A DNA stretch of 64,000 nt, from contig NZ_JNYE01000009.1 in the NCBI RefSeq assembly GCF_000717185.1, forward strand, positions 45,020 to 109,019, written 5' to 3'. Below the pieces are notes generated by a model, which was not told the DNA's origin, searched no databases, and was given only the letters and a program-made list of their open reading frames with translations. This DNA is from Kitasatospora phosalacinea. GTDB taxonomy: Bacteria; Actinomycetota; Actinomycetes; Streptomycetales; Streptomycetaceae. The position numbers and the translations under genes were made by a program. This document shows positions 1-64,000 of the stretch, piece after piece. Within the stretch, counting starts at the first letter, position 1. The number at the start of each line of letters is the position of its first letter.

Positions 1-2
1 CC

Positions 3-143
3 CGCAGCTGGAACGTCCTGGCCGACGGCCGCTGCTACGCCTCCCTGGAGGACCGGGCCAGCGAGGTCCTCCCGGCGGGTGCCCTTCCGGTGGAGGTCCT
101 TCCAGCGGGGTCCCGCCCGGCGTCGGAAGGGGCGACGGCGTGA
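3..143 (+). CDS. C-terminal end of an unidentified protein (cut by window edge)
   Basis: The frame is open from the first bases to a TGA at 141-143 and encodes about 46 residues, beginning RSWNVLADGRCYASLEDRAS. The stop overlaps the GTG of the next gene (GTGA), which supports a real, translationally coupled gene end. The last 20 residues are Pro/Ala/Val-rich. There is too little sequence to recognise a family. By position it belongs to the biosynthetic cluster, which therefore extends beyond the left edge. Confidence 0.55.
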   Translation, partial: RSWNVLADGRCYASLEDRASEVLPAGALPVEVLPAGSRPASEGATA

Positions 144-1234
144 GGTTCGACGGCACGAGGTCCGACAGCACGAGGTTCGACGGCGTGAGGTTCGACGGCA
201 CGAGGTTCGACGAGTTCCAGGCGCACCGGCAGCACCTGCTCGCCGCCGACCCGTCCCTGCTGGACGCCGCCGAGACCAACGTCTACCGGGCGCTCGCCCC
301 GCTGCGACCCGGCCCCCCGGACGGCGACGGCACCCGCACGGTCTACCGGTGCGACCTGGCCCGCACCTGGCTGCGCCGCTACGGCCTGCCCGAGGAGTGG
401 TCGCGCCGCGCGATGGTCGGCGGCGGCGTCCGGCACGGCCTCGACCTGCTGTTCCGCCACCTGCACACCGTCGGCGCCCGGCTGTGGCTGCCCGCCGACG
501 TGTACCCGGTCTACTCCGAACTGGCCCGCGCCGCCGGGCTCGCCCCCGGCTCCTACCCGACGCTGCCCGCCCCCGTCCTGCCGCAGGCCCCGCCGGAGGG
601 CGAGCGCCCCGAGTACCTGCTGCTCGCCAACCCCAGCAAGCCGCTCGGCCGCCACCTCACCGACGCCGAGTGCGCCGCACTGGCCGCCTGGCTGGAGCGC
701 TCCCCGCACCGGCGCCTGCTGATCGACGCCGTCTACGACCTGGGCACCCCGTTCGCCCCCGGCACCCGGCGGCTGCTGGACACCGGCCGCGCCGTCCTGC
801 TGCACTCGGTCACCAAGGGCTGGCTGCACCCCCGCACCTTCGGCATCGTCCTGCTCGGCCCGGACGACACCGCCGTGGCCGAGGCCTTCCGCGGCGACCC
901 GCCCGGCCAGGACCGGCTCCGGCTCGCCGAGAGCCTGCTGGCCGAGCACGCGGACACCCCGCGCCGGGTGGAGGCCGCGCTGGCCGCCCGCGCCGAACGC
1001 CTGCTCGCCGCCCTGCCCGCCGACGTCCGCGCGGCCGTGCCCGCCGCCGCCCGCACCAGCCCGGGCAACTACTTCTTCCCGGTCGACACCCCGGCCGGGA
1101 CGCTGCTGGCCGAGCACGGCCTGCTCGCCCTCCCCGCCACCGTCTTCGGCGACACCGCCTGGACCGGCTCCGTCCTCACCAGCCTCGCCGCCCCCTTCGC
1201 CCCCTTCGCCCCCGCGCCGGAGAACCACCGATGA
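140..1234 (+). CDS. PLP-dependent aminotransferase, fold type I (class I/II)
   Basis: A PLP enzyme of about 364 residues. The visible fold-type-I landmarks, in order, are an NPSKPLG motif (the Asn-Pro loop), LLIDAVYDLG (the Asp that pairs with the pyridine nitrogen, plus a Tyr) and SVTKGWLHPR, whose Lys should form the Schiff base. The family moves amino groups between an amino acid and a 2-oxo acid; the substrate here is unknown. The N-terminus carries a 5-residue repeat (RFDGT-like, about five copies) from a 15-bp DNA repeat, so the start is uncertain: GTG at 140 is coupled to the upstream stop, and GTG at 185 would skip most of the repeat. Its stop overlaps the next ATG (ATGA), so it is coupled to the methyltransferase. 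HpgT at 16467 is a separate, unrelated-looking aminotransferase. Confidence 0.8.
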   Translation: MRFDGTRSDSTRFDGVRFDGTRFDEFQAHRQHLLAADPSLLDAAETNVYRALAPLRPGPPDGDGTRTVYRCDLARTWLRRYGLPEEWSRRAMVGGGVRHGLDLLFRHLHTVGARLWLPADVYPVYSELARAAGLAPGSYPTLPAPVLPQAPPEGERPEYLLLANPSKPLGRHLTDAECAALAAWLERSPHRRLLIDAVYDLGTPFAPGTRRLLDTGRAVLLHSVTKGWLHPRTFGIVLLGPDDTAVAEAFRGDPPGQDRLRLAESLLAEHADTPRRVEAALAARAERLLAALPADVRAAVPAAARTSPGNYFFPVDTPAGTLLAEHGLLALPATVFGDTAWTGSVLTSLAAPFAPFAPAPENHR

Positions 1235-1995
1235 AGCCCCTCCAGGACCTGGCCGTCTACGACGACGCCGACTTCTACGACCGGGAGTTCGCCACCCGCA
1301 CCCACGACGTCCCGTTCTTCCTCGACCAGGCCCGGCGCGCCGACGGCCCGGTCCTGGAGGTCGCCTGCGGCACCGGCCGGATCACCCTGCCGATCGCCCG
1401 CGCGGGCGTCGACGTCACCGGCCTCGACGTGATGCCCAGCATGCTCGCGCTCGCCCGCCGCCGCTCCGCCGCCGAGGGCCTGCCCGTCGAGTGGCTCGAA
1501 CAGGACTGCCGCGACATCCGCACCGGGCGCCGCTACGCCCTGGTCTTCTCCGCCACCAACGCCATGCAGCACCTGCACGACCTGGACTCCGTGCTCGCCT
1601 TCCTCACCTCGGCCCGCGCCGCGCTGCGCCCCGGCGGCACGCTGCTCCTGGACGTGTTCAACCCCGCCCCGGCGAAGCTCACCCGGCTGCCCGACGCCCC
1701 CTACCGCCACAAGTCGGTCACCGACCTGGACGGCACCGAGCTGGAGGTGCGCGCCGCCACCGGCTACGACGCCGCCACCCAGGTGCTGCACTTCACCCTC
1801 GACTACCTGCGCGCGGGCGAGCGCGTCCGCACCAAGAAGGTCAGCATGCGCTGCTTCTTCCCGGAGGAACTGCTCGCCCTGTGCCGCCTGGCCGGCCTCG
1901 ACGTCGTGGAGCGCTGCGGCGACTACGACTCCTCCCCGTTCACCAGCGCCTCGCCCAAGCAGATCCTGTTCTGCCGGGCCGCCCCCGGAGCCTGA
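1231..1995 (+). CDS. Class I SAM-dependent methyltransferase
   Basis: A 254-residue protein with a Rossmann-type SAM site: LEVACGTGRITLPIA is motif I, GLDVMPSML is the acidic loop binding the ribose, and LEQDCRDI follows. The C-terminal half (RTKKVSMRCFF, then GLDVVERCGDYDSSPF) matches the layout of small-molecule methyltransferases in natural-product clusters. It probably methylates an intermediate or the final product; the acceptor atom cannot be read from sequence. The start overlaps the aminotransferase stop. The last 73 bases overlap the end of the oppositely transcribed decarboxylase gene, so the two operons converge without a terminator between them. Confidence 0.8.
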   Translation: MKPLQDLAVYDDADFYDREFATRTHDVPFFLDQARRADGPVLEVACGTGRITLPIARAGVDVTGLDVMPSMLALARRRSAAEGLPVEWLEQDCRDIRTGRRYALVFSATNAMQHLHDLDSVLAFLTSARAALRPGGTLLLDVFNPAPAKLTRLPDAPYRHKSVTDLDGTELEVRAATGYDAATQVLHFTLDYLRAGERVRTKKVSMRCFFPEELLALCRLAGLDVVERCGDYDSSPFTSASPKQILFCRAAPGA

Positions 1996-3194
1996 GCGAC
2001 CCCGTCCGTGAGCACGGTGTGCGGCAGCGGCTCGAAGCCGTTGAAGCCCTGGGTGAGGTAACTGACCGCGTAGGCGCCGGTGGAGAGGATCCACACCGGG
2101 TCGCCGGAGGCCACCGCCCGGGGCACCGGCACCAGGCCGGAGTCCTGCCCGTGCGGGAAGGTGTCGTCGCTGTCGCAGGTCGGGCCCGCCACCACGGCCG
2201 GGACGCACTCCGGCTCCGGGTGGGTCGGGAAGACCAGCCGGTACTGCACCTGGTCCATCTCGTACAGCCCGTTGAACTTCCCGCAGCCCAGGTAGAGCCA
2301 GTGCTCCCGCCCGCCGTCCGGCTGCTCGCGGGAGGTCAGCCGGTAGACGTGGGTGCGGATCGCGCCCTGGTCGGCGACCAGGTGGCGGCCCGGTTCCAGG
2401 ACGAAGTCCAGTGCGCCGCCGTGCAGTCGGCGCAGCTGGTCGACGCCCTGCCGGACGGCCCGGAAGATCTCGTCGAGCGGCGGGTCGAGGGCGGTGCCGT
2501 GCCGGTCGGTGTAGCCCAGGGCGGGCAGGCCGCCGCCGAGGTTGACGTGGTCGAGCCGGACGCCGCGCCGGTCGAGCTCGACCAGCACCTCGCCGATCAG
2601 CTCGAACGCGGCCGTCCAGGCCTTGGCGGTCAGCTGCTGCGAACCGACGTGCACCGAGAGCCCGGCCGGGGTCAGCCCGGCCGCGCGGGCGGCCGTCAGG
2701 ACGTCGACGGCGTCCGCCGCCGAGCAGCCGAACTTGCGGCTCAGTCCCCACAGCGCGCCCTCGCCGCTGGTGGCGAGGCGGCAGAACACCCGTGCGCCCG
2801 GGGCGTGTTCGGCGATCGCGCGGACGTCCTGGAGGCTGTCGGTGGCGAAGTCCCGGATGCCCAGGCGGTACGCCTCGGCGATGCCCCGGTCCGACTTGAC
2901 GGTGTTGCCGTAGTGCACCCGGTCGGCCGGGACGCCGGTGCGCAGCGCCTGGGCGACCTCGTGCGGGCTGGCGGCGTCGAAACCGGCGCCGAGCGCGGCC
3001 AGGTGGGCCAGCACCTCGTCCACCGGGCAGGCCTTCATGGCGAACCGGACGGCCACGCCCGGCAGTTCGTCCCGCAGCGCGGTGTAGCGGCGGGCGATGC
3101 CGGCCAGGTCGTAGAAGATCCGGTCGTCGGTGGCCGCGGCCAGGGCGGAGCGCAGCGCGGGGGTGAGGGCGGGGAGTTCGGTGGTGGGGTTCAA
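1923..3194 (-). CDS. Fold type III PLP decarboxylase, ornithine/diaminopimelate family
   Basis: A 423-residue member of the ornithine/diaminopimelate/arginine decarboxylase group IV. RFAMKACP carries the PLP lysine. LSVHVGSQ, VNLGGGLP and LEPGRHLVADQG are the phosphate and substrate loops. GPTCDSDDTF contains the catalytic Cys-Asp pair typical of ornithine decarboxylases. It would remove the alpha-carboxylate of a basic or related amino acid, giving a diamine or amine building block. I choose the TTG at 3194, which overlaps the E1-beta stop (TTGA) with GAGGA about 9 nt upstream. It is the last gene of the leftward biosynthetic operon. Substrate specificity is unknown, and a cluster-specific amino acid is possible. 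Confidence 0.8.
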   Translation of the reverse strand: MNPTTELPALTPALRSALAAATDDRIFYDLAGIARRYTALRDELPGVAVRFAMKACPVDEVLAHLAALGAGFDAASPHEVAQALRTGVPADRVHYGNTVKSDRGIAEAYRLGIRDFATDSLQDVRAIAEHAPGARVFCRLATSGEGALWGLSRKFGCSAADAVDVLTAARAAGLTPAGLSVHVGSQQLTAKAWTAAFELIGEVLVELDRRGVRLDHVNLGGGLPALGYTDRHGTALDPPLDEIFRAVRQGVDQLRRLHGGALDFVLEPGRHLVADQGAIRTHVYRLTSREQPDGGREHWLYLGCGKFNGLYEMDQVQYRLVFPTHPEPECVPAVVAGPTCDSDDTFPHGQDSGLVPVPRAVASGDPVWILSTGAYAVSYLTQGFNGFEPLPHTVLTDGVAQAPGAARQNRICLGEALVNGEES

Positions 3195-4183
3195 CGTGCC
3201 GGGTCCTCGCCGTGCGGGGGCCGCAGCGGCCCGAACGCGCGCAGGGCGGCCCGCAGTTGGTCGCGGTGGGGCTGCACGGCGCGGTCCAGGGCGGGGGCGA
3301 ACGGCAGCACGGCGCCGTCCGGCCGGGTGATCCGCCGGGGCGGGGCGACCAGGCGCATCTCCTCGGCCGCGGTGGCGAGGACCTCGGCGCCGATGCCGCA
3401 GCTGCGGTTGGAGTCGTCGATGACGACCAGGCGCCCGGTGCGCTCCAGCGAGGCGGCCAGCGCCGCCCAGTCGAACGGGTACAGGGTGCGCGGGTCGAAC
3501 ACCTCGACGGAGAGCTCCGGGGCGAGTTCCTCCGCGACGGCCAGCGCGTCGTGCACCAGGTGGCCGACGGCGACCACGGTGACGTCGGTGCCCGCCCGGT
3601 GGATCCGGGCCGAGCCCAGCGGGATCGGCGCCAGCTCCCACGTCACGGTCTCCCGCACCGGCAGGGCCGCGGCCGGGGCGAACACCACCACCGGGTCCGG
3701 GTCGGCGATCGCCGAGCGCAGCAGCCCGTACGCGTCGGTGGGCGTGGCCGGGACGACGGTCTTCACCCCGGCGTGCGCGAACAGGCCGTACGGGTGGTCG
3801 GAGTGCTGCCCGGCCCAGCCGTCCCGGGAGCCGGAGCCCGGCACCAGGCAGGTCAGCGGGACGGCGGCCTGGCCGCCGGTCATCAGCGAGAACTTGTGCG
3901 CCTGGTTGACGAGTTGCTCGAAGACCAGGAACAGCAGCGAGGGGATCTGGAACTCGATCACCGGCCGCCGCCCGGTCAGCGCGGCGCCGATCGCCATCGA
4001 GGTGAAGGCCTGCTCGGAGAGCGGGGTGTCGACGATCCGGCCGGGGCCGAAGCGGTCGAGCAGGTTGAGGGTGGGCCCGGCCATCCCGGCGCCGATGTCC
4101 TCGCCGAAGACGCAGACCGCCGGGTCCGCGGCGAGGGCGTCGGTGAGCGCCCGGTTGAGCGCCTTGGTGTAGGAGAGCCTCAT
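3191..4183 (-). CDS. 2-oxoacid dehydrogenase E1 component, beta subunit
   Basis: A 330-residue protein of the transketolase-central/C-terminal type, the partner of the alpha subunit immediately upstream. VFGEDIGAG contains the Glu that activates the TPP aminopyrimidine, and DTPLSEQAFTSMAIGAAL and the QHSDHPYGLFAH region are typical of pyruvate/branched-chain/acetoin E1-beta chains. Length is normal for the family (about 325). With E1-alpha it should decarboxylate a 2-oxo acid through a TPP adduct. No E2 or E3 gene is nearby, so the acyl acceptor is unclear. The start ATG overlaps the E1-alpha stop (ATGA). Similar E1 pairs without E2/E3 occur in the phenylglycine genes of pristinamycin producers (recalled, not checked). 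Confidence 0.88.
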   Translation of the reverse strand: MRLSYTKALNRALTDALAADPAVCVFGEDIGAGMAGPTLNLLDRFGPGRIVDTPLSEQAFTSMAIGAALTGRRPVIEFQIPSLLFLVFEQLVNQAHKFSLMTGGQAAVPLTCLVPGSGSRDGWAGQHSDHPYGLFAHAGVKTVVPATPTDAYGLLRSAIADPDPVVVFAPAAALPVRETVTWELAPIPLGSARIHRAGTDVTVVAVGHLVHDALAVAEELAPELSVEVFDPRTLYPFDWAALAASLERTGRLVVIDDSNRSCGIGAEVLATAAEEMRLVAPPRRITRPDGAVLPFAPALDRAVQPHRDQLRAALRAFGPLRPPHGEDPAR

Positions 4184-5235
4184 CCGCGGTGCCCCGCCCT
4201 CGGACGCAGCCCGTCCGCGTACAGGTGCTCCAACGCCCTTTCCGGCGAAGGGTGTTCGGAAGCGAGGGCGAACTCCCGTGCGGCGCCGAGCTGTTGCTCC
4301 ACCGAGGCGTCCAACTCCGCGGCCAGGCCGGGCGGCAGGAGCGCGGCGGCGCGCGGCAGCGGGTCGAGGGCGCGCCAGTCGGCGACCTCCTCGGGGGTGC
4401 GGTAGTGCAGTTTCATCAGCCGTTCCATGGTGTGGTGCCCCTCGAAGCGGTAGGTGCGGCACTCGAGGAAGCCGGGGCCACCGCCGGCGGCGGCCCGTTC
4501 GACGGCCGCGGCGGCCGCCGAACGGACGGCCTCGGTGTCCATCCCGTCCACCTCGGCGGCGGGGATCCCGAAGGCGGCGGCCCGTCCGGTGGCACTGCCC
4601 GCCACCGCGGTGGCGGCGGGCAGCGTGGTGGCGTAGCCGTTGTTCTCGCAGACGAACAGCACCGGCAGCCGCCACATCGCGGCCAGGTTCAGGGACTCCA
4701 GCAGGACGCCCTGGTTGAGCGCGCCGTCGCCGAAGAAGGCGACCGCGACCCGGTCCTCACCGGCCTGCCGGGCGGACCAGGCGGCACCGACCGCGATCGC
4801 CCCGCCCGCGCCGACCATGCCGTTGGCGCCCAGGATGCCGAGCGAGAAGTCCGCGGCGTGCATCGAGCCGCCCCGGCCCCGGTTCAACCCGCCGGTGCGG
4901 CCCAGGAGTTCGGCCAGCAGCCGGGCCGGGTCCGCGCCCTTGGCGAGCACGTGGCCGTGGCCCCGGTGGGTGGAGGTGATCCGGTCCTGCGGGCGCAGCG
5001 CCGCGCAGACGCCGACCGCGACGGCCTCCTGCCCGATGTACGGGTGGATGCCGCCGGTGATCTCCCCGGACCGCACCAGGCCGAGTGCGAGCTCCTCGAA
5101 GCCGCGGACCAGCCGCAGCATCCGGTAGCGCCCGGCGGGCGAGCCCAGGTCGGCCGGGGCGGCTGGAGCTGCCGGGGCTGCCGGGGCTGCCGGAGCGGCC
5201 GGAGCGGCCGGAGCGGCCGGGTCGTGCTGGGTCAC
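4180..5235 (-). CDS. 2-oxoacid dehydrogenase E1 component, alpha subunit
   Basis: A 351-residue TPP-binding subunit. The TPP motif runs from GDGALNQGVLLESLNLA to CENNGYA, and GGSMHAADFSLGILG and HPYIGQEAVAVGV are also family-typical. It forms the active-site half that binds TPP, with the beta subunit encoded directly downstream. The start is GTG at 5235, overlapping the dioxygenase stop (GTGA). The first 30 residues are a low-complexity (AAP)n tract from a 9-bp DNA repeat, absent from ordinary E1-alpha chains. A likely substrate, given the neighbours, is an aryl 2-oxo acid such as 4-hydroxyphenylpyruvate or 4-hydroxybenzoylformate; this is inference. Confidence 0.88.
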   Translation of the reverse strand: MTQHDPAAPAAPAAPAAPAAPAAPAAPADLGSPAGRYRMLRLVRGFEELALGLVRSGEITGGIHPYIGQEAVAVGVCAALRPQDRITSTHRGHGHVLAKGADPARLLAELLGRTGGLNRGRGGSMHAADFSLGILGANGMVGAGGAIAVGAAWSARQAGEDRVAVAFFGDGALNQGVLLESLNLAAMWRLPVLFVCENNGYATTLPAATAVAGSATGRAAAFGIPAAEVDGMDTEAVRSAAAAAVERAAAGGGPGFLECRTYRFEGHHTMERLMKLHYRTPEEVADWRALDPLPRAAALLPPGLAAELDASVEQQLGAAREFALASEHPSPERALEHLYADGLRPRAGHRG

Positions 5236-6146
5236 CGGGCTCCCCGCCAGATCACCGGGCAGAAATCGGGGTCGGCGTAGTCGGGGCGGCCGTCGGCGGT
5301 GCGGCGCACCAGCACGTCGTGGTTGTACGCGGCGGGGGAGCCGTCCGGGCGGGTGGCGTGCCGGTACTCGTTGGCGCCGTCCTGGAGGTGCAGCGAGACC
5401 GCCCGGCGCGGGAAGTCGGCCAGGTTGGCGCCGCTGCCGTGGTAGGTGCGGCAGTGGTGGAAGCTGACGTGCCCCTTCGGGATGACCACCGGGACCTTGC
5501 GGACCTCCGCGCCGTTGTGGGCGGCGTTGGCGGTCAGGATCGACTCCAGCTCGGAGCGGTCGCGCTGGGCGAAGTGCCGGGTGGCGTCCTCGCCGGAGGG
5601 CAGTTCCCGCCAGCGGTTGCTGCCGTCGACCATGGTGATGGTGCCGTTCTCCACCCCGCAGTCGTGGAACGGGATGAACGCGGTCAGCATCTCCTCCGAG
5701 GAGGAGGTGTGCCAGTAGTGCTTGTCGAAGTGCCACGGCACCTGGTTGGAGGGCTCCTCCGGCACCGGCGGCTTGAGGATCAGCGTCGACTGGAAGACCC
5801 GGATCTCCTCCGCCCCGGCGAGCAGCGCGGCGACGGCGCCGACCAGCGGCTTGCGCAGGAGCGCGCCGAGCGCGTCGCTCTCGTGGTGCACGTAGTCGTT
5901 GTGCCGCTGGACCGGCCCGTGCGCGGGCTCCCAGGCGGCCAGGTTCGGCGGCCGGACGGCCAGGGTGCGGTCGCGGTGGCCGTCGTAGTACGCGTCGGCC
6001 GCGGCCTGGAGGGCGTCGACCTCGGCGTCGGTGAACAGCTTCCCGGAGAGGTACCAGCCGTGCTCGCGGTAGCCGGCCACCTCCTCGGGGGTGGGCAGCA
6101 GGGCGCGCTCGGCCGCGGTCAGCTCGAACTCGGTCACGGTGGTCAC
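5232..6146 (-). CDS. PhyH-type Fe(II)/2-oxoglutarate-dependent dioxygenase
   Basis: A 304-residue phytanoyl-CoA dioxygenase family protein. The metal triad is visible as HFD in PWHFDKHYWHT and a distal His in CRTYHGSGAN, followed by the Arg region FPRRAVSLHLQ that normally holds 2-oxoglutarate. Such enzymes hydroxylate or halogenate free or carrier-bound substrates; the HxD motif is intact, so hydroxylation rather than halogenation is expected. The GTG start at 6146 has a strong AGGAGGAG sequence upstream. It sits inside the leftward operon after the hydroxymandelate synthase gene and overlaps E1-alpha by 4 nt. It is probably a tailoring hydroxylase acting on the aryl or amine unit. Confidence 0.85.
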   Translation of the reverse strand: MTTVTEFELTAAERALLPTPEEVAGYREHGWYLSGKLFTDAEVDALQAAADAYYDGHRDRTLAVRPPNLAAWEPAHGPVQRHNDYVHHESDALGALLRKPLVGAVAALLAGAEEIRVFQSTLILKPPVPEEPSNQVPWHFDKHYWHTSSSEEMLTAFIPFHDCGVENGTITMVDGSNRWRELPSGEDATRHFAQRDRSELESILTANAAHNGAEVRKVPVVIPKGHVSFHHCRTYHGSGANLADFPRRAVSLHLQDGANEYRHATRPDGSPAAYNHDVLVRRTADGRPDYADPDFCPVIWRGAR

Positions 6147-6204
6147 GGGGGTGCTCCTCCTCGGAGGGTGGTCGGGGCCCGGTCGGGGGCGGGGCAGGTG
6201 CGGG

Positions 6205-7239
6205 TCAGGCGGAGGTGGAGGCGGTGGCGCGCTGGCGTTCGACGGCCTCGTACAGGGCCTTGATGTTGGCGGTGCCGAAGGTGCCCGCGCCCTGGCGCTC
6301 GATCACCTCCAGGAAGAAGGTCCGCCGGGGGTGGGTGGAGCGGGCGAAGATCTGGAACAGCTGGCCGCCGTGGTCCTGGTCGACCAGGACGTTCAGCTCG
6401 CGCAGCGTCCCGACCGGGATCGCGGTGCCGCCGAGCCGCTCGGCCAGGGCGTCGTAGTAGGTGCCGGGGGTGGTGAGGAACTCGACGCCGTGCGCGCTCG
6501 CGGTGCGGACGGCGGTGGCGATGTCGCCGGTGCGGAAGGCCAGGTGCTGGACGCCCGCGCCGTCGTGGTCGGCGAGGAAGGTGTCGATCTGCCCGGCCCG
6601 GCGGCCGGTGTCCGGCTCGATCAGGGTGAAGGTGACGTCCCCGGAGGGGCTCTGCACCACGCTGGAGTCCATCCCCTGCTCGCCGACCGCGATGTACTCG
6701 CCGAAGATCCGGTGCATGCCGAGCGCGGCCTCGCAGAACAGCACGGCCCGCGCCAACTCCCCGGCGGGCACGCAGATCGCGACGTGGTCGAGGGCGTCCA
6801 GCAGCTCGCCGCCGACGGCCTCCGGGGCATCGGCCGGGGCATCGGCCGGGGTGGCGGTCGGGGCGTCGTCCGGCAGGGCGACGAAGCGCAGCGCGGTGTC
6901 GCCGAAGCCCGCGATCAGCGCGCCCTCCCGGTCCAGCACCTCGGCGCCGTGCCGTTCGGCCCGCTCCAGCGCGGCCCGCGGGTCGGTGCAGCCGAGCGCC
7001 AGCACGGCCACGCCCTCGCCGTGCCGCTCGACGTAGCGGGCCACCGGGTGGTCGGTGATCCCGCTGGAGAGCAGCCGCAGCCGGATGCTGCCCTGCCGCA
7101 GGTGCACGGCCTGCACCCCGGGCCTCCACACCGGCTGCTCGGCGTCGCGCCGGAAGCCGAAGCAGGTCTGCAGTTCGGTGGCGCGCTGCGCGGCGTCCGC
7201 GCAGTGGTACTCGACATGGGTGATCGTCTGGATCGACAA
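6205..7239 (-). CDS. hmaS: 4-hydroxymandelate synthase
   Basis: A 344-residue vicinal-oxygen-chelate dioxygenase of the HPPD/HMS family. It should convert 4-hydroxyphenylpyruvate to 4-hydroxymandelate with Fe(II) and O2, the first step of Hpg synthesis. Fe ligands are expected at His in ALDHVAI, His in VQHLAFRT and Glu in FFLEVIER. The C-terminal GTFGTANIKALYEAVE block is family-typical. The central DSSVVQSPSGDV...TLIEP segment reads like hydroxymandelate synthases (LIEP) rather than the NEP segment of homogentisate-forming HPPDs, and hmo and hpgT genes lie nearby. Start is TTG at 7239 with AGGGAG 5 nt upstream; the only other in-frame starts lie far upstream inside the KS gene. A plain HPPD is the main alternative. 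Confidence 0.88.
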   Translation of the reverse strand: MSIQTITHVEYHCADAAQRATELQTCFGFRRDAEQPVWRPGVQAVHLRQGSIRLRLLSSGITDHPVARYVERHGEGVAVLALGCTDPRAALERAERHGAEVLDREGALIAGFGDTALRFVALPDDAPTATPADAPADAPEAVGGELLDALDHVAICVPAGELARAVLFCEAALGMHRIFGEYIAVGEQGMDSSVVQSPSGDVTFTLIEPDTGRRAGQIDTFLADHDGAGVQHLAFRTGDIATAVRTASAHGVEFLTTPGTYYDALAERLGGTAIPVGTLRELNVLVDQDHGGQLFQIFARSTHPRRTFFLEVIERQGAGTFGTANIKALYEAVERQRATASTSA

Positions 7240-7307
7240 CTGGACTCCCTGAAAGCGGAGTTGAGAGCGGAGGTGCTGACCGGTGCGCAGGGGCGGGCCC
7301 TGGCGGC

Positions 7308-8570
7308 CTACTTGGTGGTACGGGTGGGCGTCGGCCCGAAGACCAGGCTGGTGTTGTGGCCGCCGAACGCGAAGGCGTTGCTCAGCGCGGCCCGCAGCAC
7401 AGCCGGACGGGCGGCGCCGCGGACGTGGTCCAGGTCGCACGCCGGGTCGGGCTCGTCCAGGTTGAGGGTCGGCGGCAGCAGCCCGCGGGCCACCGCCAGT
7501 GCGGTGACGGCGGCCTCCACCGCCCCGGCCGCGCCCAGCAGGTGGCCGGTGGCGCCCTTGGTGGAGCTGACGGCGGGCCGGTGCGCGCCGAACACCGCGC
7601 GCAGCGCGGCCGATTCGGCGATGTCGCCGAGCTTGGTGCCGGTGCCGTGCGCGTTGACGTAGCCGATGTCGGCGGCGTCCAGCCCGGCGTTGGCGAGGGC
7701 GGCGCGCATCGCGTCGGCGGCACCCGCGCCGTCCGGGCGCGGCATGGTCGGGTGGTGGGCGTCGGTGCTGGAGCCCCAGCCGATCAGCTCGGCGTACCCG
7801 GCCGCGCCGCGGGCCTCGGCGTGCTCGGCGCTCTCCAGCACCAGGACGGCGCTGCCGTCGCCCAGCACGAAGCCGTTGCGGCGGGCGTCGAACGGCCGGG
7901 ACGCCTGCGCCGGGTCGTCCCAACCCTGGGCCAGCGCACGGGCGTTGGTGAACGCGGAGACGATCGTCGGGTGCAGCGAGGCGTCCGTCCCGCCGCACAC
8001 CACCACGTCCGCGTCACCGGCCCGGATCAGCCGCAGCCCCTCGGCCACCGCCTGCGCACCGGCCGCGCAGGCCGTCACGATCGCGGTGCTGAAGCCGCGG
8101 ATGCCGTGCTTGATCGCGATCCGGGCGGTCGCCATGTTGGAGAGCATCCCGGGCAGCAGGTACGGGCTGACGCCGGGACGCCCGCGCTCCCGGCGCCGCC
8201 CCGCTTGCTGCTCGTAGGTCTCCAGGCCACCGCCGCCGGTGCCCAGCACCACGGCGGTGCGGCGGGCGTCGACGTCCCGGCCGACGACCAGGGCGGCGTC
8301 GGCCAGCGCGCCGTCCGCGGCGGCCAGCGCCAGCAGCACGAACCGGTCGACGCAGCGGGTCTCGGTCGGCGGCAGCACCTCCCGGCCGTCGACGTGCGGG
8401 GCGATCCCGGCGGCGGGCAGCCAGCCGTGCGCGACGTGGCCCTCCGGCACGGCGGTGATGCCGCTGCGCCCGGAGGTCAGCGCCGCGAAGACCTCGTGCG
8501 GGTCGCGGCCCAGCGAGGTGACCGTCCCGATGCCGGTGACGACGGCGCCCGGCCGCCCGGCCCGGCTCAC
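7308..8570 (-). CDS. Beta-ketoacyl-ACP synthase (type II KS, FabF-like) with intact triad
   Basis: A 420-residue condensing enzyme. The catalytic Cys lies in VTACAAGAQAV, the first His in NAHGTGTKLGD and the second His in GATGHLLGAAGA, giving a complete Cys-His-His set. The C-terminal NAFAFGGHNTSL loop is also canonical. It should catalyse decarboxylative Claisen condensation of carrier-bound acyl chains. The GTG start overlaps the stop of the ligase gene (GTGA). Unlike a classical KS-alpha/CLF operon, its partner condensing proteins lie upstream at 10345-11984, resembling aryl-polyene or highly reducing type II systems. No ketoreductase or dehydratase gene is adjacent. Confidence 0.9.
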   Translation of the reverse strand: MSRAGRPGAVVTGIGTVTSLGRDPHEVFAALTSGRSGITAVPEGHVAHGWLPAAGIAPHVDGREVLPPTETRCVDRFVLLALAAADGALADAALVVGRDVDARRTAVVLGTGGGGLETYEQQAGRRRERGRPGVSPYLLPGMLSNMATARIAIKHGIRGFSTAIVTACAAGAQAVAEGLRLIRAGDADVVVCGGTDASLHPTIVSAFTNARALAQGWDDPAQASRPFDARRNGFVLGDGSAVLVLESAEHAEARGAAGYAELIGWGSSTDAHHPTMPRPDGAGAADAMRAALANAGLDAADIGYVNAHGTGTKLGDIAESAALRAVFGAHRPAVSSTKGATGHLLGAAGAVEAAVTALAVARGLLPPTLNLDEPDPACDLDHVRGAARPAVLRAALSNAFAFGGHNTSLVFGPTPTRTTK

Positions 8571-10252
8571 CGGGCGCCCGCCGGGGCCGCCGGTGCCGCT
8601 GCGGTGTCCGCCGGGGCCGCCGCGGTGTCCGCCGGGGCCGCCGCGGCGAGGTGGCGCTCGCGCAGCAGGACCTTGCGGACCTTGCCGGTCGGGCCGAGCG
8701 GGAGGTCGTCCTCGCCGACCACCAGCACCGAGCGGACGGTCGCGGCGGTGTCCCCGTCGAGCGCGGCGAGCACCTCCGCGGTGCGGTCGGCGGCCGGGTC
8801 GGCGCCGTCGGCGAGGAGCAGCAGCACGTCGGTGACCACCCGGCCGCCGCCGTCCCGCACCGCGACGACCGTGCAGTCCTGCACGTCGGGGACGGCGGCC
8901 AGCACCCGCTCCTCGGACATCGCGGTGTACAGCCGCTTGCCGCCGCCGAGGTCGACCGCGTCGACCAGCCGGTCGACGTGGTAGTAGTAGCCCTCCTCGT
9001 CCCGGTACATCAGGTCGCCGGTGAGGAAGCGGCCGCGCAGCCGGGTGCGGTAGGTGGTGACCGAGTCGTTCCAGTAGCCGGGTGCCAACGTCGGTGAGGC
9101 GGTGGCGAGTTCGCCGACCTCGCCGGGGCCGAGCGGCTCGCCGTCCGGGCCGACCACCTCGCAGTCGACGAAGGTGTGCGGGCGGCCCACGCAGCGGCCG
9201 TACTTCTCGGTGCCGGGGGCGTGGGTGATGTGGAAGTGCGAGTGGCCCATCTCGGTCGAGCCCAGGCCGTCGACGAACACCGAGCCCGGCAGGCGGCCGC
9301 GGCCCTCGCGGGTGACGGTCTCCCGCGAGCCCTGCGCGATCAGGCGGCGGATGTGCGCCTCGTGGGCGCAGTCGCCGGTGTTCCACCACAGGCCGACCGA
9401 GGACAGGTCGCGGGCCGAGAGGTCCTGCCGGGCCAGGTCGGCCCAGGTGGTGGCGAAGCCGAACACGCTCTGCGGCCGCCAGCGCTCGATCGCCTCCAGC
9501 ACGGCCGGGCCGGTCTGCTGCGAGATCAGGTGCAGCCGGGAGTGGAAGCTGAGCGCCAGGTTGAGCGTGATCAGCGTCGCGGCGTGCGCGGCGGGCAGCG
9601 CGCTGAGCACCCGGTCGATGCCCTGCGGCCGGGGCAGCGCGGCGCGGTGCCGGATCGACGCGTACAGGCTGGCGTGCGAGTGCACCACGGCCTTGGGCAT
9701 CCCGGTGGTGCCGGAGGAGTGGGTGATCGCCACCGGGTCGTCCGCGTGGTGCCGGTACGGGGCGGGCGCCGACTCCGGGTCGCCGGTGCCGAGGTCGGCG
9801 GCGTCGGCGAGCACCGGGGCCGCCGGGTCGTGCCCGGCCAGTTCGGCCCGGTGCGCGGGGTCGGCGAGGATGCCGACGGCGCCGAGGCGGGCGATGTAGC
9901 GGGCCGCCCGTTCGCCCTCCACCCCGGGGTTGAGCAGCGCCGGGACCGCGCCCAGCCGGGCCAGCGCCAGGAAGGACAGCACCTGGTCGGCGGCGGCGCT
10001 CGCGTACACCACCACCACGTCCCGCCGGCCGACCCCGAGGGCGTGCAGCGCGGCGGCCCGGGCCCGGACGGCGCGGTCGGCCCCGCGCAGGGTGAGCGCC
10101 TCCCCGGCGGGACGGCCGTCCACCGTGGTGTCGAAGGACAGCAGCGGGTCGTCGAGGCCGGTGCCCAGGGCGGTCCTGCTGGTCAGCACGTTCCCGGCGC
10201 CGACGTCCGGGTCGTTCGCCAGGAGGCTGCGGATACTGCGGATGCTGCTCAC
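8567..10252 (-). CDS. ANL-superfamily AMP-forming acyl/aryl ligase
   Basis: A 561-residue adenylating enzyme. Motifs seen are the P-loop HSSGTTGMPKAVVHSH, GLGSTEMGHSHF (A5), FLTGDLMYRDEEGYYYHVDR (A7/A8) and GPTGKVRK with the A10 lysine. It should activate a carboxylic acid as acyl-AMP and load it on a carrier protein or CoA. The C-terminus ends in an Ala/Pro repeat (APADTA units), an expansion also seen in its neighbours. I prefer the GTG at 10252 because GGAGGG precedes it; a GTG six codons earlier is possible. The substrate could be a 4-hydroxybenzoyl-type acid, Hpg or a fatty acid; it is not decidable here. Confidence 0.85.
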   Translation of the reverse strand: MSSIRSIRSLLANDPDVGAGNVLTSRTALGTGLDDPLLSFDTTVDGRPAGEALTLRGADRAVRARAAALHALGVGRRDVVVVYASAAADQVLSFLALARLGAVPALLNPGVEGERAARYIARLGAVGILADPAHRAELAGHDPAAPVLADAADLGTGDPESAPAPYRHHADDPVAITHSSGTTGMPKAVVHSHASLYASIRHRAALPRPQGIDRVLSALPAAHAATLITLNLALSFHSRLHLISQQTGPAVLEAIERWRPQSVFGFATTWADLARQDLSARDLSSVGLWWNTGDCAHEAHIRRLIAQGSRETVTREGRGRLPGSVFVDGLGSTEMGHSHFHITHAPGTEKYGRCVGRPHTFVDCEVVGPDGEPLGPGEVGELATASPTLAPGYWNDSVTTYRTRLRGRFLTGDLMYRDEEGYYYHVDRLVDAVDLGGGKRLYTAMSEERVLAAVPDVQDCTVVAVRDGGGRVVTDVLLLLADGADPAADRTAEVLAALDGDTAATVRSVLVVGEDDLPLGPTGKVRKVLLRERHLAAAAPADTAAAPADTAAAPAAPAGAR

Positions 10253-10344
10253 GGTGTGGATCCCTCCCACGGGCCACGGCGCTGGCCGTGCGGGTGCGGT
10301 GCGGCGTCCGGGGACGCGTGCGGACGGGGTTCAGAAGGGGGCGT

Positions 10345-10878
10345 TCAGGCAGTGGCAGTGGCAACGGCAGCGGCGGCGAGCAGGACGGCGGCGGCCTGAT
10401 CGGGGCCCTGTTCGGCGCTCGGCGCGGCCTGCTCGGCGGCGATCACCAGGACGTGGTCGGCGTCGCCGTCGGCGAGCAGCAGTTCGGCCAACTCCAGCGC
10501 GTCCGGCGGGACTTCACCGGGAGCGGCGGCCTCCGGCGGGCTGATCGCGACGACCGGCCCGGTCAGCTGCCAACGGCTGGCGACGTGCCCGAGGACGGCG
10601 TTCGGGTTGGACTGGAAGAACAGCAGCGGCGGCATCCGGTGCCCCGCGGCGGCGGTGTCGATGGCCAGCGCGGTGGCGCGGTCGCCCCCGGCACTGGCGA
10701 GCAGCAGCGCGGTGCGGCGCGGCTCGCCCGGCTCGCCGTAGCCCGCGGCCAGGCAGCGTTCGGCGACGGCCGCGACCAGCGGGTTGAAGGTCGAGGCCGA
10801 GAAGCCGGGCAGCGGGGGCGGCGGCTCACCGGGCGGCCAGTGCGCGGCGGCGAGGGTGCGGGTGCGCGGGGTGCTCAT
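10345..10878 (-). CDS. Free-standing beta-ketoacyl synthase-like (chain length factor-type) protein
   Basis: A 177-residue protein resembling only the N-terminal part of a condensing enzyme, of the Ketoacyl-synt_2 type annotated as 'beta-ketoacyl synthase chain length factor' in aryl-polyene clusters. Recognisable pieces are LLLASAGGDRATALAID and LFFQSNPNAVLGHVASRW. There is no catalytic Cys context. It probably acts as a non-catalytic partner that shapes a KS pocket or chain length. The ATG overlaps the KS2 stop (ATGA), so the two are co-translated. The C-terminus is an Ala-rich tail. Family assignment is from motif memory rather than a search. Confidence 0.65.
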   Translation of the reverse strand: MSTPRTRTLAAAHWPPGEPPPPLPGFSASTFNPLVAAVAERCLAAGYGEPGEPRRTALLLASAGGDRATALAIDTAAAGHRMPPLLFFQSNPNAVLGHVASRWQLTGPVVAISPPEAAAPGEVPPDALELAELLLADGDADHVLVIAAEQAAPSAEQGPDQAAAVLLAAAAVATATA

Positions 10879-11980
10879 GCGGCGGCCACCAGGAGCGCGG
10901 TGTTGGCGCCGCCGAACGCCGAGTTGAGGCTCAGCGCGCAGCGGGGAGGGACGTCCGGACGCCGCTCCGCGAGGACGAGGTCCAGCCCGACCTCCGGGTC
11001 CGGCCCCAGCCAGCCCGCGTTGACCGGCAGCCGCCCGCTGTCCAACGCGCCGATGGTGACGGCGAGTTCGAGCAGCGCGGAGGCCTCCAGGGCGTGCCCG
11101 TGGACGGACTTGCTGGAGCTGACCGGCAGCCCGTCCAGCGCCTCGCCGAACACCTCGCGCAGTGCCCGCGCCTCCGCCAGGTCCGACATCGGCGAACCGG
11201 TGCCGTTGGCGTTGACGTAGTCCACCCCGGACGGGGCGACCCCCGCCCGGGCCAGCGCGGACCGGACGGCCCGGGCCACGCCCGCGCCGTCGGGCCGCGG
11301 ACGGCACACGTGGTGGGCGTCCCCCGAGCGGCCCCAGCCCGCCAGCCGGGCCAGCGGGCGGACGCCGCGCGCGGCGGCGGCGGTGTCCGCCTCGACGACC
11401 ACGGCCACCGCGGCGTCGCCGAGCAGGGTGCCGCTGCGCCCGCTGCTGAACGGCCGCAGCCGCCCGTCGCGGGCCAGTGCCCGGCCCGCGTCGAAGGCCG
11501 CGAAGACGCCCGGCTCCACCAGGTGCCCGGCCGCGACCACCACCCGGGGGTGGCGGCCGGAGCCGACCAGTGCGGCGGCGTCGGCCACCGCGGTGGCGGC
11601 CGCCACGCAGGCGCCGGTGTAGACCCGGTCCACCCCGGCCAGGCCGAGGGCGGCGGCGCCCTGCGCCACCTCGGCGGCGACCTCGCGGGTGCGCAGGTCG
11701 CTGTGCAGGGCGAGCAACAGCGGTGCACCGCCGGGAAGTCCGGACTGCTCGCAGGCGTCGGCGACGGCACCCAGCACCGCGGCGGCGAGCGGCGGCGGAT
11801 CGGCCAGCAGGGCCGCCCGCCGGGTGCCGCGCCGGGAGACGTCGAAGCGGGTCACCTCGGCGAACCCGGCGGCCGAGCCCGCGGCGGTCGCGGCGGCCAG
11901 CGGGGCGGGCCCGGCGCCGAAGGCGCTGAGCACCCCGAGGCCGGTGAACACCGGCCGTCCGGCCGGCGGTGCGCTGCTGC

Positions 11981-11984
<4 letters not shown>
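10875..11984 (-). CDS. Beta-ketoacyl synthase homologue with His-to-Asn change
   Basis: A 369-residue thiolase-fold condensing enzyme. The nucleophile is present (VYTGACVAAATAV), as is the second His (KSVHGHALEAS). The position equivalent to the first active-site His reads Asn (VNANGTGSPMSD instead of NAHGTGT). C-terminal LNSAFGGANTALL is normal. The Asn may weaken decarboxylation, so it might act as a CLF-like subunit, an acyltransferase or a specialised KS. The ATG overlaps the ACP stop. It lies between the small CLF-like protein and the two ACP genes. Confidence 0.85.
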
Positions 11985-12363
<379 letters not shown>

Positions 12364-12367
<4 letters not shown>

Positions 12368-12630
12368 GCGGCGGTCCCGGCGGTGGCCGCGACCCGGCGG
12401 GCCACGTCGGCGGTGAACTGGTCGAGCGTCATCAGGGCGGTGGTCTCCAGCTCGTCCATGTCGAACTTGATCCCGAACTCGTCCTCGACCTGGACCGAGA
12501 GCTCGGCGAGGGCCAGCGATTCGAGGTCGAGCCCGGCCGGGCCGAGGTCGGTGTCGCCGGTGACCTCGGCGGTGTCGTAGTTCATCTCGGCGAGGGTCGC
12601 GAGGACGAACTCGCGGATGCGCTCCTGCAT
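12364..12630 (-). CDS. Acyl carrier protein
   Basis: An 88-residue stand-alone carrier protein of normal ACP length. The attachment Ser is in GLDLESLALAEL, followed by EDEFGIKFD, the helix II-III region. The ATG at 12630 has GAGGAG upstream. It lies directly downstream of the ligase gene at 12732, so the natural guess is that this ligase loads it. It is one of four discrete carrier proteins in the cluster, all expected substrates of the PPTase at 23454. Confidence 0.85.
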
Positions 12631-12731
12631 GGTGGTGCTCCTCGTACGGGGTGGTCGGGGTGCGGTGCGGTCTGCGGTGCGATGCGGTGCGGTTCGGTGC
12701 GGTCTGCGGTGCGGTGCGGTGTGCGGTCGGA

Positions 12732-14147
12732 TCAGGGGGTGGCGGCGCGCAGCGCGGCGGTGTCGCGGACGAGCTTGCCGGTGGCGGTGCGGGGCAGCGC
12801 CGGGAGGAAGGTGAGCTGCCGGGGTCGCTTGAAGGCGGCCAGTTCGCGGGTCAGCGCCTCCCGGACGGCGTCGGCCCGGTCGGTGGCCCCGGGGCCCTCG
12901 GTGGCCAGGTAGGCCTCGATGGCGCCGTCCGTGAAGACCACCACGGCCTCGCGGACCCCGGGCAGTGCCGCGAGGGTGTGCTCGACCTCGTTGAGGTCGA
13001 CCTTGAGGCCGCCGATGGAGACCTGCGAGTCGCGCCGCCCGAGCACGGTGACCCGGCCGCTCGCCGGGTCGACCCGGCCCGCGTCGCGGGTGTGCAGCCA
13101 GCCGTCCGACCAGCGGGCGGGGTCGGTGAGGCCGGGGTAGGGGGAGGCGGCCATCGCGAGGTGCAGCTCGCCGCCGTCCTCGCGCAGCTCCGTGCCGTGG
13201 ACGGGCGCGGCCCCGGGGTGCAGGGTGCCGTCGAGGTCGGTGGCGATGACGCCGCGCTCGGTCATCCCGTACATGGTGCCCAGCGGCACGCCGTAGCGTT
13301 CGCGGAACGCCGCGGGCAGCCCGGGGCGGACCAGCTCGCCGGCGACGATCATCCGGCGCAGCTGCGGCAGCGGCGGGGGAGCGGTCGCACCGGCCAGCAG
13401 CTCGGCGTGGAACGGGACGCCGATCACGGTGGTCGGCCGGTCGTCCCCGGCGACCGCGGCCAGGATGCCCGCCGTGGTCGTCCGGGCGGGGACGGTCAGC
13501 GGCACCCGGGCGTGCAGGCTGTTGAGCAGCCCGCCGACCAGGCCCAGGACGTGCACCATCGAGGAGAGCAGGACGACCCGCTCCCCGGCCTTCGGGAACG
13601 CCTCCAGCCGGGCGTAGCAGTCGAGTTCGCGCAGCAGGTCGGCGGCGGTGCGGGCGATCACCTTGGCCGGGCCGGTCGAGCCCGAGCTCAGCTGCACCAG
13701 CGCGTGGCCGGTCGCGGCCGGACGGCCGCCCGGCCGCGCCACCGGCACCGGGTCGGTCTCGGCGAAGCCGCGCATCGCCGCGGCGGGGCCGTGCGCCGAC
13801 TCGACCAGGACCTGGGGCGCCAGCCGTTCGACGGCGAGCGCGACCTCGTGGTCGGTGAGCCGGTGGTCGAGCAGGACGGCCTGGGCGCCCAGCTGCCAGC
13901 AGGCCAGCAGCGCGGCGGCGTAGCCGAGCGAGGGCGCCAGCCGCAGCGCGGCCGTGCCGCCGCGGGCCAGGCCCGCGGCGGTGAGCCGGGCGGCCTGCTC
14001 GGCGACCAGGGCGCGCAGCGCGGCGCGGTCCACGGGGGAGCCGAAGCGCAGGCACTCCTGGTCGTCGGGCCCGGCCAGCAGGAAGCGGTCCACCCAGTCG
14101 TGCGGGGCACCGCACGGCAGGGCGGGGAGAGAGGGAGATCCGGTCAA
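12732..14147 (-). CDS. Short ANL-superfamily AMP ligase (adenylation enzyme)
   Basis: A 471-residue adenylating enzyme, first gene of the leftward operon. Core motifs are LSSGSTGPAKVIART (P-loop), MYGMTERGVI (A5), LHTRDAGRVDPASG (A7), LGRRDSQVSIGGLKVDLNEVE (A8) and PRTATGKLVRD with the A10 Lys. It is shorter than fatty acyl-CoA ligases and similar in size to ligases that load acyl groups on discrete ACPs. Start choice: TTG at 14147 has GGAG 5 nt upstream, while GTG at 14153 has no ribosome-binding sequence. The promoter region upstream contains the DasR-like palindrome at 14242. The substrate may be Hpg or a related aryl acid. Confidence 0.83.
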   Translation of the reverse strand: MTGSPSLPALPCGAPHDWVDRFLLAGPDDQECLRFGSPVDRAALRALVAEQAARLTAAGLARGGTAALRLAPSLGYAAALLACWQLGAQAVLLDHRLTDHEVALAVERLAPQVLVESAHGPAAAMRGFAETDPVPVARPGGRPAATGHALVQLSSGSTGPAKVIARTAADLLRELDCYARLEAFPKAGERVVLLSSMVHVLGLVGGLLNSLHARVPLTVPARTTTAGILAAVAGDDRPTTVIGVPFHAELLAGATAPPPLPQLRRMIVAGELVRPGLPAAFRERYGVPLGTMYGMTERGVIATDLDGTLHPGAAPVHGTELREDGGELHLAMAASPYPGLTDPARWSDGWLHTRDAGRVDPASGRVTVLGRRDSQVSIGGLKVDLNEVEHTLAALPGVREAVVVFTDGAIEAYLATEGPGATDRADAVREALTRELAAFKRPRQLTFLPALPRTATGKLVRDTAALRAATP

Positions 14148-14241
14148 CGCCACTCCACGAAGGGGAGGTTGGAAGGAGGCCGGTCGCGACCAGCGGGGCC
14201 GGTCCGGCGCCCCGACCATGACACAGGCGTTCGAGCCGAAG

Positions 14242-14257
14242 CAAGGTCTAGACCATT
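14242..14257. promoter_or_regulatory. Candidate DasR-responsive element (dre)
   Basis: Sequence CAAGGTCTAGACCATT contains a perfect 10-bp palindrome, GGTCTAGACC, and matches 12 of 16 positions of the DasR box I recall (ACTGGTCTAGACCACT). It lies in the 180-bp region between the leftward ligase operon and the rightward hmo operon, about 95 bp from one start and 70 bp from the other. Control of both units by the GlcNAc-sensing GntR repressor DasR would follow. The match is direct; function is inferred. Confidence 0.6.
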
Positions 14258-14326
14258 GGGGGTGTCGCCTCCTACGCTGCCGGGCCGGAGCGGGCCCGAC
14301 CGGGGCTTGCCCGGAAAGGCAGACCC

Positions 14327-15409
14327 TTGGACGCACTGGAACTCTCCGACTTCGAACGCGCCGCCCGCGCCGAACTCCCGGCCGCGACCTGGGACTTCGT
14401 CCAGGGCGGCAGCGGCGCCGAACGCACCCTCGCCGCCAACCGCGCCCGGTTCGCGCACTGCCGCCTGCGCCCGCGCACCATGGTCGACGTCTCCACCACC
14501 GACCAGCGCCTCACCCTGCTCGGCAGCCCCCTGGAGACCCCGATCGGCATCGCGCCGATGGCCTACCACCAGCTGCTCCACCCCGAGGGCGAGGTCGCCA
14601 CCGCCCGCGCGGCCGGGCGTGCCGGAGCGCTCATGGTCGCCGGGATCTTCGCCAGCCGCACCCTGGAGTCCATCGCCGCAGCCGCCACCGGCCCGCTCTG
14701 GCTCCAGCTCTACTGGCTGCGCCGCCGCGACGTGCTCGCCGCCCTGGTCGAACGCGCCGAGAGCGCCGGGTACCGCGCCCTGGTGCTGACCGTGGACGCC
14801 CCCCGGATCGGCCGCCGCCTGCGCGACGCCCGCAACGGCTTCGCGATCCCCCCGCACGTCCGCGCCGTCAACGTCGACCAAGCCGTGATGGCCGCCAGCC
14901 ACCGCGCGGCGCACGGCAGTTCGGGCATCGCCGACCACGCCAGGGAGCAGTTCGACCCCACCCTGACCTGGGCCGACCTGGCCTGGCTGCGCGAACGCAC
15001 CGCCCTGCCGATCGTCCTCAAGGGCGTCCTCACCGCCGAGGACGCCCGCCTCGCCGCCGAGCACGGCGTCGACGCCGTCCTGGTCTCCAACCACGGCGGC
15101 CGCCAGCTCGACGGTGCCCTCCCGTCCCTCGCCGCCCTGCCCGAAGTGGCCGCCGCCGTGCCGCCGAACCTGCCCGTCCTCCTGGACGGCGGTGTCCGGA
15201 CGGGCACGGACGCTGCCCTCGCGATCGCCCTCGGCGCCCGCGCCGTCCTGATCGGCCGCCCCGCCCTCTGGGGCCTCGCCGTCGACGGCGAGGACGGCGT
15301 CGCCCGGGTCCTCGACCTCCTGAAGTCCGAACTCGACGACACCCTCGCCCTCCTGGGCCGCCCCCGCCTCGCCGACCTCGACCCCACCGCCGTGACCCCA
15401 CTGCCGTGA
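14327..15409 (+). CDS. hmo: 4-hydroxymandelate oxidase (FMN-dependent 2-hydroxyacid oxidase)
   Basis: A 360-residue TIM-barrel flavoprotein of the glycolate/lactate/mandelate oxidase family. Landmarks are the FMN-site segment PIGIAPMAY, LQLYWLR, TVDAPRIGRRLRD, the Lys in PIVLKGVLT, the catalytic His in VSNHGGRQLDG and the phosphate loop DGGVRTGTD. It should oxidise 4-hydroxymandelate to 4-hydroxybenzoylformate, the second step to Hpg. Start is TTG at 14327 with GGAAAGG 7 nt upstream. It is divergent from the ligase operon and followed by the esterase and hpgT. Without hmaS and hpgT nearby I could only call a generic hydroxyacid oxidase. Confidence 0.88.
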   Translation: MDALELSDFERAARAELPAATWDFVQGGSGAERTLAANRARFAHCRLRPRTMVDVSTTDQRLTLLGSPLETPIGIAPMAYHQLLHPEGEVATARAAGRAGALMVAGIFASRTLESIAAAATGPLWLQLYWLRRRDVLAALVERAESAGYRALVLTVDAPRIGRRLRDARNGFAIPPHVRAVNVDQAVMAASHRAAHGSSGIADHAREQFDPTLTWADLAWLRERTALPIVLKGVLTAEDARLAAEHGVDAVLVSNHGGRQLDGALPSLAALPEVAAAVPPNLPVLLDGGVRTGTDAALAIALGARAVLIGRPALWGLAVDGEDGVARVLDLLKSELDDTLALLGRPRLADLDPTAVTPLP

Positions 15410-15531
15410 CCCCGTAGCCCGGCGGTCCCGAGCACCCGGACCAGCACCCGACCAGCACTCGACCAGTGCCCCGACCGACACCCCGACCAGCGCCGCCGAC
15501 CCGCGGCCCGATCCGACCCCAGGAACACCCC

Positions 15532-16470
15532 TTGCCACTGCACCCCCAGGCCGAGGCCCTGCGCCGGCAGCGCGCCGCGGCCGGCACGCCACCGCTGTAC
15601 ACCCGCACGCTCGCCGAGGCCCGTGCCGCGGACCTCGCCGACATCCGGGCCGCCGCCGGGAACCCGGAACCGGTCGGCTCCGTCACGGAGCTCACCGTCC
15701 CGGGCCCCGGCGGGCCGCTGCCGCTGCGGGTCTACCGCCCGGCCACCGGCACGGACGGCCGACTCCCGGTCCTGCTCTACCTGTTCGGCGGCGGCTGGGT
15801 GCTCGGGTCGCTCGACACCGGCGACGCGCTCTGCCGCCGCCTCACCAACGAGGTCGGCTGCGTCACCGTCTCGGTCGGCTACCGGCTCGCCCCCGAGCAC
15901 CCCTTCCCGGCGGCCGTCCACGACGTGCTCGCCGCCGCCGAGTGGATCGCCGCGCACGCCGCCGAACTGGGCGCCGAACCGGGGCGGTTGGCCGTGGCGG
16001 GCGACAGCGCGGGCGGCAACCTGGCCGCCGCCCTGACCCTGCTGGCCCGGGAGCGCGGCGGCCCCGCGCTGCGGCACCAGCTGCTGGTCTACCCGAACAC
16101 CGACCACGCCGCGGACACCCCGTCCGTCCGCGAGCACGACGACCCGCTGCTGTTCAACCGCCGCTCGGTGGCCTGGTACTGGGGCCACTACCTGGCCGAC
16201 CCGGCCGACGGCGCCGACCCGCTGGCCTCCCCGCTGCGCGCCCCCTCGCTGGCCGGGCTGCCGCCCGCCACCGTCATCACCGCCGAGTACGACCCGCTGC
16301 GCGACGAGGGCGAGGAGTACGCCGGGGCCCTGCGCGCCGCGGGCGTCCCCGTCGAGCTGCGCCGCTACGACGGCGTGCCGCACGGCTTCTTCGCGATGTC
16401 CGGCGTCCTGGACGACGGCCGCGCCGCCCAGCAGTACGCCGCCGACCGACTGCGCGAGGCCCTCCGATGA
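15532..16470 (+). CDS. HSL-type alpha/beta hydrolase (esterase/thioesterase candidate)
   Basis: A 312-residue hormone-sensitive-lipase family hydrolase. The nucleophile elbow is GDSAGGN, the acid lies in AEYDPLRDEG and the His in GVPHGFF. The oxyanion-hole HGGG motif reads FGGGW (LYLFGGGWVLG), so its first His is Phe. It lies between hmo and hpgT and overlaps hpgT (ATGA), so a role in aryl-acid processing, for example thioester or ester hydrolysis, is plausible. Start is TTG at 15532 with AGGAA upstream; the open frame extends 22 codons further but without a good ribosome-binding site. The 120 bp upstream is degenerate ACCAG-rich sequence. Confidence 0.8.
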   Translation: MPLHPQAEALRRQRAAAGTPPLYTRTLAEARAADLADIRAAAGNPEPVGSVTELTVPGPGGPLPLRVYRPATGTDGRLPVLLYLFGGGWVLGSLDTGDALCRRLTNEVGCVTVSVGYRLAPEHPFPAAVHDVLAAAEWIAAHAAELGAEPGRLAVAGDSAGGNLAAALTLLARERGGPALRHQLLVYPNTDHAADTPSVREHDDPLLFNRRSVAWYWGHYLADPADGADPLASPLRAPSLAGLPPATVITAEYDPLRDEGEEYAGALRAAGVPVELRRYDGVPHGFFAMSGVLDDGRAAQQYAADRLREALR

Positions 16471-17804
16471 GCACGGTCACCACCCTCCCGCTGGGCGACC
16501 TGCACGCCAGCCTCGCCGACCCGCTGCTGGACGCGATGACCTTCCTCAACGAGGTCACCGAGCGCTACCCGGGCGCGCTCTCCTTCGCCCCCGGCCGCCC
16601 GCACGAGGGCTTCTTCGAACCCGAGGACGTCCACGCGTACCTGGACACCTACCTCACCCACCTCGCCGAGCGCGGCCTGAGCGGCAGCGCCGTGCGCACC
16701 GCGCTGTTCCAGTACGGGCCGACCAAGGGCATCGTCGCCGACCTGGTCGCCCGCACCCTCGCCAACGACGAGGGCCTGGACGTGGACCCGGAGGCGCTGG
16801 TGCTCACCGTCGGCGCGCAGGAGGGCATGCTGCTGGTGCTGCGCGCGCTGTGCGCCACGGCCGAGGACGTGCTGCTGGTCAGCTCGCCCTGCTACGTGGG
16901 GGTCACCGGCGCGGCCCGGCTGCTCGACCTGGCGACCGTCCCCGTCCCGGAGGGCCCCCGGGGCGGACCGGACCCGGCGGCCGTGCGCGCGGCGGCCCGC
17001 GCCGTCCGGGCCTCCGGCCGCCGCCCGCGGGCGCTCTACGTGGTCCCCGACTTCGCCAACCCGTCCGGCACCAGCATGCCGCTCGCGGCCCGGGCGGGGC
17101 TGCTGGAGGCGGCGGCCGAGGAGGGGCTGCTGGTGATCGAGGACAACCCGTACGGCTTCTTCTCCCGTGAGCCGGGCGAACAGCCGGGCGAGCGCCCCAC
17201 CCTGAAGGCCCTGGACGGGAACCGCGGCCGGGTGGTCCACCTCGGCTCGTTCGCCAAGACCTGCTTCCCCGGCGCCCGGCTCGGCTACGTGGTCGCCGAC
17301 CAGCGGGTGGCCGCCCCGGACGGCCGGACGACGCTGCTGGCCGACGAGCTGGCCAAGCTGAAGAGCATGACGACGGTCAACACCCCGGCGCTCAGCCAGG
17401 CCGTGATCGGCGGCATGCTGCTGCACCACGACTGCCGCCTGCGCGCCGCCAACGCCCCCGCCCGCGCCCACTACGCGGCCAACCTGGCCGTTCTGCTGAG
17501 GGAGTTGGAGCGGCACTTCCCGGCGGCCGAGCGGGCCCGGCTGGGCGTGTCCTGGAACGAGCCCGAGGGCGGCTTCTTCGCCGTGCTGGACGTGCCGTTC
17601 ACCGCCGACGAGGCGGCGATGGAGCGCTGCGCCCGCGACCACGGGGTGCTCTGGACTCCGATGGCCCCGTTCTACCCGGCGGGCGGCGGCGAGCGCCGGC
17701 TGCGGCTGTCGATCAGCGCCCTGAGCGCGCCGCAGATCGAGGCGGGGACGGCCCGACTGGCCGCCTTCGTCCGGTCGGCCTGCGTCCGGGCCGCCGCGGG
17801 CTGA
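16467..17804 (+). CDS. hpgT: 4-hydroxyphenylglycine aminotransferase
   Basis: A 445-residue fold-type-I aminotransferase of the MocR/Aro8-like subgroup to which HpgT belongs. Seen are FQYGPTKG, VGAQEGMLLVL, PDFANPSGTSM (Asn-Pro loop), VIEDNPYGFF (cofactor Asp and Tyr), GSFAKTCFPGARLGY with the PLP Lys, and RLRLSIS for the carboxylate Arg. It should transaminate 4-hydroxybenzoylformate to L-4-hydroxyphenylglycine, often with tyrosine as amino donor, which regenerates 4-hydroxyphenylpyruvate for HmaS. The ATG overlaps the esterase stop. A perfect palindromic terminator follows 10 bp after the stop. Confidence 0.85.
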   Translation: MSTVTTLPLGDLHASLADPLLDAMTFLNEVTERYPGALSFAPGRPHEGFFEPEDVHAYLDTYLTHLAERGLSGSAVRTALFQYGPTKGIVADLVARTLANDEGLDVDPEALVLTVGAQEGMLLVLRALCATAEDVLLVSSPCYVGVTGAARLLDLATVPVPEGPRGGPDPAAVRAAARAVRASGRRPRALYVVPDFANPSGTSMPLAARAGLLEAAAEEGLLVIEDNPYGFFSREPGEQPGERPTLKALDGNRGRVVHLGSFAKTCFPGARLGYVVADQRVAAPDGRTTLLADELAKLKSMTTVNTPALSQAVIGGMLLHHDCRLRAANAPARAHYAANLAVLLRELERHFPAAERARLGVSWNEPEGGFFAVLDVPFTADEAAMERCARDHGVLWTPMAPFYPAGGGERRLRLSISALSAPQIEAGTARLAAFVRSACVRAAAG

Positions 17805-17813
17805 GAGCACGGC

Positions 17814-17847
17814 AGGAGGGGGAGGGGCCGCGGCCCCTCCCCCTCCT
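17814..17847. terminator. Bidirectional terminator, 34-bp perfect palindrome
   Basis: A G-rich arm starting AGGAGGGGGAGGGGCC is followed immediately by its exact complement, flanked by GCACG and CGTGC that extend the stem. It lies between the convergent ends of hpgT (17804) and the ABC permease (17861), so it can end transcription from both sides. Confidence 0.85.
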
Positions 17848-17860
17848 CGTGCGCGCGCGG

Positions 17861-18625
17861 CTACCGGATCCGGGCCGAGAACAGCCGGGCCGAGTAGGAC
17901 ACCGCCGCGGCCGTCAGCACCGCGACGATCAGCAGCCCCTGCCAGACCACGCTGTCGCCGGGGCGCCCGGAGAACAGCGCCCGCATGCCCTCCACCGCCC
18001 AGTAGAAGGGGTTCCACTCCGCGACCTTCTGCAGCCACACCGGCGCCAGCGCCAGCGGCAGCAGCACGCCGGAGAGCAGGCCGATCGGCTGGGCGACGGT
18101 GTTCACCACCGGCGCCATCGCGGCGTCGTTGGGCAGCGCCAGGGCGATGCCGTACGAGACCGCCGAGGTCATCAGCGCCAGCAGGGCGAGCAGCACGTAG
18201 GCCAGCAGCAGGCTCAGCGGCTCGACCCGCAGGCCGAACGGCAGCGCGACCAGCGTGATGATGACCGCCTGGACGAGCAGGCCGAGCGTCTCGCGCAGCG
18301 CCCGCCCCAGCAGCAGGGCGAGCCGGCTGACCGGGGTCACCCGGGAGCGCTCGATGATGCCGGCCTTCAGCTCGCCGAGCAGGCTGAAGCCGGTGTAGAG
18401 GCCGCCGAAGATGCAGAGCACCGCCAGCAGGCCGGGGACGTAGATCTGGTAGGCCTCGGCGTAGGTGCTCGCGCCCATCGGCTTGAGCACCTGCTTCAGC
18501 AGCGGGGCGAACAGCAGCAGGTAGAAGACCGGCTGGGTGATGCCGACCACGATCCAGATCGGTGTGCGCCACATCAGCAGCACTTGCCGCTGGAAGACCA
18601 GCCAGGTGTCACGGGCGAGCTTCAC
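17861..18625 (-). CDS. ABC-2 type transporter permease
   Basis: A 254-residue membrane protein with about six hydrophobic segments. A typical ABC-2 layout is visible: cytoplasmic start (VFQRQVLLMWRTP), first helices, the conserved loop ELKAGIIERSRVTPVSR, and a C-terminal pair ending NPFYWAVEGMR plus a last helix. It resembles DrrB-type drug-efflux permeases. With the ATPase encoded immediately upstream it should export the cluster product and give self-resistance. The GTG start at 18625 has only a weak ribosome-binding sequence, consistent with coupling to the ATPase gene 35 bp away. Confidence 0.87.
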   Translation of the reverse strand: MKLARDTWLVFQRQVLLMWRTPIWIVVGITQPVFYLLLFAPLLKQVLKPMGASTYAEAYQIYVPGLLAVLCIFGGLYTGFSLLGELKAGIIERSRVTPVSRLALLLGRALRETLGLLVQAVIITLVALPFGLRVEPLSLLLAYVLLALLALMTSAVSYGIALALPNDAAMAPVVNTVAQPIGLLSGVLLPLALAPVWLQKVAEWNPFYWAVEGMRALFSGRPGDSVVWQGLLIVAVLTAAAVSYSARLFSARIR

Positions 18626-18660
18626 GGAAGGGACCCCAGGGATTTCTCGTCAGTTTCTCG

Positions 18661-19614
18661 TCAGGACTGTTCGATGGAGCGGCCGGTGCGGGCCAGGAAG
18701 ACGTCGTCCAGGCTCGGCCGCTGGAGCTGCACCGTCCCGGGGACGATGCCCGCCCCGTTCAGGACGCTCAGCAGCTGCGGGACGGCCGCCGCACCGTCGT
18801 CCAGGTACAGGCGCAGGCCGTCCTCGCCCGGCTCCAGCCGGTGCAGGGAGCGCTGCCCGCGCAGGGCGTCGGCGGCGGGCCCGGCCTCCCCGGCGGCGAG
18901 GCCGAGCAGCACGACGTCGCCGGAGATCTCGCGCTTGAGCGCCTCGGGCGTGCCCTCCACCACGACCTGGCCGTGGTCGACGATCGCGACCCGGTCGCAG
19001 AGCGCGTCGGCCTCGTCCAGGTAGTGGGTGGTGACCACGACCGTCATGCCCCCGGTGCGCAGCCGCTCGATCTCGGCCCACACCTGGCCGCGGCTGGCCG
19101 GGTCCAGGCCCACCGTCGGCTCGTCCAGGAACAGCACCTTCGGGGAGTGGATGACCCCGAGGGCGATGTCGACCCGGCGGCGCTGGCCGCCGGAGTAGGT
19201 GCTGCAGTGGCGGTCGGCGAACTCGGCCAGCTCGAACGCCGCGACGGCGTCCGCGGCCTGCCGCAGCGCCTCGGCCTTGCGGCTGCCGTACATCCGGGCC
19301 TGCATGACCAGTTCCTCCCGCCCGGTGACGGCGTCGGCGGTGCCGCCGCCCTGGGCGACGTAGCCGATCCGGCGGCGGACCCCGGCCGGGTCCGTCAGCA
19401 GGTCGGCCCCGGCGACCAGGGCCGCGCCGCCGTCCGGGCGGATCAGGGTGGCGAGCATGCGCAGCGTGGTGGTCTTCCCGGCGCCGTTGGGGCCGAGGAA
19501 TCCGAAGATCTCGCCCGCCCGGACGTCCAGGTCGATGCCGCGGACGGCGTCGACGACGGTCCGGCCGTGCTTGCCGGACGGGTAGGACTTGCGAAGTCCC
19601 TTGGTCTCGATCAA
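18661..19614 (-). CDS. ABC transporter ATP-binding protein (DrrA-like)
   Basis: A 317-residue ATPase. Walker A is GPNGAGKTT, the Q-loop lies in GYVAQGGGTADAVTG, the signature is YSGGQRRRVD, Walker B is VLFLDEPTVGLDP and the switch His is in VVTTHYLDEAD. The C-terminal extension ending in PSLDDVFLARTGR is the hallmark of daunorubicin-resistance (DrrA) type drug exporters. It powers the adjacent permease. Start is TTG at 19614 with GGGAG 6 nt upstream. It is transcribed with the glycosyltransferase and the third ACP. Confidence 0.9.
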   Translation of the reverse strand: MIETKGLRKSYPSGKHGRTVVDAVRGIDLDVRAGEIFGFLGPNGAGKTTTLRMLATLIRPDGGAALVAGADLLTDPAGVRRRIGYVAQGGGTADAVTGREELVMQARMYGSRKAEALRQAADAVAAFELAEFADRHCSTYSGGQRRRVDIALGVIHSPKVLFLDEPTVGLDPASRGQVWAEIERLRTGGMTVVVTTHYLDEADALCDRVAIVDHGQVVVEGTPEALKREISGDVVLLGLAAGEAGPAADALRGQRSLHRLEPGEDGLRLYLDDGAAAVPQLLSVLNGAGIVPGTVQLQRPSLDDVFLARTGRSIEQS

Positions 19615-19703
19615 CCAGAACTCCCGTGCTGGGGTGGGGTGCGGGGGCCTCGCGCCCGCCAACCGGCGCTCATGGGACGGCGGTTGGCGGACGCGGGGCG
19701 GTA

Positions 19704-20864
19704 TCAGGGGGCGACCAGCGCCTCCATCCGGTCGGCGGCGGTCAACGCCCCGCCTCCGGACAGCAGTTGACGACCGATCAGCTCGGCGGCCGTCCGGTGG
19801 GAGGGGTCGTCGAGCACCCGCCGCAGCCGCTCGGCGATCACCGGCGGACTGGCCCGGGCGAACGGGACCCGCAGGCCGGCCCCGGCCTCCGCGACCCGCT
19901 GCGCCACGAACGGCTGGTCGTTGCGGATCGGCGCCGCCAGCACGGGGACCCCGTGGGCCAGCGACTCGACCACGGTGTTCATCCCACCATGGCAGAGCAC
20001 CGCGTCCAAGCGCCCCGCCGCCAGCAGCTCCAGCACCGGTGCCCGATCGACCACCAGCACGGAGTCCGGAAGGGCAGCCGGAAGTGCCCCGCGGGACGCG
20101 GCGACCACCGCCTGCGCGCCGTCCCCGCCGAGCAGCTCCAGCGCCGCGACGGTGCGGTGCAGGAAGTCCGCGCCGACCGCGTCCGACATCGTCCCCATGG
20201 TGACCAGCACGGTGCGCCGACCGGCCGCCAGCCGCTCCCACGGGAACGCCGGATCCGCCGGGCGCGCGGTCAGCACCGGCCCCACCGCGGCGAGTTGCGG
20301 CAGCGGCGGCAGGTCGCCGAGCAGCGCCCGCCCGGAGGTGGCCAGCACCAGGTGCGGCGAGCAGCGCGGGTCGGTGAACTCCCCGGCGGGCAGCCCGGCC
20401 CGCTCCCACAGGCCCGCCAGCAGGCCCGCCGTCCAGGCCTCCACCCGCGGCAGGTGCCGGTACGGGCGGCCCAGCTCCATCGCCCCCGGCGCCAGCGTCG
20501 CCCACGGCAGCCCGTACCGGTGCGCGACCAGCGCGCCCGCCGGGGTGTGCTGGTCCACCAGCAGCGCATCGGGTCGGAACTCCCGCACCACCGCGTCCAG
20601 CGGCTTCAGGGTGAACTTGGCGTACGGGACGACGAAGCCCTCCCACAGCGAGCGCAGCGAGGCCAGGCCGTGGCCGCCCATCGCCCGGAACATCCGGTTG
20701 CCGGTGCCGAAGACCCGGGCGCCGGGGCCGAGCAGCGGCCGCAGCATCGTCTCGGTGCCGGTCCAGGCCACCTCGTGGCCGCGCGCGGCCAGCTCGTCCG
20801 CGATCCCGGCCGCCGGGTTGACGTGCCCGGCCAGCGGCGGCACCACCAGCAGGAAGCGGCTCAC
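19704..20864 (-). CDS. GT1-family glycosyltransferase (macrolide-type, MGT)
   Basis: A 386-residue GT-B glycosyltransferase. The N-terminal acceptor domain begins SRFLLVVPPLAGHVNPA with the usual catalytic-His context GHVNP. The C-terminal donor domain has the signature LCHGGMNTVVESLAHGVP and PIRNDQPFVAQRV. It should attach a sugar from an NDP-sugar to the product or a precursor, and could also serve self-protection next to the exporter. No deoxysugar biosynthesis genes are in the window, so a common UDP-hexose donor is likely. The GTG start overlaps the ACP3 stop (GTGA). Confidence 0.88.
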   Translation of the reverse strand: MSRFLLVVPPLAGHVNPAAGIADELAARGHEVAWTGTETMLRPLLGPGARVFGTGNRMFRAMGGHGLASLRSLWEGFVVPYAKFTLKPLDAVVREFRPDALLVDQHTPAGALVAHRYGLPWATLAPGAMELGRPYRHLPRVEAWTAGLLAGLWERAGLPAGEFTDPRCSPHLVLATSGRALLGDLPPLPQLAAVGPVLTARPADPAFPWERLAAGRRTVLVTMGTMSDAVGADFLHRTVAALELLGGDGAQAVVAASRGALPAALPDSVLVVDRAPVLELLAAGRLDAVLCHGGMNTVVESLAHGVPVLAAPIRNDQPFVAQRVAEAGAGLRVPFARASPPVIAERLRRVLDDPSHRTAAELIGRQLLSGGGALTAADRMEALVAP

Positions 20865-21190
20865 CGGCGCACCAGCTCCGCCAGGTCGCCGACGGTCAGC
20901 GCGGCCAGCCCGTCCAGGTCGAGGCCGGCCCGCAGCGCGCCCAGGTCGGCGCCGAAGCGCTCCCGCAGCAGCGCGTCCAGGGCGGCGAACTCGCTCTCGT
21001 CCAGGGCGAGATCGGCGTCCAGCCGGTCCCCGGGGGCGAGCGACTCTGCCCATTCGGGCAGAGCGTCGGCCGCCTCGGCCAGCGCGGCCAGCAGCCCCGG
21101 GCCGAGGACGGGCGACGGCGCGCCGGACGGCCCGGAGGCCGCTCCGGAAAAGGTTTCTTGGTGTACGGAGGAATGCTGGGGATCAGTCAA
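20861..21190 (-). CDS. Acyl carrier protein-like protein
   Basis: A 109-residue protein whose C-terminal 75 residues look like a carrier domain: an acidic stretch, then LALDESEFAALDALLRERFG with Ser in the phosphopantetheine position (DES rather than DSL), then a TVGDLAELV end helix. The N-terminus is Pro/Gly/Ser-rich. TTG at 21190 with GGAG 7 nt upstream is preferred; the frame is open to 21268 but would overlap the divergent KASIII promoter. It heads the leftward glycosyltransferase-exporter unit, so the sugar may be added to a carrier-bound intermediate (inference). Confidence 0.65.
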   Translation of the reverse strand: MTDPQHSSVHQETFSGAASGPSGAPSPVLGPGLLAALAEAADALPEWAESLAPGDRLDADLALDESEFAALDALLRERFGADLGALRAGLDLDGLAALTVGDLAELVRR

Positions 21191-21253
21191 CGGAAAGCTC
21201 CACCGGCTCGACGGCAACGGGAGTGAGGGAGGCGGCCCCAGGGCGGTGATCGC

Positions 21254-21282
21254 TTGTGCGACCCGCAAGGCGTGGGAATACT
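21254..21282 (+). promoter_or_regulatory. Putative promoter of the KASIII operon
   Basis: TTGTGC and AATACT hexamers are separated by 17 bp. The second ends 7 nt before the GTG at 21290, so transcription would start at the start codon (leaderless mRNA). It also lies upstream of the divergent ACP gene. Confidence 0.45.
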
Positions 21283-21289
21283 AACCGGG

Positions 21290-22222
21290 GTGACCGCACT
21301 GGAGGCAGTGGCCGTCCACCTCCCCCCGCGACTCGAACCGATCGAGGACGTGGGCGCCCGGATCGGCCTTACCCCACGTCAACTCCGAATCTTCCGCCGC
21401 TTCCACGGCCTGGACCAGGTGCGCCTGGACCCGGACGGGACGCTGCTCGACCTGCTGGACGCCGCCGTCCGGGCCCTGCCCGAACTGCGCGGCAACGAAC
21501 ACCGCATCCGGTACCTGCTGCACGCCCGCAGCACGCCGGTCGCCGCGCCCTACCCGATCAACCCCCTGCAGCAGCTCAAGGAACGCTTCGGCCTCACCCG
21601 CGCCGACGCGTTCACCGTCACCCAACAGGCCTGCGCCGCCTCACTGCTGGCCGTCGACCTGGCCGGACGACTGCTGGCCGACGACGGCGACCCGTCGGCA
21701 CTGGCCCTGGTGCTGGCGGGGGAGAAGACCTTCACCCGGGACGCCCAACTCCTGCCCGGCACCACGATCTTCGCCGAGGCCGCCACCGCCTGCCTGGTCA
21801 GCCCCGACGGCGACCGCAACCGCGTGCTCTCCTACGCGGTCCGCCAGCGCCCCGAGTTCCACGGCCGGCCGGTCGACGACCCCGAGCTGATGAACCGCTA
21901 CCAGCGGGAGTACCAGCCCACCATGGTCGAGACCATCGGGGCCGCGCTCGACCAGGCGGGCCTCGGCCTCGCCGACCTCGCACTGCTGCTCCCGCACAAC
22001 GTCAACCAGGCCTCCTGGCGGATGCTCTGCCGCGAACTCGACTACCCCGCCGAGCGGGTGGTCCTGGACAACGTGGCCTCGGTCGGCCACAGCTTCGCCG
22101 CGGACGCCTTCGTCAACCTCCGCACCGCCACCACCGGCGGAGCGCTCCGGCCCGGCGACCACTACCTGATCGCCGCCGCCGGCATCGGCGCCACCTTCGC
22201 GGCCATGGTCCTGCAGCACTGA
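21290..22222 (+). CDS. Beta-ketoacyl-ACP synthase III (KASIII/FabH-like)
   Basis: A 310-residue KASIII-type enzyme. The nucleophile is in TQQACAASLLAVD, the His in LLPHNVNQASW and the Asn in LDNVASVGHSFAAD, giving Cys-His-Asn. Family members prime type II pathways from acyl-CoA, and some in antibiotic clusters act as acyltransferases (CerJ-like). The usual GNTS loop reads DNVASVGHS, a clear divergence from housekeeping FabH. The GTG at 21290 fits the leaderless promoter; a TTG at 21254 is an alternative start. It begins a rightward operon with an ACP, a KS-like protein and the PPTase. Confidence 0.85.
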   Translation: MTALEAVAVHLPPRLEPIEDVGARIGLTPRQLRIFRRFHGLDQVRLDPDGTLLDLLDAAVRALPELRGNEHRIRYLLHARSTPVAAPYPINPLQQLKERFGLTRADAFTVTQQACAASLLAVDLAGRLLADDGDPSALALVLAGEKTFTRDAQLLPGTTIFAEAATACLVSPDGDRNRVLSYAVRQRPEFHGRPVDDPELMNRYQREYQPTMVETIGAALDQAGLGLADLALLLPHNVNQASWRMLCRELDYPAERVVLDNVASVGHSFAADAFVNLRTATTGGALRPGDHYLIAAAGIGATFAAMVLQH

Positions 22223-22263
22223 CACCCCATCCCACCGCTCACCCACCACCGGACGGTCCACCC

Positions 22264-22653
22264 ATGCCAGAATCCGCCCTGCCCGCCGCCGAGTTGCCCA
22301 CCACCGCCCTGCCCGCCGCCGAGTTGCCCGCCGTCGAGCCGGTCGCCCCCGAGCCGGTCGACCCCGAGCCGGTCGACCCCGAGCCGGTCGACCCCGGGGT
22401 GCGCGAGCGCATCCGGCGCGGCGTCGAGGAGGTCCTGCCGCGCGTCCTGGGCGTCCAGCTCGCCGACATCCCCGCGAACGCCTGCTTCTTCGACGACTAC
22501 GGCCTCACCTCCTCCGGCATCGTCGACCTGGTCCTGGACATCGAGGAGACGCTCGCCATCCAGGTCGACGTCGAGCACCTCGTCATCGACGACATCCGCA
22601 CCGTCGACAGCCTCACCGACTACGTCGTCGGACACCACGTCGACGAGGACTGA
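22264..22653 (+). CDS. Acyl carrier protein with Pro-rich N-terminal repeats
   Basis: A 129-residue protein. The first 45 residues are repeats (LPAAE and EPVDP units), and the carrier domain follows with Ser in YGLTSSGIVDLVLDIEE and an end helix TVDSLTDYVV. The DSL motif reads TSS, which is unusual but keeps the Ser. Position right after KASIII suggests it carries the starter made or accepted by that enzyme. The repeat tract parallels the Pro-Ala arm of the ACP at 11981. Confidence 0.8.
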   Translation: MPESALPAAELPTTALPAAELPAVEPVAPEPVDPEPVDPEPVDPGVRERIRRGVEEVLPRVLGVQLADIPANACFFDDYGLTSSGIVDLVLDIEETLAIQVDVEHLVIDDIRTVDSLTDYVVGHHVDED

Positions 22654-22656
22654 CCG

Positions 22657-23457
22657 GTGCCCGCCGAGAACCGCGGCCTGCGCGTGACCAGGGCGGTCGC
22701 CGCCGGGTTCGACGGCCACGCCGCCGCCGCGCTCCACCCCGACCTGCGCACCTTCACCGCCGACCTGGCCCGCCCGTACGGCCTGCCGCTGCGCGAGGAC
22801 CTGCTGGACGCGGGCGCCGGGCACGACTACGGGGAGATGGGCGCCGCGCTGCTGGAACGCGCCCTGCCCGGGGGCGAACCCGCGGACCTGCTGATCCTCG
22901 CCTTCTCCTCCCCGGACGTCCGGCCCGCCGCCCCCGCCTCGCTCCGGCTCAGCAGCCACTGCCCCGGGCAGCCGACCGCCTTCGCCGTCTGCGACCAGGG
23001 CAGCGCCGCCGCCTTCACCGCCCTGCGCCTCGCCGCCGTCCACCACCGCACCGGCGGCTGCCGCCGGGCCGTGATCGTGCTCGCCGAGCAGAGCGCCCTG
23101 CACCACGAGGCCCCCGAACCCGTCGACCTGCCCGCCGGGCACCGCGCCGTCGTCCTGGTCTGCGAGGACGCCCCGGGCGAAGGCCTGCGGGTGCACCGGC
23201 AGGACCAGCCGGACGGCGCGCGGGCGCTGCGCTCCGTCCGCGACGAGCACCGCCGACTCGGCCCGGACGCCGGGCTGCTGCTCTCCGCCGCACTGTCCGC
23301 CCACGGCGTCCCCGACGGCGCCGAAGCGGCCCGCCCCGGACAGCCCTTCACCGGCGTCTGGACCCTGCTGGCCGACCGCCTCGACGCCCGCCGCCCGCTC
23401 CTGGTCGCCGACCACGACCGGCGCCTGGGCCTGCTCAGTACGCTGACCCTGCCGTGA
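22657..23457 (+). CDS. Thiolase-fold KS-like protein without canonical active-site Cys
   Basis: A 266-residue protein. The central part reads like the nucleophile-elbow region of a condensing enzyme (DLLILAFSSPDVRP, then AFAVCDQGSAAAFTALRLAA, then RAVIVLAEQSAL), but the residue expected to be Cys sits in a VCDQGS context and I see no partner His motifs. It may be a non-catalytic subunit of the KASIII two genes upstream, or an unrelated thiolase-like protein. The GTG start follows GAGGA by 7 nt and lies 3 bp after the ACP stop; its own stop overlaps the PPTase start (GTGA). Function is unknown. Confidence 0.6.
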   Translation: MPAENRGLRVTRAVAAGFDGHAAAALHPDLRTFTADLARPYGLPLREDLLDAGAGHDYGEMGAALLERALPGGEPADLLILAFSSPDVRPAAPASLRLSSHCPGQPTAFAVCDQGSAAAFTALRLAAVHHRTGGCRRAVIVLAEQSALHHEAPEPVDLPAGHRAVVLVCEDAPGEGLRVHRQDQPDGARALRSVRDEHRRLGPDAGLLLSAALSAHGVPDGAEAARPGQPFTGVWTLLADRLDARRPLLVADHDRRLGLLSTLTLP

Positions 23458-24206
23458 ACACCGTGAACACCGTGAACGCCCTGACCCCCGCCGCCACCGC
23501 CGCCGCCGACCCTGATGTCATCGACGTCATCGACGCCTGGAGCATCCCCACCGACCAGCCCCCGGACGTCGTGCGCCGCCTGTACGGCCTGCTCGACCCC
23601 GCGGAACGCAGCCGCGCCGACCGCGCCCACGACCCGGCCGAGGGCGGGCGCTTCGCGGTGGCCCGGGGTGCCGTCCGGCTGCTCGTCGCCGAACGGCTCG
23701 GCGTCCCGCCCGCCGACCTGGTGTGGCGCTACGGCCCGCACGGCAAGCCCGAACCCGTCCTCCCGGCGTCCGCCGAACCGCTCCGGGTCAACTGGTCCGG
23801 CTCGGGGGCGCTCGCGCTGCTGGCCCTCGCCGTCGGACGCCGGGTCGGCGCGGACGTCGAGCAGCTCGCCCGGCCCGAGATCGGCGCGCGGATCGCCCGC
23901 CGCCACTTCCCGGCCGCCGACGCGGCACTCGTCCTGGACGCGCCGACCCCCGCCGACGGCGCCGACCGCTTCACCCGGCTGTGGTGCCGCCGCGAGGCCT
24001 GCGTCAAGGTCCACGGCGGGCGGCTCGCCCAGGGCCTCGGCCTCCCGCTGGCCGGGCCCTCCCCGCTGCGCCTGGCCGACGCGGCCCCGCTCGGGCCCGG
24101 TCCGCTCTGGCTGTCCGACGTCCCGGTGCCGGGCCCGTTCCGCGCGGCGGTCGCCGCCGACACCGACCGCCCCTTCACCGTCCGCCACCGCACCTGGACC
24201 GGCTGA
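23454..24206 (+). CDS. Sfp-type 4'-phosphopantetheinyl transferase
   Basis: A 250-residue PPTase. Motifs in order: RFAVARGAVRLLVAERLG (P1-like), YGPHGKPEPV, VGADVEQLARPEI with the Mg-binding Asp and Glu, and LWCRREACVKVHGGRL (the W-x-x-x-E-A-x-x-K motif). It should convert the four apo carrier proteins of this cluster to their holo forms. The GTG start overlaps the upstream stop. The N-terminus has short NTV and VIDVID repeats. A strong hairpin terminator follows. Confidence 0.92.
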   Translation: MNTVNTVNALTPAATAAADPDVIDVIDAWSIPTDQPPDVVRRLYGLLDPAERSRADRAHDPAEGGRFAVARGAVRLLVAERLGVPPADLVWRYGPHGKPEPVLPASAEPLRVNWSGSGALALLALAVGRRVGADVEQLARPEIGARIARRHFPAADAALVLDAPTPADGADRFTRLWCRREACVKVHGGRLAQGLGLPLAGPSPLRLADAAPLGPGPLWLSDVPVPGPFRAAVAADTDRPFTVRHRTWTG

Positions 24207-24258
24207 ACTCCCTTACCTGAACTTCCTTACCTGAACTCCCTTACCTGACAAGCACGTT

Positions 24259-24292
24259 CGGGCCCGACCGGCAGCTGAACCGGTCGGGCCCG
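24259..24292. terminator. Bidirectional rho-independent-like hairpin
   Basis: A perfect 13-bp stem, CGGGCCCGACCGG paired with CCGGTCGGGCCCG around an 8-nt loop, lies between the convergent PPTase and GNAT genes. The preceding 50 bp hold three near-identical 15-bp copies of CTGAACTCCCTTAC. Confidence 0.88.
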
Positions 24293-24310
24293 ACGCGTTC
24301 GCGCGTGCCG

Positions 24311-24817
24311 TCAGCCCACCGGCCGCGACATGTAGACCGCCCGCCGCCCGTACGACGCGGGCACCGCCACCTCCCGGTGGGCGCGGTAGCCGTAGAAGCG
24401 CAGCAGGATGTCGGAGCCGCGCACCGCGACCATCGAGACCTGCGCGAAGCCCTCCGCCGCCGCCCGCGCCTGCACGTGCTCCATCAGGTTCGCGGCGAGC
24501 TCCCGGCCGCGCAACTCCTCGGCCAGCACCAGGTCGTGGACGTGCAGGTTGTCCGTCGCGAAGGCCTCTCCGGCCTCCGCCACGGCGAGGTCCGGGCACC
24601 GCAGCGGCGGGTACGGCAGGCTCAGCAGGTAGCCGCGGACGGCGCCGCTGTCGCACTGCTCCAGCACGAAGCAGGTGCCGGGCGAGCGGCGGGCCCGGGA
24701 CTGCAGCGCCTCCCGCCCCTCGGAGAGGCCGTCGGCCGCGTAGGCGTCGTGCTCCAGCGCGACCACGGCGTCCCAGTCCCCGTCGGCCAGCTGCCGGATC
24801 AGGAACTCCCCGCTCAC
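24311..24817 (-). CDS. GNAT-family N-acyltransferase
   Basis: A 168-residue acetyltransferase. It starts in the GNAT style (EFLIRQLADGDWDAVVALE) and has a beta-4 strand followed by the acetyl-CoA loop region EELRGRELAANLMEHVQARA, then the C-terminal LLRFYGYRAHREV typical of the fold. It should transfer an acyl group from CoA to an amine. The GTG start overlaps the stop of the uncharacterised gene upstream (GTGA), so the two form a coupled pair at the edge of the cluster and may modify the same intermediate. Confidence 0.8.
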   Translation of the reverse strand: MSGEFLIRQLADGDWDAVVALEHDAYAADGLSEGREALQSRARRSPGTCFVLEQCDSGAVRGYLLSLPYPPLRCPDLAVAEAGEAFATDNLHVHDLVLAEELRGRELAANLMEHVQARAAAEGFAQVSMVAVRGSDILLRFYGYRAHREVAVPASYGRRAVYMSRPVG

Positions 24818-26118
24818 CCCGCGAGCCCCCGCCCGCGGGCGGCGGCCACCATCGGCGCCCACGCCTCGATCAGCACGGCCCAGCGCACGGCGTCCTCCCG
24901 GGCCTCGTCCAGCAGCTGCTGCCGCTGCCCGGCCACCACGTCCGCCAGCTCGGCGTACTTGCCGCCCAGCTTGCGGTAGAGGCGGTCCACCTCGTCCAGG
25001 CAGGTCTCGTTGGTCTCCCGGTCCAGGTCGAAGGTGCTGCGCACCAGCCCGAGGACCGGCTCCACCTTCAACTCGTGCCGCTCGTCCAGCAGCCCGCGGC
25101 CGAGGTCGATCATCTGGCCGTAGACCGGGTACAGGTACAGCATCGAGAGCAGCATCTTCACGAAGCGCAGCTGGTACGAGACGAACCCGGCGCCGATCCG
25201 GCGCTCGGGCGTGTAGTAGTTGACGATGTGCCGCCGGTGGATGACGGCGGGCAGCTCGGAGTGCACCAGGGCGTGCAGCAGCGCGTAGTCGCTGCCGATG
25301 GTGCGCAGCGAGGGCACCAGCGGCAGCACCTCGTAACCCCGGTGGTCGATGGCGACGTTGCACATGTAGACGTCCCAGATGTCCGGCACGCCGAGCACCG
25401 AGTCGTCGCGGTCGAAGCTCCCCTCCTCGGCGCCCTTGAAGGAGACGTCCACCATGGCGTCCTGCTGCTCCCGCGTCCACACCCGCGGCGTCCACAGCCG
25501 CACCAGGTCCCGGTAGACCTCCGGGTCCAGCTCGTTGATCTCGCCGATGTCCACGTTGAGTTCGCCCATGAAGGACGCGCTGACCAGCATCACCGGCCGG
25601 TCCGCGTCCGCCGGGTCGAGCGTGGAGCGGGCCACCCCCGCCACCGCCTCCCCGGCCGGCTTGCCGATCGACAGCAGCTCGTGGTGGATCGGGAACGCCT
25701 TCTCGCCGTCGACGACCCGGTAGTCGAAGTCGTCGTTGCGCAGGTGCGCCGAGGTGCAGCCCAGGGCGGCGGCACCCAGGAAGATCCGGTTGACGCAGGA
25801 ACCGTACGCGACGTCCTGCGGCAGCATCAGGTCGAGCAGCAGCTCGGGGTCGGCCGCGCCGGAGCGCCGCGCCACGTCGTGGAAGAACGCGCGCTGCGCC
25901 TCGTTGCCGAGGTGGTGGACGAACACGCCGGGGGAGGGGGCCAGTGCGGCCACGGCGTCCGCGTTCTTCGCGAACTCGGCGTCCTCGGTGGTGTCGAGGA
26001 CGAGGAGGTGCACCTCGACCCCGAAGGTCGCGACGGCGTAGGCCGCCTCCTCGGCGAGGTCCACGATGGTGCCGGGGCAGGCGCGCATGGTGGGCAGGGC
26101 GAGGCAGACACGTTGCAT
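24814..26118 (-). CDS. Uncharacterised protein, possibly DUF6271-like
   Basis: A 434-residue soluble protein with no signal peptide or membrane helix. It begins MQRVCLALPTMRACPGTIVD and has an LRNDDFDYRVVDGEKAFP segment that could be an acidic, metal- or nucleotide-binding site, as in GT-A glycosyltransferases. Later blocks are SASFMGELNVDIGEI, VYMCNVAIDHRGYE and RRHIVNYYTPERRIGAG. I recall a Streptomyces family named DUF6271 with this type of start, without certainty. The ATG is preceded by GGAGA. It is co-transcribed with the GNAT gene downstream. Function is not assignable. Confidence 0.6.
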   Translation of the reverse strand: MQRVCLALPTMRACPGTIVDLAEEAAYAVATFGVEVHLLVLDTTEDAEFAKNADAVAALAPSPGVFVHHLGNEAQRAFFHDVARRSGAADPELLLDLMLPQDVAYGSCVNRIFLGAAALGCTSAHLRNDDFDYRVVDGEKAFPIHHELLSIGKPAGEAVAGVARSTLDPADADRPVMLVSASFMGELNVDIGEINELDPEVYRDLVRLWTPRVWTREQQDAMVDVSFKGAEEGSFDRDDSVLGVPDIWDVYMCNVAIDHRGYEVLPLVPSLRTIGSDYALLHALVHSELPAVIHRRHIVNYYTPERRIGAGFVSYQLRFVKMLLSMLYLYPVYGQMIDLGRGLLDERHELKVEPVLGLVRSTFDLDRETNETCLDEVDRLYRKLGGKYAELADVVAGQRQQLLDEAREDAVRWAVLIEAWAPMVAAARGRGLAG

Positions 26119-26210
26119 GGTGTGGGAATCTCCGTCCGGTCGTCAGGGTCGATGCGGCGTCGGGCCGCCGCGCGGGGAGAAGGGGCCCTGGCCGGCCCGC
26201 CCCGCGGTCC

Positions 26211-26275
26211 CGGACGGCCCGCCCCGCCACTCCGGACGGCCCGCCCCGCCGTCCCGGACGGCCCGTCAGCGACTG
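26211..26275. repeat. Three copies of a 22-bp GC-rich direct repeat in a 640-bp intergenic region
   Basis: CGGACGGCCCGCCCCGCC recurs with a period of 22 bp starting at 26211, 26233 and 26255. The rest of 26119-26716 shows no convincing gene on either strand; the long frames there are Arg/Pro/Gly shadows. The stretch should hold the promoter of the uncharacterised gene starting at 26118. Confidence 0.6.
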
Positions 26276-26716
26276 GTCGGCAGCGGCCGGTCGGCGGAGG
26301 CGTTGGCGGAGGCGTCGGCGGGGCGTCGGCGGGCGCGGAGGGCTGCGGCGGCAACGCGGGCGGCCCGGTCCCACCACAGTGGCCCGGCCCGGAACGGGGT
26401 GTCAACGCGTCGCCCCCGGCCCGGCCCCGCCGACCGCCGACCCTGCCCGATGGGGCAGCGGGCCCTGCCCCGGAGGGGCTCCGGCGCGAAAGGATTCGAC
26501 CGCGCCCGGGCCGGTGGAATCCGGCCGGGAATCCCCGGCGGCCCGGCCGCTCGACTTCCCGCCCCGAAGTCCGCCGGAGCGGAACCCGACCCGGCCGAAT
26601 GCCCTCCGGCCGAATGCTCCCCCGAACGCCCGACCGCCGCCCGGAAGTTCCCGTCGAAATCGATCCGTGATGATCGTTGCGCACCCTGCGCCGAATATCT
26701 CGGCGAGATCACGCAA

Positions 26717-26738
26717 TTGCGGGGGAAACGTCCCGCAA
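26717..26738 (-). terminator. Hairpin downstream of the SARP gene
   Basis: TTGCGGG and CCCGCAA form a 7-bp stem with an 8-nt loop, about 20 bp past the stop of the leftward SARP gene. It lies in a locally AT-richer patch. Confidence 0.55.
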
Positions 26739-26756
26739 GTCGGCGCCCGCCATTGC

Positions 26757-29700
26757 CTACGCCAGGCAGCCCCGGCCCCGGCCGCGCTCCCCGAGGTCGG
26801 CCCGCGCCTCCTCGACGGCGCTCAGCGCGTTCGCCCGCCGGTGCTCCAGACCGACCCGCTCGGCGATCGCCAGCGCCTGCTCGGCCGCCTCCAACGCCCG
26901 GGCCGGCCGCCCGGCCGCCCGGCAGGACCCGGCCAGCGCCACCAGCACGCCCGGCATCCGGTCCCAGGAACCGAGCACCCGCAGCGCCCCCACGCACTCC
27001 TCGTAGTCCCGGCACGCCTCCTCGAACCGGCCCAGCCCGTGCAGCGCCGTCGCCCGGGCGTACCGCATGTGGACCTGCCCGACGAAGTCACCGAGGCCCT
27101 GGAAGGCCGCCAGGCTGCGCTCGGCCCGGCGCAGCGCCGACTCCGGCCGCTCCACGGCCAGGTCGGCCAGCGCCGCCATCCCCTCGACGAAGGCGTGCGC
27201 GGACCGGTTGCCCAGCTCGGCGCTCAGCGCGACGGCCTCCTCGCACCAGGCCGCCACCTCCTCGTCACTGCAGTGCGGCAGGCCGGTCAGCGCCAGCACG
27301 ACCAGCGCGCCGGGCAGCAGCGCCGCCTGCCCCGTCCGCCGGGCCAGCGCCACCACCCGGACCGCCTCGGACCGGGCCTGCCGGGTGCGCTGGAACTCCC
27401 GCTGCGCCCACATCAGCGCGTACCGGGCCCGCGCCTCGCTCTCCGGCAGGCCCGCCGCGGCGGCGGCCTCCGCCACCCGCCCGGCCAGGTCGCACAGCTC
27501 GGGCACGGCCGTGCCCAGGTCGATCAGCTGGATCAGCACCAGCGTCAGGTCCGCGACCACCGCCAGCGGGCCGCCCGGATCCAGGGCCGCCTGCCCGGCG
27601 ACCGCCAGCACCGCGGGCACCTCCCGCCGGGCCCAGGCCAGCCCCTCGGCCACCCCGGCGAACTCCACCCCGGCGAACTTCGCCCTGGCGAACTCCGGCC
27701 CGGCGCCCCCGGGCCCGGCGTTCCCCGCCTCGCCGTTCCCTGCCCCGGCGTCCCCTGCCCCGGTGTTCCCTGCCCCGGCGCCCCCGGGCCCGGACGGCGC
27801 CGCCACCAGGTCCGGGAAGGGGTAGCCCGGCCGGACCACCCGGTACAGGGCCGCCACCGCCGCCAGGTAGTGCCGCAGCAGCCGCTCGACGGCGGCCCGC
27901 CCGGCGGCCTCCCCGTCCACCTCCCGGACCAGCTCGCGGGCGAACAGCCGCAGCAGGTCGTGGTACTGGTAGCGGCCCGGGTACGGGCAGGACAGCAGCC
28001 CCAGGTCGGTCAGCGCCTCGGCCAGCCGCTCCGCCACCGGCTCCGCCCGCCCCAGCAGCACCGCGGCCGCCGCCGAGGACACCCCCGGGCCGTCCGCCAG
28101 CGACAGCAGCCGGAACGCGCGGGCGGTCTCCGGGTCGAGCTGGTCGTAGCTGAGCCGGAAGGACGCGGCGACCGCCAGCTCCCCGGCCTCCAGCTCGGCC
28201 AGCCGCCGCCGCTCGGAGGCCAGCCGGTCCACCAGGTGCGACAGCTGCCAGGCGGGGCGGGCCGCCAGCCGGGACGCCGCCGTCCGCACCGCCAGCGGCA
28301 GGAACCCGCAGGCCGCCGCCAGCCGCCGGGCCGCCGCCGGCTCGGCCGCCACCCGCCCCGGCCCGGCGATCGCCGCGAGCAGCCGCACCGACTCCTCCGG
28401 CGTCAGCGGCTCCAGGCCGACCTGCCGGGTCACCGGCAGCCCCGACAGCCAGGCCCGGCTGGTCACCAGCACCGCGCACGAGCGGCTGCCCGGCAGCAGC
28501 GGCCCGACCTGTCGGCTGTCGCGGGCGTCGTCCAGCACGATCAGCACCCGCAGGCCCGCCACCCGGGAGCGGAACAGCGCGGCCCGCTCCGCCGTCCCCT
28601 GCGGGAGCGCCGCGTCGGCCACCCCCAGCGCGCCCAGGAAACCGGCCAGCACCTCGCCCGGGTCGGCGGGCAGCGCCCCCGCCCCCCGCAGGTTCACGTA
28701 CAGCTGCCCGTCCGGGTACTGCCCGCCCACCGCGTGCGCGACGTGCACCGCGAGCGTCGACTTGCCCACCCCGCCCAGGCCCGACAGCGCCACCACCGGC
28801 ATGGCCGGGCCGTCGGGCGCCAGGTCCGCGCGGAGCGCCGCGGACAGCTCGTCCCGGCCGGTGTAGTCGGAGACGTCGGCGGGCAGTTGGGCGGGCGGGG
28901 GCGGCGCGGAGCCCACCGGTTCACCGCCCGCCCCCACCACCGGCGCCGCCCCCGCCACCGGCGCCGTCGGCACCACCAGCACCGGCGGCGCGGCCAGCTT
29001 CGGATCGCCCGACAGGATGCCCAGGTGCAGCTCGCGCAGCCGCGGCCCCGGGTCGACCCCCAGCTGCTCCAGCAGCGCGCGGCGGGCGTCCGCGTACACG
29101 CCCAGCGCCTCGGCCTGCCGCCCGCCGCGGTACAGCGCCAGCATCAGCAGCTCGCGCATCGGCTCCAGCAGCGGGTACTGGCTGACCCACACGGTCAGCT
29201 CGCCGATCACCTCCGCGTGCCGTCCCGTCTCCAACTCGGCCTCCAGCCAGGCCTGGACGGCGTTCAGCCGGCGCTCGACCAGCCGGGCCCGGTGCGCCTG
29301 GGCGAGCGGCCCCGGCAGCCCGGCCAGCGGCTCGCCGTGCCACAGCCCGCACGCCTCCCGCAGCAGCCCGAGCGCCCCGGCCGGGTCGCCCAGCGCCCGG
29401 GCCCGGCCCGCCGCCGCGACCCGCTCCTCGAACACCTCGGCGTCCACGCAGTCCGCCGGGAGCCGCAGCACGTACCCGCTGCCCGAGGACACCAGCACCC
29501 TCGGGTGCGCCCGGTCCGGCTCCAGCGCCCGGTCCGGCTCCAGCACCCGCCGCAGCCGCGACACGTACGTGCGCACGATGGCGGCGGCCCGGGCCGGGGG
29601 CTCCTCCCACAGCGCGTCGAGCAGCTCGTCGACGGACACGATCCGGCGGGCCCGCAGCGCCAGCGCGGTCAGCAGCGCCCGCTGCTGCGGCGGGCCGAGC

Positions 29701-29816
29701 TCCAGTTCCCGCTCCCCGCACCAGGCCTGCACCGGCCCGAGCAGGCACAGGCGGAGCGGTCCCCCGCCGTCCGGTTCCGGGGCCGACGTACCGCGGGGCT
29801 CTCCGATTTCCGTCAC
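26757..29816 (-). CDS. SARP-family regulator with NB-ARC ATPase and C-terminal repeats (AfsR-like)
   Basis: A 1019-residue regulator. Residues about 15-110 form an OmpR-type winged helix (LRLCLLGPVQAWCGEREL to SGSGYVLRLPAD). Residues 115-265 form the BTAD (AEVFEERVAAAGRA ... LEQLGVDPGPRL). The NB-ARC ATPase follows with Walker A GLGGVGKSTLAVHVAH, RVLIVLDDARD and LVTSRAWLSGL. The C-terminal third is TPR-like helices, interrupted by a Gly/Ala repeat (GAGN units). Such proteins activate antibiotic operons by binding direct repeats at promoters. Start GTG 29816 is chosen because a TACCTT hexamer ends 6 nt before it and no ribosome-binding site exists (leaderless). It is the likely pathway activator. 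Confidence 0.88.
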   Translation of the reverse strand: MTEIGEPRGTSAPEPDGGGPLRLCLLGPVQAWCGERELELGPPQQRALLTALALRARRIVSVDELLDALWEEPPARAAAIVRTYVSRLRRVLEPDRALEPDRAHPRVLVSSGSGYVLRLPADCVDAEVFEERVAAAGRARALGDPAGALGLLREACGLWHGEPLAGLPGPLAQAHRARLVERRLNAVQAWLEAELETGRHAEVIGELTVWVSQYPLLEPMRELLMLALYRGGRQAEALGVYADARRALLEQLGVDPGPRLRELHLGILSGDPKLAAPPVLVVPTAPVAGAAPVVGAGGEPVGSAPPPPAQLPADVSDYTGRDELSAALRADLAPDGPAMPVVALSGLGGVGKSTLAVHVAHAVGGQYPDGQLYVNLRGAGALPADPGEVLAGFLGALGVADAALPQGTAERAALFRSRVAGLRVLIVLDDARDSRQVGPLLPGSRSCAVLVTSRAWLSGLPVTRQVGLEPLTPEESVRLLAAIAGPGRVAAEPAAARRLAAACGFLPLAVRTAASRLAARPAWQLSHLVDRLASERRRLAELEAGELAVAASFRLSYDQLDPETARAFRLLSLADGPGVSSAAAAVLLGRAEPVAERLAEALTDLGLLSCPYPGRYQYHDLLRLFARELVREVDGEAAGRAAVERLLRHYLAAVAALYRVVRPGYPFPDLVAAPSGPGGAGAGNTGAGDAGAGNGEAGNAGPGGAGPEFARAKFAGVEFAGVAEGLAWARREVPAVLAVAGQAALDPGGPLAVVADLTLVLIQLIDLGTAVPELCDLAGRVAEAAAAAGLPESEARARYALMWAQREFQRTRQARSEAVRVVALARRTGQAALLPGALVVLALTGLPHCSDEEVAAWCEEAVALSAELGNRSAHAFVEGMAALADLAVERPESALRRAERSLAAFQGLGDFVGQVHMRYARATALHGLGRFEEACRDYEECVGALRVLGSWDRMPGVLVALAGSCRAAGRPARALEAAEQALAIAERVGLEHRRANALSAVEEARADLGERGRGRGCLA

Positions 29817-30005
29817 CGTCAGAAGGTAGCGGTTCGGTCTCGCGGACCGCGGCGCCGGGGCGGGTGCAATTCCGCCGCGGCGGGCCGCCCTTGTCCGCCC
29901 GCCCGCCCCGCGCATTCGATTCCGCCGCGCCGCGGACGGTCCTCCCGGCGGGCCGGAAAGGAGAAACTCCCGCGGAACGGGAACCGTTGGTGCAGATGCG
30001 CATCC

Positions 30006-30022
30006 GTCAATCTTTTATTGAC
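30006..30022. promoter_or_regulatory. Inverted repeat upstream of the LuxR gene
   Basis: GTCAAT and ATTGAC are separated by 5 nt in an AT-rich patch of the 400-bp divergent region between the SARP and LuxR genes. A second palindrome, GATGCGCATC, lies at 29995-30004. They are candidate operators; the rest of 29817-30219 shows no gene. Confidence 0.4.
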
Positions 30023-30219
30023 CGGCGGCGGATAGCGTGTTCCCCGTCCGCCGAACCTCCGGCAGGACGTGGGGACCTCCCGCGGTGCCGGACCGGCCGC
30101 CGGAGGAGGGGCGGCGGCGTCGCGTGCGGACGACGCCGGCCGACCGGTTCTGACGGTGCGCCGCCGCCTGTGGGGGGCGGTGGGCGCACCGCCGAGCGCA
30201 ACGAAAGGAATCCAGCGCC

Positions 30220-30906
30220 GTGCTCCAGTACGCCGACGACGTCCGTACGACGACCCGATCGGTCCCGACGCAGACCACCCGGCCGGTCCCGATCCCGGTC
30301 GCCGTCCACGCCCCGGACCCGCTCTCCCGGGCCGGAGTGGTGAGCTACCTCCGGCAGTGCCCGGAGATCTCGCTCGTCGACGACCGGCAGCCGACCGGCA
30401 CCGGCGTGGCCCTGCTGGTCGCCGACACCTTCGACGAGGCCGCCCTGACCACCCTCTCCCGGCTGGTCAGGACCGAACGGACGCGCGTGGTGCTGGTCCT
30501 GGACCGGATCCAGGAGCCCGACCTGCTCGACGTCGTCTCCCTCGGCGTCACCACCATCCTGTGGCGCCGCGAGGTCACCGGCGAACGCCTCCGCCAGGCC
30601 GTCCGCACCGCCGACCGGGGCCACGGCGACCTCCCGCCCGACCTGCTCGGCAAACTGATCGGCTGCATGGGCCGCCAACGCACCGGCGACGGCCCCGACC
30701 ACCACCCCGCCGACCACGGCATGCTCCCCCGCGAGGTCGACGTCCTGCGCCTGGTCGCCGACGGCATGGACACCGGCGAGATCGCGGGCAAGCTCCTCTA
30801 CTCGGAACGGACGATCAAGAACATCATCCACACCGTCACCACCCGCTTCCACCTCCGCAACCGCGCCCACGCCGTGGCCTACGCCCTGCGCGAGGGCTAC
30901 ATCTAG
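30220..30906 (+). CDS. LuxR-family response-regulator-like protein
   Basis: A 228-residue protein. Residues about 25-145 resemble a receiver domain (VAVHAPDPLSRAGVVSYL ... VVLVLDRIQEPDLL), with VADT in the place of the phosphoacceptor strand. Residues 165-228 form a LuxR-type helix-turn-helix (PREVDVLRLVADGMDTGEIA ... SERTIKNIIHTVTTRFHLRNR). No sensor kinase is adjacent, so it may be an orphan or ligand-responsive regulator. GTG 30220 follows AAAGGAA by 9 nt. It is divergent from the SARP gene and probably belongs to cluster control. Confidence 0.85.
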   Translation: MLQYADDVRTTTRSVPTQTTRPVPIPVAVHAPDPLSRAGVVSYLRQCPEISLVDDRQPTGTGVALLVADTFDEAALTTLSRLVRTERTRVVLVLDRIQEPDLLDVVSLGVTTILWRREVTGERLRQAVRTADRGHGDLPPDLLGKLIGCMGRQRTGDGPDHHPADHGMLPREVDVLRLVADGMDTGEIAGKLLYSERTIKNIIHTVTTRFHLRNRAHAVAYALREGYI

Positions 30907-30958
30907 GGGCTGCCACGGCGGGCGGGCGGGCGGGGGCGGGTGCGGCCACGGCCGGGCC

Positions 30959-31528
30959 TCAGCCCGAGGTTCCCTCCCAGACCGTCACGTCGAGGGTGAC
31001 GGCGTGCAGGTCCACCCGCTGCACCTTCAGGAAGCCGTAGCGGCCCTGGGCGGTGCGGAAGCACCAGACCGCCCCGTCCGGCAGCGGGACGGTCTGCTGG
31101 ACCGACAGCGGCTGGAGCAGGGCCGAGCAGACGCTCCGGCCGGGAAGCTCCGGCGGGCCCGACCAACTCGCCGTCACCGCACCGGAGACGAAGTCGAGTT
31201 GGCGGAGCCGCACCCGCAGGTCCGCCGCCGGGTCGCTCGACGAGGCGAACCCGCGACCGCCGGACGGCTGCTCGTCCAGGTCCTGGTAGGTGTCGACGTC
31301 CAGCCGGACCCCGCCCTCCCAGCGGACCCGTCCCGTGTCGGCGTCCTCCGCTCCGTCCGTCCTCCCGTCCGCGCCCGCGTCCGAGCCCCCGTCAGGCACC
31401 GACGCGGGCGGTGCCGAGGCGGGCGGCGGCTCCGGCGCCCCGCCGCTCCCGGTGCAGCCGGTGGCGGCCGCCAGCAGCGCCGCGGCGAGCAGTGCCGTCC
31501 GCACCGGGGCGGTGCGCGTGGTCGTCAT
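30959..31528 (-). CDS. Secreted lipoprotein, unknown function
   Basis: A 189-residue protein with a lipoprotein signal: MTTTRTAPVRT, a hydrophobic Ala/Leu core and the lipobox LAAATGC, so it should be anchored outside the membrane. A Pro/Ser/Asp-rich linker follows to about residue 75, then a compact domain containing two Cys (VCSALLQP and AVWCFRTAQG) that may form a disulfide. No family is recognised. The ATG at 31528 gives the best signal peptide. A hairpin terminator separates it from the next gene, so it may have its own promoter. Confidence 0.75.
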   Translation of the reverse strand: MTTTRTAPVRTALLAAALLAAATGCTGSGGAPEPPPASAPPASVPDGGSDAGADGRTDGAEDADTGRVRWEGGVRLDVDTYQDLDEQPSGGRGFASSSDPAADLRVRLRQLDFVSGAVTASWSGPPELPGRSVCSALLQPLSVQQTVPLPDGAVWCFRTAQGRYGFLKVQRVDLHAVTLDVTVWEGTSG

Positions 31529-31550
31529 GTCGTCCCCCTCCTCCTCCGAG

Positions 31551-31580
31551 CCCGTCCGGGAACGGCGGTTCCCGGACGGG
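31551..31580 (-). terminator. Hairpin between two leftward genes
   Basis: CCCGTCCGGGAAC pairs perfectly with GTTCCCGGACGGG (13-bp stem, 4-nt loop). It lies about 55 bp downstream of the leftward membrane-protein gene ending at 31635 and just upstream of the lipoprotein start. Confidence 0.8.
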
Positions 31581-31634
31581 CGGGCTCTCGTGGTGCGTGC
31601 GGGTGCGGGTGCGGGTGCGGGTGCGCGGGGCCGT

Positions 31635-32522
31635 TCACCGGCTCTCGCAGCCGACCGAGAGCGCACCGAGCAAGGTGATCCGGTCGGGTCCCCAGAGGCA
31701 GCGCGCCGACCGGGCGGACGTCCCGGTGAGCCGGAACGGCCGACCGTCGCGCTGGACCACCAGGGTGCCGGTCCTGCCGTCCGAGGCCCAGTCGATCTCC
31801 AGGTGCCACCGGACGTCGTTGAGCTCGCCGTGGGCCACCACCGAGAACACCTCGGACTCCCCCTTCGAGACCTCGTAGGGGAAGTCGACCGCCTTGCCGT
31901 CCTCGTCGACACCCACCGCCCTCGCCTTCGGTGACGGCTCGTCGAGGTCGATGTCGAGGCCCCGGACCTCCTTCGGACCGCCGCAGCCGACGCCGGTCCA
32001 GGTGCCGCCCACCGGGGCCTCCCGGCTGTCCACCACCACCCGGACCTGACGCAGCACCACCTGCGTGTCCGAGGTGCCCTGGACCTGGAGGCCGAACTCG
32101 TCCCTGGCCGCGGGCACGCCGCCCAGGGCCCCGGCCCAGGCGACCAGCGGTTCCTCCCCCGGGGCCCGCAGCCCGGCGGAGGATTCGGGCACCATCCAGC
32201 TCATGGCGCACTCGTCCGACCCGCCGGACCACAGGGCCGCCTTCGGCGCCGTGTCCGGCTTCGAGAGCCAGTTGCCCACCGGGGTGGCGAGGAGCGTCGC
32301 CGTCGCGCCGATGACCGCCGCCCCGAACCCGCCCGCCAACAGCCGGACCGTACGGCGGCGCAGCCGGATCAGCCTGCGCCGCCGGGCCAGGCGGCCGCCC
32401 CCGGACGGCGGCGGCGCGGCGGACGGCGGGGGCGCTGCCGGTGGCGGCGGTCCTCCCGGTGGTGGTGCTGCCGGTGGTGGCGGCGGACCGCCCTGTCCGG
32501 AACCACCCGGTGGCTGACTCAT
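31635..32522 (-). CDS. Membrane-anchored protein with proline-rich N-terminus
   Basis: A 295-residue protein. Residues 1-42 are Pro/Gly/Ala-rich (PPPPAAPP type), followed by a basic patch (RLARRRRLIRLRRR), a single hydrophobic helix (LLAGGFGAAVIGATATLLA) and about 220 residues that should lie outside the membrane. The outer part contains several Cys (DECAMSW, GVGCGG, ARCLWG, VGCESR) and a repeated VRWHLEIDW-type beta pattern. No known domain is recognised. The ATG at 32522 is used. It lies with two lipoprotein genes on the same strand, suggesting a cell-envelope role. Confidence 0.75.
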   Translation of the reverse strand: MSQPPGGSGQGGPPPPPAAPPPGGPPPPAAPPPSAAPPPSGGGRLARRRRLIRLRRRTVRLLAGGFGAAVIGATATLLATPVGNWLSKPDTAPKAALWSGGSDECAMSWMVPESSAGLRAPGEEPLVAWAGALGGVPAARDEFGLQVQGTSDTQVVLRQVRVVVDSREAPVGGTWTGVGCGGPKEVRGLDIDLDEPSPKARAVGVDEDGKAVDFPYEVSKGESEVFSVVAHGELNDVRWHLEIDWASDGRTGTLVVQRDGRPFRLTGTSARSARCLWGPDRITLLGALSVGCESR

Positions 32523-32571
32523 GTCTCCTCCGTCCTCGCCGGGTCGTGCGCTTCGGTGCGGTCCGGCCGCG

Positions 32572-34212
32572 TCAGCAGACGTCGACCAGCGGGCCGGGGG
32601 CGGAGATCAGGGTCACCCTCCGCCCGGCGAGGTGCACCAGGACGCCCGCCTCGCCGTCCGGGGACTCCGTCAGCACCAGTTCGCCGTCCTCGGACCCGAC
32701 GGCCGGGCTGCCGGGGGCCAGGGCCGTGACCTGCTCCCGGGTGCTGCCCAGCGCGATGCCCTGGACGGTCCGCAGCCGGGCCGGGTCCTGCTCGGTCGCC
32801 CCGACGGTCTCCTGCCGGACGTCGAAGGAGCCCGCCGCCGCCGGGTCCCGGCCCGGTACGGTCAGGGTGATCCCGTCCCAGCGCAGCTCGGTCCGGTCCG
32901 GCACGCAGATCCCGTCGCCCGCCCGGAACGCGGGTGCGGCCGGGGCGCCGTACAGCGCGGTCAGCGCGGCGATCGCCCCGGTCGGGCTCGCGTCGTACCG
33001 GAAGGCGTCCTTGACGGTGCGCTCGTCCGCCATCACCTCCAGGGCCTGCGGCCGCAGCCGGAGCGATCCGGCGGGGGCGGGCGCGGCCGGTGCGGCCGTC
33101 CGGCCCGGGTCGAGGACGGCGATGTCGCGCACCGGCGCGTCCAGGGTCGCGAGCCTGCTCCAGCCCTGGAGGTCGGTGCTGGTCCAGACGCCCCGCCCGG
33201 CGTCGCCGCCCGACGGGGCCGGGGCGCCCTCCGCCGCACCGGCCGGGCCGGAGGACGGCCCGTCGACCGCGAGCCAGGCGACGCCGTCCCAGGTGAGCCC
33301 GGTCGGAACGGTGTCCCGCACCGGGGCCGCGGGCCGCTCCCAGACGATCCCGTCCGCACTGGTCGCAGCCACGGCGCTCGGCGCGGCCGTGCTCCCGGGG
33401 CGCGGGTCGCGGCCGCCGACCACGGCGAACCGGTGCCCGTCGTGGGCGAGTCCGGCCGTCCGGCCGAGGCCGAGCAGGGCGTTCGGCACGCTGCCGTCCC
33501 GGCCCTCCGGCTGCTCCTCGTCCGGCATCCGGGTCCACGACGCGCCCCGGTCGATGCTGCTCAGCAGGTGCACCCCGCACAGGCTCGCGCCCGCGCAGTC
33601 GTGCACCAGCATCAGCCACCGGCCGCCGCCGTACGCCACCGCGAGCGGCCGGTGGCCGTAGCGGCCGCCGTCCGCCCCGTGCCGGGACACCGGCTCCCAG
33701 GTCGTGCCGTCGGTGCTCCGGTAGACGACGACCGTGCCGGCGGAGTCCTCCGCGTCCCGGGCCCGGCCGACGGCGAGCCAGGTGCCGTCCGGGCCGTGGG
33801 CCACGTCCACCAGCGGGTCGGCGACCGTCACGGGCTCCTGCCACCGACGCCCGTCCGCGCTGCGGAGCACGGTGCCGTGGCCGCTCGGGTCGACGCCCAC
33901 GGCCACCGCGAGCCCGGCGGAGGCCGCCACCCCGAAGAGGGCGGAACCGCCGGACGCCACCTGCTCCAGGTTCCGGCCGTCGGCCCCGGCCCGGACGCCG
34001 CCGGAACGCTCGGCCGGCGAGCCGTCGGCCGCACCCGCCCCGGTGACCACCAGCACCACCCGGCCGACGGCCTTCGCGTCCGGCCCGCCGTCCGTTCCCC
34101 CCGGCCCGCCGCCCCCCGACCCCGTACAGGCCGGAACCAGGACGACCGCCAGCACCGCCCCCCACCAGCGACCCGCGAAGGACCTGCCGAACCGGTTCCA
34201 GCGCGCCCCCAC
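32572..34212 (-). CDS. Lipoprotein with BNR/Asp-box beta-propeller repeats
   Basis: A protein of about 546 residues exported as a lipoprotein: hydrophobic WWGAVLAVVLVPAC with the Cys at the lipobox. At least five Asp-box-like repeats (S-x-D-G-x-x-W) are visible: RSADGRRW, RSTDGTTW, SSIDRGASW, TSADGIVW and TSTDLQGW, indicating a sialidase-like propeller fold without evidence of enzymatic activity. The C-terminal part (QGIALGSTREQVTAL) may be a separate small domain. The start is uncertain: GTG 34212 gives a proper signal peptide, whereas 34281 and 34326 add a Cys-rich unhydrophobic leader. Confidence 0.72.
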   Translation of the reverse strand: MGARWNRFGRSFAGRWWGAVLAVVLVPACTGSGGGGPGGTDGGPDAKAVGRVVLVVTGAGAADGSPAERSGGVRAGADGRNLEQVASGGSALFGVAASAGLAVAVGVDPSGHGTVLRSADGRRWQEPVTVADPLVDVAHGPDGTWLAVGRARDAEDSAGTVVVYRSTDGTTWEPVSRHGADGGRYGHRPLAVAYGGGRWLMLVHDCAGASLCGVHLLSSIDRGASWTRMPDEEQPEGRDGSVPNALLGLGRTAGLAHDGHRFAVVGGRDPRPGSTAAPSAVAATSADGIVWERPAAPVRDTVPTGLTWDGVAWLAVDGPSSGPAGAAEGAPAPSGGDAGRGVWTSTDLQGWSRLATLDAPVRDIAVLDPGRTAAPAAPAPAGSLRLRPQALEVMADERTVKDAFRYDASPTGAIAALTALYGAPAAPAFRAGDGICVPDRTELRWDGITLTVPGRDPAAAGSFDVRQETVGATEQDPARLRTVQGIALGSTREQVTALAPGSPAVGSEDGELVLTESPDGEAGVLVHLAGRRVTLISAPGPLVDVC

Positions 34213-34401
34213 CGCCCACCCCCAGCCGTACGGGCCGCTCCCCCCGGCGTCCCCACACCGGCAGCCCTTCCGGACGACCATCCCACCCGCGGCCGCCCCG
34301 CACGGGGCACAAGGACCCTCCGTCACCCAATCGCAACTCGTCGTGATCGAACGGCTTCCGTCGCGCCCGGCCGACCTCCGGCCCCCGCCGGGCCGCGGAC
34401 C

Positions 34402-35340
34402 TCAGCGCGCGGCCAGCACCTCCAGCAGCCTGGTCAGCGACGTCCCCAGCCCCCAGCGCCCGGCCAGCCACTCCAGCGCCTCCGGGTCGCGCGGCCCGCG
34501 CGGCAGCTCCGGCTCGAACGCGGGCAGCGGCACGTCCCGGGCGACCCGGACCACCGTCGGCGCCACGTCCAGGTACGGGGCCGCCTCCAGCAGGTTGCGG
34601 CGCCGGGCCGGGGTCAGCTTCGACGCCGGGTCGGCCGCCGCGGCCCGGACACCCGCCAAGTCGCCGTACTCCTGGACCAGTTGGGTCGCGGTCTTCTCCC
34701 CGATGCCCTTGACCCCCGGCAGCCCGTCGCTGGCGTCCCCGCGCAGGGCGGCCAGGTCGGCGTACGAGGAGCCCGGCACGCCGTACTTCTCGCGCAGCGC
34801 CGCGTCGTCCATCACCAGTGCCGACCCGACGCCCTTCGCCGGGTACAGCACCGTCACCGCCCGGGCATCGTCGACGAGTTGGAAGAGGTCCCGGTCGCCG
34901 GTGACGATCTGGACCGGGCCGGTGGCGCGGGTGGCCAGCGTGCCGATCACGTCGTCGGCCTCGTAGTCGGGGACGCCGACCCGGGCGATGCCCAGGGCGT
35001 CCAGCACCTGCTCGATCACCGGGACCTGCGGGGCCAGCGTGTCCGGGACCTCCTCCTCGCCGTCCTGCGCGGCCTCGGCGACCCGGTGCGTCTTGTACGT
35101 CGGGATCAGGTCGACCCGCCACTGCGGGCGCCAGTCGGCGTCCATGCAGGCGACCAGTTGGTCCGGGCCGTGGTCCTGGACCAGGCGGGAGACGAAGTCG
35201 AGCAGGCCGCGCACCGCGTTCACCGGCTCGCCCTGCGGGGAACGCAGCGAGTCCGGGACGCCGAAGTAGGCGCGGAAGTAGAGGCTGGCGGTGTCCAGCA
35301 GCATCAGGCGGGGTGCGGTCGAGGCGCTCGGTGCGGTCAC
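34402..35340 (-). CDS. 5'-3' exonuclease (PolA-type 5' nuclease domain protein)
   Basis: A 312-residue stand-alone 5' nuclease of the DNA polymerase I N-terminal/FEN family. Visible are LMLLDTASLYFRAYFG, VACMDADWRPQWR, YEADDVIGTLA (acidic metal site), IVTGDRDLFQLV and the helix-hairpin-helix segment LPGVKGIGEKTATQLV. It should remove 5' flaps or RNA primers. Actinomycetes commonly carry such a protein in addition to PolA. GTG 35340 is chosen; an ATG five codons upstream is also possible. Confidence 0.88.
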   Translation of the reverse strand: MTAPSASTAPRLMLLDTASLYFRAYFGVPDSLRSPQGEPVNAVRGLLDFVSRLVQDHGPDQLVACMDADWRPQWRVDLIPTYKTHRVAEAAQDGEEEVPDTLAPQVPVIEQVLDALGIARVGVPDYEADDVIGTLATRATGPVQIVTGDRDLFQLVDDARAVTVLYPAKGVGSALVMDDAALREKYGVPGSSYADLAALRGDASDGLPGVKGIGEKTATQLVQEYGDLAGVRAAAADPASKLTPARRRNLLEAAPYLDVAPTVVRVARDVPLPAFEPELPRGPRDPEALEWLAGRWGLGTSLTRLLEVLAAR

Positions 35341-35387
35341 CCCCCGATCATGCCGCATCCCGCCGACAGCTCCCGGGTGTCGCACCG

Positions 35388-36452
35388 TCAGTGCGGGTGA
35401 GGGCCCGCGCGGTGCACCGGGCCGTGGGTGTCGTCGCAGTGCCCGCGGGCCGCGTCCGCGTCCGCCGCCGCCGCGGCGGCGCTGTCGGGCGCGATCTGCA
35501 GCAGCCCGTCCGGGCCGTCCCCGCCGACGTGGTCGACCTGCAGGGTGGTGTGGGTGATCCGGTACTCCTCGCGCAGGCGGCGCTGGAGCTCGCGCTGCAC
35601 CGCGTGGCAGTCGCCGCCCGGGGTGACCAGGACGTGCGCCGACAGGGCGGGCTCGTTCGAGGTGATCTCCCAGATGTGCAGGTCGTGGACCTCCTCCACC
35701 TGCGGCGCCGACACCAGCCGGTCCGCGACCGCGTCCGGGTCGACCCCGGCGGGCGCGGCCTCCAGGAAGATCCGCGCGGAGTCCCGCACCAGCCCCGTCC
35801 CGGCCCGCAGCATCAGCGCGACCACCACCAGCGAGGCGATCGCGTCCGCCCGGACGAACCCGGTGAACAGCACCACCGCGCCCGCCACCGCCGTCGCGAC
35901 GAACGCGTACAGGTCGGTCAGCACGTGCTGGAACGCGCCCTCCACGTTCAGCGAGGACCGGTTCGCCCTCGACAGGCACCAGGTCGCCGCGACGTTCACC
36001 ACCACGCCCACCAGCGCCGTCACCAGCACCAGCGACCCCTCCACCTCCGGCGGCGAGACCAGCCGGGTCACCGCCTCGTAGCCCAGCCACGCCGACAGCA
36101 CCAGCAGCGTCACCCCGTTCGCCTGCGCGGAGAGGATCTCGGCCCGCTTCAACCCGTACGTGTAGCCGCCGCGGGCCGGACGCGCCGCCAGCCGCATCGC
36201 CACCAGGGCCAGCGCGATCGACGCCGCGTCGGTCAGCATGTGCGCCGCGTCCGAGATCAGGGCCAGCGACTGCGCGGCGAAGCCGACCACCACCTCGCCC
36301 GCCATGAACACCAGCAGCAGGAGCAGCGCGCTCCACAGCCACTTGCGGTCCGCGTCCGCCGCCACCGCGTGGCTGTGGCTGTGGCCGCGGCTGTGCTCGT
36401 GCCGGTGGTCGTGCCGGTGGTCGTGCTCGTGCTCGTGGTCGTGCCCGGCCAT
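35388..36452 (-). CDS. Cation diffusion facilitator (CDF) metal exporter
   Basis: A 354-residue transporter. A His/Asp-rich N-terminus (HDHEHEHDHRHDH) is followed by about six helices with the CDF metal site (LISDAAHMLTDAAS and HVLTDLYAF), then a C-terminal cytoplasmic metallochaperone-like domain (VEEVHDLHIWEIT) and a second His-rich tail. It should export Zn(II) or related divalent cations by proton antiport. The ATG has GAGGGA upstream. The 170 bp before it, shared with the divergent chromate transporter gene, holds a CCGCGCG-GCT-CGCGCGG inverted repeat at 36581-36597. Confidence 0.92.
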   Translation of the reverse strand: MAGHDHEHEHDHRHDHRHEHSRGHSHSHAVAADADRKWLWSALLLLLVFMAGEVVVGFAAQSLALISDAAHMLTDAASIALALVAMRLAARPARGGYTYGLKRAEILSAQANGVTLLVLSAWLGYEAVTRLVSPPEVEGSLVLVTALVGVVVNVAATWCLSRANRSSLNVEGAFQHVLTDLYAFVATAVAGAVVLFTGFVRADAIASLVVVALMLRAGTGLVRDSARIFLEAAPAGVDPDAVADRLVSAPQVEEVHDLHIWEITSNEPALSAHVLVTPGGDCHAVQRELQRRLREEYRITHTTLQVDHVGGDGPDGLLQIAPDSAAAAAADADAARGHCDDTHGPVHRAGPHPH

Positions 36453-36623
36453 CGGGGTCCCTCCGCTCTGCTGCCCGTACCGGCAGTGAACCCCAGAACG
36501 GACGAAGATCCAAAGGCGGCAGTGGTGACCGTTGTCGTTCTCCGTCGCGACATCCGGGTCGGGTAGGGTGCGCCCCGCATCCGCGCGGCTCGCGCGGCGG
36601 TTCAGGAGGGGAGCGGACCCGGA

Positions 36624-37862
36624 ATGGCGGAGCAGGCGGGGGAGCGGGTGCCGCTCACGGTGATCGCCCGGGAGTGGGGCCGGATCGGCGTACTCGGCTT
36701 CGGCGGCCCGCCCGCGCACATCCTGCTGCTGCGCAGGCTCTGCGTGGAGCGGCGCGGCTGGATCGCCGCGAGCGAGTTCGAGGACGGCATCGCCGCCACC
36801 AACCTGCTGCCCGGACCCGCCTCCACCCAGTTGGCGATCTTCACCGCCTGGCGGCTCCGCGGCACCGCCGGGGCGCTGGTCGGCGGCGCGGCGTTCATCC
36901 TGCCCGGGCTGGTGCTGATCCTGCTGCTGGCCGCGCTGTTCCTGGCCGGGCACCCGCCGCGCTGGGTGCTGGGCGCCGCCGCGGGCGCGGGCGCCGCGGT
37001 CGCCGCCGTCGCGGTGCAGGCCGCCACCACCCTCGTCCCGCCCAGCCTGCGCCGCTCCGGCCCCGGCCCGGCCCGGGTCCGCTGGGCCGCCTACCTGCTG
37101 CTGGGCGGGGCCGCCGCGGTCCTCACCGGCCCGTGGCTGGTCCTCGTCCTGCTCGCCACCGGCACCGCCGAGATCGCCTTCCGCCGCCGCGGCCGCGCCG
37201 CCCCGGCGGGAACCGGCCGAACCAGCCGTACGGGGGACGACCCGCTCAGCCGACCGGACGAGGGCCCGCCCGCCCCGCCCGCCCAGCGCCCGCTGCTGCC
37301 GCTGCTGGCCCCCGGCCTCGCCGCGACCGGCGGGCTCGGCGCGCTCGCCTGGGTCGCCCTCAAGGTCGGGGCGCTGTCGTACGGCGGCGGCTTCGTGATC
37401 ATCCCGCTGATGCAGCACGACGCCGTCGAGCGCTACCACTGGATGACCGACGGCCAGTTCCTGAACGCCGTCGCGCTCGGCCAGATCACCCCCGGCCCGG
37501 TGGTGCAGACCGTCTCGGTGGTCGGCTACGCGGCCGCGGGCGTCCTCGGCGGGCTGCTCGCCGCGGCCGTGGCCTTCGCCCCGTCCTTCCTGTTCGTGCT
37601 GTTCGGCGCCGCGCACTTCGACCGGCTGCGCGCCAACGCCTCCGTGCAGGACTTCCTCACCGGCGCCGGACCGGCCGTCATCGGCGCCATCGCCGGGTCC
37701 GCCCTCCCGCTGGCCCTCGCCCTCGGCCGGCCCTGGCAGTACGCCGTGCTGGCCCTGGCCGCGCTCTGGCTGCTGGTGCTGCGCCGCGGGGTCGTCCCCT
37801 GCCTGCTCGGCGCGGCCGGCCTCGGGGTGCTCGCCGCTGCGGCCGGGCTCGCGCTGCCCTGA
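36624..37862 (+). CDS. chrA: Chromate transporter (ChrA family, fused two-domain form)
   Basis: A 412-residue membrane protein with two homologous CHR halves. The first half has WGRIGVLGFGGPPAHI and NLLPGPASTQLAIF; the second has LKVGALSYGGGFVIIPLMQ and ALGQITPGPVVQTVSVVGY. The halves are joined by a Pro-rich hydrophilic linker around residues 195-230. It is expected to export chromate or a similar oxyanion. An AGGAGG-rich sequence precedes the ATG. It is divergent from the CDF gene, together a metal-resistance pair. Confidence 0.9.
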   Translation: MAEQAGERVPLTVIAREWGRIGVLGFGGPPAHILLLRRLCVERRGWIAASEFEDGIAATNLLPGPASTQLAIFTAWRLRGTAGALVGGAAFILPGLVLILLLAALFLAGHPPRWVLGAAAGAGAAVAAVAVQAATTLVPPSLRRSGPGPARVRWAAYLLLGGAAAVLTGPWLVLVLLATGTAEIAFRRRGRAAPAGTGRTSRTGDDPLSRPDEGPPAPPAQRPLLPLLAPGLAATGGLGALAWVALKVGALSYGGGFVIIPLMQHDAVERYHWMTDGQFLNAVALGQITPGPVVQTVSVVGYAAAGVLGGLLAAAVAFAPSFLFVLFGAAHFDRLRANASVQDFLTGAGPAVIGAIAGSALPLALALGRPWQYAVLALAALWLLVLRRGVVPCLLGAAGLGVLAAAAGLALP

Positions 37863-37882
37863 GCCCGTTCTCCCCGGGGAGT

Positions 37883-38644
37883 TCAGAAGCTCGGCAGGAC
37901 GGCGTCCTCCGGGGTGTTCGGGGCGGTGAGCGGCGCCAGCCGGGCCGCGTTGACCAGGGCGCGGGCGACCCGCAGGTCCTCGCCCTGCTCGGGGTGCCAC
38001 TGGACGCCGACGGTGAAGCCCGCGCCCTCGATCGCCTCGACCGTGCCGTCCTCGGCGTACGCGCAGGCGACCAGGCCCTCGCCGAGGCGGGCGACCGCCT
38101 GGTGGTGGAAGGTCGGGACGACCACCGACGCCTCCGGCAGCAGGTCCGCCAGCAGCGTGCCGGGCACCGGGCGGACCGGGTGCCGCCCGTACTCGCCGGG
38201 CGCGCCGACGTGGCGCAGCCCCGCCTCCTCGCCGACCGCGTCCGGCAGGTGCTGGACCAGCGAGCCGCCGCACACCACGTTCAGCAGCTGCATGCCGCGG
38301 CAGATGCCCAGCAGCGGCGTCCCGGCGGCGAGCGCGGCACGGATCAGCGCGGCCTCCCACAGGTCGCGCGCGGCCGCGGTGGCCACCGTCAGCGGGTGCG
38401 GCAGCTCGCCGTACAGGGCCGGGTCGACGTCCTCGCCGCCCGCGACCACCAGGCCGTCCAGCCGGGCCACCACGGCCGCCGCGTGCTCCGGCGCGTCCGG
38501 CGGCAGCATCAGGGCGATCCCGCCGGCCTCGCGCACCAGCTCCGGGTAGCGCACGGGGAGCAGTACGGAGCGCATCCGGTCCCACCGGCCCCAGGCCGCG
38601 TCGTTGAGGTAGGTGCTGATGCCGATCACGGGGCGAGAGGTCAT
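37883..38644 (-). CDS. Class I glutamine amidotransferase-like hydrolase (PuuD-like)
   Basis: A 253-residue protein with the GATase1 triad: the Cys in LLGICRGMQLLNV, and the His and Glu in VQWHPEQGE. PVIGISTYL at the start and GGEDVDPALYGE are typical of gamma-glutamyl-GABA hydrolases (Peptidase C26), which cleave gamma-glutamyl amides. Start: ATG 38644 (MTSRPVIGIS) is preferred; ATG 38653 adds three residues. It stands alone and converges with chrA. Confidence 0.85.
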   Translation of the reverse strand: MTSRPVIGISTYLNDAAWGRWDRMRSVLLPVRYPELVREAGGIALMLPPDAPEHAAAVVARLDGLVVAGGEDVDPALYGELPHPLTVATAAARDLWEAALIRAALAAGTPLLGICRGMQLLNVVCGGSLVQHLPDAVGEEAGLRHVGAPGEYGRHPVRPVPGTLLADLLPEASVVVPTFHHQAVARLGEGLVACAYAEDGTVEAIEGAGFTVGVQWHPEQGEDLRVARALVNAARLAPLTAPNTPEDAVLPSF

Positions 38645-38727
38645 GGCGCGCATTCTGTCGCACGGCCACTCGGCGCGCCGCGCGACCCACCTCCCTCGAG
38701 CGCCCCTTCAGGCGCGTGGAGCACAGC

Positions 38728-38768
38728 GCGCGCCCCCGGGGCGCTCGGGACCGCTCCAGGGGGCGCGC
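38728..38768. other. Hairpin in the region between divergent genes
   Basis: GCGCGCCCCC and GGGGGCGCGC form a perfect 10-bp stem with a 21-nt loop, within the 228 bp separating the leftward amidotransferase and the rightward DUF2510 gene. At this position it is upstream of both, so it is more likely a leader or regulatory structure than a terminator. Confidence 0.45.
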
Positions 38769-38859
38769 AAGAGGGGCAATCGTGTGATTCTCACCGGAAT
38801 CTCATCGCCCGACCCCGGAATGTGCCCCCGCGCTGATTTCCCGCTTATCCGCCGCCCCC

Positions 38860-38865
38860 TAGGGT
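38860..38865 (+). promoter_or_regulatory. -10 hexamer for a leaderless transcript
   Basis: TAGGGT lies 7 nt before the GTG at 38873, which has no ribosome-binding site. No good -35 is seen. Confidence 0.4.
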
Positions 38866-38872
38866 CTCTACC

Positions 38873-40036
38873 GTGAGCGAGCAGCAGATTCCGGCCGGGT
38901 GGTACCCGGACCCCGTCGACACCGACAGCGACCCCCGCCCCCAGCGCTGGTGGGACGGCAAGGGCTGGACCGCCGAAACCCGCCCGGCCCCCACGGCGCC
39001 GACGGCCCCCACCGACACGGCCCCGACCGGCACGATCCCGACCGGCACGGCCCCTGCGGACGCGCCGCCCGCCGCCGGTGCCGCCGCGCCCGGCCCCGCC
39101 GCGCCCGGTGCCGAGGACACGGCCGTCCTCGAGGGCACCGTGCTGGACGCCTCCGGGCAGACCGTCCACTACCCGCCGCTGCCCCCGTACGCCGGGCACT
39201 ACGGGGCGAAGCCGACCCGCAGCAAGCCGTCGAAGCCGGTGCTGGTCGCCGCGTCGGTCGCCGCCCTGCTCGGCCTCCTGGCCGGCTCCGGCATCACCTA
39301 CCTGGTGATGGACGGCAACCGCAGCGAGACCAAGTCTGCCGCCGGCCCCAGCAACGACGGTCGCCGCTCCGGCGGCGGCTTCGGCAGCGGCGGCCTCGGC
39401 GAAGGCGGCAGCGGGGGCAGCGGGGGCAACACCAACCCCGGCGACCCGTTCGGCTTCGGCAACGGCGGCATCGGCGGCGGCAACGGTAACGGCAGCGGGG
39501 GCACCGGCGGCGGCAGCGGGAAGAGCAGCGCCATCGCCGTCGACACGGTCAACGGCATCTCGCTGCCCGTCCCGAGCGGCTGGGAGGGCGGCACCACCAA
39601 CGACGGCTACGCCGGCCTCACCGTCGGCGACTACACCTGCGCCGACGGCAAGGACAACTGCTCGCTCGGCGGCGTGTTCACCACCCAGATCGCGGGCACC
39701 GACGCCAAGCAGGCCGCGCAGAACGACATCGCCGACGCCGCCAAGGCCGCCTACGGCAAGCTCAACAGCCACAAGGAACTGAAGAACGAGGCCGTCACGG
39801 TGGCCGGCCGCTCCGGCTACCTGGTCCGCTGGCAGGTCGACGCCGAGCAGGGCAACCCGGGCTACGTCCAGACGGTGGTCTTCCCGACCGCCGACGGCAA
39901 GGCGCTGACCGCCGTCCACTTCGGCTTCGACATCGCCGACAAGGCACCCGGCCTGAACCAGATGGACACCATCCTGAAGGGCATCGCCAAGGCCGACGCC
40001 AGCTCCACCGGCGGCGGCCACGGCACCACCACCTGA
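38873..40036 (+). CDS. DUF2510-domain membrane protein with Gly-rich linker
   Basis: A 387-residue protein. It opens with a DUF2510 motif (QQIPAGWYPDPVDTDSDPRPQ, then RWWDGKGWT), followed by a Thr/Pro/Ala repeat tract, one transmembrane helix (VLVAASVAALLGLLAGSGI), a long Gly/Ser/Asn-rich linker and an outer domain from about residue 225 (ISLPVPSGWEGGTT). The outer domain has a Cys pair (YTCADGKDNCSLGG). The function of such proteins is not known; an envelope role is likely. GTG 38873 is chosen because the DUF2510 motif starts immediately. Confidence 0.82.
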   Translation: MSEQQIPAGWYPDPVDTDSDPRPQRWWDGKGWTAETRPAPTAPTAPTDTAPTGTIPTGTAPADAPPAAGAAAPGPAAPGAEDTAVLEGTVLDASGQTVHYPPLPPYAGHYGAKPTRSKPSKPVLVAASVAALLGLLAGSGITYLVMDGNRSETKSAAGPSNDGRRSGGGFGSGGLGEGGSGGSGGNTNPGDPFGFGNGGIGGGNGNGSGGTGGGSGKSSAIAVDTVNGISLPVPSGWEGGTTNDGYAGLTVGDYTCADGKDNCSLGGVFTTQIAGTDAKQAAQNDIADAAKAAYGKLNSHKELKNEAVTVAGRSGYLVRWQVDAEQGNPGYVQTVVFPTADGKALTAVHFGFDIADKAPGLNQMDTILKGIAKADASSTGGGHGTTT

Positions 40037-40088
40037 CCCGCCCGCCCCGACGACCCCCGGCCCGGCACGCCACCCCCCTGGGATGGGA

Positions 40089-40119
40089 GGGAACGACGCC
40101 CCGGGCCGGGGTCGTTCCC
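40089..40119. terminator. Hairpin between convergent genes
   Basis: GGGAACGAC pairs with GTCGTTCCC (9-bp stem) around a GC loop that itself contains CCCGGG. It lies between the ends of the DUF2510 gene and the sigma factor gene. The rest of 40037-40211 shows no gene. Confidence 0.7.
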
Positions 40120-40211
40120 GTTGAACTTCCCTCGTTCGCCGACGCGTTGACCCGTACGGCGCCGTTCTCCGGCGGCCCGGCGCATCGCCGTTCCGGCGGT
40201 CCCTCCCCTCC

Positions 40212-41432
40212 TCAACTTCCTTCGCGCAGCAGCGTGTTGAGTCGTGCCGCCTGCCGGATCAGGTGATCCCGCTCGGCGGCCGTTCCGGCCTCGTGGGCGG
40301 CCCGGGCGTACAGGGCGGCGGCGGTCGGCAGGTCGTCGGCCCGTTCGTGCAGGTACGCGCGGGCGGCGGTGCGGCGGGGGAGCGATTCGTCGAGTGCGGC
40401 GAGGGCGGCCAGGCCCGCGCGGGGGCCGTCCGCCTCGCCGACGGCGACGGCCCGGTTGAGGCGGACCACCGGGTTGTCCGTCAGCGCGGCCAGTTCGTCG
40501 TACCACTCGACGATCTGCACCCAGTCGGTCTCGGCGGCGGTCGGTGCGTCCGCGTGCAGCGCGGCGATCGCGGCCTGGGCCTGGAACTCGCCGAGCCGGT
40601 CGCGGGCCAGCGCCGCCTGCAGGACGGCGACGCCCTCCGCGATGGCGGCGGTGTCCCAGCGGGTGCGGTCCTGCTCGGCGAGCGGTACCAGGCTGCCGTC
40701 CGGCGCGGTCCGTCCGGCCCGGCGGGCGTGGTGCAGCAGCATCAGCGCCAGCAGGCCGGACACCTCCGGGTGGTCGGTCCGGGCCGCGAGCTGCCGGGTC
40801 AGCCGGATCGCCTCGGCCGCCAGGTCGACGTCCCCCGAGTAGCCCTCGTTGAAGACCAGGTAGAGCACCCGCAGCACCGTCGCCACGTCCCCGGGCCGGT
40901 CCAGGCGCACGCCCGAGACGGTCCGCTTGGCCCGGCTGATCCGCTGCGCCATCGTCGCCTCCGGCACCAGGTACGCCGCGGCGATCTGCCGGGTGGTGAG
41001 CCCGCCGACCGCGCGCAGCGTCAGCGCCACCGCCGAGGACGGCGTCAGCGACGGGTGCGCGCACAGGAAGTACAGCCGCAACGAGTCGTCGCGGTCCGGC
41101 ACCGGGCCGGGCCCGGGCTCCTCCTCCACCGCGTCCTCGCGGCGGCGGCGCGCGGTGTCGGCCCGGGCCGCGTCCAGGAAGCGCCGCCACGCGACGGTCA
41201 CCAGCCAGCCCTTCGGGTCCCGCGGGGGCTCGTCCGGCCAGCGCCGGACGGCCTCCAGCAGGGCCTCCTGCACCGCGTCCTCGGCCGCCGCGAAGTCGGC
41301 CCCGCGACGGACCAGGACCGCCAGCACCTCGGGTGTGAGGGCGCGCAGCAGCGCCTCGTCCACCGGCGGAACCGGCCGAACCGACGGGAGCGGCGGAACC
41401 GGCGGGAGCGGTGCGGAGGACATCCCGGTCAC
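40212..41432 (-). CDS. ECF-type RNA polymerase sigma factor with C-terminal extension (ECF42-like)
   Basis: A 406-residue sigma factor. Region 2 is visible as AAEDAVQEALLEAVRRWP and PKGWLVTVAWRRFLDAAR, and region 4 as LTTRQIAAAYLVPEATMAQRISRAKRTV. A long C-terminal half with TPR-like helices (LVFNEGYSGDVDLAAEAIRL ... AARAYLHERADDLPTAA) follows. This layout and the DGPF-protein gene directly upstream match the ECF42 group, which lacks a classical anti-sigma factor. The GTG start overlaps the DGPF gene stop (GTGA). The N-terminus is a Pro-rich tract. Confidence 0.88.
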   Translation of the reverse strand: MTGMSSAPLPPVPPLPSVRPVPPVDEALLRALTPEVLAVLVRRGADFAAAEDAVQEALLEAVRRWPDEPPRDPKGWLVTVAWRRFLDAARADTARRRREDAVEEEPGPGPVPDRDDSLRLYFLCAHPSLTPSSAVALTLRAVGGLTTRQIAAAYLVPEATMAQRISRAKRTVSGVRLDRPGDVATVLRVLYLVFNEGYSGDVDLAAEAIRLTRQLAARTDHPEVSGLLALMLLHHARRAGRTAPDGSLVPLAEQDRTRWDTAAIAEGVAVLQAALARDRLGEFQAQAAIAALHADAPTAAETDWVQIVEWYDELAALTDNPVVRLNRAVAVGEADGPRAGLAALAALDESLPRRTAARAYLHERADDLPTAAALYARAAHEAGTAAERDHLIRQAARLNTLLREGS

Positions 41433-41836
41433 TCCGTGACGGTCGGCGGCTCGGACATGATCGGGCGCAGCTCCAGCCACTCCCGGATCGGCACCCCGCC
41501 CGCGCCCGGCGCCGCCGACAGCTCCGCGGCCAGTTCCAGCGCCCGCTGGTGGCTGTCCACGTCCACGATCATCCACCCGGCGATCAGGTCCTTGGTCTCG
41601 GCGAACGGCCCGTCGGTCACCGGCGGCTTCCCCTCCCCGCCGTACTGCACCCACGTCCCCTCGGGCGCGAGCCCCTGGGCGTCCACGAACTCGCCGGTCT
41701 GCTCCAGCTTGGCCGCGAAGTCGCGCATGTACTGGATGTGCGCGCCGACCTCCTCGGGCGTCCACCGGTCCATCGGGACGAAGCCCTCCGGGACGGGCGC
41801 GCCGCGGTAGTGCTTGAGCATCAGGTACTTGGCCAT
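41429..41836 (-). CDS. YCII-related DGPF-domain protein
   Basis: A 135-residue protein with the fold of YCII/DGPF proteins: MAKYLMLKHYRG at the start, the signature VTDGPFAETKDLIAGWMIVD and a final REWLELRPI. These proteins are encoded with ECF42 sigma factors and probably sense or bind a small molecule controlling the sigma factor; the mechanism is not settled. The stop overlaps the sigma-factor start. GAGCGAGA precedes the ATG. Confidence 0.88.
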   Translation of the reverse strand: MAKYLMLKHYRGAPVPEGFVPMDRWTPEEVGAHIQYMRDFAAKLEQTGEFVDAQGLAPEGTWVQYGGEGKPPVTDGPFAETKDLIAGWMIVDVDSHQRALELAAELSAAPGAGGVPIREWLELRPIMSEPPTVTE

Positions 41837-41929
41837 CGTTCTCGCTCCTCGGTACTGGTGCGGTGCGGCCCATTGTGGCCGCCTCCACCCCTGGGACGGA
41901 GCCGCTCACGGGTTCTCGACACGACCGCG

Positions 41930-42478
41930 GAGAAAATCCTCCGGCAGTTTTCCGGACGGGGCGGCCCCGCTGGAACGGCGGGTCGAGGTTCGTGGCGGGC
42001 GCGGCGCCGTCCAGCACCTGGCGGAGGGTGTCGGCCAGGCCGTGCTCGTCGTTCACGTGCCGGAACCGCGGCAGGCCGTCCGGGACGCGGGCGCCGTCGC
42101 GGCAGAGCCGGGCGAGCCCGGGGTGGGCACCCGGACGTCCGCCGGTCGGCCCGGGCCGACCCGCAGGGCGTCGCACCGGGCGGCGACGGCCTGCGGGTCG
42201 GGGTGCGAGCAGACCCGCCAGGTGGCTCGGCGCCGAGCGGACCACCTCCGGGTCCGTCGAACGCGCCTGCGCCGGGTACTGCCCGGCCGACACCTTCCGC
42301 CGAGCCGGAGGGGCTCCCAGGGCACTTCGTCCAGCCGGAAGCCGTCCTTCCGGAAGCTGTCCTTGACCTCCCGCGACAGCCCCGCGCCCGCCACCCGGAC
42401 GTCCAACTCGGTGCCCTCGCGTTCACGCCCGGGACGCCGCGCCGCGGCCGGGCGGCCGGGCGGCCCGGGCGTCCGGGG
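41930..42478 (-). pseudogene. Possible decayed gene remnant
   Basis: The 640 bp from 41837 to 42478 has no intact gene. Protein-like text appears on the minus strand in alternating frames: a DVRVAGAGLSREVKDSFRKD stretch near 42400, then in another frame segments such as VPDGLPRFRHVNDEHGLADT near 42060. This suggests one reading frame broken by frameshifts. I do not recognise the parent family; sequencing-free explanations such as chance open frames remain possible. Confidence 0.35.
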
Positions 42479-43699
42479 TCACAGGAAGGTGTGGCCCTCG
42501 CCCCGGTAGGTCGGGACCGTCGCGGTGACCCGGTCGCCCTCGACCAGGTGCAACTGCTCGAAGCGCTCGCACAGTTCACCCGCCTTCGCGTGCCGGAACC
42601 ACACCCGGTCGCCGATCAGCAGGTCGTCCGCGGCCGAGCCGAGCAGCGGCGTCTGCACCTCGCCCGCACCCTCCTGCGGGTCGTACCGCAGCCCGGCCGG
42701 CAGGTACGGGACGGGCGAGCGGTCCGCCCCCGCCGGGCCGGACGCGGCGTAGCCGCCGCCCAGCACCGTCACCACGCCCACCCCCGGGCGCCGCACCACC
42801 GGCTGCGCGAACAGCGCCGCCGGACGGCCCCGGAACGCCCGGTAGTTGTCGAACAGCCGCGGCACGAACAGCCCCGAACCGGCCGCCACCTCCGTCACCG
42901 CCCGCTCCGCGACCGTCGACTCCACGCTGCCCGTGCCGCCGCCGTTCACGAACTCCAACTCGGCGACCTCGCGCACCCGCCGCACCACCTCGGCCCGCCG
43001 CACCGCCAGCTCCGCCCGCGCCTTCGCCTGCATCAGCCGCACCGCCGCCGACCGCAGCGGACGCCCCCGCACCGCGTCCCCGACACCCGCCACGTGGCCC
43101 TCGTACGCCATCAGCCCGACCACCTCGAACCCCCGGCGGCCGTTCACCAGTTCCGCGAACCGGCCCAGCTGTTCGGGCGTCCGCAACGGCGAGCGCCGCG
43201 CGCCCACCCGCACCCGGCCGCCCAGCAGTTGCAGCGAGGTGTCCAGCTCCAGGCAGACCCGCACCGTCGCCGAACCCTCCCGGGCCGCGTCGATCAGGTC
43301 CAACTGCGCTACGTCGTCCACGACCACGCTGACCTGCCGCGCCAGCTCCGGGTCCGCGGTCAGCCGCCCGAACGAGGCCCGGTCCGCCGACGGGTACGCC
43401 AGCAGCACGTCCGTGAAACCGGACTCCACCAGCCACAGCGACTCCGCCAGCGTGAAGCTCATCACCCCGGCGAACCCGTCCACCTTCAGCACCCGCTCCA
43501 GCAGGGCCCGGGAGCGCACCGACTTCGACGCCACCCGGATCGGCTTCCCGCCCGCCCGCCGCACCAGATCCGCCGCGTTCGCGTCGAACGCCGCCAGGTC
43601 CACGACGGCCAACGGTGCATCCAGGTGCGCCGTCGCCCGGTCGTACCGGGCCCGGTCGGAGACGCTTCCGCTGGTCGCAGTGGTTTCAACGAGTGCCAT
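42479..43699 (-). CDS. Alanine racemase N-terminal-type PLP protein (amino acid deaminase/aldolase)
   Basis: A 406-residue protein of the D-threonine aldolase/amino acid deaminase type with an alanine-racemase-like PLP barrel. PIRVASKSVRS supplies the PLP Lys, and GLMAYEGHVAGVGD, FVNGGGTGSVEST and the late AGELCERFEQLHLV region are typical. A C-terminal DSD1-like metal site is plausible (WFRHAKAGELC). It should act on a D-amino acid or beta-hydroxy amino acid; the substrate is unknown. A palindrome, CTACCGGGCGGTAG, sits 22 bp upstream of the ATG. Confidence 0.82.
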   Translation of the reverse strand: MALVETTATSGSVSDRARYDRATAHLDAPLAVVDLAAFDANAADLVRRAGGKPIRVASKSVRSRALLERVLKVDGFAGVMSFTLAESLWLVESGFTDVLLAYPSADRASFGRLTADPELARQVSVVVDDVAQLDLIDAAREGSATVRVCLELDTSLQLLGGRVRVGARRSPLRTPEQLGRFAELVNGRRGFEVVGLMAYEGHVAGVGDAVRGRPLRSAAVRLMQAKARAELAVRRAEVVRRVREVAELEFVNGGGTGSVESTVAERAVTEVAAGSGLFVPRLFDNYRAFRGRPAALFAQPVVRRPGVGVVTVLGGGYAASGPAGADRSPVPYLPAGLRYDPQEGAGEVQTPLLGSAADDLLIGDRVWFRHAKAGELCERFEQLHLVEGDRVTATVPTYRGEGHTFL

Positions 43700-43721
43700 G
43701 GGCGCAGACTGCCACATCCCC

Positions 43722-43735
43722 CTACCGGGCGGTAG
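43722..43735. promoter_or_regulatory. Operator-like palindrome
   Basis: CTACCG-GG-CGGTAG is an exact 6+2+6 inverted repeat in the 81-bp gap upstream of the leftward aldolase gene, a shape often bound by TetR-type repressors. No adjacent TetR gene is intact. Confidence 0.45.
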
Positions 43736-43780
43736 ATCCATCGGACCCCCAATCCGCCCCCCCGCTCCTCCTCCGGCCCG

Positions 43781-44860
43781 CTAGCCGGATCGACCCGCCG
43801 CGTGCAGGACGCGGAAGTGCTCCGGCTCCGCCGGATTCCGGTCGGCGACCTGTACCGGCGGCCAGGCCCACTGCCACACCCCGCTGCCCGGCACCCGGGC
43901 GAACCGCACCGTTCCGCGCGTCCCCGCCACCTCGACGCCCGACCAGTCCGGGGCGTCCCCGCTCCCGTCCGTCCGCAGGGCCGCGGCCAGGGCGGCGACC
44001 GCGTCCCAGCCCTCGAAGGCCACGAACGACGGCTCCGCGCCCAGCAGTTCGCGCAGCGCCGCGCCCACCCGGGCGCCGTGCGGGGTGAACTCGGCGGGCA
44101 GGTACCGCAGGAACGGCACCCCGGCGCCGTCCGGCCCCAACTGCTCCAGCCAGTCCGGGAGTTCGGGCTGCCCGGCCGGGGCTCCGAGCAGGACGCCGCC
44201 GAGCCGCGGGTCGCGCCGGACCGCCCGGACGAGCGGCACCGCGGGCTCCGGGTGGCCGACCAGCAGCAGCAGCGCACCGGCCCCGCTCGCCGCCAGCGCG
44301 TCGCACAGCGCCGCGGGGGAGTGGTCGCGCACGTCGAAGCCGACCACCTCCCCGCCGCGCGCCGCGAGGTGCCCGCGCAGGATCTCCGTCCCGGCCGCCC
44401 AGTACGCGCCCTGGTCGGCGGCGACCGCGACCCGGCGGTGGCCCGCGCCGAGCAGGAAGTCGGCGTAGACCCGCCAGCAGTACGACTGCGCCGGGGCGAT
44501 CCGCGCCACCCACCGGGCGGGCGCGTCGACCAGGCCGTCCAGCACCGCCGACGCACAGACGTACGGGAGGGCGAGCGCCTCGGCCCGCGTCGCCACCGCC
44601 CGGGCCACCACGCTGTGGTACTCGCCCACCAGCGCGGACACCCCCAGCCCGGCGAGCTCCTCGACCGCCGCCACCGCCCGCGCCGGGTCCGCCGCGGTGT
44701 CCCGCACCAGCAGCTCGACCGGACGCCCGCCGATCCCGCCCGCCGCGTTGACGTCCGCGACACCGAGCTCCAGCCCGGCCAGCAACTGCCGCCCCGCCGC
44801 CGCCCACCCGGGCCGGCCCAACGGCACCAGCGCCCCGACCCGCACACCCGCCACCGACAT
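43781..44860 (-). CDS. Periplasmic-binding-protein type 1 (amino-acid/urea-type) protein
   Basis: A 359-residue protein with the type 1 periplasmic-binding fold of branched-chain amino-acid and urea receptors: VRVGALVPLGRPGW, LLAGLELGVADVNAAGGIGGRPVEL, VGEYHSVVARAVA and a second lobe from FVAFEGWDAVAAL. There is no signal peptide, unlike transport receptors, so it may be cytoplasmic and regulatory (AmiC/NegR-like). ATG 44860 follows GGGGGAG by 8 nt and lies 4 bp after the beta-lactamase-like gene stop, so the two are coupled. Confidence 0.75.
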   Translation of the reverse strand: MSVAGVRVGALVPLGRPGWAAAGRQLLAGLELGVADVNAAGGIGGRPVELLVRDTAADPARAVAAVEELAGLGVSALVGEYHSVVARAVATRAEALALPYVCASAVLDGLVDAPARWVARIAPAQSYCWRVYADFLLGAGHRRVAVAADQGAYWAAGTEILRGHLAARGGEVVGFDVRDHSPAALCDALAASGAGALLLLVGHPEPAVPLVRAVRRDPRLGGVLLGAPAGQPELPDWLEQLGPDGAGVPFLRYLPAEFTPHGARVGAALRELLGAEPSFVAFEGWDAVAALAAALRTDGSGDAPDWSGVEVAGTRGTVRFARVPGSGVWQWAWPPVQVADRNPAEPEHFRVLHAAGRSG

Positions 44861-44864
44861 CCCG

Positions 44865-45653
44865 TCAACTCCCCCCGCCCGCACGGCCGTCACGCCCCAC
44901 CGTACCCGTCCTTCCCGTCCTTCCCGTCACCCCCTCGCCACCCACCGCTCCGACCGCCCAGCGCGCCGCCGATTCCACCGCCGCCACGCCCTGCGCCATC
45001 TCCCGCCAGCCGTCGGAGAGCACCGCCACCAGCGTCCCGTCCGCCAGCGCGCCGAAGCTGCCGACCACCCACAGCCCGGTCGCGCTGCGCGGCAGCCACC
45101 CGTTCTTCAACCGGGTCGCCCCCGCCGCCGACACCCCCCAGGCCTGCTCCGGCACCACCCGCCCCATCAGCCCGGCCAACCACCGCCGCCCGGGCAACGC
45201 CCCGGTCCCGGCCCTGGCCCCGGCCGTGGTCCCGGTCCCGTCCAGCGCTCCGTCCGCCGCGAAGACCTGCCGCAGCAGCCGGACCCGGTCGCCGACGCCG
45301 GTCGTGGTCAGCCCCCAGTAGCCGTCCCGCCCGGCGGTGGTCTCCACCAGGCCGAGCGCCCGGTACGCCGCGTCCAGCCCGGGGGCGCCGCCGACCAACC
45401 GGTACAGTTCGCTTGCCGCCGAATTGTCGCTGCGGACGACCGCCAGCTCCGCCAACTCCCGCTCCCCAGCCGTCAACCCGCCCCCACCACCACCAGCGCC
45501 ACCACCACCAGCGCCGCCACGCTGCAGCAGCAGCGCAGCCACCAGGTCGACCTTCACCACGCTGGCGGTCACGAACGACCCGCCGCCGCGCACCGCCGCC
45601 GCACCCGTCCCGGGCCGCACGGCCGCCACCGCCAGGCGCCCACCCCGTTCCAC
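44865..45653 (-). CDS. Class A beta-lactamase-like serine hydrolase
   Basis: A 262-residue protein with the three penicillin-recognising motifs: TASVVKVDLV (SxxK), VVRSDNSAASEL (SDN) and RLKNGWLPR (KxG). A Gly-rich stretch interrupts the helical domain before the SDN motif. No signal peptide is visible at the chosen start (GTG 45653, 7 nt after AGGAGG), which is odd for a secreted beta-lactamase and suggests an intracellular hydrolase. It is followed closely by the binding-protein gene. Confidence 0.75.
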   Translation of the reverse strand: MERGGRLAVAAVRPGTGAAAVRGGGSFVTASVVKVDLVAALLLQRGGAGGGGAGGGGGGLTAGERELAELAVVRSDNSAASELYRLVGGAPGLDAAYRALGLVETTAGRDGYWGLTTTGVGDRVRLLRQVFAADGALDGTGTTAGARAGTGALPGRRWLAGLMGRVVPEQAWGVSAAGATRLKNGWLPRSATGLWVVGSFGALADGTLVAVLSDGWREMAQGVAAVESAARWAVGAVGGEGVTGRTGRTGTVGRDGRAGGGS

Positions 45654-45794
45654 CACCGAACCTCCTCCGCTGACCGCCGACCGCCGACCGTCCTCCGGGC
45701 CAACCTGGCACACGGCGACGGGGTGGCGGGCGACAACACCCCCCACCCCATTCCCCGCCCGATTCCCCATCCCGTTCCAGCGCGGACGGCGGCG

Positions 45795-46490
45795 TCAGAC
45801 GGGCTGGCCCACCGGCCGGACGGTCAGGGTGTTGAGGTCGACGCCCGCGGGCTGGTCGAGGGCGAAGCAGACGGCCTCGGCGACGGGGCGGGGCGGCAGG
45901 GCGAAGGGCGGTAAGTCGGCGCCCTGCCAGAAGGGGGTGTCGGTCATGCCGGGGTTGACGAGGGTGACGCCGATGCCGCGGCTCGTGGCGTGCAGGCGCA
46001 GGTTCTCGGCGAGTCCGGTGATGGCCCACTTGGTGGCCGAGTAGAGGTTGGCGGGGGAGTTCTTCAGCCCGGCGACGCTGCCGATCAGCACCAGCCGTCC
46101 GCCCGCGGCCTCCAGGTGGGGCAGGGCGGCGTGGGCCAGCAGGGCGGGGCCGAGGACGTTGGTGAGCACCATCGCCGCCCACCCCGTCGGATCACCGGCC
46201 CCGATGGAGTCACCGGTCATGAACCCGGCGTTGGCCACCGCCGCGTCCAGGGCACCGAAGCGCGCCACGGTGCGGGCCACGGCCGCCTCGGTGGCCGACC
46301 AGTCCGCCGCGTCCGCGACCAGGCCCAGCAGCCGGTCGGGGTGGCCGGTCCCGTCGAGGAAGGCCTTCAGCCTGCCCTCGTCGCGGCCGGTGACGGCCAC
46401 CCGGTGGCCGCGGTCGAGGAGCAACCGCGCGGTGTGGGCACCGATGCCGCTGGTCGCGCCGGTGATCAGTACGGTCTTGCTGCCGGTCAT
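45795..46490 (-). CDS. Short-chain dehydrogenase/reductase
   Basis: A 231-residue classical SDR. The cofactor motif is TGATSGIG, with NAG in AVANAG, the catalytic Ser in LIGSVAGL, and Tyr and Lys in YSATKWAITG. The charged residue after beta-2 (GRDEGRLK) favours NADPH. The reaction is an oxidoreduction on an unknown alcohol or ketone. ATG 46490 is preceded by AGGAG. It is divergent from an XRE regulator gene, which probably controls it, as is common for such pairs. Confidence 0.9.
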   Translation of the reverse strand: MTGSKTVLITGATSGIGAHTARLLLDRGHRVAVTGRDEGRLKAFLDGTGHPDRLLGLVADAADWSATEAAVARTVARFGALDAAVANAGFMTGDSIGAGDPTGWAAMVLTNVLGPALLAHAALPHLEAAGGRLVLIGSVAGLKNSPANLYSATKWAITGLAENLRLHATSRGIGVTLVNPGMTDTPFWQGADLPPFALPPRPVAEAVCFALDQPAGVDLNTLTVRPVGQPV

Positions 46491-46737
46491 GGTCGAAACT
46501 CCTGAAACGTGTGAGCGCGGAAACGCAAAAGCGCGGAAGCGCGAAACGGCAGACGGCGGACGGCAGGCGACCCGCAACGAACGGGGCGCCGTTCGAGCCC
46601 GCCGATCCCACGAAACCGTCGCCGTCGGAGCCGGACAAGGTCGCCCTCATCGGGGGGACGGACGCAACCCCCCTCCGCACACCTCCCACACCCCCTTCGC
46701 ACCCTCTCCGCCCCCGGGCCGTGGGTACCGTGGACGG

Positions 46738-47709
46738 ATGGAACCCCCGCCCGGAGACCGCACCGGCCGTCCGGACGTCGCCGCCGCCAATCGCTCGGAC
46801 ATCCGCGACTTCCTCGTCAGCCGACGCGCCAAGCTCGCCCCCGAGCGGGTCGGCCTGCCCGCCGGTCGACGGCGCCGGGTCCCGGGGCTGCGGCGCGAGG
46901 AGGTCGCGGTGCTGGCCGGCGTGAGCACCGAGTGGTACACCCGGCTGGAGAAGGGCCACATCGGCGGCGTCTCCGCGGACGTGCTGGAGGCGGTCTCGCG
47001 GGCGCTCCTCCTCGACGAGGACGAGCGCACCTACCTGCTCGACCTGGCCAGGGTGGCCCGCCCCGCCCGCCGCAGGCCGCACCCGCAGCGCCCCCGCGAG
47101 GACGCCGCGCTCCCGCCCTCCGTCCAGTGGATGGTGGACGCCATGACCATGGCCCCCGCCTTCGTCCGCACCGGCCGCCTGGACGTCGTCGCCGACAACG
47201 CGCTGTGCCGGGCCCTGTACGCACCGATGTTCGACAGCGGCACCACCCGTGACCGGGGGTGCGCCAACCTCCCCCGCTACTTCTTCCTCGACCCGGGCTC
47301 CCGCGACTTCTTCGTCGACTGGGAGGAGGGCGCGCGGGCCACGGTCGCCGTGCTCCGCGCCGAAGCCGGACGCGAACCCCACGACCTGGCGCTGCGCGAA
47401 CTCGTCGGCGAACTGTCCACGCTCAGCAGCGACTTCCGCACCATGTGGGCCAGCCACGACGTCCTGATCCGGCACGAGGGCACCAAGCGGCTGAACCACC
47501 CCGGGGTCGGCCGGGTCGAGCTGACCTTCCGCCAACTCAACCTCCCCCTGCCCCTTCCACCATCCCCGTCCTCACCCCCACGGGCCGCCCACGACCTGAT
47601 CGTCTACGCGGCCGAGCCGGGGTCCCCCTCGGAAGACCGCCTCGGGCTCCTCGCCGGTCGGACGGCACCGCAGGGCCCACCCACCCACCGTCGGCCGTCC
47701 CCGGGGTAA
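46738..47709 (+). CDS. XRE-family regulator with MmyB-like ligand domain
   Basis: A 323-residue regulator. The N-terminal helix-turn-helix (GLPAGRRRRVPGLRREEVAVLAGVSTEWYTRLE) and the C-terminal MmyB-like domain (WMVDAMTMAPAFVRTGRLDVVADN ... FFVDWEEGARATVAVLR) are typical of Streptomyces repressors of adjacent SDR genes. ATG 46738 lies 6 nt after TACCGT, so the mRNA is probably leaderless. The last 45 residues are Pro-rich, unlike most homologues. The 247 bp upstream contains GCGCGGAAACGC-like direct repeats that may be its operator. Confidence 0.87.
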   Translation: MEPPPGDRTGRPDVAAANRSDIRDFLVSRRAKLAPERVGLPAGRRRRVPGLRREEVAVLAGVSTEWYTRLEKGHIGGVSADVLEAVSRALLLDEDERTYLLDLARVARPARRRPHPQRPREDAALPPSVQWMVDAMTMAPAFVRTGRLDVVADNALCRALYAPMFDSGTTRDRGCANLPRYFFLDPGSRDFFVDWEEGARATVAVLRAEAGREPHDLALRELVGELSTLSSDFRTMWASHDVLIRHEGTKRLNHPGVGRVELTFRQLNLPLPLPPSPSSPPRAAHDLIVYAAEPGSPSEDRLGLLAGRTAPQGPPTHRRPSPG

Positions 47710-47729
47710 ACGTGGCATACGCTCACGGG

Positions 47730-48473
47730 GTGGAGCGCAAGAACATCCCCAACCCCGGTTTCGCCGAGGACGACGGCACCGCCGACCCCGCCCTCGCCGC
47801 GGCCCTCACCGCCTGGCAGCAGGACCCGGCCACCGAGCCCGACCTGCTCGCCGCCCTCACGCCCAGCCGGCTGATGGTGCCGATCGTGGCGCTGCTCGGC
47901 GAGGTCGAGGTGGACGCCAACGGGCACAAGCACGAGAAGACCAGCGACATGGCCGTGCCCGTGGTGGAGGCCCCGGACGGGCGCCGCGCCCTGCCCGCCT
48001 TCACCTCCCTGGCCAGCATGGCCGCCTGGCGCCCGGACGCCCGCCCGGCCCCGACGGTCGCCCCGCAGGCCGCGATGGTCGCCTTCTCCGAGCGCGCCGA
48101 CACCCTGCTGATCGACCCGGCCGGCCCGGTCACCTACCAGCTGTCCGGCGCCCGCCTGCGCGCCGTCGCGGAGAACCGCCGCTACCTCCCCCCGCACCGC
48201 GACCCGGAGGTGCAACAGGCCCTGCGCACCCTGCTCGCCGCCGAACCCGCCGTCACCGCCGCCCACCTCGTCCCGGCCCCGGACGCCGACGCCACCCTGG
48301 CCCTCGTCCTCACCGACCCCACCGCCGACCCCGCCACCCTCCAACCCCTCGCCACCCGCCTGGGCCAGGCCCTCGCCACCGACCAGACCCTCCGCCTCCG
48401 CCTCGACCGCGGCCTCCAACTCGCCTTCCTGCCCCGCCACCCCGAACAGCAGCCCTTCTACACCCGCGCCTGA
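47730..48473 (+). CDS. SseB-family protein
   Basis: A 247-residue protein. The start VERKNIPNPGFAEDD and the blocks RLMVPIVALLGEVEVDANGHKHEKTSDMA (short runs of it) and LPAFTSLASMAAW are typical of the actinobacterial SseB-like proteins encoded upstream of translation genes. Function is not established. GTG 47730 lies 6 nt after TACGCT (leaderless); GTG 47712 is an alternative. Confidence 0.85.
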   Translation: MERKNIPNPGFAEDDGTADPALAAALTAWQQDPATEPDLLAALTPSRLMVPIVALLGEVEVDANGHKHEKTSDMAVPVVEAPDGRRALPAFTSLASMAAWRPDARPAPTVAPQAAMVAFSERADTLLIDPAGPVTYQLSGARLRAVAENRRYLPPHRDPEVQQALRTLLAAEPAVTAAHLVPAPDADATLALVLTDPTADPATLQPLATRLGQALATDQTLRLRLDRGLQLAFLPRHPEQQPFYTRA

Positions 48474-48549
48474 CCGCTCGCCGTCCGACCGTCCGTCTGT
48501 CCGACCGCCCGACCGCTCACCGCCACCGCGCCGACTTCCGGGCTCACGC

Positions 48550-49180
48550 CACACGTCTTGCGGTTCAGCGGCCGACCGAGCCTGTCCCACAACTCGTTGC
48601 TCTGCAGCAGCCGTTGGTGGTCGCCGATCGACAGGTCGTCGAACGACCGGATGCCGCGCCGACCGTCCGGATCGCAGTGGTGGCGGATGTCGGCGAGGTC
48701 GAAGTTCCGCGTGATGACCGAGCGCAGGCGCTGGTCCAGCTCGCCGATCAGGAAGAACGGGCCCGCCACGGCGCCGTACTCCGCCGCGACGTCACTGGCG
48801 GTCACGATTCCCGCGATCCGCCGCGTCTGGTCCCTGACCACCACGAAGTCGTGTTCGGCGAGCGCGCGCAGGATGTCGACGAGGGAGCGGTCGTACGCGA
48901 CGTCGTACGCGGGGGCGATCGCTCCGGAGAACGGTGCGTCGGGATCGGCGTGCCGGGTCCGGGCGATCGACTTCCACGGCACCGCGCCCCGCAGGCTCCG
49001 GCCGCTGATCACCGGGAGCTACGAGAAGTCGTGGATGGGCATCAGGGTGATGGCGTCCTCGTACGTCGCGTCCGGCCGGATGCTGACGACCTCGGAGAGG
49101 GCGGAGGGGAGGTCGCCCACCGTCAGCCCGGCTTCCGTCTCCTCCTCGACGGCGGCGGCCTCGGGTTCGGCGGTGCCCGG
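48550..49180 (-). pseudogene. Broken CBS-domain protein gene
   Basis: The minus strand encodes two CBS-like segments (GLTVGDLPSALSEVVSIRPD and ALAEHDFVVVRDQTRRIAGI) and a following conserved segment ending ELWDRLGRPLNRKT. An in-frame TAG at 49019-49021 interrupts the first CBS motif (MPIHDFS-stop-LPVISGRS), although the frame is identical on both sides. The expected C-terminus is missing: after LNRKT the sequence becomes unrelated. The gene is therefore nonsense-mutated and truncated. A restart at ATG 49012 could still give a fragment. Confidence 0.65.
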
Positions 49181-49219
49181 TCCGTCGCCACCGGCAGACG
49201 TTGTAGGAGCCGTCGGCGA

Positions 49220-49397
49220 TGGGGCCATCCCCGCCCGGGCGGATGTCGTCCGGCCGCAGCCCGATCCAGCGCATCGTCGACAGGTGGCCGACCGGGTGCG
49301 AGCGGTGGGTGTGCTGCACCGGTTTGGGGCGGCTGGTGGTGCCGGAGGTGAAGTAGGGCAGCAGCGGGTCCTCGGGCCGGGTCGGCCCGTCATGCAT
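49220..49397 (-). pseudogene. Fragment of an acyl-CoA synthetase gene
   Basis: About 58 codons encode the P-loop region of an ANL acyl-CoA synthetase: PEDPLLPYFTSGTTSRPKPV, then HTHRSHPVGHLSTMRWIGLRPDD. Both ends of the roughly 550-residue enzyme are missing. It abuts the CBS remnant in another frame. Confidence 0.65.
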
Positions 49398-49478
49398 ACG
49401 TCAGTGCGATGAAGTGGACCGTGTGTGATCGGCAGGTGGTTGAAGTACGTGGTTGGTGAGGGACATGCATCCCCGCAG

Positions 49479-49889
49479 CTAAGGGGCGAGGTCATAGTCT
49501 GTGCACTCGCTCGGCGGCGCGTAGTTGGCGTGCTCGGACAGCGCGGCGGGCGCGATCAGCCAGGACACCTGCGGGAGCCTGTCGTCGCGCACGTCGGCGG
49601 CGAACGCCTCCACCAGCGCGTCGCCCATCGCGAACGGGGCGCCCTGCTCCGCCGGGTCGCCGACCGCCCGCAGCCCGCGCTCGTACAGCGCCGAGCCGGG
49701 CTTCGCCCGGATGAAACTGGTGAACCAGGCGAGCGCGTTGTCGTCGAAGTCGTCCAGCGCCTGGTAGGTGCGCCAGCTGACCCCGGCCCGCTCCAGCCGC
49801 TCCGCGTAGGTGCTCCACTCGAAGCCCGCGGCGGGCTCGGATGCGGCGGGTGGCGAGCGGATGACGTCCGGGGCAACCTGTACAGACAT
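49479..49889 (-). pseudogene. Fragment of a phosphocholine-type phospholipase C gene
   Basis: A 136-codon frame encodes an internal piece of a non-haemolytic phospholipase C: WSTYAERLERAGVSWRTYQ, DDNALAWFTSFIRAKPGS and LPQVSWLIAPAALSEHANYA. The N-terminal catalytic half and the C-terminal part are absent, and the ends (RSPPAASEP and SECTDYDLAP) look unrelated. The frame is open, so a short protein could be made, but no function is expected. Confidence 0.65.
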
Positions 49890-49961
49890 CTCGGCGGGGG
49901 AGCGACCCCGCGACCCGGCTCCCGCCCCCGACGGGGCGTCACCCCCGTTACCGTGGGCCGG

Positions 49962-50609
49962 ATGACGACCGTACTGGTGAACGGCCTGCCCGGATCGGGC
50001 AAGAGCACCCTCGGACGGGCGCTGGCCGCCGAGTTGGGCCTCCCCCTGTTCAGCAAGGACGCGGTCAAGGAGACCCTGGCCGACCGCCTCGCCGCCCTGC
50101 GCACCCCCGAGCGGGACCGCTGGGAGTGGAGCCGGGTGCTCGGCGCCGCCGCGGGCGAGACGCTGTGGACGTTGCTGCGCGACGCCCGCGGCGCGGCCGT
50201 GCTGGAGGCGCCCTGGCTCGGCGACCCGGCGCGGGCGATCGTCCGGGCCGGGCTGGACGCCGCCGGGGTCGGCCGGGCGCAGGAGGTCTGGTGCGACGTC
50301 CCGCTCGCGCTCGCCCGCCGCCGCTTCGAGGAGCGGATCGCCCGCCGCCACCCCGTCCACCCCGAGCGCCCCGGCGAGCCGGACGACCGCTGGGCGGCCT
50401 GGGCCCGCACGGCCGCGCCGCTCGCCCTGGGCCCCGTCCACCGGGTCGACACCACCCGACCGGTCGACGTCCCGGCGCTGGCCGCCGCGATCGCCGCCGA
50501 CGCGCTCACCGCTGCCGCGATCGCCGCCGACGCGCTCACGGCTGCCGGGCCCGCCACGAACCCTCGTGACGCGGCCGCACCCCGCGGGGTAAGCTTCACT
50601 AGCCAGTAG
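49962..50609 (+). CDS. P-loop kinase-like AAA-type protein
   Basis: A 215-residue P-loop NTPase resembling small-molecule kinases. Walker A is NGLPGSGKSTLGRALA; FSKDAVKETLADRL is the substrate or lid region, and CDVPLALARRRFEERIARRHP resembles the lid of kinase-type NTPases. The substrate is unknown; sugar or nucleoside kinases and antibiotic-modifying kinases share this pattern. Near the C-terminus a 30-bp tandem duplication (50484-50543) repeats AAIAADALTA. ATG 49962 lies 7 nt after TACCGT (leaderless). Confidence 0.8.
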   Translation: MTTVLVNGLPGSGKSTLGRALAAELGLPLFSKDAVKETLADRLAALRTPERDRWEWSRVLGAAAGETLWTLLRDARGAAVLEAPWLGDPARAIVRAGLDAAGVGRAQEVWCDVPLALARRRFEERIARRHPVHPERPGEPDDRWAAWARTAAPLALGPVHRVDTTRPVDVPALAAAIAADALTAAAIAADALTAAGPATNPRDAAAPRGVSFTSQ

Positions 50610-50637
50610 CAACCCTTACCGATTCTGGAGCGCACCC

Positions 50638-51351
50638 GTGTCCGACGACGCCACCCTCCCCGAACTCGTCCGGGCCTGGACCAGCGGCTGGGCGGTCTCC
50701 CGCGGCGCCGCCGACCCCGCCCCCGAGCCCTGGGGCTGGAGCATCGACGTCGGCCAGCAGCGCCACGTGTGGCGCCACGTGCTGCCCGAGCCCGCCGAGG
50801 CGGAGGTTCGCAAGCTCACCGAGGGCACCACCGTTCCCTGGACGTGGCTCAAGCTGTTCGCCGAGGAGGAGCGCGTCCTGCCCTGGATCGGCCCGGGCTG
50901 GCACCAGGACGGCCCCGGCTACCTGATGACCCTCCCGCTCCGCCCCGGCCCCGGCCGCCCCGCCGCCCCGGCCGGCTACCGGATCACCACCTGGAGCCGC
51001 GGCGGCACCGTCCGGGTCCTGGTCCGCACCACCGGCGGCGAGTTCGCCGCCCGCGGCCAGGTCGGCCTGGCCCCCGCCACCCCGCTCGGCGGCCGCACCG
51101 ACGCCCCGCTGCTCGCCGTCGCCGACCAGATCGAGACCGCCCCCGAGCACCGCCGCCGCGGCCTCGGCTCCGCCGTGATGCGCACCCTGCAGCACGAGGC
51201 GCACGAGGCCGGTGCGCGCACCGCCCTGCTGGTCGGCACCACCGAGGGCCGCGCCCTCTACACCGGCCTCGGCTGGACTCTGCGCTCCCCGATGGCCAGC
51301 TTCTGGTACGACCCGTCCACGCCCACCGGCCGCCCGCACGGCGGCTCCTGA
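50638..51351 (+). CDS. GNAT-family acetyltransferase
   Basis: A 237-residue protein. The C-terminal half is a GNAT domain (DQIETAPEHRRRGLGSAVMRTL with the acetyl-CoA loop RRRGLG, then LLVGTTEGRALYTGLGW). The N-terminal 110 residues (AWTSGWAVSRGA ... WTWLKLFAEEERVLPWIG) are shared with Streptomyces homologues but lack a known domain. GTG 50638 is chosen, 28 bp after the kinase gene, so they may be co-transcribed. Confidence 0.83.
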   Translation: MSDDATLPELVRAWTSGWAVSRGAADPAPEPWGWSIDVGQQRHVWRHVLPEPAEAEVRKLTEGTTVPWTWLKLFAEEERVLPWIGPGWHQDGPGYLMTLPLRPGPGRPAAPAGYRITTWSRGGTVRVLVRTTGGEFAARGQVGLAPATPLGGRTDAPLLAVADQIETAPEHRRRGLGSAVMRTLQHEAHEAGARTALLVGTTEGRALYTGLGWTLRSPMASFWYDPSTPTGRPHGGS

Positions 51352-51507
51352 CGCCCGGGCGCCCGCCCGCCGCCTGCCGACCGCCGACCGCCGCCCGACC
51401 GCCCCCGTACGCGCCGACGCCCGCCGGGAGGGCGCACTCCAGGCGGGCGCACTCCGGGCGGGCGTCGGTACGTCCGGACGTCGAGCGGGCGGGGCCGCGG
51501 GACGTGG

Positions 51508-51699
51508 TCAGGCAGCGATCAGCAGGCTCCGGCGCGGGGCGATCACCCGGCCGTCCGGCAGCAGCTCACCGGTGTCGTCGAACAGCAGCACGCCGTTGCA
51601 CAGCAGGCTCCAGCCCTGTTCGGGGTGGCGCGCGACCGGCACGGCCGCTTCGCGGTCAGCCGATTCGGCGGACGGACACTCGGTTCGGTGCTGGCACAT
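51508..51699 (-). CDS. DUF5999 family small protein
   Basis: A 63-residue protein conserved in Streptomyces: MCQHRTECPSAESADREAA, then HPEQGWSLLCNGVLLFDDTG and LLPDGRVIAPRR. Three Cys residues (two near the start, one at LLCNG) may bind metal. Function is unknown. ATG 51699 has a GAGG/AAGG-type sequence upstream. Confidence 0.82.
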   Translation of the reverse strand: MCQHRTECPSAESADREAAVPVARHPEQGWSLLCNGVLLFDDTGELLPDGRVIAPRRSLLIAA

Positions 51700-51894
51700 C
51701 CTTGTACCTCGCTTCGCTGAAACTTTGCACCGGATCAGGTGTGAACCGGCGTCAGCCGGGTAGGACGATAGGTCCTCCACCCGACCGTCACCAGTGTCCG
51801 ACTCCACGGGCGCTCGCGCAGCCATTTGGTGACATGCGCCACAGAAGAGCGAGCGAGATCACCCGACCGGGCGGGAAACGGCCCGATCCGCGCA

Positions 51895-51948
51895 TGAACG
51901 GGCCATGTCGAACCGATCCGATCGGATCAGGGCGACATGGCCCGTTCA
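51895..51948. terminator. Very strong hairpin with nested palindrome
   Basis: A perfect 16-bp stem (TGAACGGGCCATGTCG paired with CGACATGGCCCGTTCA) encloses a 22-nt loop containing the 14-bp palindrome GATCCGATCGGATC. It lies 66 bp downstream of the leftward gene ending at 52014 and upstream of the DUF5999 gene. It probably terminates transcription; a cruciform or small-RNA role is possible. The remaining 51700-52013 shows no gene. Confidence 0.7.
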
Positions 51949-52013
51949 GGTGGTGCGGTGCGGTTCCGCTCCGACAGGGTGGCCGGGATCGGTGCCGGTG
52001 CCGGGGCCGGGCG

Positions 52014-52808
52014 TCAGCCGATCAGCGCGGTCGGCTGTGCGGTGACGGCGGCTGCGGCGGCGGTCCGGACCGCCGCCGCGGGGGAGCGCTCCAGCCGGGC
52101 CAGCAACTCGGCGGCGGGCAGCACCTGGTGGGCCGCCACGCCGAGCGGGGCGGGGGCCAGCGGGACGAGCAGGTCCTCTCCGGGCTGGGCGCCGTGCAGC
52201 CACAGCGCCGAGGCGTAGTGCTCGGGCAGCGACAGCAGCCGGGGCTCGTACCGCCCGGGCGTGCCGTGGGTGAGCTGCCAGGCCTGGCGCAGCGCGCGGA
52301 CGGTGGAGTCCAGGAACGGGCCCGCGGTCAGGTGGGAGAAGACCGGCCCGGCCGGTCCGTCGACCACCTCGGCGGCGGCCACCACTCCGTCCAGCCCGTC
52401 CTCGCTGAACTCGCCGACGGTCAGCGGCGCGTCCTCCCGCCCCTGCTCCCCGCGCGGTTCGGCCGCGCCCGGCGCGCCCGGTGCCTGTGCGCCCGGTGCC
52501 CGCCCGCCCGCCCGGCCCGCTCCGGCCGTGCAGTCGCCGTGCCCACAGGGGGCGGCGGGGGTGGCGGAAGCCGCGTCCCCGGGGGCGGTCTCGCTCAGCA
52601 GGAAGCGCCAGCCCGTGCAGTCGGCCCCGGTCAGCCGGGGTGCGGGGCCGTGCAGGGCGTGGACGGGCAGGGCGAGCAGCGGCCGGGGGCGGTCGGCGCT
52701 ATGGCGCAGGACGGTGGCCGAGGGCGGCGAGAGCTCCGTCTCGGGGGCGAGTGCGCGGAGCACGGCGCGCAGTGCGCCGGCCGGGGGGCGGGTCAGGTGC
52801 AGGGTCAT
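52014..52808 (-). CDS. Hypothetical protein
   Basis: A 264-residue soluble protein without recognisable domain or signal peptide. It begins MTLHLTRPPAGALRAVLRAL. The middle is interrupted by an Ala/Gly/Pro-rich stretch with a Cys/His cluster (PCGHGDCTAG), and the last 100 residues are more conserved-looking (GPFLDSTVRALRQAWQLTHG, EHYASALWLHGAQPGEDLLV). The ATG follows GAGAGG by 10 nt; the frame extends upstream but with shadow-like composition. Confidence 0.6.
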   Translation of the reverse strand: MTLHLTRPPAGALRAVLRALAPETELSPPSATVLRHSADRPRPLLALPVHALHGPAPRLTGADCTGWRFLLSETAPGDAASATPAAPCGHGDCTAGAGRAGGRAPGAQAPGAPGAAEPRGEQGREDAPLTVGEFSEDGLDGVVAAAEVVDGPAGPVFSHLTAGPFLDSTVRALRQAWQLTHGTPGRYEPRLLSLPEHYASALWLHGAQPGEDLLVPLAPAPLGVAAHQVLPAAELLARLERSPAAAVRTAAAAAVTAQPTALIG

Positions 52809-52990
52809 GGCTGGGTCGCCTCTCCGTGCGAGATCGGCGTGCCAGGCGGCATACCGGCATGGCGCCGACATGAGGTGAGGTCTGGCCGTGTCCGGTTGTG
52901 CATGGCGCCGAGTGTGGTGGGCGGGTCGTCGACGAGAGCCCTCGGCATCGTGGGTCTCTCGGACGGCCCTGACCGGGCCTGAGCGGCGTG

Positions 52991-53052
52991 CGAATTCCAT
53001 TCGAACAGGTGCGCAGGGTGACCTTCATATCACGTTCCGTTGTGCGACACAA
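52991..53052. promoter_or_regulatory. Two inverted repeats in an AT-richer intergenic patch
   Basis: CGAAT-TCC-ATTCG (52991-53003) and TTGTG-CGA-CACAA (53040-53052) lie in the 368-bp divergent region between the hypothetical gene and the GCS2-like gene, whose base composition is clearly lower in GC than its surroundings. Both have operator shape. A 12-bp repeat, GCATGGCGCCGA, also occurs at 52857 and 52900. No gene is seen. Confidence 0.4.
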
Positions 53053-53176
53053 GTTGAGGAGTAGCTGATCATCCGTCAGGAACCGTGCCCCGCACGGCTG
53101 TTCTGATCCCGGGCTATCGATCTTCGAGCGGGGCATGATGCTGGGGCACTGTCGACCGAAGGGAGGGAAGGCACCC

Positions 53177-54676
53177 GTGGGCGAGAAGGTCGTGGCGACG
53201 CGGGCGGAGCTGGCCGACCGGCAGCTGTACCGCCGCAAGCTCCAGTCCTGCCTGGACGTGCTGGAGCGGATGCTCAGGGAGGAGCGGTTCGACCGCCCCA
53301 GGGCGATGATGGGCCTGGAGATCGAGCTGAACCTGGCCGACGAGCAGGGCCTGCCGGTGCTCGGCAACGAGCAGGTGCTGGACGCCATCTCCTCCGCCGA
53401 CTTCCAGACCGAGCTCGGCCGGTTCAACATCGAGGTCAACGTCGCCGCGCGCCGCCTGGGCGGACACGTCTTCGAGGACCTGCGGGAGGAGCTCGACACC
53501 GGCCTGCGCTACGCCGACCGGCGGGCCGCCGCCGCGGGCGCCCGGATCGTGATGGTCGGCATCCTGCCCACCCTGGACCTCCAGCACGCCGGGCTGGACG
53601 CGATGAGCCGCAACGACCGCTACAGCCTGCTCAGCGAGCAGATCCTGGCCGCCCGCGGCGAGGACATCGCGCTCGACATCGACGGCGTGGAGCGCCTCGC
53701 CGTCGACTCGGTCTCGATGGTCGCCGAGGCCGCCGCCACCTCGCTGCAACTGCACCTCCAGGTCACCCCGGCCCGCTTCGCCTCGGTCTGGAACGCGGCC
53801 CAGGCGATCTGCGGCGTGCAGCTCGCGCTCGGCGCCAACTCCCCGTTCCTGTTCGGCCGCGAGCTGTGGCGCGAGACCCGCCCCGTACTGTTCCAGCAGG
53901 CCTGCGACACCCGTTCGGCCGAGCTCAAGGCGCAGGGCGTGCGCCCCATCACCTGGTTCGGGGAGCGCTGGGTCGACTCCGCGCTCGACCTGTTCGCCGA
54001 GAACCTGCGCTACTTCCCGGCGCTGCTGCCGATCTGCGACGACGAGGACCCGGTCAAGGTGCTGTCCTCCGGCGGCGTCCCCCGGCTCGGCGAGATGCGG
54101 CTGCACAACGGCACCATCTACCGCTGGAACCGCCCCGTGTACGACGTCGCCGACGGCGTCGCCCACCTGCGGGTGGAGAACCGCTGCCTGCCCGCGGGCC
54201 CGACCGTGGTCGACACCCTCGCCAACGCCGCCTTCTACTACGGCCTGGTCCGCGTCCTCGCCGAACAGCCCCGCCCGATCTGGACCAGGCTCCCCTTCGA
54301 CCTGGCCGACCGGAACTTCCAGAACGGCGCCCGGCACGGCATCGACGCCGTCCAGTGGTGGCCCCGCAGCGGCCGCGGCGCCCGCGGCCAGGTCGAGCTC
54401 CCGGCCACCGACCTGGTGCTGAACGAACTCCTCCCGCTCGCCCACCAGGGTCTGGACGAGTGGGGCATCGAGGCCCGCGACCGCGACCGCTACCTCGGCA
54501 TCATCGAGCAGCGCTGCCTGCGCCGCACCAACGGCGCCGCCTGGCAGGCCGCCACCGTGCACCGCCTGCGCGAGCACCACGGCCTCGGCCCGAACGAGGC
54601 GATCGCCGCGATGACCCGCCGCTACATCGAGTGCATGCGCACCGGCGAACCGGTGCACACCTGGCCGGTCGGCTGA
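53177..54676 (+). CDS. Glutamate-cysteine ligase family 2 (GCS2-like) protein
   Basis: A 499-residue ATP-dependent carboxylate-amine ligase-type protein. The first strand MMGLEIELNLAD supplies the metal/ATP Glu residues, and RFNIEVNVAAR, ATSLQLHLQVTPARF and VENRCLPAGPT follow. The length matches the long actinobacterial group rather than YbdK. Such proteins form gamma-glutamyl or related amide bonds; the true substrate in actinomycetes is uncertain. GTG 53177 follows GAGGGAAGG by 5 nt. It ends in a 7-bp tandem repeat array and a strong terminator. Confidence 0.82.
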   Translation: MGEKVVATRAELADRQLYRRKLQSCLDVLERMLREERFDRPRAMMGLEIELNLADEQGLPVLGNEQVLDAISSADFQTELGRFNIEVNVAARRLGGHVFEDLREELDTGLRYADRRAAAAGARIVMVGILPTLDLQHAGLDAMSRNDRYSLLSEQILAARGEDIALDIDGVERLAVDSVSMVAEAAATSLQLHLQVTPARFASVWNAAQAICGVQLALGANSPFLFGRELWRETRPVLFQQACDTRSAELKAQGVRPITWFGERWVDSALDLFAENLRYFPALLPICDDEDPVKVLSSGGVPRLGEMRLHNGTIYRWNRPVYDVADGVAHLRVENRCLPAGPTVVDTLANAAFYYGLVRVLAEQPRPIWTRLPFDLADRNFQNGARHGIDAVQWWPRSGRGARGQVELPATDLVLNELLPLAHQGLDEWGIEARDRDRYLGIIEQRCLRRTNGAAWQAATVHRLREHHGLGPNEAIAAMTRRYIECMRTGEPVHTWPVG

Positions 54677-54680
54677 CCCC

Positions 54681-54778
54681 GGAGCCCGGAGCCCGGAGCC
54701 CGGAGCCCGGAGCCCGGAGCCCGGAGCCCGGAGCCCGGAGCCCGGAGCCCGGAGCCCGGAGCCCGGAGCCCGGAGCCC
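54681..54778. repeat. 14 perfect copies of a 7-bp tandem repeat
   Basis: GGAGCCC is repeated exactly 14 times without a mismatch, between the GCS2-like gene stop and its terminator. Perfect identity indicates recent or ongoing slippage. Confidence 0.95.
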
Positions 54779-54786
54779 GAAAGGAT

Positions 54787-54823
54787 GATCGGCCCGGGGC
54801 AGCAGCACGGCCCCGGGCCGATC
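54787..54823 (+). terminator. Hairpin terminator of the GCS2-like gene
   Basis: GATCGGCCCGGGGC pairs perfectly with GCCCCGGGCCGATC (14-bp stem, 9-nt loop), 20 bp before the next rightward gene. Confidence 0.8.
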
Positions 54824-54842
54824 GTCCGCCCCCGGGAGACCC

Positions 54843-55631
54843 GTGACCACCGCCTCGGCCGAGCCCGCCACCACCCCCAAGGCCCCCTCGCGACGGCTCC
54901 TAGCCGTCGAGCTGCTGATCGTCCTCGGCCTCTCCCTCGGTGCCAGCGGCGTCAGTGCCCTGATCAGCTTCGTCGGCTCGCTCACCGAGTCCGCCGACCT
55001 CGGCAGCCAGGTCGCGACCCTCAACGCCTCCCGCGCCCCCGGCCGCCCCTGGCTCGACCTGGCCTGGCAGCTCTACTACGTCGCCCGCGGCCTGATGCCG
55101 GTCGTCCTGGTCGGCTACCTGCTGGTCCGCGAGGGCGCCTCGCTGCGGACGCTGGGCTTCGACCTGCGCCACAAGCTCTCCGACCTCGGCCGCGGCGCGC
55201 TGGTCGCCGCCTGCATCGGCGGGTCCGGCCTGGCCCTCTACCTGGCGGCCCAGGCGGCGGACGTCAACCTCGCCGTCGCCCCCTCCGGCCTGCCCGACGT
55301 CTGGTGGCGGATCCCCGTCCTGGTCGCCTCCGCCTGGCAGAACGCCGTCCTGGAGGAGGTCGTCGTGGTCGGCTACCTGCTGCGCCGACTGCAGCAGCTC
55401 GGCTGGGGCTGGCCCGCGGCGGTGGCCGCCAGCGCGGTGCTGCGCGGCTCCTACCACCTCTACCAGGGCTTCGGCGGACTGGTCGGCAACATGGTGATGG
55501 GCGTGGTCTTCTGCCTGCTCTACCGCCGCTGGCAGCGGGTCGGCCCGCTGGTCGCCGCGCACGCCCTGATCGACACCACCGCCTTCGTCGGCTACGCCCT
55601 GCTGGCCGGCCACGTCAGCTGGCTGCCGTAG
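54843..55631 (+). CDS. CPBP-family intramembrane metalloprotease-like protein
   Basis: A 262-residue membrane protein with about seven hydrophobic segments. The CPBP motif 1 (EExxxRG) reads LEEVVVVGYL, keeping both Glu but replacing the Arg with Val. Motif 2 is RGSYHLYQG with the expected His, and motif 3 is AHALIDTTAF. The two Glu and the His can still bind zinc, so activity is possible though the missing Arg is notable. GTG 54843 lies just after the terminator. The 3' end overlaps the TetR remnant on the other strand. Confidence 0.82.
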   Translation: MTTASAEPATTPKAPSRRLLAVELLIVLGLSLGASGVSALISFVGSLTESADLGSQVATLNASRAPGRPWLDLAWQLYYVARGLMPVVLVGYLLVREGASLRTLGFDLRHKLSDLGRGALVAACIGGSGLALYLAAQAADVNLAVAPSGLPDVWWRIPVLVASAWQNAVLEEVVVVGYLLRRLQQLGWGWPAAVAASAVLRGSYHLYQGFGGLVGNMVMGVVFCLLYRRWQRVGPLVAAHALIDTTAFVGYALLAGHVSWLP

Positions 55632-55960
55632 CCCTTCCCAGCTGGGCGTCCAACAGGGCGTCCACAGCACCTCCACCGGCGGCCAGGGGAAGCCCGGCCG
55701 GTCCCGGCGCAGCGTCACCAGCCCGTGCAGCGCCGCCCACACGCACAGCGTCCGGGGCGTGATCCCCGGCTCCCCGCCACCGCCGCGCGCCTCCCGGACG
55801 GCCGCGTCCAGCAGCGCCAGCGCGGGCAGGCCCGCCATCTGCTCCGGCTCCCAGCCGGGCGAGCCCGCGGTGCCGAACAGCACCCGGTAGTGCCCGGGGT
55901 GCGCCTGCCCGTACGCGCAGTACGCCAGGCACAGCGCCCGCAGCCGTCCCCGACCGTCCG
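55615..55960 (-). pseudogene. C-terminal remnant of a TetR-family regulator gene
   Basis: The minus strand encodes a TetR C-terminal domain (GRLRALCLAYCAYGQAHPGH, then FGTAGSPGWEPEQMAGLPAL, then LCVWAALHGLVTLRRDRPGF). The helix-turn-helix half is missing. Near 55665 one base is absent, so that EVLW-TPC replaces the expected EVLVDALLDAQLG, which continues in the next frame to a stop at 55615. It is thus both truncated and frameshifted. Confidence 0.7.
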
Positions 55961-55967
55961 TGCCGTC

Positions 55968-56549
55968 CCCGGCGTCCCCAACGTTCCCGGCGACCTCGAC
56001 GCGCTCGCCGCCCACCCCGACAAGGACGTCCCGTTCGCCGTGGTCCGCGGCCTCGCCGCCCGGGTCAGGGCCGCCGGGTTCCGCCGCGTCACCGAACTCG
56101 ACCCCTGGCAGTCCACCCGCCTCGGCCCGGTGGAGGTCACCGCCGCGCCCGCCCTGCACGGCGTCCCCGAAGTGACGTTCGTGCTCCGGCACGAGGGCCG
56201 CACCGTCTTCTTCGGCGCCGACACCCTCCGCGTCCCCGCCCTCGACGAGGTCGCCCGGCGCTTCCCGGAGATCGACCTCGCCCTGCTCCCGATCAACGGC
56301 CTGCGGATCCGCCCCGCCCTCAACCGCCAGGTGGTGATGGACGCCCGGCAGGCCGCCGAACTCACCGCCGTGCTCCGCCCCCGCCTCGCCGTCCCCATCC
56401 ACTACGCCTTCACCGCCGGACGGCTGCGCGAGGCCACCGTCCTGAAACTGGTCCGCGACCGCCCCGACCTCTACCGGGACGCCGCCGCCGACCTCGCCCC
56501 CGACACCGCCGTGCACGTCCTCGCCCCCGGACAGCCCCTGCTCCTGTGA
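55968..56549 (+). pseudogene. N-terminally truncated MBL-fold hydrolase gene
   Basis: The plus strand encodes the C-terminal two thirds of a UlaG-like metallo-beta-lactamase-fold protein: VPFAVVRGLAARVRAAGFRR, TAAPALHGVPEVTFVLRHEG, VFFGADTLRVPAL and RLAVPIHYAFTAGR. The N-terminal part with the HxHxDH metal motif is absent; the frame runs instead into antisense TetR sequence. No start codon with a ribosome-binding site fits. It abuts the TetR remnant head to head. Confidence 0.7.
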
Positions 56550-56638
56550 CCGCTCCGCGCTGACGCCCCGTCACCGCGCGGCGGTAGGCTGGCCCCGACG
56601 GCCGCGATGGCGGGGTACGCACGACGGGGGAGCGCCAG

Positions 56639-56941
56639 ATGGACGGACTGCCGGGCCCGCACGGCGCACGGGTGCGCCTGATCGCGGACGCGCTCCACAA
56701 GCTCACCGGCCGCCCGCCCGTCGTCGACCGCACCCGCCACGGCGCCACCCGGCTCTCCGTCCGGGTCACCGAACAGCCCGACCAGACCCAAACGCTCGCC
56801 ATGCTGCGCGTCCTCGCCCTCGGCGACCGCTACGGCCACACCGAGACCGCCCGCTGGCAGCGCGTCTGGGTCGAGATCTCCGACCGCACGGCCCCCCTGC
56901 CCGCCCCGCTGCACACCTTCCCCGAACGCCCCGAGAACTGA
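56639..56941 (+). CDS. Small hypothetical protein
   Basis: A 100-residue protein with no signal or membrane segment. The amphipathic start (GARVRLIADALHKLTG) is followed by a beta-rich middle (TRLSVRVTEQ) and ETARWQRVWVEI. GGGGGAG precedes the ATG, and a TAGGCT -10-like hexamer lies about 50 bp upstream. No family recognised. Confidence 0.65.
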   Translation: MDGLPGPHGARVRLIADALHKLTGRPPVVDRTRHGATRLSVRVTEQPDQTQTLAMLRVLALGDRYGHTETARWQRVWVEISDRTAPLPAPLHTFPERPEN

Positions 56942-56947
56942 CGGGGC

Positions 56948-57466
56948 CTAACAGGCCCACGGGTTCAGCCGGGCCCGGGAGGGCGGGCGGCGCAGCAGCC
57001 GGTCCACGTGCTCGCGCTGCAGCCCCTGCCCCGGGTCGACCGGCAGCAGCAGCCGGTCCGTCCGCAGCACGCTGTGCCGCACCAGGCGCGGCGGGATGCA
57101 GTCGTCCACCCAGGCGAACGGGCGGCCCTGCGCGTGCCGCAGCAGCGGCGCCCACTTGGCGGCCGAGAACAGCTCCATCAGCGGCACCCGCGGGTCGCCG
57201 GGCTGCGGCACGTAGCCGCTGAACACCACCACCGGCAGTTCGGGCAGCCCGAGCAGCGGGCCGATGTGCTCGTTGGCCCTTTCCTCCCAGGTGGTGGCCC
57301 AGACCAGTTCGTAGTGGTCGGCCAGTTCGCGCAGCCAGTCGCCGTGGCGCGCCGACAGCAGCACCGAGTAGCCCAGCAGGGTGTGCGCGTCGAAGTCGTC
57401 GTCGGGGTGCGGGAACACCGGGTTCAGCACCCCGTCGACGTCGAGGTACAGCAGTGGCTTGCCCAT
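56948..57466 (-). CDS. HAD-like domain protein
   Basis: A 172-residue protein with HAD motif I, LLYLDVDGVLNPVFP, and the pattern LVWATTWEERAN and FAWVDDCIPPR, as in the HAD domain of 'Swiss army knife' RNA-repair proteins and related actinobacterial hypothetical proteins. It probably hydrolyses a phosphoester, but the substrate is unknown. The ATG at 57466 starts one residue-group before motif I. It converges with the small gene to its left. Confidence 0.82.
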   Translation of the reverse strand: MGKPLLYLDVDGVLNPVFPHPDDDFDAHTLLGYSVLLSARHGDWLRELADHYELVWATTWEERANEHIGPLLGLPELPVVVFSGYVPQPGDPRVPLMELFSAAKWAPLLRHAQGRPFAWVDDCIPPRLVRHSVLRTDRLLLPVDPGQGLQREHVDRLLRRPPSRARLNPWAC

Positions 57467-57546
57467 GCGGCGATCCCTCCCGGTCGCGGCCAGTTACCTG
57501 GTCGGACGAACCCGGGGCCCGGGAGGTTGCAAGCTGTCAGCGACTG

Positions 57547-58848
57547 TCACCCGGAAGTGACGGCCGCCGCTTCCACGACCCCGGCCCCCGCCCCGTCCCC
57601 CGGCCCTGCTGCCGACCCGGCCCGTGCCTCCGGAACCGCGCGCTCCAGGCGCCGCACCTCCGGCACCAGCAGCACCAGCCCGGCCAGCACCGCGCAGATC
57701 AGCGCGCACCCCCACAGCGCCCCGGACAGCCCGAACGCGTTCGCCGCCGGACCGGCCAGCGCGGTGCCCAGCGGCAGCAGCGCGAACGAACCGAACGAGT
57801 CGTACGCCGACATCCGCGACAGCAGCTCCTCCGGGACCTCCTGCTGCAGCGTCACCATCCAGCCCACGACGAACACCGTGGTGCCCGCCCCCGCCAGGAA
57901 CATCGCCAGCGCGACCGGCACCAGCGGCCAGCCCAGTGCCAGCGCCAGCGGCGGCAGCCCGAACAGGAACACCCCGCCGTTGCCCACCAGCAGCAGTCGA
58001 CGCGGCTGCCACCGCGTCATCAGCGGGCCCGCCGCCACCATGCCGACGCTCAGCGCGGCCATCGCCACGCCCCACGCCCCGGCCCCGCCCATCCGGTCCT
58101 CGGCCACCACCGGCCCGTACACCGCCTCCACGGCGAGCACGCACGCGTTCATCACGCCGAACTGCACCACGATCGCCCACAGCCACCGCCGGGCGGTGAA
58201 CTCCCGCCAGCCGACCAGCAGTTCGTGCACCAGGCCGGGCCGCGACGGGCTCCGCCCCGGGCCCTCCGGTTCCAGGCCCGCGCGCAGCGCCGCCGCGACC
58301 GCGAAGCACGCCGCGTCGGCCGCCAGCACCCAGCCGGGGCCGACCACCGCGACCAGCACGCCGCCGAGCGCCGCGCCCCCGATCGACGCGCCGTTCACCG
58401 CCATCTTGAACACCGAGAACGCCTTCGCGGCGTGCTCGGCCGGCACCGCCTGCAGGATCACCCCCTCCGCGGCCGGGGCGTAGAACGCCTGCCCCGCCCC
58501 GCCCGCCGCCGAGAGCACCATCAGCGCCCACAGGCTCGGGTGCCCGAACAGCACCAGCGCCGCCAGCACCCCCTGCGAACCGGCATTGAACAGGTTCGCC
58601 CCCACCATCACCAGGTGCCGCGGCAACCGGTCCGCGACCGCACCCCCCACCAGCAGCAACACCACCAACGGCACCGTCCGCGCCGCAGTCACGTACCCCA
58701 CCTCGGCACTGCCCCAACGCGGATCGGAATGCAGCACGGCGAACGCAGTGGCGATCGGAGCCGCGGCATTGCCCAGCCCGCTCACCACCGTCGCAGCGGT
58801 CTGAACACGGTAGTTACGGCCCGCCCAGGCCGGATCGAGGAACGTCAC
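57547..58848 (-). CDS. MFS transporter (drug efflux, 12-helix)
   Basis: A 433-residue major facilitator. Twelve hydrophobic segments are visible; the loop after helix 2 reads GGAVADRLPRHLVMVGA (motif A-like), and a second GPLMTRWQPRRLLLVG follows the mid-loop. It resembles MFS proteins of the Bcr/enterobactin-exporter (MFS_3) type. It should export a small molecule by proton antiport. GTG 58848 is chosen because the following residues lead directly into helix 1; longer starts run into the intergenic repeats. The C-terminus is Ala/Gly-rich. Confidence 0.88.
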   Translation of the reverse strand: MTFLDPAWAGRNYRVQTAATVVSGLGNAAAPIATAFAVLHSDPRWGSAEVGYVTAARTVPLVVLLLVGGAVADRLPRHLVMVGANLFNAGSQGVLAALVLFGHPSLWALMVLSAAGGAGQAFYAPAAEGVILQAVPAEHAAKAFSVFKMAVNGASIGGAALGGVLVAVVGPGWVLAADAACFAVAAALRAGLEPEGPGRSPSRPGLVHELLVGWREFTARRWLWAIVVQFGVMNACVLAVEAVYGPVVAEDRMGGAGAWGVAMAALSVGMVAAGPLMTRWQPRRLLLVGNGGVFLFGLPPLALALGWPLVPVALAMFLAGAGTTVFVVGWMVTLQQEVPEELLSRMSAYDSFGSFALLPLGTALAGPAANAFGLSGALWGCALICAVLAGLVLLVPEVRRLERAVPEARAGSAAGPGDGAGAGVVEAAAVTSG

Positions 58849-58949
58849 CGCCCGACCATGGACCTGCCACACCCCCACTGTCCAGCGCTTTTCCCCCACC
58901 CCACCGCAGGAGACTTCAACCCAGCCCCCCGCCAGGAGGCGAAGCCACA

Positions 58950-59275
58950 CACCGCCAGGCGGCCTCGGTCTCCTCCTCACCCCCAGCCCCTTCCCCCCGC
59001 CGGAGGCGGGTCGCAGTCCGGGCGGCCCGGTGGGAGGCGGGGCACGCGCCGCCGGGCGGCCTCGGTCTCCTCCCCGCCCCCGCCCTTTCCCTCCGCCGGA
59101 GGCGCTCCCCCTTCCTCGACCCAGTTCCCCGCCGGAGGCGGGTTGCAGTCCGGGCGGCCCGGTGGGAGGCGGGGCACGCACCGCCGGGCGGCCTCGGTGT
59201 CTTCCTCACTCCCAGAGCCTTCCCCCCGCCGGAGGCGCTCCCCGCCCCCGCCCCTTCCCCAGCCGGAGGCGGGTT
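58950..59275. repeat. Three imperfect direct repeats of about 100-130 bp
   Basis: The block GGCGGCCTCGGT...CCGCCGGAGGCG...GGCGGCCCGGTGGGAGG recurs three times, starting near 58952, 59052 and 59182. It contains several CCGCCGGAGGCG-like palindromic cores. The copies differ in length and sequence, so they are older than the 7-bp array. No gene is seen between 58849 and 59275. Confidence 0.75.
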
Positions 59276-59971
59276 TCAGCCCAGGTGCCCCCGCAGGAAG
59301 CTGAGCGTGCGGCGCCAGGCGATCTCGGCCTGCAGCGGGTCGTACGTGCTGGGGGTCTTCTCGTCGTTGAGGAAGGCGTGGCCGGCCGGGTAGAAGTGGA
59401 TCTCGGGGTGGCGCCCCGTCGCTTCGCCGATGCGGGCGGCCGCTTCGTCGACGGTCCCGGCGGGGAGGGAGGCGTCCTGTTCGCCGTAGTGGCCGAGGAC
59501 GTGGGCGGTCAGGCCGTCGTAGTGGTGGTCCTCGGCGGGGAGGCCGTAGAAGGGGACGACCGCGGCGATGCGGTCGCCCTCCTGGACGGCGAGGCGCAGG
59601 GCCAGGTCGCCGCCCATGCAGAGGCCGACGGCGCCGATCGCGTCGCCGACGGTGGCCGGGTCGTCGAGCAGGTGCTGGACGGCGGCGGCGAGTTGGGCGG
59701 TGGCCCGTTCGACGGGGAGCTCGCGCTTCATGCGGGCGGCTTCGGCCCGGTCGTGGGTGACGGTGCCGCCGTACAGGTCGGGGGCGAGGGCGGTGAAGCC
59801 GGCGGCGGCGAGGCGGTCGGCGAGGTCGGCGACGTGCCGGGTGAGGCCCCACCACTCCTGGACGACGAGGACGCCGGGGCCGGTCCCGGCGGGGGGCCGG
59901 GCGAGGTAGCCGTGCAGGGTGCTCCCGGTGGCGGGGCCGGGGAAGCTGGTGTTCTGGCGGGCGGCGCCCAT
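59276..59971 (-). CDS. Dienelactone hydrolase family protein
   Basis: A 231-residue alpha/beta hydrolase. The nucleophile is Cys (VGLCMGGDLAL), as in dienelactone hydrolases, with the Asp in HYGEQDASLP and the His in YPAGHAFLND. VVQEWWGLTRHVADLADRLA at the start is also typical. It hydrolyses dienelactone or related esters; the physiological substrate is unknown. The ATG has GACGGAGG upstream. Confidence 0.9.
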   Translation of the reverse strand: MGAARQNTSFPGPATGSTLHGYLARPPAGTGPGVLVVQEWWGLTRHVADLADRLAAAGFTALAPDLYGGTVTHDRAEAARMKRELPVERATAQLAAAVQHLLDDPATVGDAIGAVGLCMGGDLALRLAVQEGDRIAAVVPFYGLPAEDHHYDGLTAHVLGHYGEQDASLPAGTVDEAAARIGEATGRHPEIHFYPAGHAFLNDEKTPSTYDPLQAEIAWRRTLSFLRGHLG

Positions 59972-60064
59972 GGCCCCTCCGTCGGGACGGCCGCGCGCGG
60001 CGGCTTGCGGCGGCTCGCGGCGGGCAGCGGGTTCGACTGCTGGTCGGGGCGCACTCTATGCGCC

Positions 60065-60095
60065 GCGGGTGGCGGATTCCACGTCCGCCACCCGC
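60065..60095 (-). terminator. Hairpin downstream of the sugar transporter gene
   Basis: GCGGGTGGCGGA pairs perfectly with TCCGCCACCCGC (12-bp stem, 7-nt loop), 25 bp past the stop of the leftward sugar transporter gene. Confidence 0.8.
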
Positions 60096-60119
60096 TCCTG
60101 ACGTACCGTCGCCTGCTGT

Positions 60120-61616
60120 TCAGCCCATCTCTTCCAGGGCCTTGCCCTTGGTCTCCTTGATGCAGAAGGCGACGAACGGGATGGACAGCAGTGCGAAGCA
60201 GGCGTAGATGACGTACGTCGCCGACAGGTTCCAGTCGGAGAGGTTGGGGAAGGTGACGGTGATGGCCCAGTTGGCGATCCACTGCGCGGAGGCGGCCACC
60301 GACAGGGCGAGGGCGCGGATCCGGTTGGGGAACATCTCGCCGAGCAGCACCCAGACCACCACGCCCCAGGAGAAGGCGAAGCAGAACACGAAGACGTGCG
60401 CGGCGACGAGCGCCGTGGTGGCGTACGCGTCGTCCAGGGTCGCGCTGTCGCCGGTGCCCTGCCGGAACGAGAACGCCCAGGCGGCCAGGCCGAGGGCGAC
60501 GGCCATGCCCGCGGAGCCGGCCAGTGCCAGCGGCTTGCGGCCGATCCGGTCGACCAGCAGCATCGCGACCACGGTGCCGACCACGTTCACGATCGAGGTG
60601 GAGAGCGAGATCAGCAGCGAGTTGGACTCGTCGATGCCGACCGACTGCCACAGGAACGAGGAGTAGTAGAAGATCACGTTGATGCCGACGAACTGCTGGA
60701 ACACCGAGGCGCCGATGCCGATCCAGACGATCGGCAGCAGTCCGAAGCGTCCGCCCAGCAGGTCCTTCAGGCGGGGCTTGTGCTCGGTGTTCAGCACCCG
60801 GCGGATCTCGGCGACCCGGGCGTCCAGGTCGACGTCGGAGCCCTCGACCTCGGCCAGCACCTTGCGGGCCTCGGGCTCCCGGTTGTCGCTGAGCAGGTAG
60901 CGCGGCGACTCGGGGATGGACAGCGCCATCAGCCCGTAGACGAGCGCGGGCACGGTCTCCACGCCGAGCATCCACTGCCAGGCCTGGACACCCGCCAGGT
61001 GGTTGGTGGACTGGCCGTCGGCGGCCTGGTTGAGCGCCCAGTTGGCGAGCTGCGAGACGGTGATGCCGAGCACGATGGCCATCTGCTGGAAGGAGGCCAG
61101 CCGGCCCCGGTACGCGGTGGGCGCGACCTCGGCGATGTAGGTCGGGGCGATCACCGAGGCGATGCCGATGGCGATGCCGCCGAGCACGCGCCACATGCCC
61201 AGCACCTCGATGCTGGGCGGGAACATCGAGCCGATGCCGCTGATCGCGAACAGCACGGCGGCCAGCAGCATGGTGCGCACCCGACCGTAGTGGTCGGCCA
61301 GCCAGCCGGCCACCACGGCACCGGCCGCCGAGCCGAGCAGGGCGATGGCGACCACGAACGCGGTCTCGCCGTTGCCGACGTCGAAGTGCTTCTGGATGCC
61401 GGTGACCGCGCCGTTGATCACCGCACTGTCGTAGCCGAACAGGAACCCGCCCATCGCGGCGGCGGCGGAGATGAACACCACGTGGCCGAGGTGCTCGTCC
61501 CTGGGGGCGGAGTGGGTACCCAGTGGTCTCTCCCTACGTGACGATCCGTCCTGTTTTGGACGGAAATCTCCGGAGGTAATTCGACCAGCGGCTACCCCGC
61601 CGACCGCGTCCGACAC
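60120..61616 (-). CDS. MFS sugar porter (GlcP-like)
   Basis: A 12-helix sugar/proton symporter. Signatures are FLFGYDSAVINGAV, WLADHYGRVRTM, RVLGGIAIGIASVIAPTYIAEVAP, PESPRYLL, QQFVGINVIFYYSSFLW and VDRIGRKPLAL, as in Streptomyces glucose permeases. The start is problematic: the only upstream in-frame standard codon is GTG 61616, giving 498 residues, but its first 30 codons contain AGG, AGA, ATT and AAA, which are rare here, and lack helix or family similarity. The only good ribosome-binding site (AGGGAGAG) precedes a CTG at 61523, which would give 467 residues, the normal length. Confidence 0.85.
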   Translation of the reverse strand: MSDAVGGVAAGRITSGDFRPKQDGSSRRERPLGTHSAPRDEHLGHVVFISAAAAMGGFLFGYDSAVINGAVTGIQKHFDVGNGETAFVVAIALLGSAAGAVVAGWLADHYGRVRTMLLAAVLFAISGIGSMFPPSIEVLGMWRVLGGIAIGIASVIAPTYIAEVAPTAYRGRLASFQQMAIVLGITVSQLANWALNQAADGQSTNHLAGVQAWQWMLGVETVPALVYGLMALSIPESPRYLLSDNREPEARKVLAEVEGSDVDLDARVAEIRRVLNTEHKPRLKDLLGGRFGLLPIVWIGIGASVFQQFVGINVIFYYSSFLWQSVGIDESNSLLISLSTSIVNVVGTVVAMLLVDRIGRKPLALAGSAGMAVALGLAAWAFSFRQGTGDSATLDDAYATTALVAAHVFVFCFAFSWGVVVWVLLGEMFPNRIRALALSVAASAQWIANWAITVTFPNLSDWNLSATYVIYACFALLSIPFVAFCIKETKGKALEEMG

Positions 61617-61635
61617 GCCCGCGGCCGACGAACTG

Positions 61636-62283
61636 TCAGTCCGACGAACGGTCAGCGGGGCCCGTCCGCAGGGCCATCCGCCGCAACAGCTGCTCCCGGG
61701 CGCCCGCGTCCTGCGGGTTCCCGGTGGCCGCGTGCCGCTCGGCCAGCCGCCCGGCCACCTCGCCCTGGAGCTCGACCGGCTTCTTGTCGTCGTACTTGAA
61801 CTTGGCCCGCACCCGGTGCACCGTCAGCCGCAGCCCCCGGACGGCGGTCAGCTGCGCCCAGTAGGCGTTCGCGGGTTCCACCCGGTCCCCGGGCCGCTCG
61901 GGCTGGAAGTGCGCCAGCTGCCGGTTGAGGATCGCGGCCTTCTCCGCCGGGGACTCCACCAGCTCGGCGGTGCAGGAGAACTGCACCGAGGCGTAGTAGC
62001 TGGTCGGGGTGTAGGGGGCGCCGCGCCAGCGGCCGGGGGCGAAGGCGTAGTCGTCGGTGACGGCCAGCGTCACGTGCGGGTCGGCGCGCACCGCGGCCAG
62101 CAGCGGGTTGGCGGCGGCCAGGTGCAGCAGCACCTGGCCGGCCTCGGCGTCCAGCAGGAAGTGCGTGGGCACCAGCACCGGGCCGTCGGCCCCGTTGGCC
62201 GCCAGGGTGCCGAAGTCCCGGCCCGCCGCCAGCCACTGGCGCCACTCCTGCTCGGCGCCGCGGTCCCAGCCCCGGATCAGCAC
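61636..62283 (-). CDS. FMN-binding negative transcriptional regulator family (PaiB-like) protein
   Basis: A 215-residue split-barrel flavin-binding protein. Visible are DFGTLAANGADGPVLVPTHFLLD, VTLAVTDDYAFAPGRW, PTSYYASVQFSCTAELV and AKFKYDDKKPVELQGEVA, close to the PaiB family. Whether it regulates transcription or acts as an FMN or PLP oxidase is open. The GTG start overlaps the upstream gene by 7 bp, so the two PNPOx-fold genes form an operon. Confidence 0.8.
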   Translation of the reverse strand: MLIRGWDRGAEQEWRQWLAAGRDFGTLAANGADGPVLVPTHFLLDAEAGQVLLHLAAANPLLAAVRADPHVTLAVTDDYAFAPGRWRGAPYTPTSYYASVQFSCTAELVESPAEKAAILNRQLAHFQPERPGDRVEPANAYWAQLTAVRGLRLTVHRVRAKFKYDDKKPVELQGEVAGRLAERHAATGNPQDAGAREQLLRRMALRTGPADRSSD

Positions 62284-62942
62284 GGCAGCTCCCGCAGGTA
62301 GGCGGGGAGTTCGGCGTCGGTGTGCGGGGAGGGCAGCGGCGCGCCGTAGGCCGGGGCGACGGGGACGACGCCCGCCCAGTACGGCAGGTCGAGGTCCTCC
62401 TCCTCGTCGTTGACGCCGCCGGTGCGGGTCTTCGCCGAGACCCGGTCCAGCTCCAGCCGGACCACCGCGGTGGCGGCCAGCTCCTTGGCGTCGGCGGGGC
62501 GGCAGTCGGCCGCGCGGCCCGGCACCACCTGGTCGACGATCGCGTCCAGCGCCAGGCGCAGCTCGGCGGGGTCGGTGACCTGGTGCGCGGTGCCGTGGGC
62601 GACCACCGAGCGGTAGTTGACGGAGTGGTGGAAGGCGGACTTGGCCAGCACCAGCCCGTCCAGGTGCGTGACCGTCACGCACACCGGCAGGCCCTGCTCG
62701 TCCCGCGCCCCGCGCAGCGGCCGGCTGCCGGTGGAGCCGTGCACGTACAGCACCCGGCCGACCCGGGCGTACAGGGTGGGCAGCACGACCGGGGCGCCGT
62801 CCCGGACGAAGCCGAGGTGGCAGAGGTAGCCGGCGTCGAGGACCGCGTGCACGGCCTCCTCGTCCCAGGCGGCGCGCTCCTTGGAGCGGGTGGGGGTGGT
62901 GAGGTCGTCGCGGGTGTACGACCCGCCGGGGTTGTCCGACAT
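62277..62942 (-). CDS. Pyridoxamine 5'-phosphate oxidase family protein
   Basis: A 221-residue split-barrel flavoprotein. Features are VLDAGYLCHLGFVRDGAPVV, YVHGSTGSRPL, VTVTHLDGLVLAKSAFHHS and NYRSVVAHGTA, typical of the PNPOx-like, FMN-binding group. Substrate may be a B6 vitamer or another oxidisable compound. ATG 62942 has GAGGAG 5 nt upstream. It is divergent from a MocR regulator gene and shares an operator palindrome with it, which supports a link to PLP metabolism. Confidence 0.83.
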   Translation of the reverse strand: MSDNPGGSYTRDDLTTPTRSKERAAWDEEAVHAVLDAGYLCHLGFVRDGAPVVLPTLYARVGRVLYVHGSTGSRPLRGARDEQGLPVCVTVTHLDGLVLAKSAFHHSVNYRSVVAHGTAHQVTDPAELRLALDAIVDQVVPGRAADCRPADAKELAATAVVRLELDRVSAKTRTGGVNDEEEDLDLPYWAGVVPVAPAYGAPLPSPHTDAELPAYLRELPC

Positions 62943-62969
62943 GACAACTCCTCTGCACTAGTGCATAAT
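62941..62969 (+). promoter_or_regulatory. MocR-gene promoter with 12-bp operator palindrome
   Basis: ATGACA (62941) and CATAAT (62964), 17 bp apart, each match the consensus at 5 of 6 positions. The perfect palindrome TGCACTAGTGCA (62954-62965) overlaps the spacer and -10. The -10 ends 7 nt before the GTG at 62977 (leaderless). A regulator bound here would control both divergent genes. Confidence 0.65.
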
Positions 62970-62976
62970 CGGCTTT

Positions 62977-64000
62977 GTGCTAGGAGAGTATCGGATCACC
63001 GGTCGGCGGGCCAGCGAGATTGCCGCCGACGTCGAACGCGCGGTCGCCGCGGGGGAGTTGACCCCCGGAGCCGCCCTGCCCCCGCTGCGCGACCTGGCCG
63101 GCGAGCTCGGCGTCAACCCCAACACCGTCGCCGCCGCCTACCGCCTGCTGCGCGAGCGCGGCGTCATCGAGACCGCCGGGCGGCGCGGCAGCCGGGTCCG
63201 CCCCCGCCCCGTCACCGCCCCGCGGGACCAGGCCCGGCTGCCCGTCCCCTCCGGCGCGCGGGACGTCTCGGCGGGCAACCCGGACCCGGCCCTGCTGCCC
63301 CCGCTCGGCCCCGCCCTGGCGGCCGCGGCCACCGGCCCCACCGTCCTGTACGGGCACCCCGTGGCCGAACCCGGACTGCTCGCCGACTACCGCGCCGAGT
63401 TCCGCGCCGACGGCGTCCCCGAGGGCGAACTCGCGGTCTGCTCCGGCGCGCTGGACAGCATCGCGCGCGTCCTGTCGGCCCGCCTGCGCCCCGGCGACAC
63501 CGTCGCCGTCGAGGACCCGGGCTGGGGCAGCCTGCTCGACCTGCTGCCCGCCCTCGGGCTGCGCCCCGCCCCCGTCCCGGTCGACGACCAGGGCCCGCTG
63601 CCCGGCCCCGTCGCCGCCGCCCTCGACCACGGCGCCCGCGCCCTGGTCGTCACCAGCCGCGCCCAGAACCCCACCGGCGCCGCCCTCACCCCCGCCCGCG
63701 CCGCCGCCCTGCGCGCCGTGCTGGCCGAGCGCCCCGGCACCATCCTGATCGAGGACGACCACGGCCACGGCATTGTCGACCAGCCCTTCCAGTCCCTGGC
63801 CGACGGCACCGTCACGCACTGGGCGCTGGTCCGCTCCGCCGCCAAGGCGCTCGGCCCCGACCTGCGGGTCGCCGTCTGCACCGGCGACGCCGACACGATC
63901 TCCCGCGTCCTGGGCCGCCAACGGCTGGACGCCGGATGGGTCAGCCACCTGCTGCAGCGCACCGTCCTCGAACTGCGCCGCCGCCCGCCCGCCCCCGCCC
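62977..64000 (+). CDS. MocR-family (GntR helix-turn-helix plus aminotransferase fold) regulator, cut by window edge
   Basis: At least 341 residues. The N-terminal GntR winged helix is clear (ASEIAADVERAVAAGELTPG, LPPLRDLAGELGVNPNTVAA, YRLLRERGVIETAGRRGS). The rest is a fold-type-I aminotransferase-like domain with SRAQNPTGAALT, LIEDDHGHGI and RSAAKALGPDLRV carrying the expected PLP Lys. Such regulators, for example PdxR, sense PLP. Divergence from two PNPOx-fold genes suggests they are its targets. The reading frame is still open at the right edge, so the C-terminus is missing. Confidence 0.88.
   Translation, partial: MLGEYRITGRRASEIAADVERAVAAGELTPGAALPPLRDLAGELGVNPNTVAAAYRLLRERGVIETAGRRGSRVRPRPVTAPRDQARLPVPSGARDVSAGNPDPALLPPLGPALAAAATGPTVLYGHPVAEPGLLADYRAEFRADGVPEGELAVCSGALDSIARVLSARLRPGDTVAVEDPGWGSLLDLLPALGLRPAPVPVDDQGPLPGPVAAALDHGARALVVTSRAQNPTGAALTPARAAALRAVLAERPGTILIEDDHGHGIVDQPFQSLADGTVTHWALVRSAAKALGPDLRVAVCTGDADTISRVLGRQRLDAGWVSHLLQRTVLELRRRPPAPA

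Follow-up and report, generated by a model that had tools for sequence, protein, structure and literature searches.

A putative 4-hydroxyphenylglycine route within an NRPS-free ketosynthase/ACP cluster of Kitasatospora phosalacinea, with a ligase related to nitrite-using diazotases

4-Hydroxyphenylglycine (Hpg) has so far been a marker for NRPS antibiotics, and the glycopeptide, CDA and nocardicin clusters carry HmaS, Hmo and HpgT as Hpg cassettes. The type II PKS clusters ava (avenalumic acid, Streptomyces sp. RI-77) and cma (p-coumaric acid, Kutzneria albida) comprise an acyl-ACP ligase (A1), two ACPs (A2 and the starter ACP A3), a KS (A4), a chain length factor (A5) and an ATP-dependent diazotase (A6) (PMC10777205). 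KS-CYF chemistry is known from AmcF-AmcG of cispentacin (PMC10698177). The available part of the epoxinnamide paper deals with clusters for cinnamoyl-containing nonribosomal peptides and mentions both Hpg and type II PKS (PMC9321520). In a literature search no description of an NRPS-free Hpg/KS pathway was found, nor a product assigned to one.

The window analysed here is a 64-kb stretch of the K. phosalacinea genome, whose right end is the end of contig C9. Gene calls and Pfam/NCBIfam matches place HmaS, Hmo and an HpgT-type aminotransferase within 12 kb (6205-17804), together with two AMP ligases, two ACPs and three KS-fold proteins, so that all parts named in the first-pass annotation are present. 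The genes are as follows.

1923..3194, minus: DEC, fold-III PLP decarboxylase, ornithine/lysine decarboxylase-like (Pfam PF02784)
3191..4183, minus: E1-beta, 2-oxoacid dehydrogenase E1 beta, ThDP (Pfam/NCBIfam)
4180..5121, minus: E1-alpha, 2-oxoacid dehydrogenase E1 alpha, ThDP (Pfam/NCBIfam)
5232..6146, minus: PhyH, Fe(II)/2-oxoglutarate oxygenase family (Pfam PF05721)
6205..7239, minus: HmaS, predicted 4-hydroxymandelate synthase (solved-structure scores, residue signature)
7308..8570, minus: KS1, FabF-type ketosynthase, Cys-His-His intact (Pfam/NCBIfam, alignment)
8567..10270, minus: LIG1, AMP-forming ligase nearest the AvaA6/Tri17 (nitrite-activating diazotase) clade (NCBIfam NF058622, PDB matches)
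10345..10878, minus: AmcG/CYF/A5-like short KS-fold protein without Cys nucleophile motif (NCBIfam NF058659, alignment)
10875..11951, minus: A4-type KS, Cys kept, HGTGT His to Asn (Pfam/NCBIfam, alignment)
11981..12247, minus: ACPx, A3-like carrier protein, Ser in LGSLEL (PP-binding E 0.066, below cut-off)
12364..12630, minus: ACP1, carrier protein, Ser in LDLESL (Pfam PP-binding, NCBIfam)
12732..14093, minus: LIG2, stand-alone adenylation ligase, A1-like by position (Pfam/NCBIfam)
14327..15409, plus: Hmo, FMN-dependent alpha-hydroxyacid oxidase, by context 4-hydroxymandelate oxidase (Pfam, model scores)
15532..16470, plus: ABH, alpha/beta hydrolase (Pfam PF07859)
16467..17804, plus: HpgT-type class I aminotransferase, named by context (Pfam PF00155)
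17861..18625, minus: ABC-2 transporter permease (domain match)
18661..19614, minus: DrrA-type ABC transporter ATPase (domain match)
19704..20864, minus: GT, macrolide-type glycosyltransferase (domain matches)
20861..21190, minus: p109, carrier-like by eye (alignment)
21308..22222, plus: KSIII, FabH-like, Cys-His kept, Asn to His (domain match, alignment)
22264..22653, plus: ACP3, third carrier protein (domain match)
22657..23457, plus: p266, KASIII-fold protein, possible KSIII partner (predicted structure, Foldseek)
23454..24206, plus: PPT, phosphopantetheinyl transferase (domain match)
24311..24817, minus: GNAT acetyltransferase, close subfamily only (domain match, cluster table)
24814..26118, minus: DUF6271 protein, close subfamily only (domain match, cluster table)
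26757..29732, minus: SARP-type regulator (domain match)

Some of the accessory genes vary within the family. DEC (best solved match 5gjm, 133 bits; BtrK 63 bits) is confined to the close subfamily, and a DUF3050 gene occupies its place in many other clusters. E1-beta overlaps its neighbouring genes by 4 bases, E1-alpha was not found in the Actinokineospora loci, and no E2/E3 partners are among the named cluster genes. PhyH carries the HxD and distal His motifs. The p109 protein, which has no Pfam match, usually shows Glu at the place of the carrier Ser and is fused to GT in the copy on contig C109. The structure model of p266 (pLDDT 83.7) is most similar to AbyA1 (Foldseek E 2e-9) and then to FabH entries; by eye its nucleophile place holds Ser or another residue, with a conserved Cys four residues earlier.

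We give a probability of roughly one half to a pathway without NRPS in which Hpg is made, an acid of the same route is attached to a discrete ACP and lengthened by KS1, and an amine undergoes nitrite-dependent diazotase chemistry. LIG2 would adenylate the acid and load ACPx or ACP1; it could equally take 4-hydroxybenzoylformate, also named in the first-pass annotation, or 4-hydroxymandelate as Hpg. KS1 would add a malonyl unit, and the A4-type KS, because one of its catalytic His is lost, would together with its short partner pass or shape the acyl chain rather than elongate it. LIG1 would activate nitrite with ATP and convert an amine, most likely that of Hpg or of an Hpg-derived intermediate, to a diazo or N-N species which may be kept or lost later. 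The nitrite would come from nitrosuccinate synthase and lyase in part of the family and from elsewhere in the K. phosalacinea strain. Oxidation or joining of carbon may fall to PhyH and the E1 pair, decoration and export to GT, KSIII/p266/ACP3 and the transporter.

Both annotated ligases are present, but LIG1 is not obviously a loading ligase. It reaches 480.7 bits with the AvaA6 model NF058622 (next model 151), which is below the curated cut-off of 975 but above the 439 bits of a ligase whose gene neighbours code for a curated nitrosuccinate lyase and a protein resembling 3,4-AHBA synthase. Its PDB matches are led by 8ztz (399 bits), Tri17 (328) and 9xb8 (244), all others reaching 112 bits at most. 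The best model and the best identified structures all come from the AvaA6/Tri17 clade, to which LIG1 is nearest as judged by these sequence scores, and nitrite-dependent diazotase treatment of an amine is probably part of the pathway.

It is a tenable, if tentative, alternative that LIG1 works as a normal acyl-ACP ligase; the Hpg-route acid and a second acid would then be loaded by the two ligases and joined or extended by KS1 without N-N chemistry. A similar idea was expressed in the first-pass annotation. The missed cut-off and the intact adenylation motifs (SSGTTG, TGD, C-terminal Lys) agree with such a role, as does the K. phosalacinea genome, which has no match for nitrosuccinate lyase and none for PF01959 (3,4-AHBA synthase), therefore offering no aromatic amine known as a substrate. 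The closest CreE-like protein in it is only 39% identical, and proteins of this kind, with 37-42% identity, occur in 20 of the 24 genomes that were searched. The three PF00206 proteins of the genome look by eye like fumarase, ArgH and PurB. However, LIG1 scores far from acyl-CoA ligases and has the motifs NTGDxAHxxHI and DGLGSSEMG in common with ligases adjoining CreE/CreD. Moreover, nitrite genes lie inside the HmaS-LIG1-KS1 clusters of relatives, with nitrosuccinate synthase and lyase in two of them (G050, G058) and the synthase (CreE) without CreD in the short cluster of G066. The short G058 cluster reads Hmo-LIG2-ACP1-LIG1-KS1-HmaS-PhyH-prephenate dehydrogenase-CreE-CreD and its lyase exceeds the cut-off, while in G050 CreE/CreD follow 157 bases past DEC in the same orientation, with the lyase at 592 bits against a cut-off of 650. 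Against the diazotase reading stands that lyases over the cut-off occur in only 8 of 22 cluster-bearing genomes, in 7 of these 8 away from the compared cluster.

To our knowledge, known diazotases act on aryl amines or hydrazine-type substrates and not on Hpg. A specific form of the diazotase reading is rather unlikely in its details. The Hpg amine, free or in a carrier-bound beta-keto intermediate, would be diazotised by the ANL-type ligase with nitrite to an aryl diazo ketone, which may close with malonyl-derived carbon to a 4-hydroxy-5-(4-hydroxyphenyl)pyrazole-3-carboxyl unit. If true, type II KS enzymes would here be using Hpg to form an N-N bond with no NRPS involved; this use would extend across Kitasatospora and other actinobacteria and would go along with an elongating KS co-opted as a non-elongating partner.

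The annotation had listed two ketosynthases and a CLF-like protein as type II condensing enzymes. Three KS-fold proteins are found (KS1, the KS at 10875-11951 and the AmcG-related protein at 10345-10878), and which of them was meant as CLF-like cannot be told. KS1 is the only FabF-type KS of the cluster with an intact triad, which is kept in 48 of 48 rows and in three added sequences. The A4-type KS has kept its Cys and lost one catalytic His in all 48 family sequences (including at least four duplicates, and three from loci where no HmaS was seen), while the His is intact in four of four comparators. Because of this loss, condensation by both KSs is doubtful. ACPx shows by eye a Trp after the Ser, as in the starter ACP A3.

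That the A4-type KS and its partner make a cyclopentenone from 2-oxoglutarate, as in cispentacin or coronafacic acid, with Hpg attached, appears improbable. The chemistry exists (PMC10698177) and the cluster gives NCBIfam matches to AmcG, AmcF and, weakly for an ACP, AmcB. All of these are under cut-off, AmcG (NF058659) with 40 bits against 80, and two AmcF-type sequences retain the Cys-His-His that the A4-type KS lacks. For the ligases at the AmcH place of two AmcG-positive clusters, the matches to LIG2/LIG1 reach no more than 46 and 33 bits, and the short G058 and G066 clusters show no KS-CYF pair.

The same block is found again in Kitasatospora, Streptacidiphilus, Actinokineospora, Kribbella and others. 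The gene order is repeated in 19 relatives and partially in G108 (contig end), G058, G066 and G050b, the last three missing some of Hmo, ABH and HpgT. HmaS occurs in 48 of 53 table rows (at least five rows repeat others), always together with KS1, LIG1 and PhyH; the rows without it are G108 and L085 (contig ends), L099, L117 and L118. Since the order recurs and these four genes stay together, the co-occurrence of the parts is not chance.

Very little speaks for a supply of Hpg to an NRPS encoded elsewhere, with the KS cluster as a separate neighbour, beyond the 26 condensation-domain matches in the genome. HmaS sits within the KS operon between PhyH and KS1, a position kept across genera, and all three HmaS genes of the genome lie in such clusters. 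The Hpg route with discrete ACPs and KSs, as read in the annotation, is supported. Its statement that no NRPS is in view also holds: no C-A-T modules were found in the cluster by gene calls and condensation-domain search, and there is no condensation domain on contig C9, both among the matches listed (14 of 26). The check it had proposed to the left of the window revealed no NRPS within 45 kb, the longest called gene there having 949 aa. Among the matches listed, the nearest condensation domains in relatives with a single chromosome are about 380 kb (G167), 400 kb (G050) and 290 kb (G140) away, the distances being about 107 kb at the second copy in G050 and about 190 kb in G171.

The best solved match of HmaS is 2r5v (274 bits, entry molecule 'PCZA361.1'), which we take to be the hydroxymandelate synthase of A. 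orientalis, followed by 7yvv (253 bits) and 3zgj (249 bits), whereas the S. avermitilis HPPD 1t47 trails with 169 bits. HmaS has TLIEP and NIKAL against PINEP and NFKAL in 1t47. In the family Ile replaces the HPPD Phe, in all 48 sequences that cover this position (49 rows, counting duplicates), and Ile/Leu replaces the HPPD Asn; these presumably mark the HMS type, and the same residues are seen in 7yvv and 3zgj. By its residues HmaS is thus of the hydroxymandelate synthase type, as annotated. That it is an HPPD making homogentisate, with no Hpg made, can practically be dismissed, since the passed NCBIfam 4HPPD cut-off (302.9 against 277) and the depositors' label of 4-hydroxyphenylpyruvate dioxygenase on two of its three best solved relatives (about 250 bits) are set against these residues, the accompanying Hmo and HpgT, and a fourth match in the genome (37%, contig C63) which is probably a plain HPPD.

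The scores of Hmo do not separate 4-hydroxymandelate oxidase (306 bits) from glycolate oxidase (312) or L-lactate oxidase (348, two domains summed), and no HpgT model matched the class I aminotransferase. In genomes whose fetched cluster stretch is without one of these genes, homologues are encoded elsewhere, for Hmo in 8 of 8 (best 50-85%) and for HpgT in 10 of 10 (best 56-70% outside the window's own genome). Together, the sequences support a route from 4-hydroxyphenylpyruvate via 4-hydroxymandelate (HmaS) and 4-hydroxybenzoylformate (Hmo) to Hpg (HpgT-type).

Here the predicted Hpg route forms part of a compact KS/ACP operon, present in many actinobacteria and three times in the K. phosalacinea genome. 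The tie of LIG1 to the nitrite-activating clade makes the N-N hypothesis concretely testable, and the family-wide His loss in the A4-type KS offers a natural series for how elongating KSs might turn non-elongating.

With the glycopeptide, CDA and nocardicin clusters the locus has the predicted Hpg chemistry in common, but no C-A-T modules are in view. Epoxinnamide-type compounds are, in the part of the source available, nonribosomal peptides (PMC9321520). The cispentacin system likewise has a short AmcG-related KS-fold partner beside a KS, and an ACP of the locus matches AmcB weakly, but the locus differs by the scores under curated cut-offs, the lack of an AmcH-like ligase and the broken triad of the A4-type KS. 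The CreE/CreD/CreM genes of the cremeomycin type, as far as the available text covers them (PMC11705231), resemble the nitrite genes beside a same-clade ligase in G050, G058 and G066 (synthase only); K. phosalacinea is without the lyase, and the substrate amine would be new. Closest are ava and cma. The combination of ligases, ACPs and KSs is not undescribed, as had been assumed, because LIG2-ACP1-ACPx-KS-AmcG-like-LIG1 follows their A1-A6 order (PMC10777205), A1-A5 being equated by order and predicted function only; the proximity of LIG1 to the AvaA6 model and the A3-like Trp of ACPx add to the likeness. The cluster differs in that the A3-type His is Ala in ACPx and that its A4-type KS has lost a catalytic His, as judged against the four intact comparators. 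Where ava and cma depend on a 3,4-AHBA synthase, which this genome lacks, the K. phosalacinea cluster carries HmaS, Hmo, HpgT, PhyH and a second KS whose triad is intact.

The first-pass annotation had reported a 4-hydroxyphenylglycine (Hpg) pathway inside a ketosynthase/ACP cluster without any NRPS, and as an observation this is right. The genes were called with a home-made GC-frame scorer, whose start codons are approximate, and named by Pfam and NCBIfam:

1923-3194, minus strand, decarboxylase (DEC), with E1-beta, E1-alpha and PhyH between it and HmaS
6205-7239, minus strand, 4-hydroxymandelate synthase (HmaS)
7308-8570, minus strand, ketosynthase KS1
8567-10270, minus strand, ligase LIG1
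10345-10878, minus strand, AmcG-like protein
10875-11951, minus strand, A4-type ketosynthase, followed in the list by ACPx and ACP1
12732-14093, minus strand, ligase LIG2
14327-17804, plus strand, Hmo, ABH and HpgT
20861-21190, p109
21308-22222, ketosynthase KSIII
22657-23457, p266
24814-26118, DUF6271 protein

A1 to A6 denote the type II PKS genes of the avenalumic acid (ava) and p-coumaric acid (cma) clusters. A single minus-strand run with several 4-base overlaps reaches from LIG2 to DEC, and Hmo, ABH and HpgT run in the opposite direction, starting from a 233-base gap.

The genome comprises 8.6 Mb in 340 contigs; the right edge of the window is the end of its contig, and 45 kb of the contig lie to the left. 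An NRPS on that side is rejected, as none was seen among the calls in those 45 kb, the longest of which is 949 aa. No condensation domain lies on this contig among the 14 listed of 26 matches in the genome. In relatives with a single chromosome the nearest condensation domain among the matches listed is about 380 kb (G167), 400 kb (G050) and 290 kb (G140) away from the cluster; for the second cluster copy of G050 and for G171 the distances are about 107 kb and 190 kb. Stand-alone condensation-domain proteins are found at the edge of the clusters of other subfamilies, and also in two further cluster copies of this genome, on contigs C16 (L071, L125) and C109 (L072, L124). In the C16 copy this protein adjoins an amino acid--[acyl-carrier-protein] ligase-like protein (280 bits, cut-off 357); the copy in the window has neither of the two.

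Among solved structures HmaS scores highest with 2r5v (274 bits), which we take to be the A. orientalis hydroxymandelate synthase, followed by 7yvv and 3zgj (near 250), deposited as HPPD yet carrying HMS-type residues in the alignments, and by the S. avermitilis HPPD 1t47 (169). The Ile of the NIKAL motif, which is Phe in 1t47, is kept in all 48 family sequences with letters at this position; the exchange of Phe for Ile is an HMS-type change. The genome encodes four HPPD-family proteins, three of which are of the HmaS type and sit in the three cluster copies (C9, C16, C109), while the fourth, on C63 (37%), is probably a catabolic HPPD. Hmo is an alpha-hydroxyacid oxidase whose score does not separate 4-hydroxymandelate oxidase (306 bits) from glycolate oxidase (312), and HpgT is a class I aminotransferase which owes its name to gene position. 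Both are missing from several clusters, and the idea that they are optional was dropped because homologues are encoded elsewhere in those genomes: for HpgT in 10 of 10 genomes searched whose fetched cluster is without it (best identities 56-70%, the window's own excepted), and for Hmo in 8 of 8 (50-85%, with the same exception). In either set, matches of 50-57% may be different enzymes.

In a ketosynthase search across 200 genomes from the family, full-length copies at 83-92% were found in nine further genomes and one more in two pieces (G081), the others ranging from 79% down. The gene order recurs in 19 relatives, four of which show it partially, and it is largely retained at 28 named loci, which come from Kitasatospora, Streptomyces, Actinokineospora, Kribbella, Solihabitans, Micromonospora, Streptantibioticus, Actinacidiphila and two metagenome bins. 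In tblastn results tabulated as 53 rows, at least five of them duplicates (L073, L074, L076, L093 and L123, repeating G014, G096, G171, G157 and L084), HmaS is present in 48 rows, always together with KS1, LIG1 and PhyH. Five rows lack it: G108 and L085, where the contig stops short, L099, and the two clusters used for comparison, L117 and L118. No E1 pair was detected in the stretches from Actinokineospora. DEC, GNAT and DUF6271 are present in the close subfamily, the last being 80-94% conserved within it. Many other clusters have a DUF3050 (haem-oxygenase-like) protein at the place of DEC downstream of E1-beta, which is a non-homologous replacement; they also have a methyltransferase that separates Hmo from ABH, and a condensation protein is encoded at their distal end. 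DEC itself was considered as a BtrK-like aminoacyl-ACP decarboxylase, which is rejected, since ornithine/lysine decarboxylases score higher.

The two ketosynthases differ in their active sites. KS1 has an intact Cys-His-His triad in 48 of 48 rows and in three added sequences. The A4-type ketosynthase keeps the Cys, which excludes the plain CLF of its first label, and the His of HGTGT is replaced by Asn in 46 of 48 sequences and by Gly in one (the second G050 copy); among these 48 are at least four duplicates and three sequences from loci where HmaS was not seen (G108, L085, L099). In the C109 copy the HGTGT His is kept and the other His is changed to Gln. The triad is intact in all four comparators (L117, L118 and two AmcF-type proteins). 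Non-elongating ketosynthases that lack the HGTGT His are known, and from these residues we infer that KS1 would elongate and the A4-type protein would not. KS1 is kept in the short clusters found in G058 and G066, where the A4/A5 pair and ACPx were not seen.

The combination of a diazotase-type ligase with the Hpg route is the most unusual feature of the cluster, and it is absent from the first-pass annotation. LIG1 reaches 480.7 bits with the AvaA6 model (cut-off 975; next model 151). Its solved relatives are 8ztz (399 bits), Tri17 (9bq0/8tf7, 328) and 9xb8 (244), all others having 112 or less; the name Tri17 is that used in PMC11705231. A ligase of G389, 41% identical, shares the motifs NTGDxAHxxHI and DGLGSSEMG with LIG1, scores lower with the AvaA6 model (439), and adjoins both a nitrosuccinate lyase, which at 695 bits exceeds its curated cut-off, and a protein resembling 3,4-AHBA synthase. 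In G050, nitrosuccinate synthase and lyase (592 bits, cut-off 650) follow 157 bases after DEC in operon direction. A second, shorter cluster of G058 reads Hmo-LIG2-ACP1-LIG1-KS1-HmaS-PhyH-prephenate dehydrogenase-CreE-CreD, with one opposite-strand gene separating LIG2 from ACP1; ABH and HpgT are transcribed divergently, and the lyase CreD (a PF00206 type of enzyme) is over the cut-off. This short cluster recurs in G066, where the synthase CreE is present and no lyase adjoins it. Against this, a lyase over the cut-off is present in 8 of 22 cluster-bearing genomes, in seven of the eight away from the compared cluster; the K. phosalacinea genome contains no nitrosuccinate lyase, its sole CreE-like protein is 39% identical and of a kind present in 20 of 24 genomes, and a search of it for AvaH/3,4-AHBA synthase (PF01959) found none. 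Judged from these gene contents, LIG1 is therefore likely to use nitrite in the cluster family as a whole; for this strain the same is less certain, and nitrite would have to come from elsewhere.

A second sub-block surrounds KSIII, which keeps Cys and His and has His in place of Asn. The model of p266 has a FabH-like fold (pLDDT 83.7, TM about 0.5-0.6), which gives a fold and not a role, and by eye the protein is without a nucleophile. The neighbourhood of KSIII and this degenerate KASIII-fold protein (21308-23457) resembles the PqsC/PqsB arrangement. Together with ACP3 and the phosphopantetheinyl transferase they may produce a further acyl group or transfer it, and GT and transporter suggest glycosylation and export. 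In most members the carrier-like p109 seems, by eye, to have lost its phosphopantetheine Ser; in the C109 copy it is fused to the glycosyltransferase and the Ser is present. At L144 (G289:C1:2322500-2342400) homologues of LIG1, ABC transporter, GT, KSIII and p266 occur together without HmaS or KS1, next to a 1821-aa protein with the look of an acyl-CoA carboxylase.

None of the papers listed in literature searches describes this cluster; one may have been overlooked. Searches with LIG2 and LIG1 returned close relatives, and no tested function was seen among the matches listed, the top 120 out of 1626 for LIG2 and out of 1773 for LIG1. The likeness to AmcG first suggested cispentacin chemistry (PMC10698177). 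This is a rival only, because neither ligase resembles the ligase at the AmcH place of two AmcG-positive clusters, and cispentacin-type ring formation is rejected as the main reading: AmcH is missing, the ketosynthase triad is broken, and the KS/AmcG-like pair was not seen in the short clusters. In the ava and cma clusters (PMC10777205), A1 places the aromatic starter on A3, malonyl is carried by A2, chain extension falls to A4/A5, and the ATP-dependent diazotase is A6. Like A3, ACPx has, by eye, a Trp after the Ser. In L117 and L118, from two Streptomycetaceae genomes outside the cluster family (G152, G142), the LIG2-ACP-KS-AmcG part has as neighbours, all identified by eye, an SDR and an AurF-like oxygenase, to which L117 adds a PabA/PabB-like protein and UbiD/UbiX-like genes; the AurF-like, SDR and PabA/PabB-like neighbours fit an aromatic-acid starter. 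The A3-type ACP and the ketosynthase of L117 are fused. Hpg thus appears to be used without an NRPS, as had been proposed; the combination is not undescribed, however, since LIG2-ACP1-ACPx-KS-AmcG-like-LIG1 corresponds by gene order to A1-A6 of PMC10777205, and the core is a variant of this known type II PKS kind.
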